From: Cenococcum geophilum 1.58
Lineage: Eukaryota; Ascomycota; Dothideomycetes; Gloniales; Gloniaceae
Assembly (NCBI GenBank): GCA_001692895.1
Contig: KV748199.1
Span: 248,001 to 312,000, forward strand
Reading direction: 5' to 3'
DNA length: 64,000 nucleotides
Below are positions 1 through 64,000 of this stretch, piece by piece. The notes under the pieces were generated by a model. It worked only from the letters and a program-made list of their open reading frames with translations, was not told the origin of the DNA and did not search any database. Positions within the stretch are counted from its first letter, which is position 1. Every line of letters starts with the position of its first letter. A program made the translations under genes and the position numbers.

Positions 1-3000
1 TTATAAGTCTATTAGCGATTATCTCCTTTATTACTGTCTATTAAAATTATACTTATCTTATTGCGTATTCCTAACATAGCTAGTATTAATAGATGTTAAC
101 GTGTTAGAGCTTTATAATTAGCTTTACCGTATTTTCTATAATTAGTTAGAGCGTCTAGGTATTATCGCATTTAATAATTAAGGGCTCGTTTAGCCTTAAT
201 ATTATTACTTTAAATAGCCTACTAATAAAGATAGCTTCCTTTACTGTCTATAATAGGGCTAATAACTTAGCTTCTATGCTTAACGTCGTAACCATACCCT
301 ACTTGTTTGCTCTTCATGCGATTAGTCCTCTAAATAGCTTTATAATATATCCTTATAAGCTCTTTCTATTAACGGAGTTGTTTGCGAATAATGCATTGCT
401 GGTATAGATAAATAATTGCGCTTCGCTTTTACTGTCTCTTTTATTATCTCGTCCTTTATTATATATTTCTTTATCTCTCCCTCTACTATTTATTCCTTCC
501 TTATCTCCTCTATAGCAGATTGCTTTGCTTCTCGTGCTATATAGGTACTAGATAACTCTATCTACCGCTTAATAATGCTCTTAGCTTAGGTTCTAATTAA
601 ACCTTACTAGCTATTATACTGCGAAGGTAATATCCGGACGCGTTATAGTAGCTATATAGAGTACTAAACCCAATTTTCTTTAATATAGCATTGTAGAGGC
701 TAGTAGGGATATAGGACGGACTAATAGGTCTATATTAGGGGATAGACGCGTTAGACGGATTATACGGTAATTAGTAGGAAGGAGTTCCGATTCTGCCATA
801 GGAGTATCTAGAAGACGCCCTCTAAGATCTATCTTATACTAGTTAGCTATCTTTTTAATATAGGCTTCCTAGGATAGCCATAGGAGCTTCTAGCTATAAT
901 TATGTAGCATATAGATTCCTAGGAACTATTTTAGCTCGCTAAGGGTACTTATCTAGTATTCCTTACTTAGCTCCTTAATTGCTTCTTAAGCTTTCTTCTT
1001 ATCTATCTTTTAGTAGTAGAAGACAATATCGTTAACATAGAAGAAGACGACTATTCTACCTTTTAGCATAATATATGGCTCCTAAGGTACCTCTTTAAAA
1101 CCCAATTCGTTTAACGAGCTCGTGAGGTTCTTCTACTATAATAGTGGTAATCGTTATAGTCCGTATAGGGCTTTTCTTAAGCGCAGTACTTTGTCTGTTT
1201 TTCTTTTATTAAACCCTAGCGGTAGCTTTATATAGACGACCTTATTAAGATCGCAATGGATAAACGTATTGACTACATCTATCTGTGTCGTCTCTAGGTT
1301 AAATTTCGCGGTAATCGCCACAAGGGTTTAGAAGGTCGTACTAGCTAATATAATAGCTCTTATAGGTAGGTCTCCTGGGGCCTATTAATTTCCGCAGACT
1401 ACTAAGCGTGCCTTACATTTCTGGAGAAACCCGTGCTTGTTTATCTTGTAGACAAACACCTATATTAAGCTAAGGACCTACTATTCCTTTACGTGCTTCT
1501 TATCTGTTTCTTAAAACGACTTTATTTAATAATAAGATTAGAGGTAGACTTATTAAGCTTTTTAGAACTAATCTTAAAGAGGATACGTATTAAGGTTGTG
1601 GATTAACTAAGGTGGCGGAGGTAAGTTCTTCCTATATAATCTGACATCGCGTATTCTGCCTAATTTTAGCTTACTATCGTTAAGTTGACTATTAAGGTTA
1701 AACTTCCGTCCTGTTAAGAAGGCGCCGTAATAGGCTAAAGTGATCCTTTTAGTAATAAAGTCTTTAAACCTATTATTATAGGCTTCCTTAAATAAGTCTT
1801 TAACCAAGTTGTTAAATACCCCCTAAGTGTTAAACCCGTCTCCTTTTTGTTGGATAATGTCCTAATTTGGTATATCTAATCTTATAGGGTACTTAACGTA
1901 GAAGGCGTATAGAGATTCTTTATCTTCTTCTGTTAGAGGTGGCGTACGATATATATCTTTAAGAGCTCTTGCTAGGTTAAGATCTGCTAACTTATTAAAG
2001 GTTTAAACTGGTTTATTTTTAATGTCATCGTCTTCCTCTTAAATTAACGGTTTAAATATTTCTTTATTATCTTCTAAAAGAACCTTATTCTTAGTTAGGG
2101 TATTAGGGAGTTAAATCTTCTTAATTAATATATCTAATTTAGCGTGTAGGTCCTTTAAGATATCCGTTTACTTGCCGTTAAAGAACGTCTTTTTATTAAA
2201 GATAATGTCCCTTATAGAGATAACAATACCTTTATATAGGATCTAGATCCTATAGATATTGGTAGAGTTATAGCTAACAAGGTAGCCAATATAGGCTCGC
2301 GGATCTAGCTTGCTTAGCCTTTTCTTCTTTAGCTAGGCGTCCGACGTTATTACATACACTCTATAGCCGTAGGCTTTTAGGTGCGCTAGTTACGGCTTTC
2401 TTAATCTCCTATTAGCTAGGAAGGTATAGAACCTCTTATATAACGATTTCCAACTAAAGCTTTCCCGTGGCGTTCGATCTCAAAGGTAGACTATATAGTT
2501 AACTATCTTGTTTTATAGGTCGTGTGGTAAATTAGCAGCAATTCTTATTATACGTGCTCTCTTAATAATTATACCCCCTAAGCGTTTGGCGGTACTATTC
2601 TATACTTAGGTATATAGCGCCAAAGGCTTAAATATAATCCCTTACGTCCGTAGCTATTTAAGGGTTCTCCTTCTCCCTAGCTCGTTGTCTAATCTAATAG
2701 TGTTAACTTTAAGGTTATACCTTAGATGAATCCATTAGATAAAATCTTTAAGTACTTATAGTGTCTCCTTCTCCTTACTATGCGTTATTATAAAATACGG
2801 GAAGGATCTTCCTAAGAAGGTGTTGTGGATAAGCATAACTCGTATAAATCCAGTATGTGCTTTCTTAAGGTTAGTCTAGTTAATATAAAGGTTAAGATAG
2901 GGTTTATTAATTTTTTATTTTAAGAACCTTCTTAAGACCTAACGCTTAATTTTGGCGAGACTGCAATATTAATATTCCGTTATCTTTAGGCCTTAAAGCT

Positions 3001-5164
3001 TAACTCCTAGGGCGTTAAGACCTAAATAATAAAGGCTTATAGGTCCTGGATAACCTAGACGCAGATACTATAGGCGTGTATTACCTTTTAAATCTAGATA
3101 AACATCTCTTAATAATATCCGCTTTCGTTAACGGCGCGTTAAACGGTTAATATTAAATATAGATTTTAAGTTTCCTAATTAAACGTATTTAATAGTTTGT
3201 TATCTATAACGTTCTTCTATTTAATATAGGATTATATTATTCTTTTAAACTAGAAGATTATTATCTCCTTTATTATCCTAGTAGTACCCTTATTTTTAAA
3301 GTAGACGGAATAACATTAGATTTATATTAAAGTCCATATAAAAGGCAGCGTCCTTAAGACGTAGGTTTCTCTTACTCTTGTCTAGTTTTATAACTTAGAC
3401 GGTGATATTGCCGTAGCCTAGTATAGGCACTTCTAAGCTACTGGCGATAACGTATTTATATCTTAGAGCTTTCCTAAAGTTATAGAAATAAGAAAGGTTA
3501 TTAAAGATATAGAGAGTGGTTCCTAAGTTAAGAATAGTTAATAGCTTTAGTAGATAGAGTTAACTGGTGTAATATAATTCTAGGAATATCGCATTAGCTT
3601 CTCCCTTAATCTTAACTATCTCCTAGCTCTTGTCCTATTATTATTAAGCCTTATCTTTCTATTCTTTAAGTCTGATCTTCGCAACTTAGTTAGTAAGATT
3701 TTTATTCTTTTCTACCTTCTTTAGTGCCCTTTTAATGCGAGCATCTCCTATTATAACTCCTATAGGTCTCTTATCTTTAAATAAACACTAATAGTCCTTA
3801 AGGGAGTGACCTCGTATTCCGCACGCTAAGCACTTAGGCGTTAGCTTCTTATAGGACGTCTCCTTATTTACTAGTGTCCTGGCTCTCTTTAAGCGTCTAT
3901 TATATACTAAGGCTCTTCCTCTTTATAAACCTTTAGTAGTATTAGAGTAATTCTTAATAGCTTACTCTACGAAGTCTGCATTAAAGGTACTCCCCCTTAT
4001 AGTAGTATTAGCTTTCTTTAAGGGTCTTATAAGTCCTTTTTATAGCTCCTTTACTACTCTATAGTATTCGGAAGATCTTAACTTCTAAGGGTTATTTAAC
4101 TCGGTAGTGTACTTTATATAGTAGGTGTCGCTAAAAGGTTAAATAACGTCTGCTAAATTTTGAAGCTAGATTCCTTCTAATATTTAAGGGATCTTATACT
4201 TCTCTTTTAGTACTATTACGTGTTCCCATTAATCTAGCCATTAGTTTAATTTTAATAACTATTTAAACCCCTTAAGAGCTTCTATATACTAGTGTTATAC
4301 CTTCTTTCTAATAAACAATAAGGTAGGTTTAGTGTTCTCCTTTAGTTAAGATAGCTATTCTTTAACTGTTAAGAAAGGGTTAAGCAGTAGCTTCTTCTAA
4401 ATTAATACTATGGACGTGATCTAGGTGCGTATCTATTGCAGATGCTCTTCCTATTTTAGGAAGTACTTTATATCTTAGTTATAGTATCGTCTACTATTCT
4501 CGTACGCCCTCTGTTAATTTATCGAGAGCTATATATATAAGGTTGCATTCTTATTAAAATCTATAACTTCTAGATAGGCTGGTTCTTATAGTAGACCTTA
4601 TTAAGGTACTATATTGTCTAGGTTAATATAGGCCCAAATTTATTTGTCTATAAGGGCTTATAGTTGCTAGATCTATTACTCCCAGTCTTCTGGCTTATTA
4701 AGGATGATTGTGGTAGACGACCTCAACCTTAGTGGAGTTATTTAACTAATAGGCAGATGGGAATTAAGATGGATTTTGTCGTTAGGATTGTCCTATAATA
4801 ATTAAGGTGGAATCTTGTAGAATCTTATGGAATCTCGTCCTGTGACAATTAAGGTAGGATTTCTGTCAGAGTCTGCGTCCTAAGATGATAAGGACGATAA
4901 GGTGTTAGAGTCTGACGATAAGGTAAAATCTCTTTAAATAATTGAGTATTAGCTGAATAGCTTCTTGGGTTGGCGGACTGGGCTTATAACTGTCACGTAA
5001 CTCGTATTGAGCTGTTCATTGATGAAATGGGTTGATTTATTAATGATCTTGTCTTGAGGTTGATTGATGTTGGACCTAGGGCCCTCGGGCTTAGATGAAG
5101 AGGTTTACAATGCACGTGACTCGTGCACGTGACTCGTGCACGGTCTACGCCTCTAGAGAATACA
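1..5164 (-). mobile_element. Copia-C: Ty1/Copia LTR element, partial, broken
   Basis: A minus-strand Ty1/Copia element. Its 5' LTR lies at the right end and its 3' end runs off the left edge. Read on the minus strand the order is gag (about 4770 down to 3600, with a zinc-knuckle-like CxxC and GH pattern near 3815), integrase (about 2960-2150), integrase-RT linker (about 1807-1607, ending in a run of prolines), reverse transcriptase (about 1700-700, with the Copia YVxDI-type motif near 1030-1055) and the start of RNase H (below about 600). gag-IN-RT-RH is the Copia order. The frames are heavily degraded by many in-frame stops, in a RIP-like TA-rich composition. It is a fossil, not a working gene. 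It lies inside a Gypsy fragment that resumes at 5165. Confidence 0.88.
4991..5164 (-). repeat. 5' LTR of Copia-C
   Basis: A 174-bp LTR. On the minus strand it starts TGTATTC and ends GTGACA, so it has the expected TG...CA ends. The next minus-strand bases, GTTATAAGCCC, match the bases after the 5' LTR of Copia-B, which fixes the inner edge as a shared primer-binding-type site. It contains a tandem duplication of a 13-bp unit near 5111-5140. The second LTR would lie left of the window, so the outer edge at 5164 rests on the TG end and on the Gypsy sequence resuming just beyond. Confidence 0.72.
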
Positions 5165-6150
5165 GATTATCTGATAAAAGTATTAAAAGAGTTTATCTAG
5201 GAAAACTTATAAAAGGGATATATTAGACTATTACAGTTATTAGCGGGTTATCCAGTACTATTTATACTAAAGAAGAATGGTAAACTAAGGCTATATATTA
5301 ACTATAGATAGCTAAATAACATTACTAAAAAGAATAGGTATTCTTTACCCTTAATTAGCAAAATCTAAGATAGGATTAGTAATATGTAAATCTTTATAAA
5401 GATAGATCTAAAATAGGCGTACTATTAGATTAGGATTAAGGAAGGTAATAAATAAAAGGCAGCCTTTAGGTTAAAGGAAGGACTATATAAACTATTAGTT
5501 ATATAATTTAGGCTTATAAATGTACTAGCGACGTTTTAAAAGCGAATTAACAATATATTAGGAGAATACTTAGATAAATTTATTATAGTATATCTTAATA
5601 ATATTATTATCTACTTAATAATTAAGGAAGAATATAGAGAATATATTAAATAGGTCTTAAAGAGGCTATAAAAAAAATGCTAGTAGCAATTAAGAAATGC
5701 GAGTTCTTTACTAGGAAGACCAATTTTATTAAATTTATTATTAAACTAGGCCAACTTAGTATAGATTTAAAGAAGATTAAGGCTATAGTAAATTAGTAAG
5801 AACTAAAGAATATTATATAGTTGAGATTATTTTTAGGGTTTTGTAATTACTGTAAAAGGTTTATAGTATAATAGTTAAAGAATATTAAGCCATTTACGCG
5901 GTTAATAAAGAAAGAAGAACTATAGGTATAGGGAAAGAAATAATAAGAACTATTTAAAGAAGTTAAGAGATTGTTTACCTAGAATCCAATTCTTAAAATC
6001 TATTAACTAGGACTAGAGATAGTTATAGAAATAGATGCATTAGACTTTATACTAGGGGTATACTTTATATAAAAGTATCTAGATAGATAGCACCTAGTAG
6101 TATACTATAGTCGGAAGATAACGCTACTAGAGTTAAACTATAATATCTAT
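5165..6150 (+). mobile_element. Gypsy RT/RNase H fragment, broken
   Basis: A plus-strand Gypsy fragment covering reverse transcriptase and the start of RNase H. It aligns by eye with the same stretch in the other Gypsy copies here (20760-21725, 36165-37145 and 61370-62340). The conserved order is the region before RT, a stretch resembling IDLKxAYY, the GLYKLL area, and the YL..IIIY motif near 5585-5615. It starts abruptly beside the Copia-C LTR and stops abruptly at the Copia-A1 LTR. The upstream half should lie left of the window. The downstream half is not found after 12325. It is eroded by many in-frame stops. Confidence 0.85.
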
Positions 6151-6317
6151 TGTTGGTCATATAGGGTAACTTACTAATAACGACTACTTGAGTAGGTTAC
6201 AGTGATATTGGTTAATAAAGCTTATTTATTTAGAATAAGGAAGGGCAAGGAGCCTAAGACTCCTTGCTACGCTAGTGCCGCGGCGTTATATAACAACCGC
6301 TTACCTTATTCCTAATA
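6151..6317 (-). repeat. 3' LTR of Copia-A1
   Basis: A 167-bp LTR. It reads TGTTGGT at its left edge and CCTAATA at its right edge on the plus strand, the latter being the eroded form of CCCGACA. It contains an inverted repeat, GGAGCCTAAGACTCC-like, around 6248-6272. It pairs with 12159-12325. Confidence 0.9.
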
Positions 6318-7417
6318 CTAGTAACTCTTTTTTTATAGTTACTATCTATATATAAATACTGCTTAACTAGCGTAACAAATATTAATCCTTTTTACTTACT
6401 ATTGCTATTATAATATAAATCTCGCTATCCTAAAATTTACCTCTTAGCATATAGTGCTTTTCTTGCTTAAAGTTATGGGTGGATATTATATTAGGGCCGC
6501 TAAGGCGCTAGTTATAAGTAAGCTAATAACGATTTTTTATCCTAGGGATAGAAAATCCTAATTAGCTAGTTATAGTTAGGGTCTATAGAATATTATACTC
6601 CTCCCTCTAAAAAAGTCTTAGTAAAAGAATCTAACTAATTAGATAACTTTAACTGCCGGTTAAAGTTCCTAGATATCTTAAAACCTTATATAACTAAGAA
6701 ATTTTTAAAAACTCCCTTTTAACCTAACCTTTAACTTATATATATAGAGTATTTATATTAATAAACGTCTCTAGTACCTTGTTTAGGTTTGCCTTTATTA
6801 TTATATCTACTTGGTTATTTTAGCTATTAATCTATTAAATCTTAAAGAGTTTTTAACACTTAGAGGATTACTAAAGTGCTATAATATTAATTATAAGGCG
6901 CTTTTCCTTTATAGTACCAAGCTTAATTAAATACTTATAAAGGGAATATAAGTTAGTGTATATAATTATAGGGATAACGGGAAGTTTAAGTTAATTTATA
7001 ATTATCTTTAGGGTAGTTCTAATTATAATTGCTATATTAACTCCGCTAACTATTTTATATATCTCTAACACTAAAACGCTTTAAGTAATATGTTTACTCT
7101 TAGTTAAGCTCTAATAGATAAAATTGCCGTAAATTATAAAGTTATTCTCTCTAGTAGATTTATTTATAATAATAATCTTATATCCTAGCTAGGAGCTAAA
7201 ATCTTTATTATTTATAAACGATTTATTAACAAATATAAAGAGCTTAGTAGTAGGAAGATTAATAGATACGTAAAGTAGTCCCTAATTAAGATGGTTTATT
7301 TATTAGGAAAGACGCTTATTTAAAATAAGAATATTATCCTTAGTTAGTTCCTAGTATTAAGTAGCAACAGAGAGATTAAATAAAGCCTTAGGTTAATAGA
7401 TAGAAGTAATATAAGCT

Positions 7418-7483
7418 NCNNAAGCGCGTTACTCTANNTATNCTTACTTTANNGAATTAANNTTAATAANATTAATCTTCTTN
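7418..7483. other. Cluster of ambiguous bases (N) in Copia-A1
   Basis: Scattered N bases in the RNase H region of Copia-A1. Similar clusters lie at 12714-12794 and 38387-38451, with single Ns at 12969, 13019, 27115, 61960, 62987 and 63093. They probably mark uncertain consensus in a collapsed or poorly resolved repeat. Confidence 0.9.
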
Positions 7484-10400
7484 CCTTAACCCTTCTAGCG
7501 TAAAGTAATAGAATCCTTATTTAGGGAGAGGATATATCTATTAAAGAGTAATAGTGTTATTAAATTAAGCTTTTCCTTTAGCTTTGCTATAAGATTTACC
7601 TTTATTAGCTTATTTTCTTTAAGAGCTAAAAACTAGTTATCTTCTAAGATAATTATATTATTAGTTTATATGCCAATAATTCTAAATAGAGCTCCCGTAG
7701 TTATAATAAGAAAGTAGAGGTTAAATATAAAAGTAGTTATTAAAAGCTTCTCTTTATAGTGCTTGCTATAGGTAGCCTACTAGTAAATTCCTACCTCTAC
7801 GATTCTATACAATGGCTTAAACACAACTATAATTATATCTTTAGGATACTAGTAGCAAATTTACTCTAAAAGGTATGCTAATATTAAGCGCTAAAGGTAT
7901 ATCTCTAATTAGATATAGGCTTAAGTAATATCTTATAAATAAACCGCTATTTTATTTTTTTATTAAGGAGGGAGCTAGCGTAATAATAACTCGCTAACTA
8001 GCTTATTAAATTATAGGAGATTGCGTAAGAATTACCTCCTTACTATTATTATTATAACCTTAGATAATAAGCCTTAATTTCTTAAATAGGGCGTTAGTAG
8101 CTTTACCCTTAATCTCGTTAACTATTTTTAACTTAAAGATGCGAACTCTATTAAACTTAGTAGGCTTATACTTCTTAAATTTAAAGACTCCTCTTATAAT
8201 AAGACTATTAATTTTCTGCTTATTAGATACTTAGAAAGGAGCTCCTAAAGTTATAATATAACCTTCCTTTTAGAGCTGTTTTATAAGTTTAAAGTTAGCC
8301 TTCTCCTTAGCTATTATAAAGGCCATTAATAGCTTAACTCTATTCTTAATAGCAGCAATAAATTACTCTTTAAAATTAATAAAATGTTAGCAATTTTATA
8401 ATCCCTTTAGGCAACCTCTACCGCATTATAGTTGCGGTATATCTACTATAATTATATTAGGATTATAGTCGCCTTCTAAGGCACATTAATTATAGTTCTC
8501 CTTTAGGGTATTTTCTATAGTATCCTGCAAAGGCTTAGAACTATTATCTTTATAGTAAGGCTTAATAATAGTTAAATGGAATTAAGTAGGTCTATAAGGC
8601 ATCTAAATAGTATAAGTTTAACTATTAATTATAATAAGTTAATATAGGCCTAACTACCCTCCCTTTTTACGCTATACGCGTACCTTAGACTAGAGTAGTA
8701 GATTAAGCGTAGTTAAGGTATTTAGGCCATTTCTTATTCCTAATACGTCGTTAACCTAGCGTATAGCGTAGAGATATTACACCTCCTTTATTGCCTTATA
8801 AATAGCCTTAGCTTATTATATAATAAAGGAAAATAGTAAAGAATTATTAGTTATTTAAGGGTAGGCGCTAAAGATAAGTAATATAGGTGTAAGTCTATCT
8901 AGGCTAGCGGAATTATTAATGGCTTTAACAGCTATTTATAAGATAAGTTCTTTACTAATATCTTCTAGTTCTAAAGAGATAATCTTATATATGCGGCGTA
9001 ATGGCGTATAATATTATTCTACTTTTCTAATACTATTATATGCCTTAATAGGGACTTCCTTAACCTTAATTACCATTACCTTTATTTATTATTAAAACTC
9101 TATAAATAAGAAGTTCTTTCCTATATTATAGACGATTTAATTAAGGGGTCCTAAGTAGATATTAATCTAGTATAATTATAGGGTATCCTATACGTTTCTA
9201 GCTAATATATCCTTTAAAAAACGTGCGGCTTAGAAGAAGGTTAAGAAGTTAATAACTTAGAGTACTGGCTTACCGCTAAGGTATATAACGTTAATAATAA
9301 TATAAAAGTTAAAGTTATAGTTATTTTTAAGGGTAAACTTAAATCGGCCAGGGGACTTCTAGTTTATTTAGTAGTAATAGCAGTACTTTATAAGGTGCTT
9401 AATTACCTTAACCTTAACTTTATAGCCTACTCGCTAAAGAACCCTAAGTAATTAGTAAATAGAGGGGTAGCTAAAATAACGGTGTAGTTAATATAACTCT
9501 AACTTAGTTAAATAGCTCTAAGCAATACTCTTTTCTAGTTAATAAAGGAGCAACTAGGGGTAACCCTACTTACGTATAACAGGCACCCGATTATCTCCCT
9601 AAATAAGTATATTCTTAAGGTTATTAAGCTTAATACCTAATTTATCTATATCTCTAATGCAAAATAAAAATAGGGTATTTATGGGAATAATATAGAAAGT
9701 AATGCACCCTAAGGGGGTTCAGACCCTAATTATGCTAAGAAAGATTATAGTACCCTTACTAAAACAAATTGTGTGTTAGCCTACCGTTAAATAGTTAATC
9801 TAAATAGAGCTATTAAGCTGCTAAAGGGCTTAAACTTAAGGTTCTTTTACTGTAAATACTCCTGCGGCTCTAGTGTCTAGCATAATACTATAGAAGACGT
9901 TCGCCGAGTATCTGTTATTAAAGGAGAATATAAAACTCTCCTATAGCTTATTAAAGATATCTAACTTCGTAATAGAGTAGAGCGTAGATTGGTTATTAAG
10001 AATAGTAACGGTTTATATACTATTTACCTTACCATATTTAGTAAAGTATTAGTTAGATAAGTAGTCCTTAATTTCTATATTTATAAGGAGCTGTTTAGCC
10101 TTATTAACCTCACCCTTAAGATCTTCTACGCCTTTCTATTAAACTAGGAAGCTTTAAAAGTAAGCTATAGTAACCTTATAATTTTTAACGTTTCTTATAT
10201 TTTAGCGAAACTTATTATATACCTCCTTTTATTTATTAAGAGAATACCTAGTTAACTAGCAATTCGGTTTCTTATAAACGTAGTACTTCTTCTAGCAATT
10301 ACTTTAAAATAAACCTCTATAAGGACCTCCACCTTTACCTTATAGTTATTAATTATACCCTTTACTATATTATTTACCCTAGCCACTATATATTTAATTA

Positions 10401-12158
10401 GTCCAGTTATAATCGTATTAGTTAGGCGGGTTAATTAAAGTAGGTTAGAGTTAGGCGTTAAATTGCTATACTTTTTAAGAGCGTAGAGCGGTGCTAATAG
10501 AAGATCTTAATTAAGTATATACTCCTTTATAAGTATTTATAGGATTAAAAAGAGTAAGGTTGTATTCTTTAACGCCTTAGTATACGCTAATAACTTAATT
10601 ATATAGGCTAAAATCCTCTTAATATAATTCGGATAAACCACGCTAAATTATCTAAAGTTAATTAAAGAGCTTTTAAAGATAATTAAGCTAAGGGACACCT
10701 GGGTTTATAGCAATAATCCTTAAAAAGGTAGTCTCTCTCTATTCTAATATATACTACTACTTATTCTCTTCTATTTTAAAGTAGTATCTTAACTTATATA
10801 TTATGCGGTTAAAATTATATCCTTTTCCTACTAAACAATTATAATAGAAGGTACTAGCTTAGCCCTCAAGCATAACGGAATAGGCATTATAGTATTAATT
10901 AGACTCTATTTCTACCTTTTAGCAACAGTTATAGAAGATATATAGTTTCGAATTAAGAACATTATATAATTTCCTACTAAACTTTTTCTCCTAATCTAAA
11001 TAGAGCTTCGTAAGCTCTATAAGTAGTTTTAAACTACCTTTGATTTGAAATTAAGATAAAGGAGGTGGGAGTTATATTACAGGCTATAATAGGGACGTAG
11101 AGCTTAATAGAATAGGGCGTGGTACCTAATTCTACTATGGTAGAGTTTAAAGGTTATTAGACTGCGAAGTAAGGGGATCTTACGCTTACTTAGGTTAAGG
11201 GGTAGTAGTTAAAATTATAGGTTAAATTAGTGGATACTAGAGAACTAAAGACAGAGGTGGAGGCAATAGATATAGAACGTTAGAACTTATACCTAAAGTA
11301 ATGAAATTAGAATACGTCTCTGGTGGTATATTACTTGGATTCCATTATAAGTCAAGCTTCTTTATAGTGCGTAGTTAATGCTTAATCTCTTATAGAGTCC
11401 ATTTATGCTCTTTTTTTACGTTAATAATATGCTCCTCAATATTATCTCTAATAACCCCCCCCCCCATCTATAGGGATAAACACTCTATACTTCCGAAGGA
11501 AGTTACAGAAGTCCCGTATAATATCCTTACTTATAGAAACCTACGTTTCTTTTATCCATCTAATAAAGTCCTCCTTTATACAATACTATAGTATAATATC
11601 GTTATATTCGCTATCTTTATAGTATATTATACGGTATAATAGGAATCCGTTTAGGTTCTATTGCTTAGCGTTTACAAAGTTAATTATAGCTCTGTCCTAC
11701 ATGTCTGGGTTAATATTATTCTCGTACTTCTTTAGATAGGTTAATACTATAATAGTTATTAATTTTATAGAAGTAGAATTAATGGGGTGTTATACATCGA
11801 AGGTAGATAGAATTTCGGTTTTATAAAATCTCATAGGTTTACTGTTAAAAAGTAGGCAATTTAAGATGTAGTTAACGCGTTTCGGACGTTAACTTAAGAC
11901 CTTAGGTTTAGTAACACTTTTAACCTAAAGTACTTAACCAAATCTTTATAAACGTGGTTGTTCTACGTAATAGACGCAACTTAGTATCTCCTAGTACTTA
12001 GTAACACTTCTATTACTAGTTTTCCGCAAGTCTAAGATAGCATAGTATTGCCGGGATCCATTCTATATAAGCGTATATAGCACCCCTATATAAGACTATC
12101 TCTTCTATTTAAAAACCTACCTGCTCTATAGTTAACTATATATTTAACTACTAATTAG

Positions 12159-12325
12159 TGTTAGTTATATAGGGTGACTTACCAATAACGACTACTCGAG
12201 TAGGTTATAGTGATATTAGTTAATAAAGCTTATTCATTTGGAATAAGGAAGGGCGAGGAGCCTAAGACTCCTCGCTACGCTAGTGCCGCGGCGTTACGTA
12301 ACAACCGCTTGCCTTATTCCCGACA
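12159..12325 (-). repeat. 5' LTR of Copia-A1
   Basis: The 167-bp partner of 6151-6317 and the better preserved of the two, with a clean CCCGACA end. Minus-strand gag begins about 100 bp inside it. Confidence 0.9.
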
Positions 12326-13560
12326 TATATAGCCTCTACAGTAAGCTGCTTAAGATGTTGACTTCCTTTTTATAAAAGTAACTAAGTCTTTTAATTAAGT
12401 ATATACTCGTTATAAAGGCTATAAATTATCTAATATATATTAGAAGGCTTTTTTAAAGTGTCTATAATATTAAACCAATTACTATTAGCTTATTTAAAGC
12501 TTAAAGCCTCTATTAAAGCCTTATTTTTAACCTATAAAGACTTAAAGCCCTTATACAGATTTTATAGATAAATACTAAAAGTATACTACCTAAATTTAAC
12601 TATTTTTGCTAAGAGGCCTTCTTTTTAGGCTTTATGGTTATACTTAGTAAAGTAGTACCCTTTAATTTAAGTTATATTATTAAGAAATATAAGCTCTATA
12701 ATTTAGTCCTAATNTTTTAATTNTATAAANNAAAAATATAATAGATTTAAGGGTTATTATATTAAATAAAGTAGTAGAAAANTAAGTTNTNNNNTATATT
12801 ATATATATTTTAATAAAAACTTAATTATATAGTGGCTTATATAGCTATTTAAAAATAATAATTAAGCTTTATTACTAAATAATTAGTTTTAGGTAAGAAA
12901 ATATTAGTAAATTAGTCAAATATAATATAATATATATATTTTAACTATTTTATAATATTATATATACTTAATAGAGTGTTTTTNCTTAGTAGAATTATAT
13001 TAATTGAAAGTGTTTTACNTTAAAAATTATAAGAAGTTTAATTAATTAATCAAGGGTAGATATTATCTCTATAATAAATACCTATTTATAATTATTTAGT
13101 AGCTATATAAAAGTCTTTATTTTAAAGGTATCTCTTATAGTAATTTAGTTTATATATGCACTTAATATAGCTTTGAATTTATTCAAAATTTAGGTATTTT
13201 TTACTTATATATTAGCCTTCCTTTATACCTTTTTATAAAGGTTATAGAATTTTTTAATTTACTTTAGTTGTGCCATATTAATTTACATACTTTCTATTAA
13301 CTTAGTAAATAAAAATTTTATATAAAAATTTTATTTAAAATAGCTAATTTCCTATATTTTACAAGGGGGCTTAATATTGCTATTTTAATTAAAGGTTTAG
13401 GTTACTATTTTTCTATAACTATATATATAAGCAAGTAAAACTTTATAGGTCCTATTTAAGTACCTAATTGGTAAACAAAGTTTCCTATATAGGAGTTAAT
13501 TGCTATTTATATTAGTGTATAAATTGCCCTAGTAGCGTACTACTTAATTAATCGCTTAAA
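12326..13560. other. Very AT-rich unassigned tract
   Basis: No element or gene recognised. The tract is extremely AT-rich and carries N bases at 12714-12794. The plus strand (about 12400-12710) and the minus strand (about 13290-13000) both have protein-like stretches broken by TAA/TAG stops, as expected of RIP-mutated coding DNA. I see no RT, integrase or transposase motif. It begins directly at the Copia-A1 LTR, and the Gypsy sequence left of that element does not continue here. Confidence 0.5.
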
Positions 13561-14148
13561 ATTAACAAAGGGACATTATATACAAACATGGCTTTTCGCG
13601 CAGACTTATAAATACCAGATTTAAAATCTACAGTAGCCATTTATAAGTTCTGTATATTTTGGTCTATATTAACGGATTCGTTGTGGAGAAAATAGGTCTA
13701 CAAATTGGTGGTTCGGTTTTGGTTAGGTGGCCGAGTTCAGGGTTGGCCGAGTTCTAGGGGTCCGAGCTTAGTCGGCAAGTAGTATCTTAAGGCGTTTTCT
13801 ATATAGCCGTTTCTTATTAATAGGTTCTGGTAGCTCTATGCCGGATTAGGAGTAATAACCCTTATTCGCGAAGAACGGGGTAAGTCCTATAGTGGTTAAG
13901 ACGTAGTTATTCGCTATAAATTTACCTAGTAGAAGGTAATCTACCTAGTTATCTTAACTATAGGCAACTACCTGTTATAGGTACGCTTTTATACTAATAT
14001 TTACGTTTTCTAGTTACTAAGCAGTTTTATAATAAAAGGATATAGATATCTTAACGGAGATATTAAGGCGTTAACAGATTCGTCTCTATATATTAGAGTT
14101 AAACTATATACCTTAGTCGGACATAATTAAGTTAGGTAACCTATATAA

Positions 14149-14379
14149 TTGGTAAACTTCGTAAAAAAAGGCGTTAGTAATATCGCTAACGACTATGCCT
14201 TTAGTTGGGATATAGTGGCGCTCTTTTATAAGTCGGTATATTCTTATAAGGATATTCTTATAAGTACGGCCGTGTCGTTTTTATTTTTATTTTTATTTTT
14301 TTATATCCGTTGTATTATACTACGTACAATACTGCGCATGCAGCCTTTAGGCTATGGCGCTATAGTTCTATATACATGA
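14149..14379 (+). pseudogene. Unknown protein fragment with a C-terminal hydrophobic stretch
   Basis: An open stretch of 76 codons. In the same frame, protein-like sequence continues upstream to about 13840 with only TAA/TAG interruptions, so this looks like the end of a longer RIP-mutated gene. It contains one strongly hydrophobic, Phe/Leu-rich run (codons about 43-60) that could be a membrane segment. Part of that run is a low-complexity T-rich tract (14278-14302), which weakens the inference. I recognise no family. It has no intact start context, and its neighbours are transposon remains. It may be part of a captured gene or simply chance. Confidence 0.25.
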
Positions 14380-14430
14380 ATCCTTTCTAGGCAGCTTAAC
14401 ATGTACTAGTAGCTATGTCCTAGTAGTTTA

Positions 14431-14453
14431 TAAATCCCTAAACTAGGGATTTA
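14431..14453. repeat. Perfect palindrome, 10-bp arms
   Basis: The arms TAAATCCCTA (14431-14440) and TAGGGATTTA (14444-14453) are separated by AAC. They could form a hairpin. Function is unknown. The hairpin lies between the unknown ORF and the break in the G2 integrase. Confidence 0.7.
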
Positions 14454-14615
14454 CAGCTTCCTCGTAAGATACTAGGTTGCTAACAACTATTAGGTAGTGA
14501 GAAAACGATAGGAAAATAATAGAAAAAATTGGAATAAAATCCTAAATAATCCTAACGCCTGTCCCTGTCCTTTTTATAGTTTATTTCTGTCCTTTTGCTT
14601 TCTATGGTCTATCTA

Positions 14616-16817
14616 GGCCGTGTCGTTTATAAGGTGGTAGATTAATAATAAAATCTATAGCAATATCTGCCTATTATCGTATAGGTACTAATAGAGGGTA
14701 TAATAAACCTTAGTACTTTATATTAAAGGCCTTAGCGCGCTTATAACGGTAGTAGGTACCGATAAAGTATTTAACTAAGTCTATTATTTTAGGCTAAAAG
14801 TAGTATTAGCTAAGAAGCTTATAGGTTCCTCTTTTACCTAAATAGCCGCTTAACCTAAGGTCGTAGGCTATTTAGATTAGTTGCCATTATAGGTTATCTA
14901 GGTTAGGGATAAATAGGCAACCTCTATAATAGAGTCTATTTTCTTTTACTTTTAAGACTACTATATTAATCTAGCCTAGGCTTTAAAGGTTAGTAGGTAT
15001 TGTATAGGCGCTAGCAGTTTTTATGGCAATAAGTTAATATAGTAATAGGTTAACAGAGGTGTTATATGCCGTAGTAATAAGCTCGTTAATTTTAGGAGGT
15101 AACTTTAGTTCTATAGTATAAAGCTAAGGTATTATTAGCTTTATAATAGGTAGTATACCTAAGGCCAAATTCCGTACTTTTAGGATTGTTCTATTATTAG
15201 AACTAATTTTAGGGATCTTCTTTTAACTAAGGGAGGTCTTATAAGCGGCGTATTAGGCTATTAGGTTTAGTACCTTATACTTTTAATCTATATACAATTT
15301 TAAAGTTAAAACTAGAGGGGAACTCGTTCTAGCGTGCTTAGTATTAGTTTAGTTACTTTATAATTATAAAGTACTTAAGGTTACAATAATCCGTAAGGAC
15401 TTTAGTTAGCTAATTAGGTTTAACTAAGAAGAGTTCTAGTTAGAATTTCTTAAACGCTTACATAATTGCGAGAAGTTCCTTATTATAGATCTTATAGTTA
15501 TACTCTTATAGTATAAGCTTAGACGAGTAGAATGCGACTAGGTAGAGGAGGCCGTTGTTACCTACCTAGAAGAGGATACCTGCGCTAACGTAGTCTAAGG
15601 AGTTAGTTTTAAGGTAGAGTTATCGTCTTAGTGTAAAGTAAGCTAGGATAGGTGCTTTAGTAAAAGTATTTTTAAGGTCTTAGAACGCCTTCTTATATTT
15701 AGGCGTCTAGGTAAAGCGTAAATACATTTTCCTTCCTTTTATAAAAAGGCCCTTTATTTATATTATTGCTATAAGTAGTACTACTATACCTAAGAAGTTG
15801 TATATAAATTTCTAATAGAAGTTAGCGAATCTAAGAAAAGCTTATACGTCCTTAATGTAGTTAAGGGCTTACTATTTAGTAATTATATATACCTTCTTGG
15901 GGTTTATACGGACACCTTTAATAGTAACAATTAGTCTAAGGTATTTTACTTCTGTATTTAAGAATTCGCACTTCTTTAAATTAATATAGAGTTTTACGTC
16001 CCTAAGGCGCTCTAGAACCTTTTAAACGTGCTTAGTATACTTAGAAGGGTTATTGCTATAGATAAGTATATCGTCTAGGTACGCAGAGCAGAAGTTACTA
16101 AGGTAGTCCTATAAGGCGTTATTAATATAGCTTTAGAAGGCGCCTAGGCCATTGCATATACTAAAGGGTATAATAGTATATTTAAATTGGCTAAAGCGTA
16201 ATACAAATACGGTTTTCTATTTATTACCTTCCTATATTTAGAGATAGTTAAAGGCGGCGATAATATTAAGCTTAGTATAGATTTTAGCTTAACTAAGCCG
16301 CTTGGGGGTCTTACGTATAAGCGGTATAGGGTGTTGGTTCTTAATCGTAATAGCGTTAAGTCCTTTATAGTTGGTGTAGAATTAAATACCTCCTCCTAGC
16401 TTCTTAGCGAGAAGGATAGGGGCGGCTATTAGGGATATGCTAGGACGAATAAACCCTTTATTAAGGTATTCGTTAATATACTTTTTTATAACTAGACGTT
16501 CGTCTTTAAATATTAAGTAGGGTCTCTTATAAGGTAGCATTTTTCCTTATTTAATATTAATGGTATAGTTATCTGGTTAATATAAGGGGAGTATATCCGC
16601 GCCCTTTTATAAGTATATATTAATAAAGTCGTAGTACCTTTTAGGGAGGAGCTTACGGAGTTCCTTATTAATAAGTCCTTTTTTAAGCTTTATAAACTTC
16701 TTAAAGTTTAAAGGTAAAAGTCTATAGAGTTCCGTAGGGGAGTTATCTTCTAAAAGGTTAACTATATTTATCCTATTACTATAAAGGACGTAATTTTATT
16801 CTTTATTAAGCTTATAT
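14616..16817 (-). mobile_element. Gypsy G2, pol part (integrase, RNase H, RT), broken
   Basis: The minus-strand pol of a Ty3/Gypsy element. Read on the minus strand: RT about 16600-15900 with a YLDDILIYS motif near 16050-16085; RNase H about 15700-15280, including a VAFYS..L...EYNY.IY.KELLAI block near 15555-15460; then the integrase zinc-binding region and the start of the catalytic core (about 14990-14616), where it is cut. It keeps more of its frame than G1 or G3 but still carries many stops. It is split by G1, which inserted at TATAT (16813-16817). The gag side resumes at 48274. Confidence 0.85.
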
Positions 16818-17237
16818 TATTATAGACCTTATATTAGCAGTAGTACGACTACTAAGAATAGACATAAACGAGTTAGTTAAGATAGTATAGGAGGCACTAG
16901 AACCGATCGAGCTATAGGATAAAGGGTAGCCGAGTTACGTAGCTAGTTACGTTACAAGTTCGGAACGTAAGAACGTAGGAATATAGGAATGCGACGTACT
17001 AACGTACTAACGTACTAACGTACTGAACCCTTTACTATAGGGAGGAGTTATATATTTAAGGACACACGGTCTCTATAGATAGTTTCTCTTCTTTATAGTA
17101 AATCTTAGAATATAATTAGAGTTAATCTATTAGGTAACTACTCCACTAGTTATTATTACGTTGTTAACTTCTTATTTACCTATATGCCTAGCCTATTAAT
17201 AAGTCTACTATAGTTCCTACTATAAGGCTTCGTTATA
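16818..17237 (+). repeat. 5' LTR of G1
   Basis: 420 bp, starting at an eroded TGTTACGGACC and ending at an eroded GTTACA. It shares the downstream block around CTCTATAGATAGTTTC and CTTATTTACC with 47849-48268. It contains four copies of a CGTACTAA-type word near 16994-17025. A related but distinct LTR defines G3. Confidence 0.9.
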
Positions 17238-17278
17238 TATTTACTACTAAGGTTATAGTATTAATAAAGTTAAATAAT

Positions 17279-18340
17279 ATGCTACTAAAAGCAGTAGCTA
17301 TAACGGCGTTAACGGCAGCGACCATATTAGGATTAGGTAGTAATACCAGTATAGCAGATACTAACTCTTAGCTAGTTACCGTTAGACAGCTATAGAAAAT
17401 AGTTAATTAATTAATAGATAATAATAGGATACTTAAAGAAAGGATTAATGGAATTGGAGTAGCTAAGGTTAAGTTACCCTTAATTAAGCGATTTTTAGGG
17501 GAGAAGTTAAAACTTAAGGGATTTTTTTATATAAATACACTTTAAGGTTATATAGGAAGGAGTAAAACTAGGAACGCCTATAGATTAAGTCGCTTATATA
17601 GAACTATTCTTAATAGGAAGAGCACTTAAGTAGTTTAAACTTTACCTTATAGAGGTATAGGAATACGGTATAACAACTACTAACTAGGAGGTATAATATA
17701 TATTCTTAAGTTAAAATGGGTTTGTAGAACGCTTAATATAGATATTTAGAGACCTAAAGGTAACTACTATAGCGGAATAGAAACTTTAAAACCTAATATA
17801 AAAGACTTTAGCAATTAAGTATATAATATAGTTTCAAATATTAGTAATATAGGTTAAATAAAATAATAAGGCGTTTATAGCATAGTATAAATAGGGACTT
17901 AAGGTAAAAGTCTAGGATATAATTATTCTAATAGAAGATACGGATACTTTTAGGGTATTAATTAATTAAGTAATTAAGATTAATAATAGGATCTACTAAA
18001 GAGAGTAAACTAAAAAGGGTTAAAATAGAGTTCTATAGTTATATAAGGCGTAGGGTATATAACAATAAAGTTAAGATTAAAAACTATAGTATAGCGTAAG
18101 GCTAATAAACCTAAGTAGTACTAAAAAAAATAGAAAAAAAAATAACTATGGAAACCTAGAGGTTAAGGATTAAGTAATTATAGAATTAAGGAGTAAAGGC
18201 TAAACCAGGGATCTTAGTAGCAGAAGACATTTAGGCGGACTTTATAGTAAGAAAAATGGGTTAAAAAAGGGGCTTATATAAATTGCGGAAAATAGGATTA
18301 TTTTATTAGAGATTGTAAGAGTAGTTAGAGTTACTATATA
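17279..18340 (+). pseudogene. gag of G1, fossil
   Basis: A gag-type region starting at the ATG 42 bp after the 5' LTR. It has the typical capsid-like stretch near 17440-17660 and ends in a CxxC-GxxxHF-type zinc knuckle near 18265-18310, which binds nucleic acid in this family. The frame is broken many times. The same gag is found in G3 copies 1 and 2 (from about 26034 and 52692) with clear similarity. Confidence 0.75.
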
Positions 18341-18639
18341 GTAAAAGGAATAAGACTAGTAGAAGATATATATATATATAGAGGGATAATAGTATACTAT
18401 AAGGAACTAAAGAATATTTAATTAAGAGTTTTATGTTTTATTATAATAATATATACTAAATTTATAAAGACGCTAAGTATAGCGTAAGCTATTAGCTATA
18501 GAAGCTAAAATTATTAAAATTTAAAGGAATTAATAAACTATCTCGTAGATCGGATATTAAGAACGATAAATTTAATATAGGCGAAATATTTAGTAATAAT
18601 AAGGTAATAAAAACAGCTTATTAGGAGTATATAGACCTT

Positions 18640-20150
18640 AAAGAAGTTATAAAAGAGGTAAAGGATAATTCCACTATAGAATAGGGAACATTAGTAGGGA
18701 TTAAGACCCCACTAGATATAATGTCTATCGCTTTATAAAACGTAAGAGAAGTAGGACAGCAAACTACTTCGGCACTTAATAAAGGTAAAAGGCTACAGGC
18801 TTAAGACTCTTAAGATAAGATAAGAGACGCTTATAATTCCTAAGATGGGATAAGATAAGCTTAAGGACCTATAATAGATAACAACTAATAGAGTAAAGTA
18901 ATAGCTTAGTTCAGCGATATATAAATAAGCTTCGGATAAAGTTTCCTAAAGGTATAATATTCTTAAAACGAGATAAGTAAGATTTAAGACTCTTAAAATA
19001 AGATAAGAATACTATAGAAGCTTAGTTAGACTAAGGCTAGAGCTAAGCTTAAGAAAGAAGCAAGCTTAGGATTAAGATTTCTATAAAACTAAGATTTCTA
19101 AATATAAATAAGGACTATTAAATAAACTAAGATTAAGAAGTAAAAAGACTTTAAGGATTTACTTATAAGGCAAAAACCAAAAGAAAATATAGAGGAATTT
19201 AGACAGAGAATCCTTATATAATAAGAACAGAAACTAAACTAGAGATTTAGTATAATAGGTTATATAAGGGATAGAGCACCTATATAAAAATTACTAATAG
19301 GCTTAGGGCAGGCACGCTAAGAGCTAAGTAGCTTACTAAACTAGAAGATAAGGAGGGTCTAGGAATCCCTACTAGGTTTAAGGAACGATATATAAAGGGC
19401 TGTTACAATATAGTAATAAGAAGATACTTCCTTATGTATAAGCTGTATATACTTTAATAGCTATACTAAAAGTGGTATAGATAACGATATAATGATAAGT
19501 AGGAAGATTTTTATATATAGTTGGATAAGCAAATTATCTAAAACTACCCTATTATAAAAAAGGCCATAACTTATATTAAGGGAGCCTTAATTATAACGTT
19601 AAAGGATTTAGAGAAATAATTAGAGGACTAGAGAAGTAAGAGACGCATTTCAGTACCTATAAATAAAGTTATAATGTTTAGATTAATACGGTAAAGGTTT
19701 AAACTTAAGGATAAAGATAAGTCTAGAGTTAACCTAAAGCACCTAGTATACTATACGCTATTATAGATTGTATGCGTGGATAATATATATAAAATGCATA
19801 AGAATTTAAAAGAGAAGAATTGGAAGTACCCTATAAGGATATATTAGGCGCTAAATAAGTAATAGTATAGAAATGCTAAGTATATATACGGCTAGTATCT
19901 AGTAAAAGTTTAGAAATTAGGAAACTTAATACTTTAACTAAAAAGATTCCTTATAGAAGAATACTTAAATAGATAATAGTGGTAGGAATGCTTAGAGAAT
20001 ATATATCTATAGTATATGGAGGATAAAAAGCAAACTAAGTATTGGCTAAAGAACGAGCTAAGTATATAGGGATTAAGTAGCTAATAGTTAGGAAAAGTAG
20101 AGGCCTATAAAACTAGAGGGAGCTAGTAGTAAAGCCTTAGACCCTTAAAG
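18640..20150 (+). other. Long coding-like spacer between gag zinc knuckle and protease in G1
   Basis: About 1.5 kb lie between the gag zinc knuckle and the protease, where most Gypsy elements have little. The first part (18800-19000) repeats a word like CTCTTAAGATAAGATAAG, which reads as a repeated Asp-Ser-x-Asp-x-Ile-Arg-type peptide. The second part (19140-20100) is charged and Gln/Lys-rich. An equivalent stretch occurs in G3 copy 1 (28650-30180) and, split by the DNA transposon, in G3 copy 2 (54280-55158 and 60136-60780). I recognise no domain. Confidence 0.55.
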
Positions 20151-20189
20151 GAATTTAAGGATAATACCTAAATTTATAAGTTAATTAGT

Positions 20190-22516
20190 AAGATTAATAG
20201 TTTAAAGTATTAATAGATAGTAGAGCAATGCAAAACTATATCTTACTAGTAGTAGTTAAAAGAATAGGATTACCTTATAGATAGAAGGAATAACCTTACC
20301 TATTAGTTATAATTTTAGGAAATCTAATAACCTATAGAGGAGGGATTATTAACCTTAAAATAGGACCTATTTAGATAACTATTAAAGGGAGATAAATTAA
20401 GATATCTTTTAATATCCTACCATTAGGACGGGATAAGGTAGTATTAGGTATACCTTAGTTATAAAAATACAATCTAAAAATTAATTGGATTATAGGCTAG
20501 ATTAATATTAGGGATACTTAATAACGCAAAACGCGATAACAGACTAAGTTAGTATAGTATTAAGTTGGAGTAATATATAAGGAGACTAAGCAAGGCTTAA
20601 GTTATATACTAAAGAGATACTATAAGTATAGCAAGAAACTATGGAGCCTAGAAAGTAAAAAGCTAGCAAATTATATAGTATAGGACTATAAAATAGAGTT
20701 AAAACTAGAAATAAGTCTAAAGTTCTTTCTAACCTATAAGCTTACCTAAGAGGAGTTAAGAGCACTTAAAGAGTTTATCTAAGAGAACTTATAAAAGGGA
20801 TATATTAGACTATTATAGTTATTAGCAGATTATCTAGTATTATTTATACTAAAGAAGAATAGAAAACTTAGGTTATGCATTAACTATAAATAGTTAAATA
20901 GCATTACTTAGAAGGAGAGGTATCCTTTACCCTTAATTAGCGAGATTTAAGATAGGATAGGTAATATATAAATCTTTATAAAGATAGATCTAAGATAGGC
21001 ATACCATTAGATTAGAATTAAGGAAGGCAATAAATAAAAGGCAGCCTTTAGGTTAAAGGAGGGACTATATAAACTATTAGTTATACAATTTAGATTAATA
21101 AATATACTAGTAACATTTTAGAAATAAATTAATAGTATATTAGGAGAATACCTTAATAAGTTTATTATAGTATACCTTAACAATATTATTATCTACTTAA
21201 TAACTAAGGAAGAATATAGAGAATATATTAAATAGGTTTTAAAGAGACTAAGAAGAATAGATGCTAGTAATAATTAAGAAATATAAGTTCTTTATAAGGA
21301 AGACTAATTTTATTAAATTTATTATTAAATTAAGATATATTAATATAGACCTAAAGAAGATTAAAGCTATAGTAACTTAGTAAGAACTAGAGAATATAAC
21401 GTAGTTAAGGTTATTTTTAGAGTTTTGCAACTACTATAGGAGGTTTATAGTATAGTGGTTAAAGAATATTAAACTATTTACCAGACTTATAAAGAAAAAG
21501 GAATTATAGGTATAAGGAGATAAGTAAAGGAAGCTATTTAAGGAACTTAAGGAGTTATTTACCTAGAAGCTAAACTTAAGATCTATTAATTAGGACTAGA
21601 TACGGTTATAAAAATAAATATATTAAACTTTATACTAGGAGTATACTTATTATAGAAGTATAGGAATACATAGCATCTAGTAGCATATTATAGTTAAAAG
21701 ATAACACTATTAGAGTTAAACTATAACATCTATAATAAGGAGTTGTTAAGTATATTTATAGTATTAAAGAAATAGAGAGCATTCTTATAAGGCGTAGAAA
21801 AACTATTTATAGTTAAGATGGATTATAAGAACCTAATAGGGTTTCTAATAATAAAAGAACTTAATTAGAGATAGGTTATATAGGTAGAGATACTTACGGA
21901 ATACTATTTTAAGATTTTGTATACTAAAGGGACTAAAAATATAAGAGTAAACGCACTTAGTAGAAAAGCTAAACTATAGAATAATAAGAAACTATTAAAA
22001 GCAATACTACACAGAGACGAGGATAGATTAATTAGGTATAATTACCTTAAAATAGTAGCAACTTAAAAGGATAGAGAACTAGAAAGGGTTTATAAGACAC
22101 TAGAGAGCTTTTAGGTATAAAGAATTCTAGAAATATAGCTAGAAGATCTATAAATGGATATATATAAGAATTAAAAAGCAAAGTGTATCCTAAAAAGTAT
22201 AGCAAAGTATTTTATAGAAGATTTCTATAAGGGAATAACTTAGGGGCATAATAGAGCAATAGGCTTAGTGTTAAGACTTTAAAAAGAATATATTATTAAT
22301 AGAATCTAGGATATAGTTAAAAAAGTAATAAAGGAGTATCTAGATTGTTAAAGGAATAAATTAATAAGATATAAGCCTTATAGAGGGCTATAACCTATTA
22401 AAATACTAAAGAGACTATAGGAGGTTATATTATAGTACTTTATTATTAAGTTACTAAAATTAAAAGATCCTATTACTAAATAGGAGCATAACGCGATCTT
22501 AGTAATAGTAGATAAG
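20190..22516 (+). pseudogene. pol of G1, first part: protease, RT, RNase H, integrase start
   Basis: A retropepsin-like region at 20190-20480, RT at 20750-21600 (with the YL..IIIY motif near 21170-21200), RNase H to about 22000 and the integrase zinc-binding region to 22516. It is interrupted by Copia-A2 at the target ATAAG (22512-22516, repeated at 45837-45841). It is fossil, with many stops. In the family, pol makes the cDNA and integrates it. Confidence 0.82.
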
Positions 22517-22682
22517 TATTAGGAATAAGGCAAGTTGCCATCACGTGTTGCCGCGGCACTAGCGTAGCGAGGAGCCTTAAGTTCCTCGCCTTCCCTCTTT
22601 CTAATAAATAAGCTTTATTAACCAACATCACTATAACCTACTTAAGTAGTCATTATTGGTAAGTTACCCTATATAACTAATA
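22517..22682 (+). repeat. 5' LTR of Copia-A2
   Basis: 166 bp, matching the reverse complement of the Copia-A1 LTRs. The GC-rich centre, around CCGCGGCACTAGCGTAGCGAGG, is well preserved. Confidence 0.9.
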
Positions 22683-22790
22683 CTAATTAGTAGTTAAATA
22701 TATAGTCAACTATAGAGTAGCTAGGTTTTTAAATAGAAGAGACAGTCTTATATAGGGGTACTATATGCGCTTATATAGAATGGATTCTAG

Positions 22791-24250
22791 CGATACTATA
22801 GCGTTAACCTACCTAAAGAAGTACGAGAATAATATTAACCTAGAGATATAGAATAGAGACATTAGCCCTATAACCGCTAAGCAATAGGACCTAAATAGAT
22901 TCTTATTACACTATATAGTATACTATAAAGACAGCGAATATAACAATACTATGCTATAGTATTGTATAAAGGAGGACTTTATTAAATAGATAAAGGAAAC
23001 ATAAACTCCTATAAGAAAGGATATTATATAAGACTTCTATAACTTCTTGCAGAAGTATAGAGTGTTTATACCTATAGACGGGGGTACTATTAGAGACAAT
23101 ATTTAGGAGCAGGTTATTAACGTAAAAGAAGAATATAAATAGACTCTATAAGAGATTAAGCACCAACTACACACTATAAGGAAGCTTAATTTACAATAGA
23201 ATCTAGGTAATATACCTCTAAAGACAAACCTACCTTTACCTTTAACTCCTCCATATCTAATTTAACCTATAGCCTTAACGTTAAATACTATACCCCAACG
23301 AGAGCAGGTATAGGATCCTATTGCTTCGCGATTTAATAACCTTTAGACTCTACCGACTAGACCTACGTCCCTACTGCAGCCTATAATGCAACTCTTACTT
23401 CCTCTATCTTAATCTTAAATTAGAGGTAGTTTAAAATTACTTATAAAGCTTATAAAGCTCTATTTAGATTAGGAGAAAAAGTTTAGTAGGGAATTATATA
23501 ATATTCTTAATTCGAAACTATATATCTTCTATAGCTATTGCTAAAAGGTAAAAATAAAGTCTAATTAATACTATAACGCCTATTCTATTATACTTAAAGA
23601 CCAAGCTAGTACCTTCTATTATAATTATTTAGCAGAAAAAGGATATAATTTTAACCGCATAATATATAAGTTAAGATACTACTTTAAAATAAAAGAGAAT
23701 AAGTAGCAGTATATATTAGAATAGAGAGAGACTATTTTTTTAAGGATTATTGCTATAAACCTAGGTATCCCTTAGCTTAATTATTTTTAAAAGCTCTTTA
23801 ATTAACTTTAAATAATTTAGCGTGGTTTATCCAAATTATATTAAAAGGACTTTAGCCTACGTAATTAAGTTATTAGCGTATACTAAGGTATTAAAAAATA
23901 TAACCTTACTCTCTTTAATCCTGTAAATACTTATAAAGGAGTATATACTTAATTAAGATCTTCTATTAGCACCGCTCTACGCTCTTAAAAAGTATAGTAA
24001 TTTAACGCCTAATTCTAACCTACTTTAATTAACCCGCCTAACTAATATAATTATAACTGGACTAATTAAATATATAGTGGCTAGGGTAAATAATATAGTA
24101 AAGGGTATAATTAATAACTATAAGGTAAAGGTGGAGGCCCTTATAGAGGTTTATTTTAAAGTAATTACTAAAAAAGTGCTATATTTATAAGAAACCGAAT
24201 TGCTAGTTAACTAGGTATTCTCTTAATAAGTAAAAGGAGGTATATAATAA
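22791..24250 (+). pseudogene. gag of Copia-A2, fossil
   Basis: A long protein-like stretch from the ATG near 22791, about 110 bp after the LTR. It is rich in Lys, Tyr and Asn with recurring TAA/TAG stops. The minus strand at 12061-10300 (Copia-A1) holds the same protein. Position and size suit a gag, the particle-forming protein. I see no sure zinc knuckle. It is a fossil. Confidence 0.65.
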
Positions 24251-25560
24251 GTTTTGCCAAAATGCAAGAAATGTTAAAAATTATAAAGTTACTATAGCCT
24301 ACTCTTAAAGCTTCCTAGTTTAATATAAAGGCGTAAAAGATTTTAAGGGTAAGGTTAATAAGGCTAAATAGCTCCTTATAGATATAGAAATTAAGAACTA
24401 CTTACCTAACTAATACTTTACTAAGTATAGTAAGGTAAATGGTATATAAACCGTTACTATTTTTAATAACTAATCTACGCTCTATTTTACTATAAAGTTA
24501 AATATCTTTAATAAGCTAAAGGAGAGTTTATATTCTCCTTTAATAATAAATACTTAGCAAACGTCTTCTATAATATTATACCAGATATAAAAGCCGTAGG
24601 AGTATTTATAGTAGGAAAACCTTAAGTTCGAGCTCTTTAATAACTTAATACTTTTATCTAAATTAACTAATTAACGGCAGGCTAATATACAATACGTTTT
24701 AGTAAGGGTACTATAATCTCTTTCGGTATAATTAGGGTCCAAACCCCCTTAGAATATATCACTTTCTATATTATTCCCGCGAACACTCCGTTTCTATTCT
24801 ATATTAGGAATATAAATAAATTAGGCATTAAGCTTAATAACCTTAAGAATATACTTATACAGGGAGATAATTAGGTGCCTATTATACGTAAATAGGGTTA
24901 CCCTTAGCTGCTCTTTTAATAATTAAAAAAGAGTATTACTTAGAGCTATTTAACTAAGTTAGAGTTACGTTAACTACACCATTATTTTAGCCACCTATCT
25001 ATTTATTAATTACTTAGGGTTTTTTAGCGAGTAAGTTATAAAGTTAAGGTTAAGGCAATTAAGTATCTTATAAAGTACTATTATTAGTACTAAATAAACT
25101 AGAAGTCCCCTAGCCGATTTAAGTTTACCCTTAAAGATAACTACGACTTTAACTTTTATATTATTATTAACGTTATATATCTTAGCGGCAAGCCAGTACT
25201 CTAAGTTATTAACTTCTTAACCTTCTTCTAAGCCGCACAATTCTTAAAGGATATATTAGCTAGGAACGCATAAGATACCCTTTAATTATACTAGATTAAT
25301 ATCTACCTAGAACCCCCTAATTAAATTATTTATAATATAGAAAAGAACCTCTTATTTATAGAGTTTTAATAATAGATAAAGGTAATGGCAATTAAGGTTA
25401 AGGAGGTCCCTATTAAGGCATATAATAGTATTAGAAAAGTAGAGTAATATTACGCGCTATTACGCCACGTATATACGATTATCTCCTTAAAACTAGAGGA
25501 TACTAGTAAAAAACTTACCTTATAAATAGCTGTTAAAGCTATTAATAATTCTACTAGCCC

Positions 25561-25990
25561 TATTACGAACGCTTTAAGTACAATATTACAACTACTTAGA
25601 GAAGAGTTGGAGGAAGCTAGTTGGTTAATATAAGCACAGTCTAGGACAGAACCCGTAGAACTATATAACAAGGAATAGTAAGCAGAGTTACGTAATATAA
25701 TCTATATAATCTATATAATCTATATAATCTGCGAGATCTATAATAAAGCGAATAGAGCAGATAGAGTAGATAAAGTAATGACTTTCTTAGAAGTACGGTT
25801 GTGTATTTAAGGACCCTTAGTCCCTACCTAGATAGTTCCTTCCTTATAGTAATTCTTAGAATATAATTAAAGTTAATCTGTTAGGCAACTACTCTACTAG
25901 TTATTATTACGTTGTTAACTTACTTATAATACCTATATACCTAGCCTATTAACAAGTTTACCGTAGTCCCTACTACAAGGCTCCATTATA
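25561..25990 (+). repeat. 5' LTR of G3 copy 1
   Basis: 430 bp, starting at an eroded TGTTACGAACGC. It contains a tandem TATATAATC repeat (about 25695-25730) that varies in number between copies, which explains the length differences (430, 412 and 420 bp). Confidence 0.88.
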
Positions 25991-27359
25991 CAATTACTAC
26001 TATAGTTACGGTTTTAATAAGTCGAATAATATATTACCAAAAGCAGCCACCACAACGCCGTTAATAGCAGTAACTACTTTAAGGTTAAGTGGAGATACAA
26101 GTATATAAGACACTGACTTACAACTAGTTACGGTTAGGCAGCTATAGGAAATCGTTAATAGGTTAAATAAGAATAACTAAATATTTAAAGAAAGACTTAA
26201 TAGGATCGGAGTAGTAAAGGTTAAGTTACCTTTAATTAAATAATTCTTAGGGGAGAGATTAAAGCTTAAAGGATTCCTAACGCAAATGCATTTTAAAGTT
26301 ATATAAGAAGGGGCCAAGTTAGCCACGATAATAGATTAGATAGCCTACGTAGGACTATTCCTAATAGGTTAGGCACTTAAATAGTTTAAACCCTACTTAA
26401 TAGAAATATAAACTAACGAAATAACTACTACTAATTAAGAGGTACGATTTGTGTTTTCTAGCTAGATAGGATTCGCGGAATAATTAATATAGATATTTAG
26501 GGACCTAAAAGTAATAACTATAGTAAAGAGAAAGCTTTAGGACCTAATATAGTAAACTTTAGCAATTAAGTATATAATATAGTTTTAAACACTTATTATA
26601 TAGGTTAAATAGAACAATAAGGCGCTTATAGCATAGTATAAATAGGGACTTAAGGCTAAAGTCTAGAATATAATTATTCTAATAGGAGGTGCGAACACCC
26701 TAAGGGAATTAATAGATTAAGTAATTAAGATTAATAATAGGATCTTCTAAAGGGAATAGGCTAAGAGAGGCTAGGATAGAGTTCTATAGTTATATAAGAC
26801 GTAAAGTATATAACAACTAAAGCTAAATTAGAAACTATAGTATAGCGTAGAGCTAATAGACCTAAGTAGTACTAGAGAAACCTATAAGAGATAGGGAAAG
26901 TAACTATAGAAACCTAGAAGTTAAGGATTAAGTAATTATAGGACTAAGAAGTATAGGCTAAACTAAGGATCTTAATAGCGGAAGATGTTTAAGCGGACTC
27001 TATAGTAAAAGTAATAGTTTAAAGACGGAGCTTATATAAATTATAGAAAATAGGGTTATTTTACTAAAGACTATAAAAGTGGTTAGAGTTATTATATAGT
27101 AAAGGGAACTAGANTAATAGTATATAATATATATATATAGAGGGATAATAATATACTATAAGGAATAAAAAAGTGTTTAATTAGAAGTTTTGCGTTTTAT
27201 TATAATAACGCATACTAAATTTATAAAGACGCTAAATATAATACAAGCTATTAGCTATAAAAGCTAGAGTTAAAAGGACTTAAAGGAACTAAAGAGTTAA
27301 ATAAAGAATAAGATTAACTTTATAAGCTGGATTAAGATATTATAGTAATATACGGATAA

Positions 27360-28376
27360 GGCCGTCGAAAACGGATTCTGCACCTATACGTGGTGACGGC
27401 TACAAACCTGGGTCTTTAAAGTTCAGACCCAGAGCCAACGCAGAGACGTTATATAGCGCGTGCAAGTAGGACCTAGTGGTTATATGCGTCGTGGGGCGTA
27501 GTGAAAAGTTTTCACATGGGATGGTAAGATCTCGAAAACCACTACTAACGGTACCCCTTCACAATACAGCCACTAGTTCTCCTACTAAGCACCTATGTAA
27601 TCCAACGTGGATAAACAGCTTTTAAAAGCATCCCCTAGCCCCCAATGGAAAGCATTAATGACCTCATATTAACGGATAAACGAGCGTACGAGCGAACGAA
27701 CGAACGAGCAAATATACGGCCCCTCCTAACCCCCAGGGCAGTCGCCCGCGGAGCATGCGGTCACTCGCCGTTTTTAACTACCAAATACTACCTAGCAGCT
27801 TGGATTGCGACCCACGGTTTTCCCTATCTCCTTTTAACGGAGTGGTAACCCTTAGAGAGGGCCTAGCTGGGGCCTAGGCACAAAAGATACCCAAATAACA
27901 TAATATCCCGCTCGCTTATTAGTATTACGGTGGTTAGAACGGATGAATCCCCCTTACGCCTTTAATGGCTCTAGGGGGGGGGAGGCAAGGCGTATATGGC
28001 AGTGGTCTATATAAGAGATAGTATACAGGGGATGGGCAAGATATGGGACATAAAGAGACAATAAGACACAGCAATCGATTAGTAAGGCCTAGCTGGGACG
28101 TAGTAAACCCTAGCTTTAATAAGCTAGAGAAGGAAGCAGTGGTTCCTAAGGAGTTTAAAATATCTAAGGAGGAGGACGTGCAGTAGGCCTATAGGGCCGC
28201 TGCTACGTGCAAACATAGCAAATTGGGGTTTTTCATCCTACTGAGGCTGCTCATAGGGTTTTTCCTCCCCTAACTGCAGGGTTTTCTTCATATAAATTAC
28301 AAGTTTTCCCCCCTGTGACGGAGTAGTCTGCGTAGGCCAAGATAGGATCCGTATTAGACGTTAATTAAAGAACTAC
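27360..28376. mobile_element. 1.0-kb retroposon-like insert with 14-bp target duplication
   Basis: A 1,017-bp segment, far less TA-skewed than its surroundings, inserted in the gag of G3 copy 1. The 14 bp TAATATACGGATAA occur on both sides (27346-27359 and 28377-28390). G3 copy 2 has the empty site once (about 54013-54026, AACATACGGATAATAATT). It has no terminal inverted repeats. It contains a CGAACGAACGAACGAG tandem near 27690, and three GGGTTTTTC-type words near 28225-28295. A duplication this long with no inverted ends suggests target-primed (LINE/SINE-type) insertion, but I see no RT and no clear tRNA-like head. Orientation is unknown. The only sizeable open frame (27645-27848, plus) is probably chance. 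Confidence 0.7.
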
Positions 28377-30678
28377 TAATATACGGATAATAATTAGCAA
28401 TAATAATAATAGAGTTGGAGTACTTATTAATTAATAGCAATAAGGATAGTAAAGGAACTAACTAGGGGTATCTAAACCTTAATAACGTAATAAAAGTAGA
28501 GACTAAGACCGCTATAGAGCAAGGTTTAGTAATGGGTATTATAACACCGTTAAATATGGTATCTATTGCTTTATAAGACAGAAGGAGTAATATCTAGAGA
28601 TAATTAAGTAAGCAGATAACTGCTAGTACTAGCTTACCACTTAATAAAGGCAAAAGGCTAAAGGCTTAAGATTCTTAAGACGAGATAAGAGATAACTAAG
28701 ATTTTTAAGAAGAAATAAGGTATGCTTAAGGACCTATAATAGACGTAAACCGATAGAGTAGGGTAGTAGCTTAGTTTAAGAATATATAAATAAGCTTAGG
28801 ATAAGTGTTCCTAACGGTATAAGATTCTTAAGATAAAATAAGTAAAATTTAAGACTCTTAAGATGAGATAAGAATACTAGTAAAGCCTAGTTGGACTAAG
28901 GCTAGAGCGTAGCTTAAGAAAGAGGCAAGCTTAGGATTAAAAAATCTAAGGGGTTAAGAGTTTAGAGTATAAATAAGGATACCTATAAGTAAAAAGCAAG
29001 CGGCTTTGCTATAGATTAAAGAATCTATAATATAAATAGCAGTTAAATTAGGAGATAGATATATAGACCTAGAGGACTTACTAGTTAAATAAGATGTTTA
29101 GACTAAAGATTGAAAGTTTAATACTAAGATTAAGAAGTAAGAAGACTTTAAGGATTTACTTATAAGATGTATAAAAAAAAAGAAACTATAGAGGAATTTA
29201 GAGTAAGAATTACCTTATAGCAAGAATAGAAACTAAATAAAAGATTTAGTATATTAGAACGTATAAAGGACAGAGTACTAGTATAAAGGATTACTAATAG
29301 GCTAAGAGTAGGCATACTAGGAGCTAAGTAGTTTACTAAACTGGAATAAGAAGAGGATCTAGGGATTCCTACTAGGTTTAAAAAACGATATATAAAAGGC
29401 TGTTATAACGTAGTAATAAGAAGATACTTCCTTACGAATAGACCGTATATACTTTAACAGCTATATTAAAAGTGGTATAGGCAACGACATAATAATAAGT
29501 AGAAAGATTTCTATATATAGTTAGATAAAAAAGTTATCTAAGACCACCTAATTATGGAAAAAGCAATAAATTATATTAAGGGAGCCTTAATTATAATATT
29601 AAAGGATTTAGAGGAATAATTAGAGGACTAAAGAAGCAAAAGGCGCGTCTTAGTACCTGCGAATAAAGTTATAACGTTTAGATTAGTATAATAGAGGTTT
29701 AAACTTAAAGATAAAGACGAGTTAAGAGTTAACTTAAAGTACCTAGTATACTATACGCTATTATAGGTTATATGCGTAGATAATATATATAAAATATATA
29801 AGAATCCAAAGAAAAAGAACTAGAAATACCCTATAAGGATATACTAGATAATAGAAGAATAATAGTATAAGAATGCTAAGTATATACACGGATAGCATCT
29901 AGTAGAAGTCTAAGAGGAAGGAAGTTTAATATTTTAACCAGGAAGATTCCTTATAGAAGAATGCTTAGATAAATAATAATAGTAGGAATATCTAGAGAAC
30001 ACCTATTTATAGTATATTAAAGATAAAAAGCGAACTAGGCATTAGCTAAAGAATAAGCTAAGTATAATAGGATTAAGTAGCTAATAGTTAGGAAAAGTAA
30101 AGGCCTATAGGACTAGAGGGAGCTAGTAGTAGAGCCTTAGACCCTTAAAGGAATTTAAAGATAATACCTAAATCTAAGAATTAAATGGCAAGATTAGTAG
30201 TTTAAAGTATTAGTAGATAGTAGAGTAATAAGGAACTATATCTTACTAGTAGTAGTTAAAAGGATAGGGCTACTATATAGGTAAAAAGAGCACCCTTATC
30301 TATTAGTATTGATTTTAGGAGATTTAATAGCCTATAGAGGAGGTATTATTAATCTTAAAATAGGACTAATTTAGATAACCATTAAAGGGAGATAAGTTAA
30401 GATATCTTTTAATATATTACTATTAGGGAATAATAAGGCAGTATTAAGAATGCCTTAGTTATAGGAATATAATCTAAAGATTAATTAGGTTATAGGTTAG
30501 GTTAATATTAAAGATATATAATAACGTAAGATATAATAATAAACTAAGTTAGTATAATATTAAGTTGGAGCGATATATAAGGAAACTAATTAAGGATTAA
30601 GTTATATACTAAAGAGAGACTATAAATATAGTAAAAAGTTATAGTTACTAAAAAGTAAAAAGCTATTAGAGTATATAG

Positions 30679-30846
30679 TGTTGGTAGGGGGGGGTACTTG
30701 GGGCAGTCTCTTTGAGCTCAGCGGCGTGTCACGTGACAGCGCGCGGGCTATCGTGTAGATACCTTCTCGGGGCCTTTAAGCCCCTAAGATTCTTCCATAT
30801 AGAGTATTATATATATTATTCCATCAGCCTGCTTAGTGCCCTGACA
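30679..30846 (+). repeat. 5' LTR of Copia-B
   Basis: 168 bp, TGTTGGTAGG...CCCTGACA, with an eight-G run near its start and a TATATATTATT stretch near 30810 that could serve as a TATA-like element. It is followed by GGTTATAAGCCC, the likely primer-binding site also seen in Copia-C. Confidence 0.93.
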
Positions 30847-31033
30847 GGTTATAAGCCCTCTTATAGCTTTAATTAAAGCTTTATTAGCTGCTATATTATT
30901 ATCTAATTAACTAAGTTAACACAAACCCATAAATCCTTAAATTTGGACCCCGGTATAGTGCGATAAAAATTTATAATAAACCAATATAAATATACGCCAT
31001 GTATGATACGGTTAAACCAACTAATTGCATACT

Positions 31034-31960
31034 ATGGCGGATATAGTATAAAAGAAGAAGGAATACCAGAGCTCTTTTAGGGCTGTTTCTGTATTAAAAG
31101 GGGACAGTAATTATAAAGAATGGTATCGTTAAATTATACGACGACTTGAGCTTTATGACCTCCTACTAATAATATAAGGTATGGCTGTAGAGCCACCTTA
31201 GCAGACGGATAAGCATAAAGATTGGCGTTATAAATAGATAACGGGACTTAAGGTAATTAAGGGCGTAGTGTTGGAATTAATTTGCGATCAACTTGCTGCA
31301 TTAAGTAAGCCACGTAACTCTATTAAGGATCTGCTTAATTTGATTCAATTACTATGCACCGCGTAAGGTCTCGTTTATAACTACTAGATATAGAATTAAT
31401 GGCTTAATCTTAGTCGCAAAGACTATACCTCGCTTAAAGCCTATATAGAAGCTTTTGTCTTGGGCATAAGGAAATTAAATATAGTGTTAATGCCGATATT
31501 AAGGAAGCAAGCACATACCCGACTGCTTTATGCGGTAGAGGAGGAGTTTCCTATTTAGACAGCTAATTGTTAAGAGGCAGCTAGGAGAGTTATAAAGGAG
31601 GACAACCTTATTATAATTAAGGAACTGGTAAGCGACCTTATGGACGAGAGTTATACTTAACTAGCTACCTCTACCGCAATATCCTTAATTAGTAGGAAGC
31701 TATCTAAAGATAATTAACTAAAATCTAATATAGAAGGATTAGCATTAAATAAGAAGTATAAAGATTATACGCACTACGGTAAAAAATATTGTAGTAGCAA
31801 GGATAGGTGCTTCTACCTTCGCTTGGACCTTTAACTTTAGATATAGAAGCCTTCTAATAAGGATATACTATGCGTAGATCTACCCTAGGAACTAGAAGCG
31901 ACTTTACTAAATTTAACTTCTTAAGTTGGGATAACGGGCAAAGGCTTAGTAGAAGGCCTA
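31034..31960 (+). pseudogene. gag of Copia-B, fossil
   Basis: A Copia gag-type region. The first 30 codons lead into a G-D-x-N-Y-x-x-W block (near 31100-31120), typical of Ty1/Copia gag (UBN2-like) proteins. A Cys/His-containing stretch near 31775-31830 is a weak zinc-knuckle candidate. It begins 187 bp after the 5' LTR. It is broken in several places. Confidence 0.75.
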
Positions 31961-32549
31961 TTTATCAGCAGTATAGCTATAGTTAATAACTTAAATAACA
32001 GTAACTAGGACGACTGGTTCCTTAACTCCTGTTCTAATATTATAATAAGCAATAATTAAAGCGAGTTTATTAACTATAAGACTCTATTAACACCTATTGC
32101 GATAGGGACATTAGGAGGAACTGTCCATTATATAACCGGCAAGGGAATGGTGTATATACCCTTACTAATAGACAATGACAGTACCTGCACGGTAGCTACT
32201 GAGGCCTTTTTTATATCCAAATTACCTTATAAACTCCTCTTAGAGTTAGCTCTTAAGAAGCGTAAGCAGCTCTATATTAGACCTAACAAGGAAATAGGTG
32301 GTCGTATAATTTGGAGGTACTTAAATAACTTAATTATAAGCAGAGCGACGTGTATAAACGGCCTATACGTAATTTAACTGGCTCTAAAGCCTCAACACAT
32401 TACGTACGCCACTGTATAGCAGCTTAACATTAATATACTATATTAGCGTCTTAGCTATGTAGGTAAGAATATACTATAAAAGGTGGCCAAGATAGGCGAC
32501 TTTAGCCTTATAGGTAAGCTGACTTAATGCGAAGCCTGTTACCTAGCGA

Positions 32550-33110
32550 CGGCAAAGCGCTAGGTCTCTTATACTACACCTATACCACCTTAGCAGCTAT
32601 TTAAACGCGTGCATGCTAACACCTTTTACCTCACCCTAGAGGGAGTTGGGGGTAATAAGTATATAGCAATCTTTGTGGAAGCGTACGCCAGATATATATA
32701 CGCCTTCTTTAAAACCAAGAAAATAATCGCCGCAGAAGGGCTTCGAGAGCTTAATAATCTAGTATATAACTAAACTGGACGATATATCGGCTCGCTCGTG
32801 ATTAACGGCGGCAGAGAATTTGGTATTAAAGAGCTTATTAAATACGCCAAATTAATAGGCATAAACGTACTGCGTACGGCTCCCTATACCTTCAAGCAGA
32901 ACGGAACGCCCGAACGCATTAGAGGCATTATATTAGGTATGGCTAGATTAATGACAATTAAGGCTAATCTACTAGAATACCTATAGGACGAAGCTTATAA
33001 GATAGCAATTTAAATTTAGAATAGAATACCTTATAGAAAAGAGACCAGATTACCGTTTTAAATTAACGCTAAATACTATAATTAGCCGTTTAAAATGCGT
33101 ATACTAAATA
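32550..33110 (+). pseudogene. Integrase core of Copia-B, fossil
   Basis: A retroviral-type integrase core. The segment 32798-32986 shows the family's G-G-x-E-F block and, about 35 codons later, the N-G-T-P-E-R block that carries the catalytic Glu. In the family this enzyme joins cDNA ends to host DNA. The piece stays open for 62 codons, the longest intact run of integrase in the window. Confidence 0.82.
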
Positions 33111-34149
33111 TATTATATCTATAACGTTATAGTATAACTGCCTATATCCATATCAAAGGACCAGAGAGCGTATAATTAAGGAAGCTGGCTCCGCAAGCTA
33201 AGAAAGGACGTCTAGTTAGTTATAAAGGCAATAATGGTCACATCTATCGTGTCTAAATACCGGCTGAGAACAAGATTATACGATTACGTGACGTAATATT
33301 TAATAAAGCTTAAGATCTACTGATCGCCACGCTAGAGGATAAGCTTACTGTATAGGAGCTAGAGCCGGAACTACTACCAGAACCACAAGGTCCGACCACT
33401 ACTATAGTTACTATAGTTACCTACCCTGCTGTAAAAGCACTAGAAGAAAAGGAACACCGTATAGATAAACTAGAAGGACCCTATACTCCTAACTCAGTAC
33501 TAGGAGAACTAGGCCTAAGAGGGGCAATACTATAGTTATCTCCTTCACCAGAACCAGGCCCGTTAACTCAGTTAAATTGGTTATTAAGTTAGAGCCTATT
33601 AACGGAGTTAGGGAACTCCTTAGCGTTAGCGCTAGTTTCTAAAAAGGCGACTGACCTATATAGAGACATGCGACGGTACGCCACTATATTTTAAATAACT
33701 AATGCACCTACTATAAAGGACGCAGCTAAGGCGTTATAAGCCTTTAAGAAGGTAGCCCGGCAGTTAACTGCTAACTTACTCCTAGTGGGCAGGGAGAGCA
33801 TAATACCGTTAATTACTGAAAGCGACAATAAAGACTATAACGATTAAGACAATGTCGACTTAGATAATAATAGAGTCTACTAAATTAACTAATAGCTTAA
33901 GGGGGGTGTGGAGACAGAGGCTTCTAAACCAGAGGAGCTTCCTGTCGGAGTAAATACTTATAGCTGAAAGAAGAAGGTCTTTTATATGGCGATTGCATTC
34001 TCGTCCTATATACAGATACAGCCGGCTCCTTAGAAACCTCATCTAGAAGCTCCGCATAAGATTAAGATACCGCGAACGTTAAAGAAGGCTCTACAGTCAC
34101 CAGAAGCTCCTTACTAGCGTTAAGCGCTGATAGTTAAAATAACTTAATA

Positions 34150-35645
34150 CTAAAAGGCTAAGACGTATCGACTAGTTAAAAGACCAAAGGGCGCACAAGT
34201 ACTACTATTAAAGTTTATCTTTAACCTTAAATACAACGCATCTAGAGAGGTGATCCGGTATAAGGCAAGGTAGGTTATATACGGTAACCACTAAGTGGCA
34301 AATATCGACTACAACAGTATATATACCGCGGTAGTGACCTTAACTGCGTATAGGATACTACTGGCGTTAATCGCGGTATATGACCTTAAGGCTTACCAGA
34401 TTAACGTTATTACGGCCTTCCTAAATAGCTTTATAAGGAAGCACTCGATCTACATATAACAGCTAAAAGAATTTAAAAATAACGACCGTACGTTAGTCTG
34501 TTTATTACTAAAGGCGATATATAGCCTTAAATAGGCACCTCTGCTGTAGTATAACACCCTAACAGAGTATCTAAAGACGATAGGATTTGACCTAATTAAC
34601 GAAGATCCTTGCGTATTTCGACACCGCAAATACCAGGACGCCTATCTCTACTTATATATAGATGATATTATAATTGCGGCGGCGACGATACTGGTCATTA
34701 AGGCCCTTAAGGAGCTTCTATGGAAACAATATAAGATTAAGGACCTAGGAGAGCTTTAATTCTTCTTAGGGATTCGTATAGTACGCGACCGAGTTAATTA
34801 AAAGATCGCGATTATATAGGACGCCTATATGGCGAGGATCCTTAAGTTCTTTAAGCTTACTAGAATTAACCTAAAAGCGACACTAATAGCTACTGGCCTT
34901 TAATTAAGAAAGCGCTATCTAGAAGACCTTATAGATAAGGCCTATAAGAAGTGGTATCTAGAAGCTATTAGATCCTTTACCTAGCTCTCGTGTTAAATAA
35001 GGCTAGACCTATTTACGGCTATAGGAAAGCTATTATAATATTTAGCTAACCTACCTAACAAACATTAAGCGCACGTTAAGAGAGTATTTAGATATATTTA
35101 AGGTACAAAAGACCATGGAATAATATATGGCGGCAAGTAGTACAACCCTAGGAGACTTAACCTAGAGGTATACGTCGATGCAGCTTATAGTAATAACCTG
35201 GATAACCGTAAATTAACTTAGGGCTAGTTTATCAAACTAACTGGAGCTCTAATTAAATGGGCCTTAAAGAAGCAATCAACAGTAGTAATATCCTCTACGG
35301 TGGCAGAGTACCTAGCGATTAAATTGGCAGTATAAGAAGCGATCAAGATCACGACCTTCCTAAGAGCCCTTAGCTACAACGGCATAGATCTAGCTCCAGT
35401 TTAGATCTACACGGACAGTGCGAACGTACAAGCACTTACTAAGGGCGAACGACCGGTGCTAAAAGAGCGCCATACGGATATTAAGCTCTGTAAGATTAAG
35501 GATAATATTAAACAGGGTAGGATTAAACTACACTATATACCGGGCGTGGACCAGCCAGCAGACGGCTTAACAAAGGCTCTACTAAAGGTCGCCTATAAGG
35601 CGTTTAAGATAGGTATCGGAGTTACCAAAGTCTCCTGGGTTAACT
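34150..35645 (+). pseudogene. RT and RNase H of Copia-B, fossil
   Basis: Copia reverse transcriptase. It runs from the A-F-L-N-x-x-I block near 34415, past the Y-I-D-D-I active-site block near 34650, to the F-F-L-G-I-R block near 34765. RNase H follows, with the A-x-S-T-x-A-E-Y-x-A area near 35295-35325. The terminal ADGLTK segment ends at the stop near 35645. The last 63 codons (35456-35647) are open. Elsewhere there are many stops. Confidence 0.88.
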
Positions 35646-35920
35646 AGGCCTAATTAGGAAATCATACTACGACTAGCGGAACCTCAGAATTAATGCCAAT
35701 CGACTCAGTTCCAAATTTTAAAAGCTTACTAATACTACTTTTCAGCATGGGAGACGGGCGATTAAGCGTCGTCGATATTCGAAAAATTTCCATTTTTTTC
35801 CCAATTTTATTTCTTATTACTTATACTACCCCTACCTATTAACCACAACCTTACAGAGCATGGTATAGTTATCCTAGAGGAGTTTCCTATTCGCTAGAGC
35901 TTATAGAGCCTAGGGGGGTA

Positions 35921-36088
35921 TGTTAGTAGGGGGGGGTACTTAGGGCAGTCTCTTTAAGCTCAGCGGCGTGTCACGTGACAGCGCGCGGGCCATCGTGTAG
36001 ATACCTTCTCGGGGCCTTTAAGCCCCTAAGATTCTTCCATATAGAGTATCATATATATTATTCTATCAGCCTGCTCAGTGCCCTGATA
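35921..36088 (+). repeat. 3' LTR of Copia-B
   Basis: The 168-bp partner of 30679-30846. A purine tract (TAGGGGGGTA, 35911-35920) lies immediately before it, as expected for the plus-strand primer. Confidence 0.93.
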
Positions 36089-36093
36089 TATAG

Positions 36094-38880
36094 TATAGGA
36101 CTATAAGATAGAGTTAGAACTAGGAATAAGTCTAAGGTTTTACCTAACCTATAAGTTAATAGAAAAAGAGTTATAGGCACTTAAGGGGTTTATCTAGGAA
36201 AATCTTTAAAAGGGATATATTAGACCATTATAGTTATTAGCGGGATATCTAGTACTATTTATACTAAAGAAGAATAGAAAACTTAGGCTATATATTAACT
36301 ATAAACAGTTAAATAGTATTACTAGAAAGGATAGGTATCCTTTACCCTTAATTAGCGAAATCTAAGATAAAATTGGTAATGCGTAAATCTTTATAAAGAT
36401 AGATCTAAAATGGGCGTACTATTAGATTAGAATTAAGAAAGGCAATAAATAAAAGGCAGCCTTTAGGTTAAAAGAAGGATTATATAAACTACTAGTTATA
36501 TAATTCAGGCTTATAAACGCATTAGCAATATTTTAGAAGCGTATTAATAATATATTAAGAGAACACTTAAATAAATTTGTTATGGTATATCTTAATAACA
36601 TTATTATCTACTTAATAAGTAAGGAAGAATATAGAGAACACGTTAAATGGGTCTTAAAGAGACTATAGAAAGAGTAGATACTAGTAGTAATTAAGAAATA
36701 TAAGTTCTTTACTAGGAAGACGAATTTTATTAGATTTATTATTAAACTAGGCTAACTTAGTATAAATCTAAAGAAGATTAAGGCTATAGTAAATTGGTAA
36801 GAACTAGAAAATATAATATAGTTAAGGTTATTTTTAGGGTTCTATAACTACTGCAGAAGGTTTATAGCTTAATAGTTAAAGGATATTAAGCCACTTATAA
36901 GATTAATAAAGAAGGAAGAACTATGGGTATAGGGAGAGGAATAAAAGAAACTATTTAAGAAAATTAAATAGTTGTTTACCTAGGAGCCAGTTCTTAAAAT
37001 CTATTAACTATAGTTAGAGATAGTAGTTAAAACGGATATATTAGACTATATACTAGGAGCGTGCTTTTTATAGAAATATAAAGATAGATAGCACCTAGTA
37101 GTATACTATAGTTAGAAGATAACACTACCAGAACTAAACTATAACATCTATAATAAGGAGTTATTAGGTATAGTTATAGTATTAAAAAAATAGAGATTAT
37201 TCTTATAAGGTATAAAAAAAACTATTTATAGTTAAAATGGATTATAAGAACCTAATAGGGTTCCTAATAATAAAAAAACTTAATTATAAATAGGTTAGAT
37301 AGGCGGAGATGCTTACGGAATACTATTTTAAGATTTAGTATACTAAGGGTATAGAAAATACACAAGCAAATACTCTAAGTAGAAAGACTAAACTATAAAA
37401 CGATAAAAAGCTATTAGGGGCTTTATTGCGAAAAGATATAGACAGATTAATTAAATATAATTATTCGAAAATCGTAGTAATATAAGAAAAAAAGATCTAT
37501 AAATTACTAAAGAGTAATTAGATATAAAAGATCCTAGATATATAAATAGAGGATCTAAACTTAAAGTAGTATAAAAATTAAGAAGCGATATATATACCGA
37601 GATCTATTATAAAGGAGTTTATTAAATTATTTTATAAAGAACTAACTTAAGGATATAACGGAGCTATAGGCTTAGTGTTAAGACTTTAAGAGAAGTATAT
37701 TATTAATAGAATTTAGAAACTAGCTAAATAAGTTATAAAGAAATATCTAGATTGCTAAAAAAAATTAACTAATAAGGTATAAGCTATATAGAGAGCTATA
37801 ACCTATTAAAATACTAGAGAGACTATAGAAGGTTATATTATAGGACTTTATTATTAAGTTACTAAAGTTAAGAAATCCTATTACCGGATAAGATTATAAC
37901 GCAATCTTAGTAATAATAGACAAGCTTATAAAGTAGGGATACTTTATAGCATGTATAGAAGAAATATTAGCGGAAGATATTGCTAGAATCTATATTAAAG
38001 AAGTATTTATAAGACATAAAGTACTAAATAAGATTATATTAGACAGAGATCTAAGATTTATAGTAGTATTTTAGGAAGTATTCTTAATAGAGTAAGAAGT
38101 TTAAGTAGTAACTTTTACCGCATATTATCTATAGACAGATAGTTAAATAGAAAGATTAAATTAGACACTAAAGTAGTATTTAAGGTATTATATTAATTAC
38201 GCACAGAATAATTAGGTATCGCTATTACTAGTTATATAGTTTATATACAATGCAATACTATAAGAAGGAATAGGCATATTACTATTTAAGGCGAATTATA
38301 GATATAAGCTAAGGACCTTATTATCGCCACGTTAAGTAAAGAAGATAAGTAGTATAGCTAAGTAAAGAATAAAGAGTTTAATAAATNTTTATNNANANCT
38401 TANNGAAANAGCTAAGNNNNTANAGNAAAGNATNAAAANGTACTANNATNNTAAGAGATCTAAGGGACTAGATCTTAAGGAGGGAGATAAAGTATAGCTA
38501 CTATACAAAAATTTTAAAAGTTAATAACTAAGTAAGAAGTTAGACCACGTTAGACTAGAACCTTTTAAAATTATATAGAAAATTTCATTAGTTATATTTA
38601 AGTTAAACCTACTAGCTAGAATAAAGATCTACCCTATATAGTACATTATAATGCTAGAGCTATTATATAGGAATATTAAGCTACTAGTTTACGAAGTAGA
38701 TATGTATAGAGGATAAGAGAAAGACAAATAGTAAGTTTTAAAGATTATTAGTTATAAGGACGTAGATAATGAAATATAGTATAAAGTAAAGTGGATAGGC
38801 TATAATAAGACTACCTAAAAGCTATTAGAGAACCTAAAGAACGCTATAGAAAAGGTACAGGAGTATTAGAAGAGAAAAGG
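36094..38880 (+). pseudogene. pol of G3 copy 1: RT, RNase H, integrase, chromodomain, fossil
   Basis: This continues G3 after Copia-B. RT is near 36180-36960, RNase H near 37000-37400, the integrase zinc-binding region near 37600-37760, the integrase core near 37860-38300, and N bases fall at 38387-38451. A chromodomain (about 38728-38875) ends pol. It is recognisable by the KVKWIGY block and a following T-T-x-x-L-L-E-N-L block. In chromoviruses this domain steers insertion toward marked chromatin. It carries many breaks. Confidence 0.82.
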
Positions 38881-38944
38881 TTAGGTAATATTAATAAGGA
38901 ATCGCTAAAGAACGAGTTACCTAAAGGGGACCTAGGAAGAGCGA

Positions 38945-39310
38945 CTGCCGAACTACTTAGAGTTGTTTCCTTCTCTATTAAAAGAGAATCCGTTCTTTTA
39001 TTACTAAGTTCCTATAAACCTTATTTTATAAGTTTCTATTCCTTAAAATAAACCTTTTTACAAACTTTCTTAAGACGAATTAACTAAGTAAACGCAGCAA
39101 GACGAGAATTGAGAGCCCGTTATTAAGTATTAGCAGCCTCCTTCTTAACGTTACGTAAATAATAAAGTTCCGCTAAGGTAACAGATAGTTTATTATTAAG
39201 CTTTATAATAGCAGATTAAATATAAGACCCTATAATAAATTACTTAGGGAACTTAGAGACTATTAAGAGTTATAGGACATATATACTTAGCGTTAAAAAT
39301 TAAGCAAATA
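38945..39310 (-). other. Antisense coding-like tract in G3, before the 3' LTR
   Basis: Between the chromodomain and the 3' LTR the minus strand reads as about 110 codons of Lys/Leu/Glu-rich protein-like sequence. Its interruptions are of the TAA/TAG kind expected from RIP. The plus strand there does not read as protein. A similar, recognisably related tract lies at the same place in G1 (47200-47480, minus). The composition suggests a helical, perhaps coiled-coil protein. No family recognised. Confidence 0.45.
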
Positions 39311-39621
39311 TCGTAGGACGATTAAATATTTGCTTTAGTGCACTCTATATAGGAAGAGGGCTACTAAGACAGAGGACTCGCTAACGTAATATAGAATAAC
39401 TCTTTTTTCACGCAATAAGAACATGGAGATAGTATTACTTCACTAAGTAATAGTATAGAAGAGACTATACGCGTATAATAAAAAGTTAAAGAAGAAGAAG
39501 GTGCTTTAGGTATTATAAGTAATAATATTAACTAAATTAATTAAACGGATATTATACCTCTAGTAAATAACTTAGAGATACTAGGTATCTTTAAGGATAA
39601 AGATAAAGAGGAGGGAGATAG

Positions 39622-40033
39622 TGTTACAAACGCTTTAAGTATAATATTATAACTACTTAGAGAAGAGTTAGAGGAAGCTAGTTAGTTAATATAAGTACGG
39701 TTTAGGATAAAACCTATAAAACTATATAATGAGGAATAGTAAGCAGAGTTACGTAATATAATCTATATAATCTATAAGATCTATAATAAAGTAAATAGAG
39801 TAGATAAAGTAGATAGAGCAACGACTTTCTTAGGAGTACGGTTGTGTATTTAAGGACCCTTGGTCCCTACCTAGATAGTTCCTTCCTTATAGTAATTCTT
39901 AGAATACAATTAGAGTTAATCTATTAGGTAACCACTCCACCAGTTATTATTACGTTATTAACTTACTTGTAATACCTATATACCTAGCCCATTAATAAGT
40001 CTACCGTAGTCCCTACTATAAGGCTTCGTTACA
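39622..40033 (+). repeat. 3' LTR of G3 copy 1
   Basis: The 412-bp partner of 25561-25990, ending GCTTCGTTACA. It has fewer TATATAATC units than the 5' LTR. Confidence 0.88.
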
Positions 40034-42561
40034 AGCCCAGATAAACTCGTACCTATATTACTAGTCTTTAGCACCTACCCTTAAATAACTAATAATTCTT
40101 TACTGTCTCCCTCTATTATATAATAAGCTAAGGCTATTTATAAGGTAATAAAGGAGGTATAATATCTCTATACTATACGCCAGGTTAATAATATACTAGG
40201 AATAAGAAATGGTCTAAATACCTTAACTACGCTTAATTTGCCACTTTAGTCTAAGGTACATATATAGCGTAAAAAGGGAGGATAGTTAGGCCTATATTAA
40301 CTTATTATAATTAATAGTTAGACTTATACTATTTAGATACTTTATAAACCCACTTAATTCTATTTAACTATTATTAAGCCTTATTATAAGAATAGCAGTT
40401 CTAAGCCTTTATAGGATATTATAAAAAATGCCTTAGAGGAGAGCTATAATTAATATGCTCTAAAAGGCAACCACAATTCTAATATAATTATAGTAGATAT
40501 ACCGTAACTATAACGCGGTAGAGGTCGCCTAAGGGGATTATAAAATCGCTAACATCTTATTAATTTTAAGGAGCAATTTATTGCCGCTATTAAGAATAGA
40601 GTTAAGCTATTAATGGCCTTTATAATAGCTAAGGAGAAGGCTAACTTTAAACTTGTAAAATAGCTCTAAAAGAAAGGTTATATTATAACCTTAGGGGTTC
40701 CTTTTTAAGTATCTAATAAGTAGGAGATCGATGGCCTTATTATAAGAGGAGTCTTTAAATTTAAGAAGTATAACCCTATTAAGTTTAATAAAGTTTATAT
40801 CTTTAAGTTAAGAATAGTTAATAAGATTAAAGGTAAAGCTACTAACGCCCTATTTAAGAAATTAAGGCTTATTATCTAGGGTTATAATAATAACGGTAAG
40901 GAGATAATTTTTATATAATCTTCTATAATTTAACAAGCTAGTTAGCGAGTTATTATTACGCTAGCTCCCTCCTTAATAAAGAATAAAATAGCGGTCTATT
41001 TATAAAATATTACTTAGGCCTATACCTAATTAAAGACGCACCTTTAGCGCTTAATATTAGTATACCTTTTAGAGTAAATTCGTTACTAATATCCCAAGGA
41101 TATAATTATAGTTATACTTAAGCTATTATATAGTATTATAGAGGTAGAAACCTATTAGTAGGCTACCTATAGTAAGCACTATAAAGAGAAGCTTTTAATA
41201 ACTACTTTTATATTTAATTTATACTTCCTTATTATAACTATAGGAACTCTATTTAGAATTATTGGTATATAAACTAATAATATAATTATCTTAGGAGATA
41301 ACTAATTCTTAGCTTTTAAGGAAGATAAGCTAATAAAGGCAAATCTTATAGTAAAGCTAAAGGAAAAGCTTAATTTAATAATACTATTACTTTTTAATAA
41401 ATGTATCCTCTCCCTAAATAAGGATTCTATTACTTTACGCTAGAAGGGTTAAGGTAAGAAGATTAATGTTATTAACGTTAACTCTCTAAAATAAGAATAT
41501 ATAGAGTAACGCGCTTGCGAAGCTTATATTACTTCTATCTATTAACCTAAGGCTTTATTTAATCTCTCTATTACCGCCTAATACTAGAAACCAACTAAGG
41601 ATAATATCCTTACCCTAAATAAGCGTCTTTTCTAGTAAATAAACTATCTTAATTAGGGACTACTTTATATGCCTATTAATCTTCCTACCGCTAAGCTCTT
41701 TATATTTATTAATAGATCGTTTATAAATAATAAAGATTTTAGCTTCTAGCTAGGATATAAAATTATTATCGCGAATAAATCTACTAGAGAGAATAACTTT
41801 ATAATTTATAGCAATCTTATCTATTAGAGCTTAACTAAGAGTAAGCGCGTTACTTAAAGCATTCTAGTATTAGAAATATATAGAATAGTTAGCGGAGTTA
41901 ATATAGTAATTACAATTAGAACTACCCTAAAGATAATTATAGATTAACTTAAACTTCCTATTATCCCTATAATTATATATACTAACTTATACTCCCTCTA
42001 TAAGTGTTTAGTTAAGCTTAGTACTATAAAGGAGAAGCGTCTCATAATTAATATTATGGCACTTTATTAATCCTATAAACGGTAAAAACTCTTTAAATTT
42101 TAATAGATTAACGGTTAAGATAACCTAGTAGATATAATAATAAAGGTAAACCTAAATAAGGCTTTAGAAACGTTTACTAATATAAATACTTTATATATAT
42201 AAGTTAAAGGTTAGGTTAAAAGGAAGTAGGAGTATAATAATCTGCGGACCCTAATTCTAACTAGCTAATTAGGATTTTCCATCCCCGGGATAAAAAATTA
42301 CTATTAGCTCGCTTATAGCTAGCGCCTTAGCGGCCCTAACGGCTCTAATATAATATCTACCTACGACTTCTTAGCAAGAAAGCACCGCGTGCTAAAGAGG
42401 CAAATTTTGGGACAGTGAGACTTATATTATAATAGCAATAGTAAATAAAAAGGATTTATATTTGTTATAATAGTCAAGCAGTATTTATATATAGATAGCA
42501 ACTATAAAAGAAGAGTTGCTAGTGTCGGGAATAAGGCAAGTTGCGGTCATATACGGCAAAC

Positions 42562-42774
42562 TGTCAGGTGAAACCTGAGTATATAGTTATATAGCTGCGA
42601 GGTACAGGCGACCCGCAGGCGACTCGCCTGTGAGGCACGTGCGCTATACGTGCCTATAGAAACCCCTTACCTCGCACCTTAGACTCCTCCTTCTCCCTTA
42701 AGGATTCGTCTCTGTCTATACAATATACCCTATTATTCCATTATTAAGCTCCCTATCTATATCCTTACCTTATA
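42562..42774 (+). repeat. 5' LTR of element D
   Basis: 213 bp, starting TGTCAGGTGA. It contains a GC-rich inverted repeat (CAGGCGA...TCGCCTG, about 42605-42632). Confidence 0.93.
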
Positions 42775-42833
42775 TTTAAATCCTTACCAATCCCTTTGGG
42801 AGGATAGCCGGTTTAATTTTCCTATAATCTACG

Positions 42834-43930
42834 ATGCCTCCGAAGATAAGATTAACCCCTACACTTAACGGCAATACGCCCGCGATATGACGGTAGAACG
42901 CCTTAGGATCTAGTATAGACGAAGCCTCTATACTAGTAACATCTGGGCTACCTTCCGAATCTTAAGATAATTAGACATCTACGAACGCTAGAGACTAGTT
43001 TAACTTATATACCTAGGCTTAATAGAAGCTTAGTAAGGTTACTAGCGTCCTACCGAATACTACTAACCCGAAGGAGCTAGATAAGCTAGCTAAGAAAATA
43101 GCTAACTTACGGAGCATTATTAACTTAATAAAGCCCTCCTGTTATTATTATCTCTTAAGCGAAGAATATAAGTCACGTAGTAAGCGTATACGCCGAACGA
43201 ATCTTAACGCCCTAGTTAAGAAGTTACTACCTAATATTAGTGGCACTACTTAACAGAAGTTTAACTGGTGGATCGCCGCAGTTAAGAACTAATTTAAGGT
43301 TAACGACGCTAACTATAACTGCGAGCGACGTACGCGTTAGGCCATTGAAGGTCTTGCAAAAGTGAAGATAATTACTTAACTAGTACATCGCCGGCTGGGC
43401 GCTAAAGATAAAGGTCCTTTACTATGGGATAAATTTAAGATTATAGTCTAAGACTAGATTAAGGACCCTATAGTAAGACGCTTTAATAATGCTACTACGT
43501 ACTATATAACTGTAATAAAGGAGAACCAGAAGTTTAATACCTTCTTAGCCCGTATATATAGCTTAGAGGACCTCTTATTATATACCCCCTTTATCAATCC
43601 TAATTAGCAGGTAGACTTTTAGTTCTTATGTCTCCTAATCTACCTATAAGCAGAGCTCTTCCGCCAGAACTTCGCTGCATAGGTAAGAACTGCTAAGGAC
43701 CTCTTTACTAAAGTCCGCCGTGTAGAGCAATTGCTTAATACCACGAAGCTTGTAAAAGATCGCATAGTTAGTAGTAGATCCTCGCGCTTAAAGCGCGGTT
43801 ATAGCGTAAGCTTTATAGGGTTAGGTTTAGAAGACAGAACCTAAGGAAGGCGAGGCTTTCCTAAGTAAACCCCTAGGGAGACTACTTAACAGCTGGATGG
43901 CCCTAAGGACCCCCTGGACGCCGGCGCTAC
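42834..43930 (+). pseudogene. gag-like frame of element D, fossil
   Basis: It starts at an ATG 60 bp after the 5' LTR (Met-Pro-Pro-Lys start) and stays protein-like in one frame for roughly 360 codons, with interspersed stops. The middle part (about 43430-43760) resembles the helical gag core seen in LTR elements (F-x-x-F-L-A-R-x-x-x-L-E-D-L-type pattern). The basic, Arg/Ser/Gly-rich end would suit nucleic-acid binding. No zinc knuckle is clear. It probably depends on another element's enzymes; which one is unknown. Confidence 0.6.
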
Positions 43931-44029
43931 GCCTATAACTTACTAGAGGAACGCAGGTAGTAACCGTAAAGAACACTAGCGGTAAGCTATTGTAGATAAG
44001 TCCTAGCTATTAGGCGATAGGTAGTAGGT

Positions 44030-45330
44030 CTGTTTATAACCAGGGTCCTTTAACTAGGGTCCTTTAACCCACTAGTAACCTGTTAGTAGTAACCTGTACC
44101 AATAACTGTGTGTATATGTTATATAATAGGCCCGTCTATAACTAGGGTCCTTTAACCGGGGTCTATGACCTACTGGTAACCTACTAGTAGTAACCTATAC
44201 TAATAATATATACATTACTCTATAAAGACTTAGATAACGTATACCCTAAATATATACCTTATATAGGCGCATCGCGACCCAATATTAAATAGGAAGAAAA
44301 CTTGGATACTGCATACCCTAAACGCACATTATGCGCAGGTATATCGCGACCCGATATTAGAGAAAAGAAAGCTTGGATACTATATACCCCTAAGCGTATA
44401 CCTTACGCAGGCGCATCGCGACCCGATAACCCTATAAGTCACTAGTCAATTTTATCCGTGGAGCAAAAGGGACGCCTTACGCTCTACGCGTGATCAGCTA
44501 ACTTAGGGGCGAGTCCCTACCAGTAATAGATACCGCCTATAACCGGGGTCCTTTAACTAGGGTCCTTTAACCCGCTAGTAACCTGCTAGTAGCGACCTGT
44601 ACTAATGACTTATATCTTAAAGGATAGATCTATCCGTAACTGGGGTCCTTTAACTAGGGTCTACGACCTACTAGTGACCTGCTAGTAGTGACCTGTACTA
44701 ACGATTTATATATTAGACTTGGATACCATATACCCCTAAACGTATATTATGCGTAGGCGTATTGCGACCCAACGTTAGATAGGCAGAAGACTTAGATACC
44801 GTATACCCCTAAACGTATACCTTACGCAGGCGCATCGCGACCCGATGTAACTACGTATATGCTACGCATGTGCTACGTAGATAACGTAAGGCTAAAGTAT
44901 AAAGTCGGCGGTGGATTTAATGGGTATACTGCCCTACTACTACACGTCTGGCTATATGCGAATAACCTATAACCTACCCACGAAGTATACACGGCGCTAC
45001 GCCGGTATAGCGTAAGGCTAAAGCGGGGTTAGCGGCGGATTTAATAGGTATATAGCCTTACTGTTTATAAATCTGGCTGTATGCAAATAACCTACGACCT
45101 ACCTGTAAGGTATTAGCGACCTGCTTGTATAAGTACGCATCTAGAATTTGGCAGAATTTGGCAGAATTTGGCAGAACTTGGCGGAATCTCTATATGCTAC
45201 GCAGGTATAGTATAAGGCCAAAGTATAGGGTTAGCGGTGGATTTAACGGGCATACTGCCTTACCACTATACGCCTGGCTATATACGAATAACCTATAACT
45301 TACCGGCGAAGTATATACCTATCTTTTCGT
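44030..45330 (+). repeat. Complex tandem repeat array in element D
   Basis: Three interleaved repeat types. Type 1 contains a GGGTCCTTTAAC word and a CTAGTAGTAACCTGTACTAA-like end (near 44040, 44140, 44535 and 44640). Type 2 is a roughly 65-70-bp unit with TTGGATAC, CCCCTAAACGTATA and GCGCATCGCGACCC (near 44225, 44300, 44370, 44705 and 44785). Type 3 has GCTACGCAGGTATAG and GCGGTGGATTTAA (near 44875, 45000 and 45195). A short tandem of AGAATTTGGC lies at 45140-45186. It is non-coding in appearance. Confidence 0.8.
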
Positions 45331-45450
45331 GCGCAAAATCAGGACACTCTTTCCCTTTTTAATTTTTCCTTATTAAGGTTTTTTATGGGGTTTTATTGAG
45401 GCCTAAGTACATAAAGGATCGGGGACGACCCTTTTTAAAGGGGGGGGCAT

Positions 45451-45663
45451 TGTTAGGTAAAACCTAAGCATATAGTTATATAGCTGCGAGGTACAGGCGA
45501 CCCGCAGGCGACTCGCCTGTAAGGCACGTACGCTGCACGTGCCTATGGAAACCCCTTACCTCGCACCTCAGACTCCTCCTTCTCCCTTAAGGATTCGTCT
45601 CTGTCTATACAATATACCCTATTGTTCCATCATTGAGCTCCCTATCTATATCCTCACCTCACA
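45451..45663 (+). repeat. 3' LTR of element D
   Basis: 213 bp, ending CCTCACA. It partners 42562-42774 with transition-only differences. Confidence 0.93.
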
Positions 45664-45836
45664 CAAACTACCGTCACGTAATAGCAAGTTGCCATTACGT
45701 GTCGCCGCGGCACTAGCGTAGCGAGGAGCCTTAAGTTCCTCGCCCTCCCTCTTTCTAATAAATAAGCTTTATTAACTAACATCACTATAACCTACTCGAG
45801 TAGTCGTTATTGGTGAGTTACCCTATATAACCAACA

Positions 45837-47110
45837 ATAAGTTAACTAAATAGGGCTACTTTATAGCATATATAGAAGAAATCTTAGTAAAGGATATCGC
45901 TAAAATCTATATTAGGGAAGTGTTTATAAGATATAAAGTACTAAGTAAAATTATATTAGATAAGGATTTTAGATTTATAGTAACATTTTAAAAAGTATTC
46001 TTAGCGGAATAAGGAGTTAGAGTAGTAACTTTTACTATATATTATCCGCAGACGAATAAATTAACGGAAAGATTAAATTAGACGCTAGAATAGTATCTAA
46101 GATATTATATTAATTATATATAGAATAATTAGGTATTATTATTACCAGTTATATAGTTTATATACAATATAACACTATAAGAAGAAATAGGTATATTACT
46201 ATTTAAGGCAAATTACGGATATAAGCTAAAAATATTATTATTACTATAATAAGTAAAGAAAATAAGTAGTATAGCTAAAGAAAAAATAAAGATATTAATA
46301 AATCTTTATATAGACCTTATAGAATTAGCAAAAAAGGTATTATAACGCTAAGAGATCTAAGGGACTACAGTAAAAACTGGTTAGTACGATATCTGATTAC
46401 AACGATATACTCTATATTACGATCTACACCCCTTAATCAAAGCGTTTTTGCTGTAATATTACGATATTCTGACTTTTGATGATATCGTTAAGTCTCCCCC
46501 ACCAAAATCGGTATAACCAGTAGAGATTTTGTATGGGAGGGAGCCTAATTTAGCCGGTAAAGTGGACGCCTTAAGCCTTTTTAAGTATAAAGCCCCCCCT
46601 TTAATTGCTTATTAACCCAACACGTGACTCTTTATATAACAATACCATTGGTATAACGATACGCTCGGCCGTATAAACCGTATCGTACTAACCAGTTTTC
46701 ACTGTAGATCTTAAGGAGGGGGATAAAGTATAGCTACTATATAAAAATTTTAAGAGTTAATAACTAAGTAAGAAGTTAAACTACGTTAGACTAGAACCTT
46801 TTAAAATTATATAAAGAATTTTACTAGTTATATTTAAGTTAGACCTACTAGCTAAGATAAAGATCTACCCTATATAGTATATTATAATACTAGAGCCAGT
46901 ATATAGGAATATTAAGCTACTAATTTATAAAGCAGACACGTATAGAGGATAAAAGGAAGATAAATAGTAAGTTTTAAAAATTATTAGTTATAAGGACATT
47001 AATAATAAAATATAGTATAAGGTTAAGTAAATAGGCTATAATAAGACTACCTAGGAACTACTATAAAATTTAAAGAATACTAAAGGAAAGGTATAGGTGT
47101 ATTAGAGGAA
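45837..47110 (+). pseudogene. pol of G1, second part: integrase core and chromodomain
   Basis: This resumes G1 right after Copia-A2. The integrase core runs to about 46360 and is interrupted by the MITE at 46368-46704. Sequence then matches G3 (38470 onward), leading to a chromodomain near 46940-47110. It is fossil, with many breaks. Confidence 0.82.
46368..46704. mobile_element. 337-bp MITE, Tc1/mariner type
   Basis: A short non-coding element with 24-bp terminal inverted repeats (CAGTAAAAACTGG... at 46368-46391 and its inverse at 46681-46704, one transition apart). It is flanked by the dinucleotide TA (46366-46367 and 46705-46706). The sister Gypsy copy has the empty site GGGACTAGATCTTAAGG at about 38470, so the boundaries are sure. 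The TA target and CAGT ends fit the Tc1/mariner group. No transposase is inside. The first third repeats an ACGATAT-type word. Its composition is much less TA-skewed than its host's. Confidence 0.92.
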
Positions 47111-47199
47111 AACAAGTTAAGTAATATTAAGAAGGAGCTAAAGATAAAAGAATTAATTAAAGGTAATAGGCGAGCCGGATTATCTAAGAGATCTACTAC

Positions 47200-47480
47200 T
47201 AGCGTATAAGCTGTTTCCGCCTCTTCTTAATTAAAATCCTTTTTAGCTTTTTTAGCCTTAAGTTTAAATAGACCTTACTCTACTAAGTAAAGCTCTTTTA
47301 AGCGTACCTTTTTATAAACCTTTACTAGATAGTTTAGGCAAGTATAAGTATCTAGTTAAGCTTTTAGAGCCTAAGACGCCTTATTAAAATAACGCTATAC
47401 CTTAATAAAGGCCTTAACTAGCTTACTCTTTAGTTTTTTAGCTATTACTAATATGTATAACCTTAAAGGAGATTAAATAA
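47200..47480 (-). other. Antisense coding-like tract in G1, before the 3' LTR
   Basis: About 95 codons on the minus strand, rich in Lys, Leu, Val and Tyr, with only TAA/TAG interruptions. It sits in the same position as the G3 tract (38945-39310). The pattern K-x-x-K-K-V-x-x-K-E followed by Q/E-x-G-L appears shared. Function is unknown. Confidence 0.42.
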
Positions 47481-47848
47481 GGAACTAAATAGATATAAAG
47501 AATAATAAAACGTATATACTTAGCGTTAGAGATAGATTAAACATTATAGAATAATTATATATTTACTCGCATATACTTAGTATAAAAAGAAGGTTAGCGA
47601 CTAAATAAAGCTATAATTATAATATATATTAACTTCTTCTCCATATAATAAAAATAGGATAGTATAACTTTACTAAGTAATAGAATAAATGTCACTAGCT
47701 GGTTATAACGATTAGACGCAAAAGATCTAATAGGAGGTATTAAAAATAATAAAGGTTATTAAATTAAAGATGGGAATGCTATACCTCCAATAGACAACTT
47801 AGAGATAAGAGATATCTTTAAGGATAAAGATAAAGAGAAGGGGGATAG

Positions 47849-48268
47849 TATTACGGACCTTATATTAGCAGTAACACAACTACTAAAAATAGATATAAAT
47901 AGGTTAGTTAAGATAGTATAGGAGGCACTAGAACTAATTAAGCTATAGGATAAAGGGTAGCTAAGTTATATAGCTAGTTATATTATAAGTTTAAGACGTG
48001 GGAATATAGGAACGTAGAAATATAATATACTAATATACTAACGTACTAATGTACTAAACCCTTTACTATAGGGAGGAGTTATATATTTAAGGACACACAG
48101 TCTCTATAGATAGTTTCTCTTCTTTATAGTAAATCTTAAAATATAATTGGAGTTAATCTATTAGGCAACCACTCCACCAATTATTATTACATTGTTAACT
48201 TCTTATTTACCTATATACCTAGCCTATTAATAAGTCTACCGTAGTTCCTACTATAAGGCTTCGTTACA
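47849..48268 (+). repeat. 3' LTR of G1
   Basis: The 420-bp partner of 16818-17237, ending GCTTCGTTACA. It is preceded by a purine-rich stretch (about 47832-47846, AGAGAAGGGGGAT-like), the expected polypurine tract for a plus-strand element. Confidence 0.9.
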
Positions 48269-48273
48269 TATAT

Positions 48274-49987
48274 AGTTATAATTAGGAAGCTATAGTAATG
48301 GTCTAGCCTTTTCTATATACTATACGGTAGAAGACTATAGTACTTATATAATAGTAGTTAATTATAGGTAGGATAATAAGGGGTTCTTTAGGTTAATGCC
48401 CTGGGGAGTAAATAGAGGCGGCTAGGCTATATCCTAGATAAGTCTCTCTATAGTATTTAGAGTTAAAGGTTACTTCTTTCTTTTCCTAGTTAATAGTAGG
48501 ATTGTATTATTTAAGCTAGCTTATTCTAAGGATAATAGGGTAGTTAATAAGTGGTATAATATAGGCCTAGAGCTCTTCTTAGTGCCCATTTATATCTAAG
48601 TAGAGTTATACTACGTAGGTAATCTTCTATATAGTATAACTATTATTAGCGAGTTATAGGGCGCGGGCTTTAGTAAAGGGTAAGGTAAGTAGGTTATAAG
48701 TACGCATAAATTAGGTATTTATAAATTTATTAATAGCTCCGTAGTTAATTATAGAACAGCTTTTATATTATTTTTTAGAAGTAGTTCCTATTATAGGTAA
48801 AACTATCTATTTTCGTCTATTTATCTTTACTAAGTTATTATCAAGTAGGCCAATATATAGATCCCTCCGTTATTAGGGCGTCCTAACTTATAACTTAGGG
48901 CTAAAACTTAGTGTTTTCCGCTTCCGTATCTAATTCTACTGCTATTACTACGGTTTTATTTTATATAGTAGTGGCGTATAGTAATATATTTGGTATTTAG
49001 GGTATTAGGCGGTAGCTACTAAACTTAGCTATTAGGTAGTTTAGGTTATCGTAATAACAGCCTTTTTAATAGCATTTATAGCAGCGTCCTAGTTTCTAGA
49101 GTAGCTCGCGCTCTCTATCTAAAAGCTTTTATGGAAAGGTTAGTATAGAGAGGTTAATATTGGCTCTAGTGGTCCTTAAGGTAGTAGGCGTTAGTAGCTT
49201 AGTATATATAGGTTTAGTAGGCCCAAAGGGCTTCTATAAAGAGGTCTTTAGGTAAAGATTAGTAGTAGCAATCTAATTTAGTTATCGTTTAATCTTATAT
49301 AGGGCTGTTACTATATTATAAAAATTGTTATAGTTATAGCTAGCGGCTACGTAACTAAGGCGATAAGTAACTTTTTTAAGGAAATCCTTCTAGTCTTTAG
49401 TATTATCTTAGGTAAGGGGTTTTATATATTTCTGGAATTTAATATAGAACTTATTAAATAATTTAATAGGGCTTATTTTTAGGGTACGTAGTTTAGCTTA
49501 GCTAGTGGCCAATAGGTTATAGTTACGGTATATTAGGTTAATATTATTAAGGACTTCCTAGTAGGACTGCTACTTTTAGGGGCTATTAGTCTCCTATTAG
49601 GCGAAGAGTCTATTAAATAGTATATCCTTTATTCGCCTAATAATATAGCTAATCTTAATATCTTCTATAGGAAAAAGGTAGGCGCTCTATATAAGGGCGC
49701 GGAAAGACTTTAGGGAAGATTCGAAGGAATAATATAAATTCTATCTAAATCTAAGGGTATATAGCTCTCGCTAAGAACAAGACGTTGCGTAAAAAAGTGA
49801 AAGGAATAACAAGAGAATTATATAATTAAATAGTCAGGGGCTTGGTGGTCGATGCGTGCGTATATACGCACGCGGTCTTCGACAGACTTTGGTAGAATTC
49901 AATTGATCTGGTAGAATTCGGTCAAAGCGTCGGAATTTATCTATCGAGTGTTTCACTGAGACATTCCTACTGTAACTGGGCTAGTCC
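48274..49987 (-). mobile_element. Gypsy G2, gag side, broken
   Basis: The rest of G2 after the G1 insertion. On the minus strand gag runs from about 49790 down to about 49000. It has a helical core near 49480-49300 and a zinc-knuckle-like CYKC stretch near 49090-49060. A protease/linker region follows toward 48274, where it would join the RT part ending at 16817. The leader 49790-49987 is less mutated and contains a palindrome at 49854-49873. Many breaks. Confidence 0.72.
49854..49873. repeat. Perfect 20-bp palindrome
   Basis: GCGTGCGTATATACGCACGC is its own reverse complement. It lies in the G2 leader between gag and the putative 5' LTR. A GGTAGAATTC word follows twice within 50 bp. Confidence 0.85.
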
Positions 49988-51131
49988 TGTTACACTCTAG
50001 GTTAGTTTCTTACGGATTTATATCTTTTAGTAGCTATATCTATTACAGTCTCCCTAAAAGACTAGGGGATTAGGGTAATATATATTAGACCCTATAGTAG
50101 CGGCTTAAGTTAATTATTATCGCTACTCTAGTAAGGGTTCCTGTTAGGTAAGGCTACTTAGCGCTAATTCTCTATTAGGCGTTAAGTAGGTAAAGTTACT
50201 AAGGGTATAAAGACTTAGGTAGCGTTATATATAGTAAAGAGGTATCTAGCGTTATTATAAATATACTCGTTAAGCTAAGATTATAGGTATTTAATTATAT
50301 CCTCTTTTTTAGTAACTATAGCAATAAGTATAATCTTAGCCTTCTTTAACTATTAGATATCGCGTTTAGATACACAGAGGTTATCTTTAGTCTTTTAGCG
50401 CGTGTTATTAGCGAGCGCCTTATAAGCTTATAGGTCTTAGATAATATTATAATCTTAGGCAGTATGCATTTTAGCTTATATAAGCTTTAGGTAGTAGTTC
50501 TATAAAAGGCGGTAGTATTTATTAGGTTCTTATACTACCCTTTTTATAAATATCTTAGCGTCTTATATTTTAATCTTAATAGATAGTAGCCCTTCTACTT
50601 GCTTATCTATAGTTATATAGTTAATAAAGGATAAGATATTATTAGTGTCTACCTTATTAAGGTTATTATAATTTTCTAAGCCACTAGGCTTCCCTTTATG
50701 GGTTAAGGTTAGGGCTAATTAATCGAATTCTTCTAGGGTTAATTAGTGGCGTAGGTTAAGTATAGGTATTAGATTACTTTTTAGGTTTAATATAGTAGCT
50801 AATAAGAAATATTGTCTTACTATTATAGGTTCCTTAGAAGTATAAAGTAAGGTAACTTATAAATACGCTACTTTTAGTAGCATCTATAGTATTATAAAGA
50901 TGTAGAATTGTCGTATACTAAGCGTTGGTAGTAAAAAAGGCGTAACGTAATATTATAGGACGGGGGTAGTAGCTATACTAAAGCGTATGTATTTAAGAAG
51001 TCTATAAGACGTTACGCAATCAATCGTAAGGAGGTAATATACCTACGCGTAGCTAATATAAGCTGTACGCGAGGTGTACGCGAGAGCACGGGGCTCTCCT
51101 CTAGAGGCCCCTACGGTGGGGTTCCGTAACA
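49988..51131 (-). repeat. Candidate 5' LTR of G2 with a coding-like tract
   Basis: 1,144 bp bounded by TGTTAC at 49988 and GTAACA at 51131. On the minus strand it begins TGTTACGGAACC, resembling the LTR starts of G1 (TGTTACGGACC) and G3 (TGTTACGAAC). It sits just before the G2 gag leader, which suits a 5' LTR. No partner copy is in the window and the flanks do not repeat, so this is an inference. Unusually for an LTR, the minus strand from about 50900 to 50000 reads as some 300 protein-like codons with about 25 interruptions. It could instead be a separate insertion. Confidence 0.42.
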
Positions 51132-51449
51132 CCTACTCTAAAACACTTATTTTAGTGTTTATAGTTATACTAAAGTCTCTATTACTTTTAGGTATCTTAT
51201 AAGCTCTACTTTATATACTTTTATTACTTCTTCTATTTCTAAAGGTACCCTTATACTTTTTAGTAGATATCCTTAAACTTCCTAATAAGATCCTATAATT
51301 AATTATACGGCCTTAGCTAGTAATTACTAGGTATACTATTAAATCTAAATAGTTCGACGTTATAGGCAATCTGACTTAGTATATACTTATATAATATATA
51401 TTACTTTAAATTATAAGCGTACTCCGTATATAGAAGTAGCTTATACTAA

Positions 51450-51710
51450 TTATCTTACTAATAATTTAAATATATTTATAGCTAAGATTCTAGTTTTTAG
51501 TTCTAGCGTTTTATTTACCCATCTATTTATAAATAGAAGCCCGCGAAGCCCTACTGCACGCGTCCACGTCGCCGCGGGTGGAAACATCATTAGGAAATCG
51601 TTCCTTTCGATGGCTAAGTGCAGAGGCGATGGTAGGGAGCCGCCGCAGCGCATGCAGCGCTGTCGTCGCGGTTCTGTGGTGTTGAGCTCGCGACGCGTAC
51701 CATCGTACAA
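51450..51710 (-). CDS. Doubtful 86-codon ORF over the GC-rich island
   Basis: An open frame from an ATG at 51710. Residues about 27-40 contain an S-P-L-H-L-A-I-E-R-N-D stretch that resembles one helix-turn of an ankyrin repeat. A single short match is weak evidence, and the rest is Arg-rich or translated from AT-rich sequence. It lacks the RIP pattern over the first 60 codons. It could be the remnant of a captured host exon or mere chance in a stop-poor GC island. I lean toward chance. Confidence 0.2.
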   Translation of the reverse strand: MYDGTRRELNTTEPRRQRCMRCGGSLPSPLHLAIERNDFLMMFPPAATWTRAVGLRGLLFINRWVNKTLELKTRILAINIFKLLVR

Positions 51711-51964
51711 AGCATCGCCCTTAGCAACACCAGGAGCCTTACTGCCTCCGCTTAAGGCTCCTGCTCTACTACCTAGGGAGGCCTATTAAGGGATACTAGG
51801 ATACGAAAACCACCCAATATACGACTACCTGGCTCGTAGCCAGGCCCGAAACTGGCCTTATTATTAGCTAGTTAACGTAGACGCGTCCTAGTCGTACAAC
51901 AGGACACCCTTAGGCTTACACCAGCTCTGAGATCGCAAGACGAGGGCGTAGGGAAACCATTTTT

Positions 51965-52085
51965 TATAAGAACTTGTTAAGATTAACGCGTCGCAGATAC
52001 CTTATACGAAACTTGTTAAGGCCCCAAGGCCACCGCGAAGAACTTATTAAGGCCCTGCCTAAAGAACTCGTTAAGGCCCCTCTAT
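51965..52085. repeat. Short interspersed repeats (GAACTTGTTAAGGCCC-like)
   Basis: Four copies with small changes near 51970, 52010, 52037 and 52066, spaced 28-40 bp apart. The last three are followed by CCC-rich ends. Origin unknown. Confidence 0.6.
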
Positions 52086-52235
52086 AAGGGCCTATCTAGT
52101 ATCCGGTACACCTAGGTAACTCAGAAGAGGGTCTTAATAGGCGTGGTGCGCGCGACCTAGATAACAGACGTGACGGCAACGTAACGGCGACTAGATAGCT
52201 TAACGAGGTAAAAACACAGGCAAAGCTCTAGGCAG

Positions 52236-52655
52236 TGTTACGAACGCTTTAAGTACGATGTTATAACTACTTGGAGAGGAGTCGGAGGAAGCTAGTTAGT
52301 TAATATAAGCACGGTCTAAGATGGAACCCGTGGAACCATATAACGAGGAATGGTAAGCAGAGTCACGTGATATAATCTGTGTAATCTATATAATCTGCAA
52401 AATCTATAATAAAGCGAATAGAGTAGATAGAGTAGGTAGAGTAAAGACTTTCTTAGGAGTACGGTTATATATTTAAGGACCCTTAATCCCTACCTAAATA
52501 GTTCCTTCCTTATAGTAATTCTTAGAATATAATTAGAGTTAATCTATTAGGTAACTACTCTACTAGTTATTATTACGTTGTTAACTTCTAGTAATACCTA
52601 TATACCTAGCCTATTAATAAGTCCACCGTAGTTTCTACTATAAGGCTCCGTTATA
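52236..52655 (+). repeat. 5' LTR of G3 copy 2
   Basis: 420 bp, starting TGTTACGAACGC (the least eroded start among the G3 LTRs) and ending at an eroded GTTACA. It matches 25561-25990 and 39622-40033. Confidence 0.9.
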
Positions 52656-55150
52656 TAATTACTACCATAGTTACAGTTTTAAGAAGTTAAATAATATGCT
52701 ACCAAAAGCAGCCACTATAACGCCGTTAACGGCAGTAACTACTTTAAGGTTAAATGGAGATATAAGTATATAAGATACTAACTTATAACTAGTTACGGTT
52801 AGGCAGTTATAGGAAATTATTAATAGGTTAAATAAGAATAACTAAATACTTAAAGAAAGACTTAATGGGATTGGAGTAGTAAAGGTTAAGTTACCTTTAA
52901 TTAAACAATTTTTAGGGAAGAGATTAAAGCTTAAAGGATTCTTAACGTAAATGCATTTTAAAGTTATGTAAGAAGGGGCTAAGTTAGCTATAATAATAGA
53001 TTAAATAGCCTATATAGGACTATTCTTATTAGGAAGGGCACTTAAATAGTTTAAACCCTATTTAATGGAAATATAGACTAACGGAATAACTACTACTAAT
53101 TAAGAGGTATAATTTGTATTTTTTAGCTAGGTAGGATTTACGGAATGATTAATATAGATATTTAGGGACTAGAAGCAATAACTATAATAGAGAGAAAGCT
53201 TTAGGACCTAATATAGCGAACTTTAGTAATTAAGTATACGATATAGTTTTAAATACTTACTATATAGGTTAAATAGAATAATAAGGCGCTTATGGCATAG
53301 TATAAATAGGGACTTAAGGCTAAAGTCTAGGACGTAATTATTTTAATAGAAGATACGAACACCCTAAGGGAATTAATAGATTAAGTAATAAAGATTAATA
53401 ATAGGATCTTTTAAAGGGAATAGGCTAAAAGAGGCTAGGATAGAGTTTTATAGTTATATAAGACGTAAAGCATATAATAACTAAAGCTAAGTTAAAAACT
53501 ATAGTATAGCGCAGAGCTAATAGACCTAAGTAGTACTAGAGAAACCTATAAGAGATAGAGTAAGAAACTATAGAAACCTAGAGGTTAAGGATTAAGTAAC
53601 TATAGAACTAAGGAGCATAGGCTAAACCAAGGATCTTAGTAGTAGAAGATATTTAAGCGGACTCTATAATAAAAGTAATGGTTTAAAGATAGAGCTTATA
53701 TAAATTATAGAAAATAGGGTTATTTCGCTAAAGACTATAGAAGTGGTTAGAGTTATTACATAATAAAAGGAACTAGATTAATAGTATATAATATATACGT
53801 ATAGAGGGATAATAGTATACTATAAGGAATAAAAGAATATTTAATTAGAAGTTTTACGTTTTATTATAATAACGCATACCAAATTTATAAAGATGCTAAG
53901 TATAGTGTAAGCTATTAGCTATAAAAGCCAGAGTTAAGAAAATTTAAAGGAACTAAAGAGTTAGATAAAGAACAAGATTGACTCTATAAGCTAGATTAAG
54001 ATATTATAGTAACATACGGATAATAATTAGCAATAATAATAATAGAGTTAAAGTACTTATTAATTAATAGCGGTAAGAACAGTAAAGAAACTAACTAGGG
54101 GTATTTAAACCTTAATAACGTAATAGAAGTAGAGACTGAGACCGCTATAGAGTAAGGTTTAGTAATAGGTATTATAACACCGTTAGATACGGCATCTATT
54201 GCTTTATAAGACGGAAGAAGTAATATTTAAAGACGATTAAGTAAGCAGACGACTACTAGTGCTAGCTTACCACTTAATAAAGGTAAAAGGCTAAAGGCTT
54301 AAGATTCTTAAGACGAGATAAGAGATAACTAAGATTCTTAAGATAAGATAAGGTAAGCTTAAGGACCTATAACGGACGCGAACCAATAGAGCAGAGTAAT
54401 AGCTTAGTTTAAGAATATATAAATAAGCTTAGGATAAGTGTTCCTAATAGTATAAGATTTTTAAAATAAGATAAGTAAGATCTAGGACTCTTAAGACAAG
54501 ATAAAAACACTAGCAAAGCCTAGTTAGACTAAGGCTAGAGCTAAGCTTAAGCTAAAAGTAAGCTTAGGATTAAAGAATCTAAGGAATTAAGAATTTGGAG
54601 TATAAATTAGGACACCTACAAGTAAAAGGCAAGGGGCTTCTTTATAGATTAGAGAATCTGCAATATAAATAGTAGTTAGATTAGGAGATAGATATATAGA
54701 CCTAGAGGACTTACCAGTTAAACAAGATATTTAGACTAAAGATTAAAAAATTAACACAGTAATTAAGAAGTAAGAGAACTTTAAGGATTTAATTATAAGA
54801 CGCAAATAATAAGAAACTATGGAATAGTTTAGAGCAAGAATTATTACATAGTAAGAAAAGAAACTAGATATAAGATTTAGTATATTAGGACGTATAAAGA
54901 ATAGAGCACTAGTACAAAGAATTACTAATAGGCTAAGAATAGGTATACTAAGAGTTAAGTAGCTTACCGAACTGGAAAATAAAGAGGATCTAGGGATTCC
55001 TACTAGGTTCGAAGAACGATATATAAAAGGCTATTATAACGCAGTAATAAGAAGATACTTCCTTACGGATAGACCGTGTATACTCTAATAGCTGTACTAA
55101 AAGTGGTATAGGCAACGATATAATAATAAGTGGGAAGATTTCTATATATG

Positions 55151-55159
55151 GTTAGACGA
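55151..55159. repeat. 9-bp target-site duplication, left copy
   Basis: GTTAGACGA, repeated at 60127-60135. The homologous site in G3 copy 1 (about 29520-29530, GTTAGATAAAAAAG) has it once, so it was made by the insertion. Confidence 0.88.
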
Positions 55160-55171
55160 TTACCTTAGAAG

Positions 55172-55261
55172 CTCAGACCAAGAAATCGATTGTGCGGATA
55201 TAGGAATATCCGCACCGTCCACTAAGCTGATTTAGGACGGCAATCGTTTTCTTGGTCTAAG
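55172..55261. repeat. Left foldback (three-way junction type)
   Basis: An outer stem pairs 55172-55192 with 55241-55261 (19 of 21 bases). Inside it are a perfect 10-bp hairpin (55192-55201 with 55206-55215, loop AGGA) and a smaller stem (55215-55220 with 55235-55240). Such a layout could extrude as a cruciform or fold as single-stranded DNA. Confidence 0.82.
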
Positions 55262-55543
55262 GGACTTTGGCGAGATTTATCCCTTGGTCTGGCAAGAATT
55301 CAAGGACTTTTCGTATATGCACGCCTCATAAGCCAATCTAGAGGCTCTATACTGTATAGAGCTTGGTGTTAAAGCCTCTAGTCAGTGCGATTGCTCAGCA
55401 GCAAGGGTGCTAGCGCCTCATTAACGCTTAGATATTGCGGTGAACAGCAGCGACGTAGCCAGGAAGCCTATAATATTTGGTGTAGTTAATCAAAAAGCTT
55501 TTAATATTGTCGCCGTCTATTTAATCATTGAAATATCGTCCTT

Positions 55544-57781
55544 ATGCCACCCAAAAAACGTTGTGCGTCTTCGGCTCCGAAGCCTCTAAAGCCTCCAAAA
55601 GCACCTTAAGCCTGGGAGTCCTATTTACAATCCTTTCAAGCGACGCAGTATACACACAATAGCTTATCGGTAGTAGCTACGCAGCAGACAGTAGAGGTTT
55701 GGCCAAGCAGCCAGACAGAGGATATTAAGGACGAATTAGGAGCCGTTTTTGAGGCCCGCGGGGAGACTGCTAAGGATGAGGCAGATGAGGTAGATAAGAC
55801 TAAACTACCAGAGCTATTAGCTAAAGAAGTTATAAGAATGGGCCTTCCTACTGTTCCTACTTCATGGGAGCCTCTGGCCGCTGTTCCTAAACTAGATCTT
55901 AAAGTTATTAACCTTCTAGATGAGTTAATATTCGCCGCTTGGCGTGCTAGTAAGCCTATTAGTGGCGTTGATGCAGATATTAAATCTGATGACCTTCCTA
56001 ATCAAAATGAGGATAGTGAGCGCTCCGCGTACTGTACGCTAGTAGATTAGGTTAGTTTAACGTCTAGCGGGTATAGATCTGGATAGGACCTGCCGATTCG
56101 AGTATTTCTACTATTCTTTAGTATCAGTGTATTTGAGAAGCTCGCGATTAATACAAACCTATATGCAGCCTCTCAAAACGCTAGCGGATATCACCAATTA
56201 GGACGACATGCGGGTAAACGATTACAAGCGTGGAAGGAGACCTCTGCTGGCGAATTAATGATTTGGGTAGGGCTTATTATCTATATAGGCGTCTTTAAAG
56301 GCACTCAGGTGCCAGATCTTTGGGCCGTAGATCCTGAATATCCTAGACACTTAATCAGCTTATTTATAGGCCTAAAAAGATAGGAGTAACTCAAGCGCTT
56401 CTTCTATATCTCACCACCTCCACTAAAGGGCGTTAAACGTCAGGTCTTTAAGAAAATTAAGCCGTTAACAACTCCTTTGGGCGAGGCGTTTAGAAAGTAC
56501 ATTATACCTAGATCTATAGTTAGCTTTAATAAGATAATAGTAAGGTTTACTAGATAATCTACGGCTATAATTAAATTGCCTAGTAAGCCAATACCAGAGG
56601 GCTTTAAAATAATGAGCCTTTATTAGTATAGATATTGCTATAGCTTCATATTTACCTCACCTGGCTGCTTTTTTAGGCTTCCTTTTTAAACAGATTATTA
56701 AGATATTGTTCTCTTAAATACCTCTAAGTGCGTCCTCTACCTTTCCTAACAGCTTCCTCTTTAGGCTCGTTAATTTTGCCTATTTTTAGATAACTACTTT
56801 ACGAATATTCCGTTGCTCCAGGTGCTTCGACAACTCAGAATTGCTATAGCTGGCACGGCTCGATTAAACTTAAAGGACTATCCGGAGGTGCATAAAAGGG
56901 CTAATAAAAGGAAGGAAAGGCTACCGTTTAACTTCATTACAGGAGTAGTTGTTGGCGTAGTTAATTCGGTGCTTTTAATCATATAGCAGGACAAGAATTT
57001 GGTACGGTTTTTAATAATAGCTTACTTATGTAGTGATAAGGACGTTAATAAAGTTAATCGGCGTCAGCCGCGGGTATATAATTCCTTCCTTAAGAAGCTG
57101 GTAGCTAACGTTTAGGGCAACAACCTAATTAAGAAGTTAACGCTTCCTAGGGTCTCTATCGACTATAATAACTGAATAGGCGGCGTTAATATTCATAATT
57201 AGCTTCGGAGCTATTATACCACCTAGATTACTACTATACGCACTTAGCTGCCCTTATTCTTCTAGGCGCTTAATGCGGCTATAATTAACGCCTATATTAT
57301 TAGTAAGAAGATCTTCTAGATGTTAAGGAGGCCCTTCCTCCAAACCCACCGCCGTTTCCGTATACAACTAGTATAGAACCTCGTTATTATGGGCAGTCGG
57401 CAGATGGGCCTAAATAAGTATAATACTGAGTGTCTTCTTTGTTAAAGCTTACCAAAATCTAGGCAATATCAATCTGGGCAATATTAATCTGGCATTGGGC
57501 CTGGTTATAGAAATATTAAAACGAATCAAAAAACTACCTACGTCACCGCTAAAACCCCACTACCTGCAATTTGACGGTGTAAGACGCGAACTCATTGTTC
57601 TATTAAAAGCTTTACAAGGAAGCAAGGCTATAAGACTCTACCAAAGTGCTAGATGTGTAGATGGAAGGAGGCAAAAAAGCTTATAATAAAGGTTAGGCAA
57701 ACGGTATATGAATATGAGACCTGCAGGCTTCCTCTATGCCTTCGGTGCTTTGACAACTTTCATTTAATAGGCGACGACTAG
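55544..57781 (+). pseudogene. PiggyBac-type transposase (DDE_Tnp_1_7 family) pseudogene
   Basis: A cut-and-paste transposase of the PiggyBac family. From the ATG at 55544 to the TAG at 57779 one frame of about 745 codons can be followed, with about 25 in-frame TAA/TAG/TGA stops and no frameshift that I noticed. Landmarks: a Pro/Lys-rich start; acidic residues about 60-95; W-K-E..A-G-E-L-M-I-W-V-G-L-I-I-Y-I-G at about 235-255; P-E-G-F-K at about 350; D-N-Y-F-T at about 415-420, carrying a catalytic Asp; D-Y-N-N..G-G-V-N at about 540-550; a C-terminal Cys-rich end (T-C-R-L-P-L-C-L-R-C-F..F-H) typical of PiggyBac zinc-binding tails. The first catalytic Asp position (near 56525) reads Asn and GGVD reads GGVN, both G-to-A changes expected of RIP. 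Confidence 0.85.
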
Positions 57782-57808
57782 GTAACTATTTTGGGTTCTT
57801 ACGCCTCT

Positions 57809-58139
57809 AATATTGAGACTCTAAAGCTAATTAAGCCTTTGCTATAGCCTCCTTCTTAGCCTCCTTTAAGCCCTCCTCTACTGCCTTTAATCGATCCTCT
57901 AGATCAAATAGCCGCTGGTTAAACCGTTCAACCACTTATAGTATTTAATACACCTCATTTAACGTATACAGCACGTCCTCCTTTATAACCTTAAGCTGGT
58001 CCTTTACTAGCTTATTCTCATTAACGTTAGGAACGCGTATAAAGCGGATAGGTGGTAGTAATTCGGGGGAGGACTCTGGAGGATTTTCCTATATAATTAG
58101 CAGCTGGTTAATGGAGGAAGGGCAGAGACCTACTGTCAT
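57809..58139 (-). pseudogene. Small opposite-strand ORF, coiled-coil-like, in the PiggyBac element
   Basis: From an ATG at 58139 the minus strand reads about 110 codons with four or five stop codons, converging on the transposase end 28 bp away. The last third reads R-L-F-D-L-E-D-R-L-K-A-V-E-E-G-L-K-E-A-K, a strong heptad pattern for a coiled coil. The Pro/Glu-rich first third looks disordered. No family recognised. It may be an accessory protein carried by the transposon. The interruptions are RIP-like, as in the transposase. Confidence 0.5.
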
Positions 58140-58401
58140 AACGTTATATATCACGGCTTTTTGCCCAACTTCCTCAAATAAAAATTATGTATAGGTGTTT
58201 TTAGTGGTGGCCTTCTACAGCATTTCATCGGTATCGCAATATTGACGCGTTTTGGTGAGGCTTGCTAAGAAAATCACGCTAGCTAGGGTGCCTGCAGCAT
58301 GCTAACCCAGGCAGGAGCGCCAAAAGCGCCCAATACGAAAAGTCACATTTGCCAGACGAAGGGATAGAAAACCTAAACACCGTTTATATGAGAAGACCTC
58401 A

Positions 58402-59868
58402 TTAACTTTAACAAAATTAATATACTTATTAACATAAAAATTACACCAAATTATAGAGAAAAGCCTACTCTATAAGTTATGAGATCTTTAGCTCCTTATA
58501 CACGCACGATGTTAAGAGGAGTTCGTTGCCGCAGAGGCTCCAATTCTACTGCCCTGCTGAGGCGCGTAGTAAACACGCTTACGCCTACGCCACCAGCCCT
58601 CTTCGCCAACTAGTGGGTATTCCATCTGCTATATACCTATTTAATTTATTTACTTACAGCCCTTTATAGGTTATAGTGTAGGCCCTAATAGAGTTATAAG
58701 CTCCCCGCGTCTGTGTTAGAGCTGTAGAGCTTTGCGAGAGCTCTACAGAACGAAGCTTAGGGGGAGACCTGCACGGAGCTCTGCACGGAGCTCTACTAAG
58801 GCTCTGCGGAGGCTCTGCACGAAGCTCTGTACGAAGCTCTGTAAAAGCTCTGCTCGAAGCTCTGCTCGAAGCTCTGCTTGAAGCTGCTTGAAGCTCTGCT
58901 CGAGGCTCTGCTCGAGGCTCTACTCGAGGCTCTGCTCAAAGCTCTACTCGAGGCTCTGCTCGAAGCCCTATATAGAGCTCCAAAGCTCTACTAACACGCA
59001 GCACTATATACTAGGAAGGTTCTATTAATCGCTCGTATGAACGCCCGTATGAACGCCCATACAATCGTCTCTACAAACGTCTCTGCAATTGATCGCCCGT
59101 ACGAACGTCTACACGTCTACACATCTGCACATCTACAGGTCTGCACGCCCGTACGAACGTCTGCACGTCTGCACGTCTGCACATCTGCAGGTCTGCACGC
59201 CTGCACGTGGCTCTGCACGAAGCTTTGCATTAAGCTCTGCACGAAGCTCTGCATTAAGCTCTGCACGAAGCTCTGCTCAAAGCTCTGCTCGAAGCTCTGC
59301 TCGAAGCTCTGCTCGAAGCTCTGCTCGGAAGCTCTGCTCAAAGCTCTGCTCAAAGCTCTGCTCAAAGCTCGAAGCTCTACCCGAAGCTCTGCCCGAAGCT
59401 CTGCCCGAAGCCCTATATAGGAGCCCAAAGCTCTACTAACACGCAGCACTAATATACTAGTATACTAGGAAGGTTCTACAATCGCCCGTACAAACGCCCG
59501 TACGAACGCCTATACAATCGTCTCTACAAACGTCTCTGCAATTGATCGCCCGTACGAACGTCTGCACATCTGCCACATCTACACGTCTGCACGCCTGCAC
59601 GAAGGTCTGCACGAAGGTCTGCACGAAGGGTCTACTAAGGCTCTGCACGAGGCTCTGCGCGAGGCTCTGCCCAAAGCTTACCCCTAGTAGTAGCAGATGT
59701 TTTTAAGAAAGGGCCTAACTATAACACCTACTAGGTGTTGTAATAGCTTTAAGTAGTAGATATCTACATATCTATATAGTTTTATTAATATCAGCAGACT
59801 ATTTAATAAGATAAATACATTCTTAGGTTTTTAATAACGCGTTTTTTAACTTTGACGAAATTGATGTC
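58402..59868 (+). repeat. Diverged direct repeat bracketing the minisatellite block
   Basis: TTAACTTTAACAAAATTAATAT at 58402-58423 recurs as TTAACTTTGACGAAATTGATGT at 59846-59867, with weaker similarity for about 50 bp after each. The differences are transitions. The two copies bracket the minisatellite block, so this block may be a segmental insertion or an old duplication inside the transposon. Confidence 0.55.
58730..59690. repeat. Minisatellite block (12-bp GCTCTGCTCGAA family)
   Basis: Tandem 12-bp units related to GCTCTGCTCGAA occupy 58733-58990, 59205-59425 and 59600-59680. Between them, two copies of a roughly 150-bp block (58975-59120 and 59415-59565) carry CGCCCGTACGAACG and CGTCTCTGCAATTGATCG words, followed by CGTCTGCACATCTGCAG-type repeats. 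The higher-order period is about 440 bp. Because the units lack stops in several frames, ORFs of up to 127 codons appear on both strands. They are most likely artefacts. Confidence 0.85.
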
Positions 59869-60028
59869 AGGACTAAGCAATAGTTGTATTATAAAATTTA
59901 TACCATTTAGAAGCCCTAAGTCTTAAAAATAATGTATAAACTTTTGGTAATAATAACGCGTTGTATAAATAAATAAATTAGATATCCGTAATCTCCGTTT
60001 TACGGATTTTGTTTAGGATTTTAACAAA
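59700..60028. other. AT-rich right arm of the DNA transposon
   Basis: No gene seen. It contains AACGCGTT twice (near 59836-59843 and 59956-59963). Confidence 0.6.
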
Positions 60029-60042
60029 ACTCGCCAAAGCCT

Positions 60043-60113
60043 CTTAGACGTGATTTTGCAATTCGGAAGACGGCGTAGGTTATTCCAACGCTAGCTAAAA
60101 AATCACGTCTAAG
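60043..60113. repeat. Right foldback
   Basis: A perfect 15-bp outer stem (60043-60057 with 60099-60113, CTTAGACGTGATTTT) encloses a 7-bp inner stem (60073-60079 with 60085-60091, one mismatch). It mirrors the layout of the left end, with different stem sequence. Confidence 0.82.
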
Positions 60114-60126
60114 CTCGCTGAGGTAA

Positions 60127-60135
60127 GTTAGACGA
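60127..60135. repeat. 9-bp target-site duplication, right copy
   Basis: GTTAGACGA, partner of 55151-55159. G3 resumes here. Confidence 0.88.
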
Positions 60136-60779
60136 AAAAGTTATCTAAGACTACCTAATTACGGAAAAAGCAATAAATTATATTAAGGGAGCCTTAATTA
60201 TAATATTAAACGATTTAGAGGAATAATTAGAGGACTAAAGAAGTAAAAGGCGCGTCTTAGTACCTGCGAATAAAGTTATAATATTTAGATTAGTGTAATA
60301 GAGGTTTAAACTTAAAGATAAAGATAAGTTAAGAGTTAACCTAAAGCACCTAGCACACTATACGCTATTATGGATTGTATATATAGATAATATATATAAG
60401 ATACATAAGAATCTAAAGGAAAAGAATTGGAAATACCCTATAAGGATATACTAGATAATAGATAAATAATAGTATAGGAATGCTAAGTATATACACGGCT
60501 GGTATCCAGTAGAAGTTTAAGAGGAAGGAAATTTAATACTTTAACCAGGAAGATTCCTTATAGAAGAATGCTTAGATAAATAATAATGGTGGGAATATCT
60601 AGAGAATACCTATCTATAGTATATTAAAGACAAAAAGCAAACTAAGTATTAGTTAAAGAATAAGCTAAATATAATAGGATTAAGCAGCTAATAGTTAGGA
60701 AAAGTGGAGGCCTATAGAACTAGAGGGAGCTAGTAGTAGAGCCTTAAACCCTTAAAGGAATTTAAGAACGACACCTAAA

Positions 60780-63470
60780 CCTAAGAGTTAAATAGTAAGA
60801 TTAGTAGTTTAAAGCATTAGTAGATAGTGGAGTAACGAGGAACTATATTTTACTAGCAGTAGTTAAAAGGATAGGGCTACTATATAGGTAAAAAGAGCAC
60901 CCTTATTTACTAGTAATAATTTTAGGAGATCCAATAGCCTATAGAGGAGGTATTATTAATCTTAAAATAGGACTAATTTAGATAACTATTAAAGGAAGAT
61001 AAATTAAGATATCTTTTAATATATTACTATTAGGGAATAATAAGGCAGTATTAGGAATACCTTAGTTATAGGAATATAATCTAAAGATTAATTAGGTTAT
61101 AGGTTAGGTCGATATTAAAAATATATAATAATATAAGACGCGATAATAAGCTAAGATAGTATGGTACTAAGTTAGAGCGATATATAAAGAGACTAAGTAA
61201 GGCTTAAGTTATATACCAAAGAGATACTATAAGTATAGTAAGAAGCTATAGTTACTAGAAAGTAAAAAGCTATTAGAGTATATAGTATAGGACTATAAGA
61301 TAGAGTTAGAACTAGGAATAAGTTTAAGGTTCTTTCTAACCTATAAGCTTACTAAAGAAGAAGGGAGAGCACTAAAAGAGTTTATCTAGGAGAATTTTTA
61401 AAAGGGATATATCAAACTATTATAGTTATTAATAGGATATCTAGTACTATTCGTACCAAAGAAGAATAGAAAACTTAGGCTATGTATTAACTATAGATAG
61501 TTAAATAGTATTACTAGGAAGGATAGGTATCCTTTACCCTTAATTAGCGAAATTTAAGATAGGATTAGTAACGCGTAAATCTTTATAAAGATAGATCTAA
61601 GATAGGCGTACTATTAGATTAGGATTAAGGAAGGCAATAAATAGAAGGCAGCCTTTAGGTTAAAGGAAGGACTATATAAACTATTAATTATATAATTCGG
61701 GCTTATAAACGCACTAGTAATATTTTAGAAGCGTATTAATAATGTATTAAGAGAACACTTAGATGAATTTGTTATAGTATACCTTAACGATATTATTATC
61801 TACTTAATAAGTAAAGAAGAATATAGAGAATATATTAAATAGGTCTTAAAGAGACTATAAGAGAAATAGATGCTAGTAGTAATTAAAAAATGCGAGTTCT
61901 TTACTAGGAAGATAGATTTTGTTAGATTTATTATTAAACTAGGCTAACTTAGTATAGATNTAAAGAAGATTAGGGCTATAGTAAATTAGTAAGAACTAAA
62001 AAATATAATACAGTTAAGGTTATTTCTAGGGTTCTGTAATTACTGTAGAAGGTTTATAGCTTAATAGTTAAAGGATATTAAGCCACTTATAAGATTAATA
62101 AAGAAAGAAGAACTATAGGCATAGGGAGAGGAATAAAAGGAACTATTTAAGAAAATTAAATAGTTGTTTACCTAGGAGCTAGTTCTTAAGATATATTAAC
62201 TATAGTTAGAGATAGTAGTTAAAATAGATATATTAGATTATATACTAGGAGCGTACTTTCTATAAAAATATAAGGATAGATAGCACCTAGTAGCATACTA
62301 TAGTTAAAAGATAATACCACTAGAACTAAACTATAACATCTATAATAAGGAGTTATTAGGTATAGTTACAGTATTAAAGGAATAGAGATTATTCTTATAA
62401 GGTATAGAAAAACTATTTATAGTTAAAACGGATTATAAGAACCTAACGGGGTTCCTAATAATAAAAGAACTTAATTATAAATAAGTTAGATAGGTAGAGA
62501 TGCTTATAGAATACTATTTTAAGATTTAGTATACTAAGGGTATAGAGAATACATGAGTAGATACTCTAAGTAGAAAAGCTAAACTATAAAACGATAAAAA
62601 GCTATTAGGGGCTTTATTGCGAAAAGATATAGATAGATTAATTAGGTATAATTATCTAAAGATTATAATAATATAAGAAGAAGAACAGATCTATAAATTA
62701 CTAGAGAGTAATTAGATATAAAAGATCCTAGATATATAAATAGAGGATCTAGACTTAAAGTAGTATAAAAATTAAAAAGTAATATACGTGCCAAGATCTA
62801 TTGTAAAGGAGTTTATTAAATTATTTTATAAAGGACTAACTTAAGGATATAACGGAGCTATAGGCTTAGTGTTAAGACTTTAAGAGGAATATATTATTAA
62901 TAGAATCTAGGGACTAGCTAGATAAGTTATAAAAGAATATCTAAATTACTAAAGGAATAAACTGATAAGGTATAAGCTATATAGAGNGCTATAACTAGTT
63001 AAAATACTAGAGAGACTATAGGAGGTTATATTATAGGACTTTATTATTAAGTTATTAAAGTTAAGAGATCCTATTACCGGATAAGATTATAANGCAATCT
63101 TAGTAATAGTAGATAAGCTTATAAAGTAGGGATACTTTATAGCATATTTAAAAGAAATATTAGTAGAAGATGTCGCTAGAATCTATATTAAAGAAGTATT
63201 TATAAGATATAAAGCACTAAGCAAAATTATATTAGATAGAGATTTAAGATTTATAGCAGTATTCTAGGAAGTGTTTTTAGTAGAGTAAAGAGTTTAAGCA
63301 GTAACTTTTACCGTATATTATCTATAGACAGACGGTTAAACGGAAAGATTAAATTAGATATTAAAATAGTATCTAAGGTATTATATTAATTATATATAGA
63401 ATAATTAGGTATCGCTATTACTAGTTATATAGTTTATATATAATATAACACTATAAGAAGGAATAGGTAT
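60780..63470 (+). pseudogene. pol of G3 copy 2: protease, RT, RNase H, integrase part, fossil
   Basis: A retropepsin-like region near 60800-61120, RT near 61380-62150 (YL.DIIIY-type block near 61775-61805), RNase H near 62200-62590, the integrase zinc-binding region near 62800-62960 and core from about 63050. It parallels 36094-38300 closely. It is truncated by the LTR at 63471. Many breaks. Confidence 0.85.
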
Positions 63471-64000
63471 TGTTGGTACCAATTTAATAGTATAAGTAAG
63501 TCGTACCCACGGGCACGAAATATATGTAGTATCGTATGCTTGTTTGGATGGTGACTGTTAATTCTATTAAGGTGGGCTATGTGGTCTATATACTAACGCA
63601 CCTCCCCCCTAAGCTAGTGTTTTAGGAGTGCACTAGACGCGTAAGCGAACCAAACGCGTAAACGCGTACTTGGTGTATCAAACCGCGTAAGCACGCGGTT
63701 AGTATAGTAGGTGCTATAATTATACACTAGCGGTACTTGGAAAATGGAACCACTTACGTATAGCTTCCGTAATTGCCTTAATAGAACTATAAAAGACGTA
63801 AGAAAATATATAGGAAATCCCTCCCGAGGTGCCTTTTGGGTTGCCTTCCGAACGGTGCTCTAAGCTGGCCGTAAGTCCTGCTTACGGTCCGTAAAATGAA
63901 CTATATGCCCTTTAACGGGCCGTAAATGCACCATACGGCCTTCCGAACGGGCCGTAACTAAACTATAAATACTCCGTTAGTCTCGCTCTACCCATTCTAT
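63471..64000. mobile_element. Element E: start of a new, little-mutated LTR element (partial)
   Basis: It starts with TGTTGGTACC exactly where the G3 integrase stops; GGTAT (63466-63470) would be the target duplication. The 530 bp in the window have near-normal composition, unlike the host, so this is a recent insertion or one spared by RIP. It contains CGCGTAA-type repeats (63640-63700), two CCTTCCGAACGG words (63845 and 63930), several GGGCCGTAA words, and a TATAAATA box near 63964 about 30 bp before the window end. It is probably the first LTR. Family and strand cannot be told here. Confidence 0.65.

Follow-up and report, generated by a model that had tools for sequence, protein, structure and literature searches.

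Evidence for a TATA-inserting piggyBac-related transposon nested in a 9-bp-duplicating shell of Cenococcum geophilum

The piggyBat transposon inserts at TTAA with a 4-bp duplication, and piggyBac ends begin CCC. TTAA and a 4-bp duplication are likewise given for the piggyBac of T. ni in the available parts of its structural description (PDB 6x67/6x68; PMC7351741). The window analysed here, a stretch of 64,000 nucleotides of Cenococcum geophilum 1.58, contains a piggyBac-type transposase gene in an element bounded by a 9-bp duplication, which raises the question of whether that transposase made it, as the headline of a preliminary description of this DNA had suggested. We consider it very probable that the locus consists of two nested cut-and-paste transposons, a piggyBac-related unit that inserts at TATA lying inside a shell that duplicates 9 bp; the piggyBac transposase would therefore not be the maker of the 9-bp duplication.

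The outer element spans 55160-60126 (4967 bp) and has TTACCT...AGGTAA termini, beginning TTACCTTAG and finishing GAGGTAA in the window sequence. Around it lies a perfect 9-bp duplication, GTTAGACGA, at 55151-55159 and 60127-60135. Its flanks (about 1 kb) align to a sister repeat, 28518-29525 at 86.9% and 29520-30524 at 91.9%, and the two halves of this repeat join at 29520 in one copy only of the 9-bp site, without the element. The sister site, GTTAGATAA, is identical to GTTAGACGA in seven of nine letters, and both mismatches are C-to-T/G-to-A, a RIP-type change. The element with TTACCT ends and a 9-bp duplication in place of TTAA at 55151-60135, and the single copy near 29520, were thus correctly described before. 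What had been missed is that the outer element encloses another set of terminal repeats, at 55281 and 58363. The features, all on the + strand, are as follows.

28518 to 30524, +: sister repeat with the unoccupied site, junction at 29520, from flank matches
55151 to 55159, +: left 9-bp target duplication of the outer element, GTTAGACGA; the unoccupied single copy is GTTAGATAA at sister site 29520
55160 to 55280, +: left end of the outer shell (TTACCTTAGAAGCTCAGACC..., subterminal inverted repeat), broken at the AT 55279-55280; other shells match this piece and pick up again near 58364
55279 to 55280, +: AT immediately left of the inner unit, from reading the flanks
55281 to 58363, +: 3083-bp inner unit related to piggyBac, with ends CCCTTGGTCTGGCAAG... 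and ...TTGCCAGACGAAGGG; identical ends recur elsewhere as pairs spaced by some 3.0 kb or some 590 bp
56093 to 57295, +: remnant of a PF13843 (DDE_Tnp_1_7) transposase gene with 16 in-frame stops; profile match G000:C24:304093-305295, E 1.6e-31
58364 to 58365, +: AT immediately right of the inner unit, completing the 2-bp repeat, from reading the flanks
58366 to 60126, +: remainder of the outer shell, terminating ...GTCTAAGCTCGCTGAGGTAA, from shell matching
58768 to 59678, +: GCTCTGC/GAAGCTCTG-type repeated sequence within the shell, from self-matches; also in other shells
60127 to 60135, +: right 9-bp target duplication of the outer element, from reading the duplication

The outer shell is a member of a large family without a piggyBac gene. 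Of 19 paired shells read in this genome, 14 have perfect 9-bp duplications and one more matches at 8/9 (a first set gave 11 perfect out of 14 pairs plus the one at 8/9, a further set three out of five). Eleven shells that were compared align with the window element over its left end, up to position 94-121, and again from 3204-3208 on, so that the inner unit is left out. At 30 left-end loci, read from 41 matches listed, the junction is crossed uninterrupted in 28 and filled in two; the 28 uninterrupted junctions read GATTT[A/G]T[A/G]G, of which 17 have AT and 11 GT. Copies of the inner unit in turn recur without the shell, at C57 (locus L070) and at further places judged by their flanks. A shell occurring widely without the gene was the very finding that the preliminary description had said would refute it, and its one-element headline fails on these loci; the 9 bp belong to the shell. 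Its alternative of a shell invaded by a PiggyBac unit is upheld both by the 28 of 30 left-end loci that have no insert and by the units outside shells.

That description had called the shell MULE-like, which fits its 9-bp duplication, within the 9-11 bp of MULEs. The MULE profile PF10551 has 79 genome matches, of which three loci were read (L108-L110), two picked for absence of stops and one for a shell end 3 kb away; none of them revealed a MULE with TTACCTCAG ends. L109 is a MULE locus with a 9-bp duplication, as in the shell, but has other ends (GAGTGCAC... against the shell's TTACCTCAG); at L108 no convincing pair of ends was seen, and L110 has a right end and no left end that we could find. 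Three long pairs (L111-L113) are candidate autonomous shells, and at L111, which the open-frame check covered, the open frames are repeat-like. From the 9-bp length alone we infer that the shell, with its TTACCTCAG-type ends and no recognised gene, was moved by a MULE-type enzyme.

The profile search that had been proposed earlier places the window transposase at 56093-57295, covering PF13843 model positions 2-349. This gene is dead because it contains 16 in-frame stops (1 TGA, 9 TAG, 6 TAA). An intact-looking relative, L004 (PF13843 E 3.2e-51), is about 28% identical to it, and the L004 protein aligns with T. ni PiggyBac (6x67; E 2.4e-20) and piggyBat (9c0f; 4.8e-18), with the catalytic Asp positions aligned. 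Residues 521-685 of L004 align with piggyBat 407-572 through the Cys-rich tail. Thus the window gene has the PF13843 domain of the piggyBac superfamily, and L004 the homology to DDD PiggyBac and the Cys-rich C-terminal domain. The first catalytic Asp reads Asn in eight of 11 aligned rows, including the window copy, so many copies are dead; the change is compatible with RIP damage. The positions of Y439 and N440 are unchanged in all nine rows that reach them. In T. ni PiggyBac, R275, Y283, and K290 hold the hairpin and target (PMC7351741); in 11 of 11 rows the first of these positions is T or M, the second N or K, and the third P. What these replacements offer is a correlation, drawn between two TTAA enzymes on one side and copies of fungal type on the other.

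The inner unit of the window is bounded by AT on both sides, not by TTAA. Across 24 tabulated copies, whose ends were placed with help of the AT flank itself, the repeat directly abutting the ends measures exactly 2 bp, preceded by T in 22 and followed by A in 21, and the target is TATA in 19; the C20 and C3b copies have common flanks and count as one event. In three end families, AT adjoins 95 of the 100 ends listed from 156 matches, 97 of the 100 listed from 226, and all 50 of those listed for the third. Outside the AT, 99 of 100 and 49 of 50 listed ends carry A, the search patterns excluding T at that place. The habit extends to the other families of piggyBac type that were measured here: among the minority of 117 PF13843 matches whose ends were examined, six of seven loci have inverted ends of five different sequences flanked by TAT and ATA, and inverted ends were sought without success at L005 and L071. 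Empty sites carry one AT; the flanks of L006, joined via one AT, align gap-free over 202 bp to window positions 61388-61187.

Five ends depart from AT in the first listing. Judging by their inner sequence, three look like chance matches, and two are real units, C7 and C26, with one changed base (C26 has AG before CCC). The three exceptions in the second are L128, L129, and L130. GT follows GGG in L120, L128, and L129, with AT on the other side in L120 and L128; the left end of L129 was sought and not found. C13 lacks the right AT, and L130 shows a single listed end preceded by TTAA, its other end not being recognisable. An inner TTAA-flanked unit, which the preliminary description had suggested looking for, did not appear: we found no TTAA-flanked pair of inverted ends in the window element or nine PF13843 loci. 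The inner unit lacks the 4-bp TTAA duplication of the piggyBac superfamily; we therefore call it piggyBac-related and do not count it among the classical TTAA piggyBacs. The suggestion of a divergent branch with a changed target has thus come true in an unforeseen way, with the inner unit at TATA between AT flanks.

Could the whole be one element, a divergent PiggyBac that makes 9-bp duplications and has left short shells as deletion derivatives? The perfect 9-bp duplications enclose the whole window element, as this predicts, but the supposedly deleted block is delimited exactly by inverted ends of its own with AT on either side, recurs without the shell, and differs in descent between two filled shells, and the other measured PF13843 types are AT-flanked too; we regard this explanation as very improbable. 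In favour of the AT pattern being an artefact of RIP on TTAA sites, the window is RIP-like (TA/AT 1.66, GC 0.32). RIP, however, which converts C to T and G to A, is incapable of turning TTAA into TATA or of shortening a 4-bp repeat, L004 and L008 have the same flanks at ordinary indices, and empty sites have one AT, which leaves an artefact a negligible chance.

Two other readings deserve more weight, both of them still unlikely. The window shell and a filled shell on C3 have an identical junction and different outer flanks, as expected if one insertion had moved together with its shell as a composite. Against this, comparison of six units, all damaged and the C3 unit cut short, puts the window unit nearer to one located elsewhere on C4, with 8 transversions in 1717 sites, than to that of C3, with 40 in 1710, and the tree groups window and C4 units apart from C3 with support of 0.994 (0.997 in another run). 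Because the window unit is nearer the C4 unit, the sequences suggest two separate insertions at the same AT. It is also rather improbable that no duplication occurs, the unit ending TCCC...GGGA and inserting bluntly between TA and TA of TATA. This would give the same filled and empty sequences, since the target is nearly always AT, and the near-fixed A outside the AT (99/100 and 49/50 listed ends) would be part of a TA|TA target. The GGG|GT ends of L120, L128, and L129, however, vary at a base that it places inside the element, and DDE transposases normally leave staggered gaps.

We therefore return to nested insertion. A shell with TTACCTCAG-type ends inserted into the repeat and duplicated 9 bp, as the duplication and the empty site show. 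The 3083-bp unit, bringing its own PF13843 transposase gene, inserted at TATA within the shell; flanks and empty sites show a product TAT|CCC...GGG|ATA from a site with one AT. Strand transfers would be staggered by 2 bp inside the self-complementary TATA, compared with the 4-bp stagger over TTAA of classical piggyBac, and this may go with the replacement of those omega-loop residues by which T. ni PiggyBac holds its hairpin and target. Afterwards both elements decayed, probably through RIP; transitions far outnumber transversions between copies.

T. ni piggyBac and piggyBat thus have in common with the elements described here a homologous DDD transposase, a Cys-rich C-terminal tail, and a self-complementary A/T tetranucleotide target, and piggyBac also shares the CCC with which the ends start; they differ in using TTAA with 4 bp, as against TATA with a 2-bp AT repeat and replaced R275, Y283, and K290 positions. 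PiggyMac, a domesticated PiggyBac of Paramecium, is a relative that can do without TTAA, its cuts being centred on a 2-bp TA core, but makes 4-bp staggered excision cuts of other sequences and is not a transposon (PMC3408717, parts available). For microsporidian piggyBacs, the accessible text of PMC4202319 states that terminal repeats were not detected. Relatives sought in viral contigs gave 42 pattern matches, none confirmed.

In literature excluding most subscription journals, and in the portions accessible, a non-TTAA duplication for a PiggyBac-like transposon appeared only in PMC3864998. It concerns Ti-tr1 from the MAT locus of Tuber indicum, described there, in the text available, as piggyBac-like, without TTAA, with a TA duplication and a classification left unclear. 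Compared by this description, Ti-tr1 resembles the inner unit in being an ascomycete PF13843 transposon with terminal inverted repeats and no TTAA; it is one element with 52-bp repeats read as TA, whereas the present reading of AT within TATA draws on several end families, numerous ends, and empty sites. We lean towards the view that a whole branch of fungal PiggyBac transposases changed its stagger from 4 to 2 bp and its target from TTAA to TATA, and Ti-tr1 would belong to it. If so, neither TTAA as a hallmark nor the 4-bp offset that the dimer is said to dictate would be universal. Natural DDD-core relatives that repeat only AT in TATA offer ready sequence contrasts for studying what determines target and stagger, and fungal members may be overlooked or misclassified in searches that rely on TTAA. 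What was known before is the truffle Ti-tr1 with its reported "TA" duplication; added here are several AT-in-TATA end families together with their empty sites.

The window holds two elements, one nested inside the other. Very probably, both are cut-and-paste transposons: an outer shell that duplicates 9 bp, and a piggyBac-related unit inserted into it at TATA. In the window sequence they occupy the following positions.

55160–60126: outer element (shell), between two copies of GTTAGACGA
55281–58363: inner unit, the block skipped by other shells, with ends CCCTTGGTCTGGCAA... and ...TTGCCAGACGAAGGG and AT on both sides

When 11 shells were compared, similarity to the window element ran from the left end to position 94–121 and resumed at 3204–3208. 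Among 30 left-end loci read, the junction was uninterrupted in 28 (AT in 17, GT in 11) and filled in two, the window and a shell on contig C3; for the window unit, the empty site is supplied by the uninterrupted shells. The inner unit also occurs without a shell, on contig C57. Each of its ends had at least 40 matches in the genome, window included, among the matches listed, and the spacing between the two ends was about 3.0 kb, about 590 bp in short forms, or greater still (C31b, C1). The preliminary description had ascribed a 9-bp duplication to an element with a PiggyBac-type transposase; the duplication belongs to the shell and the transposase to the inner unit.

Elsewhere in the window, the repeat that flanks the shell recurs with one copy only, GTTAGATAA at 29520, which differs from GTTAGACGA in two letters, both C-to-T/G-to-A. 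With a low G+C (0.32) and a TA/AT ratio of 1.66 (TA-rich), the window resembles RIP-treated DNA, and RIP may be the agent of decay. In the assembly (177.19 Mb, 162 contigs), left and right shell ends were abundant, with at least 41 matches each among those listed in a DNA search (311 and 360 first-look candidates). An exact 20-base pattern of the right-type end and its variant occurred 222 and 213 times (reversed control, 0). Of 14 end pairs within loci, 11 had a perfect 9-bp duplication, one agreed at 8/9 and two did neither; the L048 pair agreed at 7/9 by eye. Five additional pairs yielded three perfect duplications and two without. Paired shells span 0.8–4.3 kb, and GCTCTGC-type repeats are present in the shells compared. 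Repeats of the GCTCTGC/GAAGCTCTG type form long arrays at 58768–59678 and in shells L111–L115, some in both orientations. One long repeat has three diverged copies in the window (18773–20524, 28518–30524, and 54151–55159 plus 60127–61135). A MULE locus elsewhere (L109, G000:C20:1312900-1319500, locus positions 1431–4450) has long inverted ends GAGTGCACTTATAATACC..., a 9-bp duplication CTATATACA and, between the ends, a match to the MULE transposase profile PF10551.

Both flanks of 18 inner units were checked, the stretch at C33 ending before its left flank. AT stood on the left in 17 of 17 units reached and on the right in 17 of 18, the exception being the broken unit on C13. We then tabulated 24 copies: 16 of these units (minus C13 and C33), six loci of other types, L070 and the window unit. 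With both flanks considered, every one of the 24 had a repeat of exactly 2 bp flush with its ends; AT was preceded by T in 22 and followed by A in 21, and joining the flanks gave TATA in 19. Because AT was used for placing the ends in this table, the independent points are the absence of a longer repeat and the single AT in empty sites. The C20 and C3b copies have common flanks and count as one event; units G000:C20:1611078-1614186 and G000:C3:4400252 (L090/L091, L104/L105) have nearly identical flanks on both sides and appear to be duplicates of a single occupied site.

Other types matching the transposase profile PF13843 (L001–L004, L006, L008) are independent cases for AT. Their inverted ends, of five different sequences and flanked by TAT and ATA, match perfectly over 16 bp if counting starts at the flanking AT and differ at no more than 2 of 16 positions if it starts at CCC; inverted ends were sought at L005 and L071, and none were found. 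An end pattern with the two flanking letters free gave AT in 95 of 100 listed (156 matches), a second in 97 of 100 listed (226 matches, read by eye) and a third in 50 of 50 listed. These patterns bar T as third flanking base; their reversed controls gave 3, 0 and 0 matches. A possible counterexample is L130 (G000:C10:763960-764760), where a CCCTTAACCCGCC-family end at locus positions 25–29 is preceded by TTAA, not AT. Its other end was looked for and is no longer recognisable, and the site is a candidate TTAA insertion.

For empty sites, flanks joined via one AT were aligned to unoccupied relatives. Those of L006 aligned without gaps over the junction to 61388–61187 (202 bp, 89%), and were also gapless there against 20781–20582, 36196–36087 and L021. 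Gapless junctions were likewise seen for C31b against L024 (41 bp), for C3 against window position 36255 (74% identity; two further C3 relatives have GC or GT at the site) and for C5 against 18071–18030, with only 5 bases on the left side. The C60, C20 and C22 alignments kept one AT at the junction, with gaps elsewhere. L006 itself lies within a sequence related to the neighbouring repeat at 61187–61388.

Strand transfer would be staggered by 2 bp inside TATA. An improbable alternative is blunt insertion of TCCC...GGGA into TA/TA without duplication, which at AT targets yields sequences identical to those of a 2-bp duplication. At L120, L128 and L129, however, GT follows GGG, and under blunt insertion this variable base would fall inside the element. 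These GT-ending units lean towards a 2-bp duplication. In L120 and L128, flanked by AT at one end and GT at the other, the target may have been TGTA, with G changed to A on one side later; in L129, GT was seen on one side only.

The left outer flank of the filled shell on C3 differs from that of the window, and its right end was not found within the stretch examined. Transversions separate the window unit from the C3 unit at 40/1710 sites and from the C4 unit at 8/1717. A tree of only six units groups window and C4 with a support of 0.994 after the C3 tail was trimmed (before trimming, 0.997, or 0.995 with purine/pyrimidine coding). That the window unit is nearer to C4 than to C3 suggests, among the six units compared, that the window and C3 units were separate insertions into the same TATA.

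The window's PF13843 match (56093–57295) contains 16 in-frame stops. L004 matches the profile in a single uninterrupted frame of 701 residues, and its protein is homologous to T. ni PiggyBac (E 2.4e-20) and piggyBat (E 4.8e-18), with the three catalytic aspartates aligned. The window copy is only ~28% identical to L004, although AT is used by both types. In 8 of the 11 copies aligned (L001, L002, L003, L005, L069–L071, window), the first catalytic Asp is replaced by Asn, a change that RIP could explain. Three omega-loop residues of T. ni PiggyBac, R275, Y283 and K290, contact the hairpin and the region around it; Y283 also stacks against a base of the target, and N440 touches a base (PMC7351741). 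Numbered by hand from printed alignments, the positions of R275, Y283 and K290 hold R, Y and K in piggyBat; in 11 genome copies the first holds T or M, the second N, or K in the clade of the window copy, and the third P. All 9 rows that extend to Y439 and N440 retain both residues. The omega-loop changes may be the cause of the AT habit.

In the portions of the literature searched, the only report found of a non-TTAA PiggyBac-like transposon was Ti-tr1 of the truffle Tuber indicum, a PF13843 element with TA instead of TTAA, left unclassified (PMC3864998). If read TAT/CCC...GGG/ATA, it could have the same AT habit, compared by its description rather than its sequence. We therefore class the inner unit as piggyBac-related but not as a TTAA element, a variation on the known piggyBac type. 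PiggyMac, the domesticated PiggyBac of Paramecium, makes cuts that are centred on TA and staggered by 4 bp (PMC3408717).
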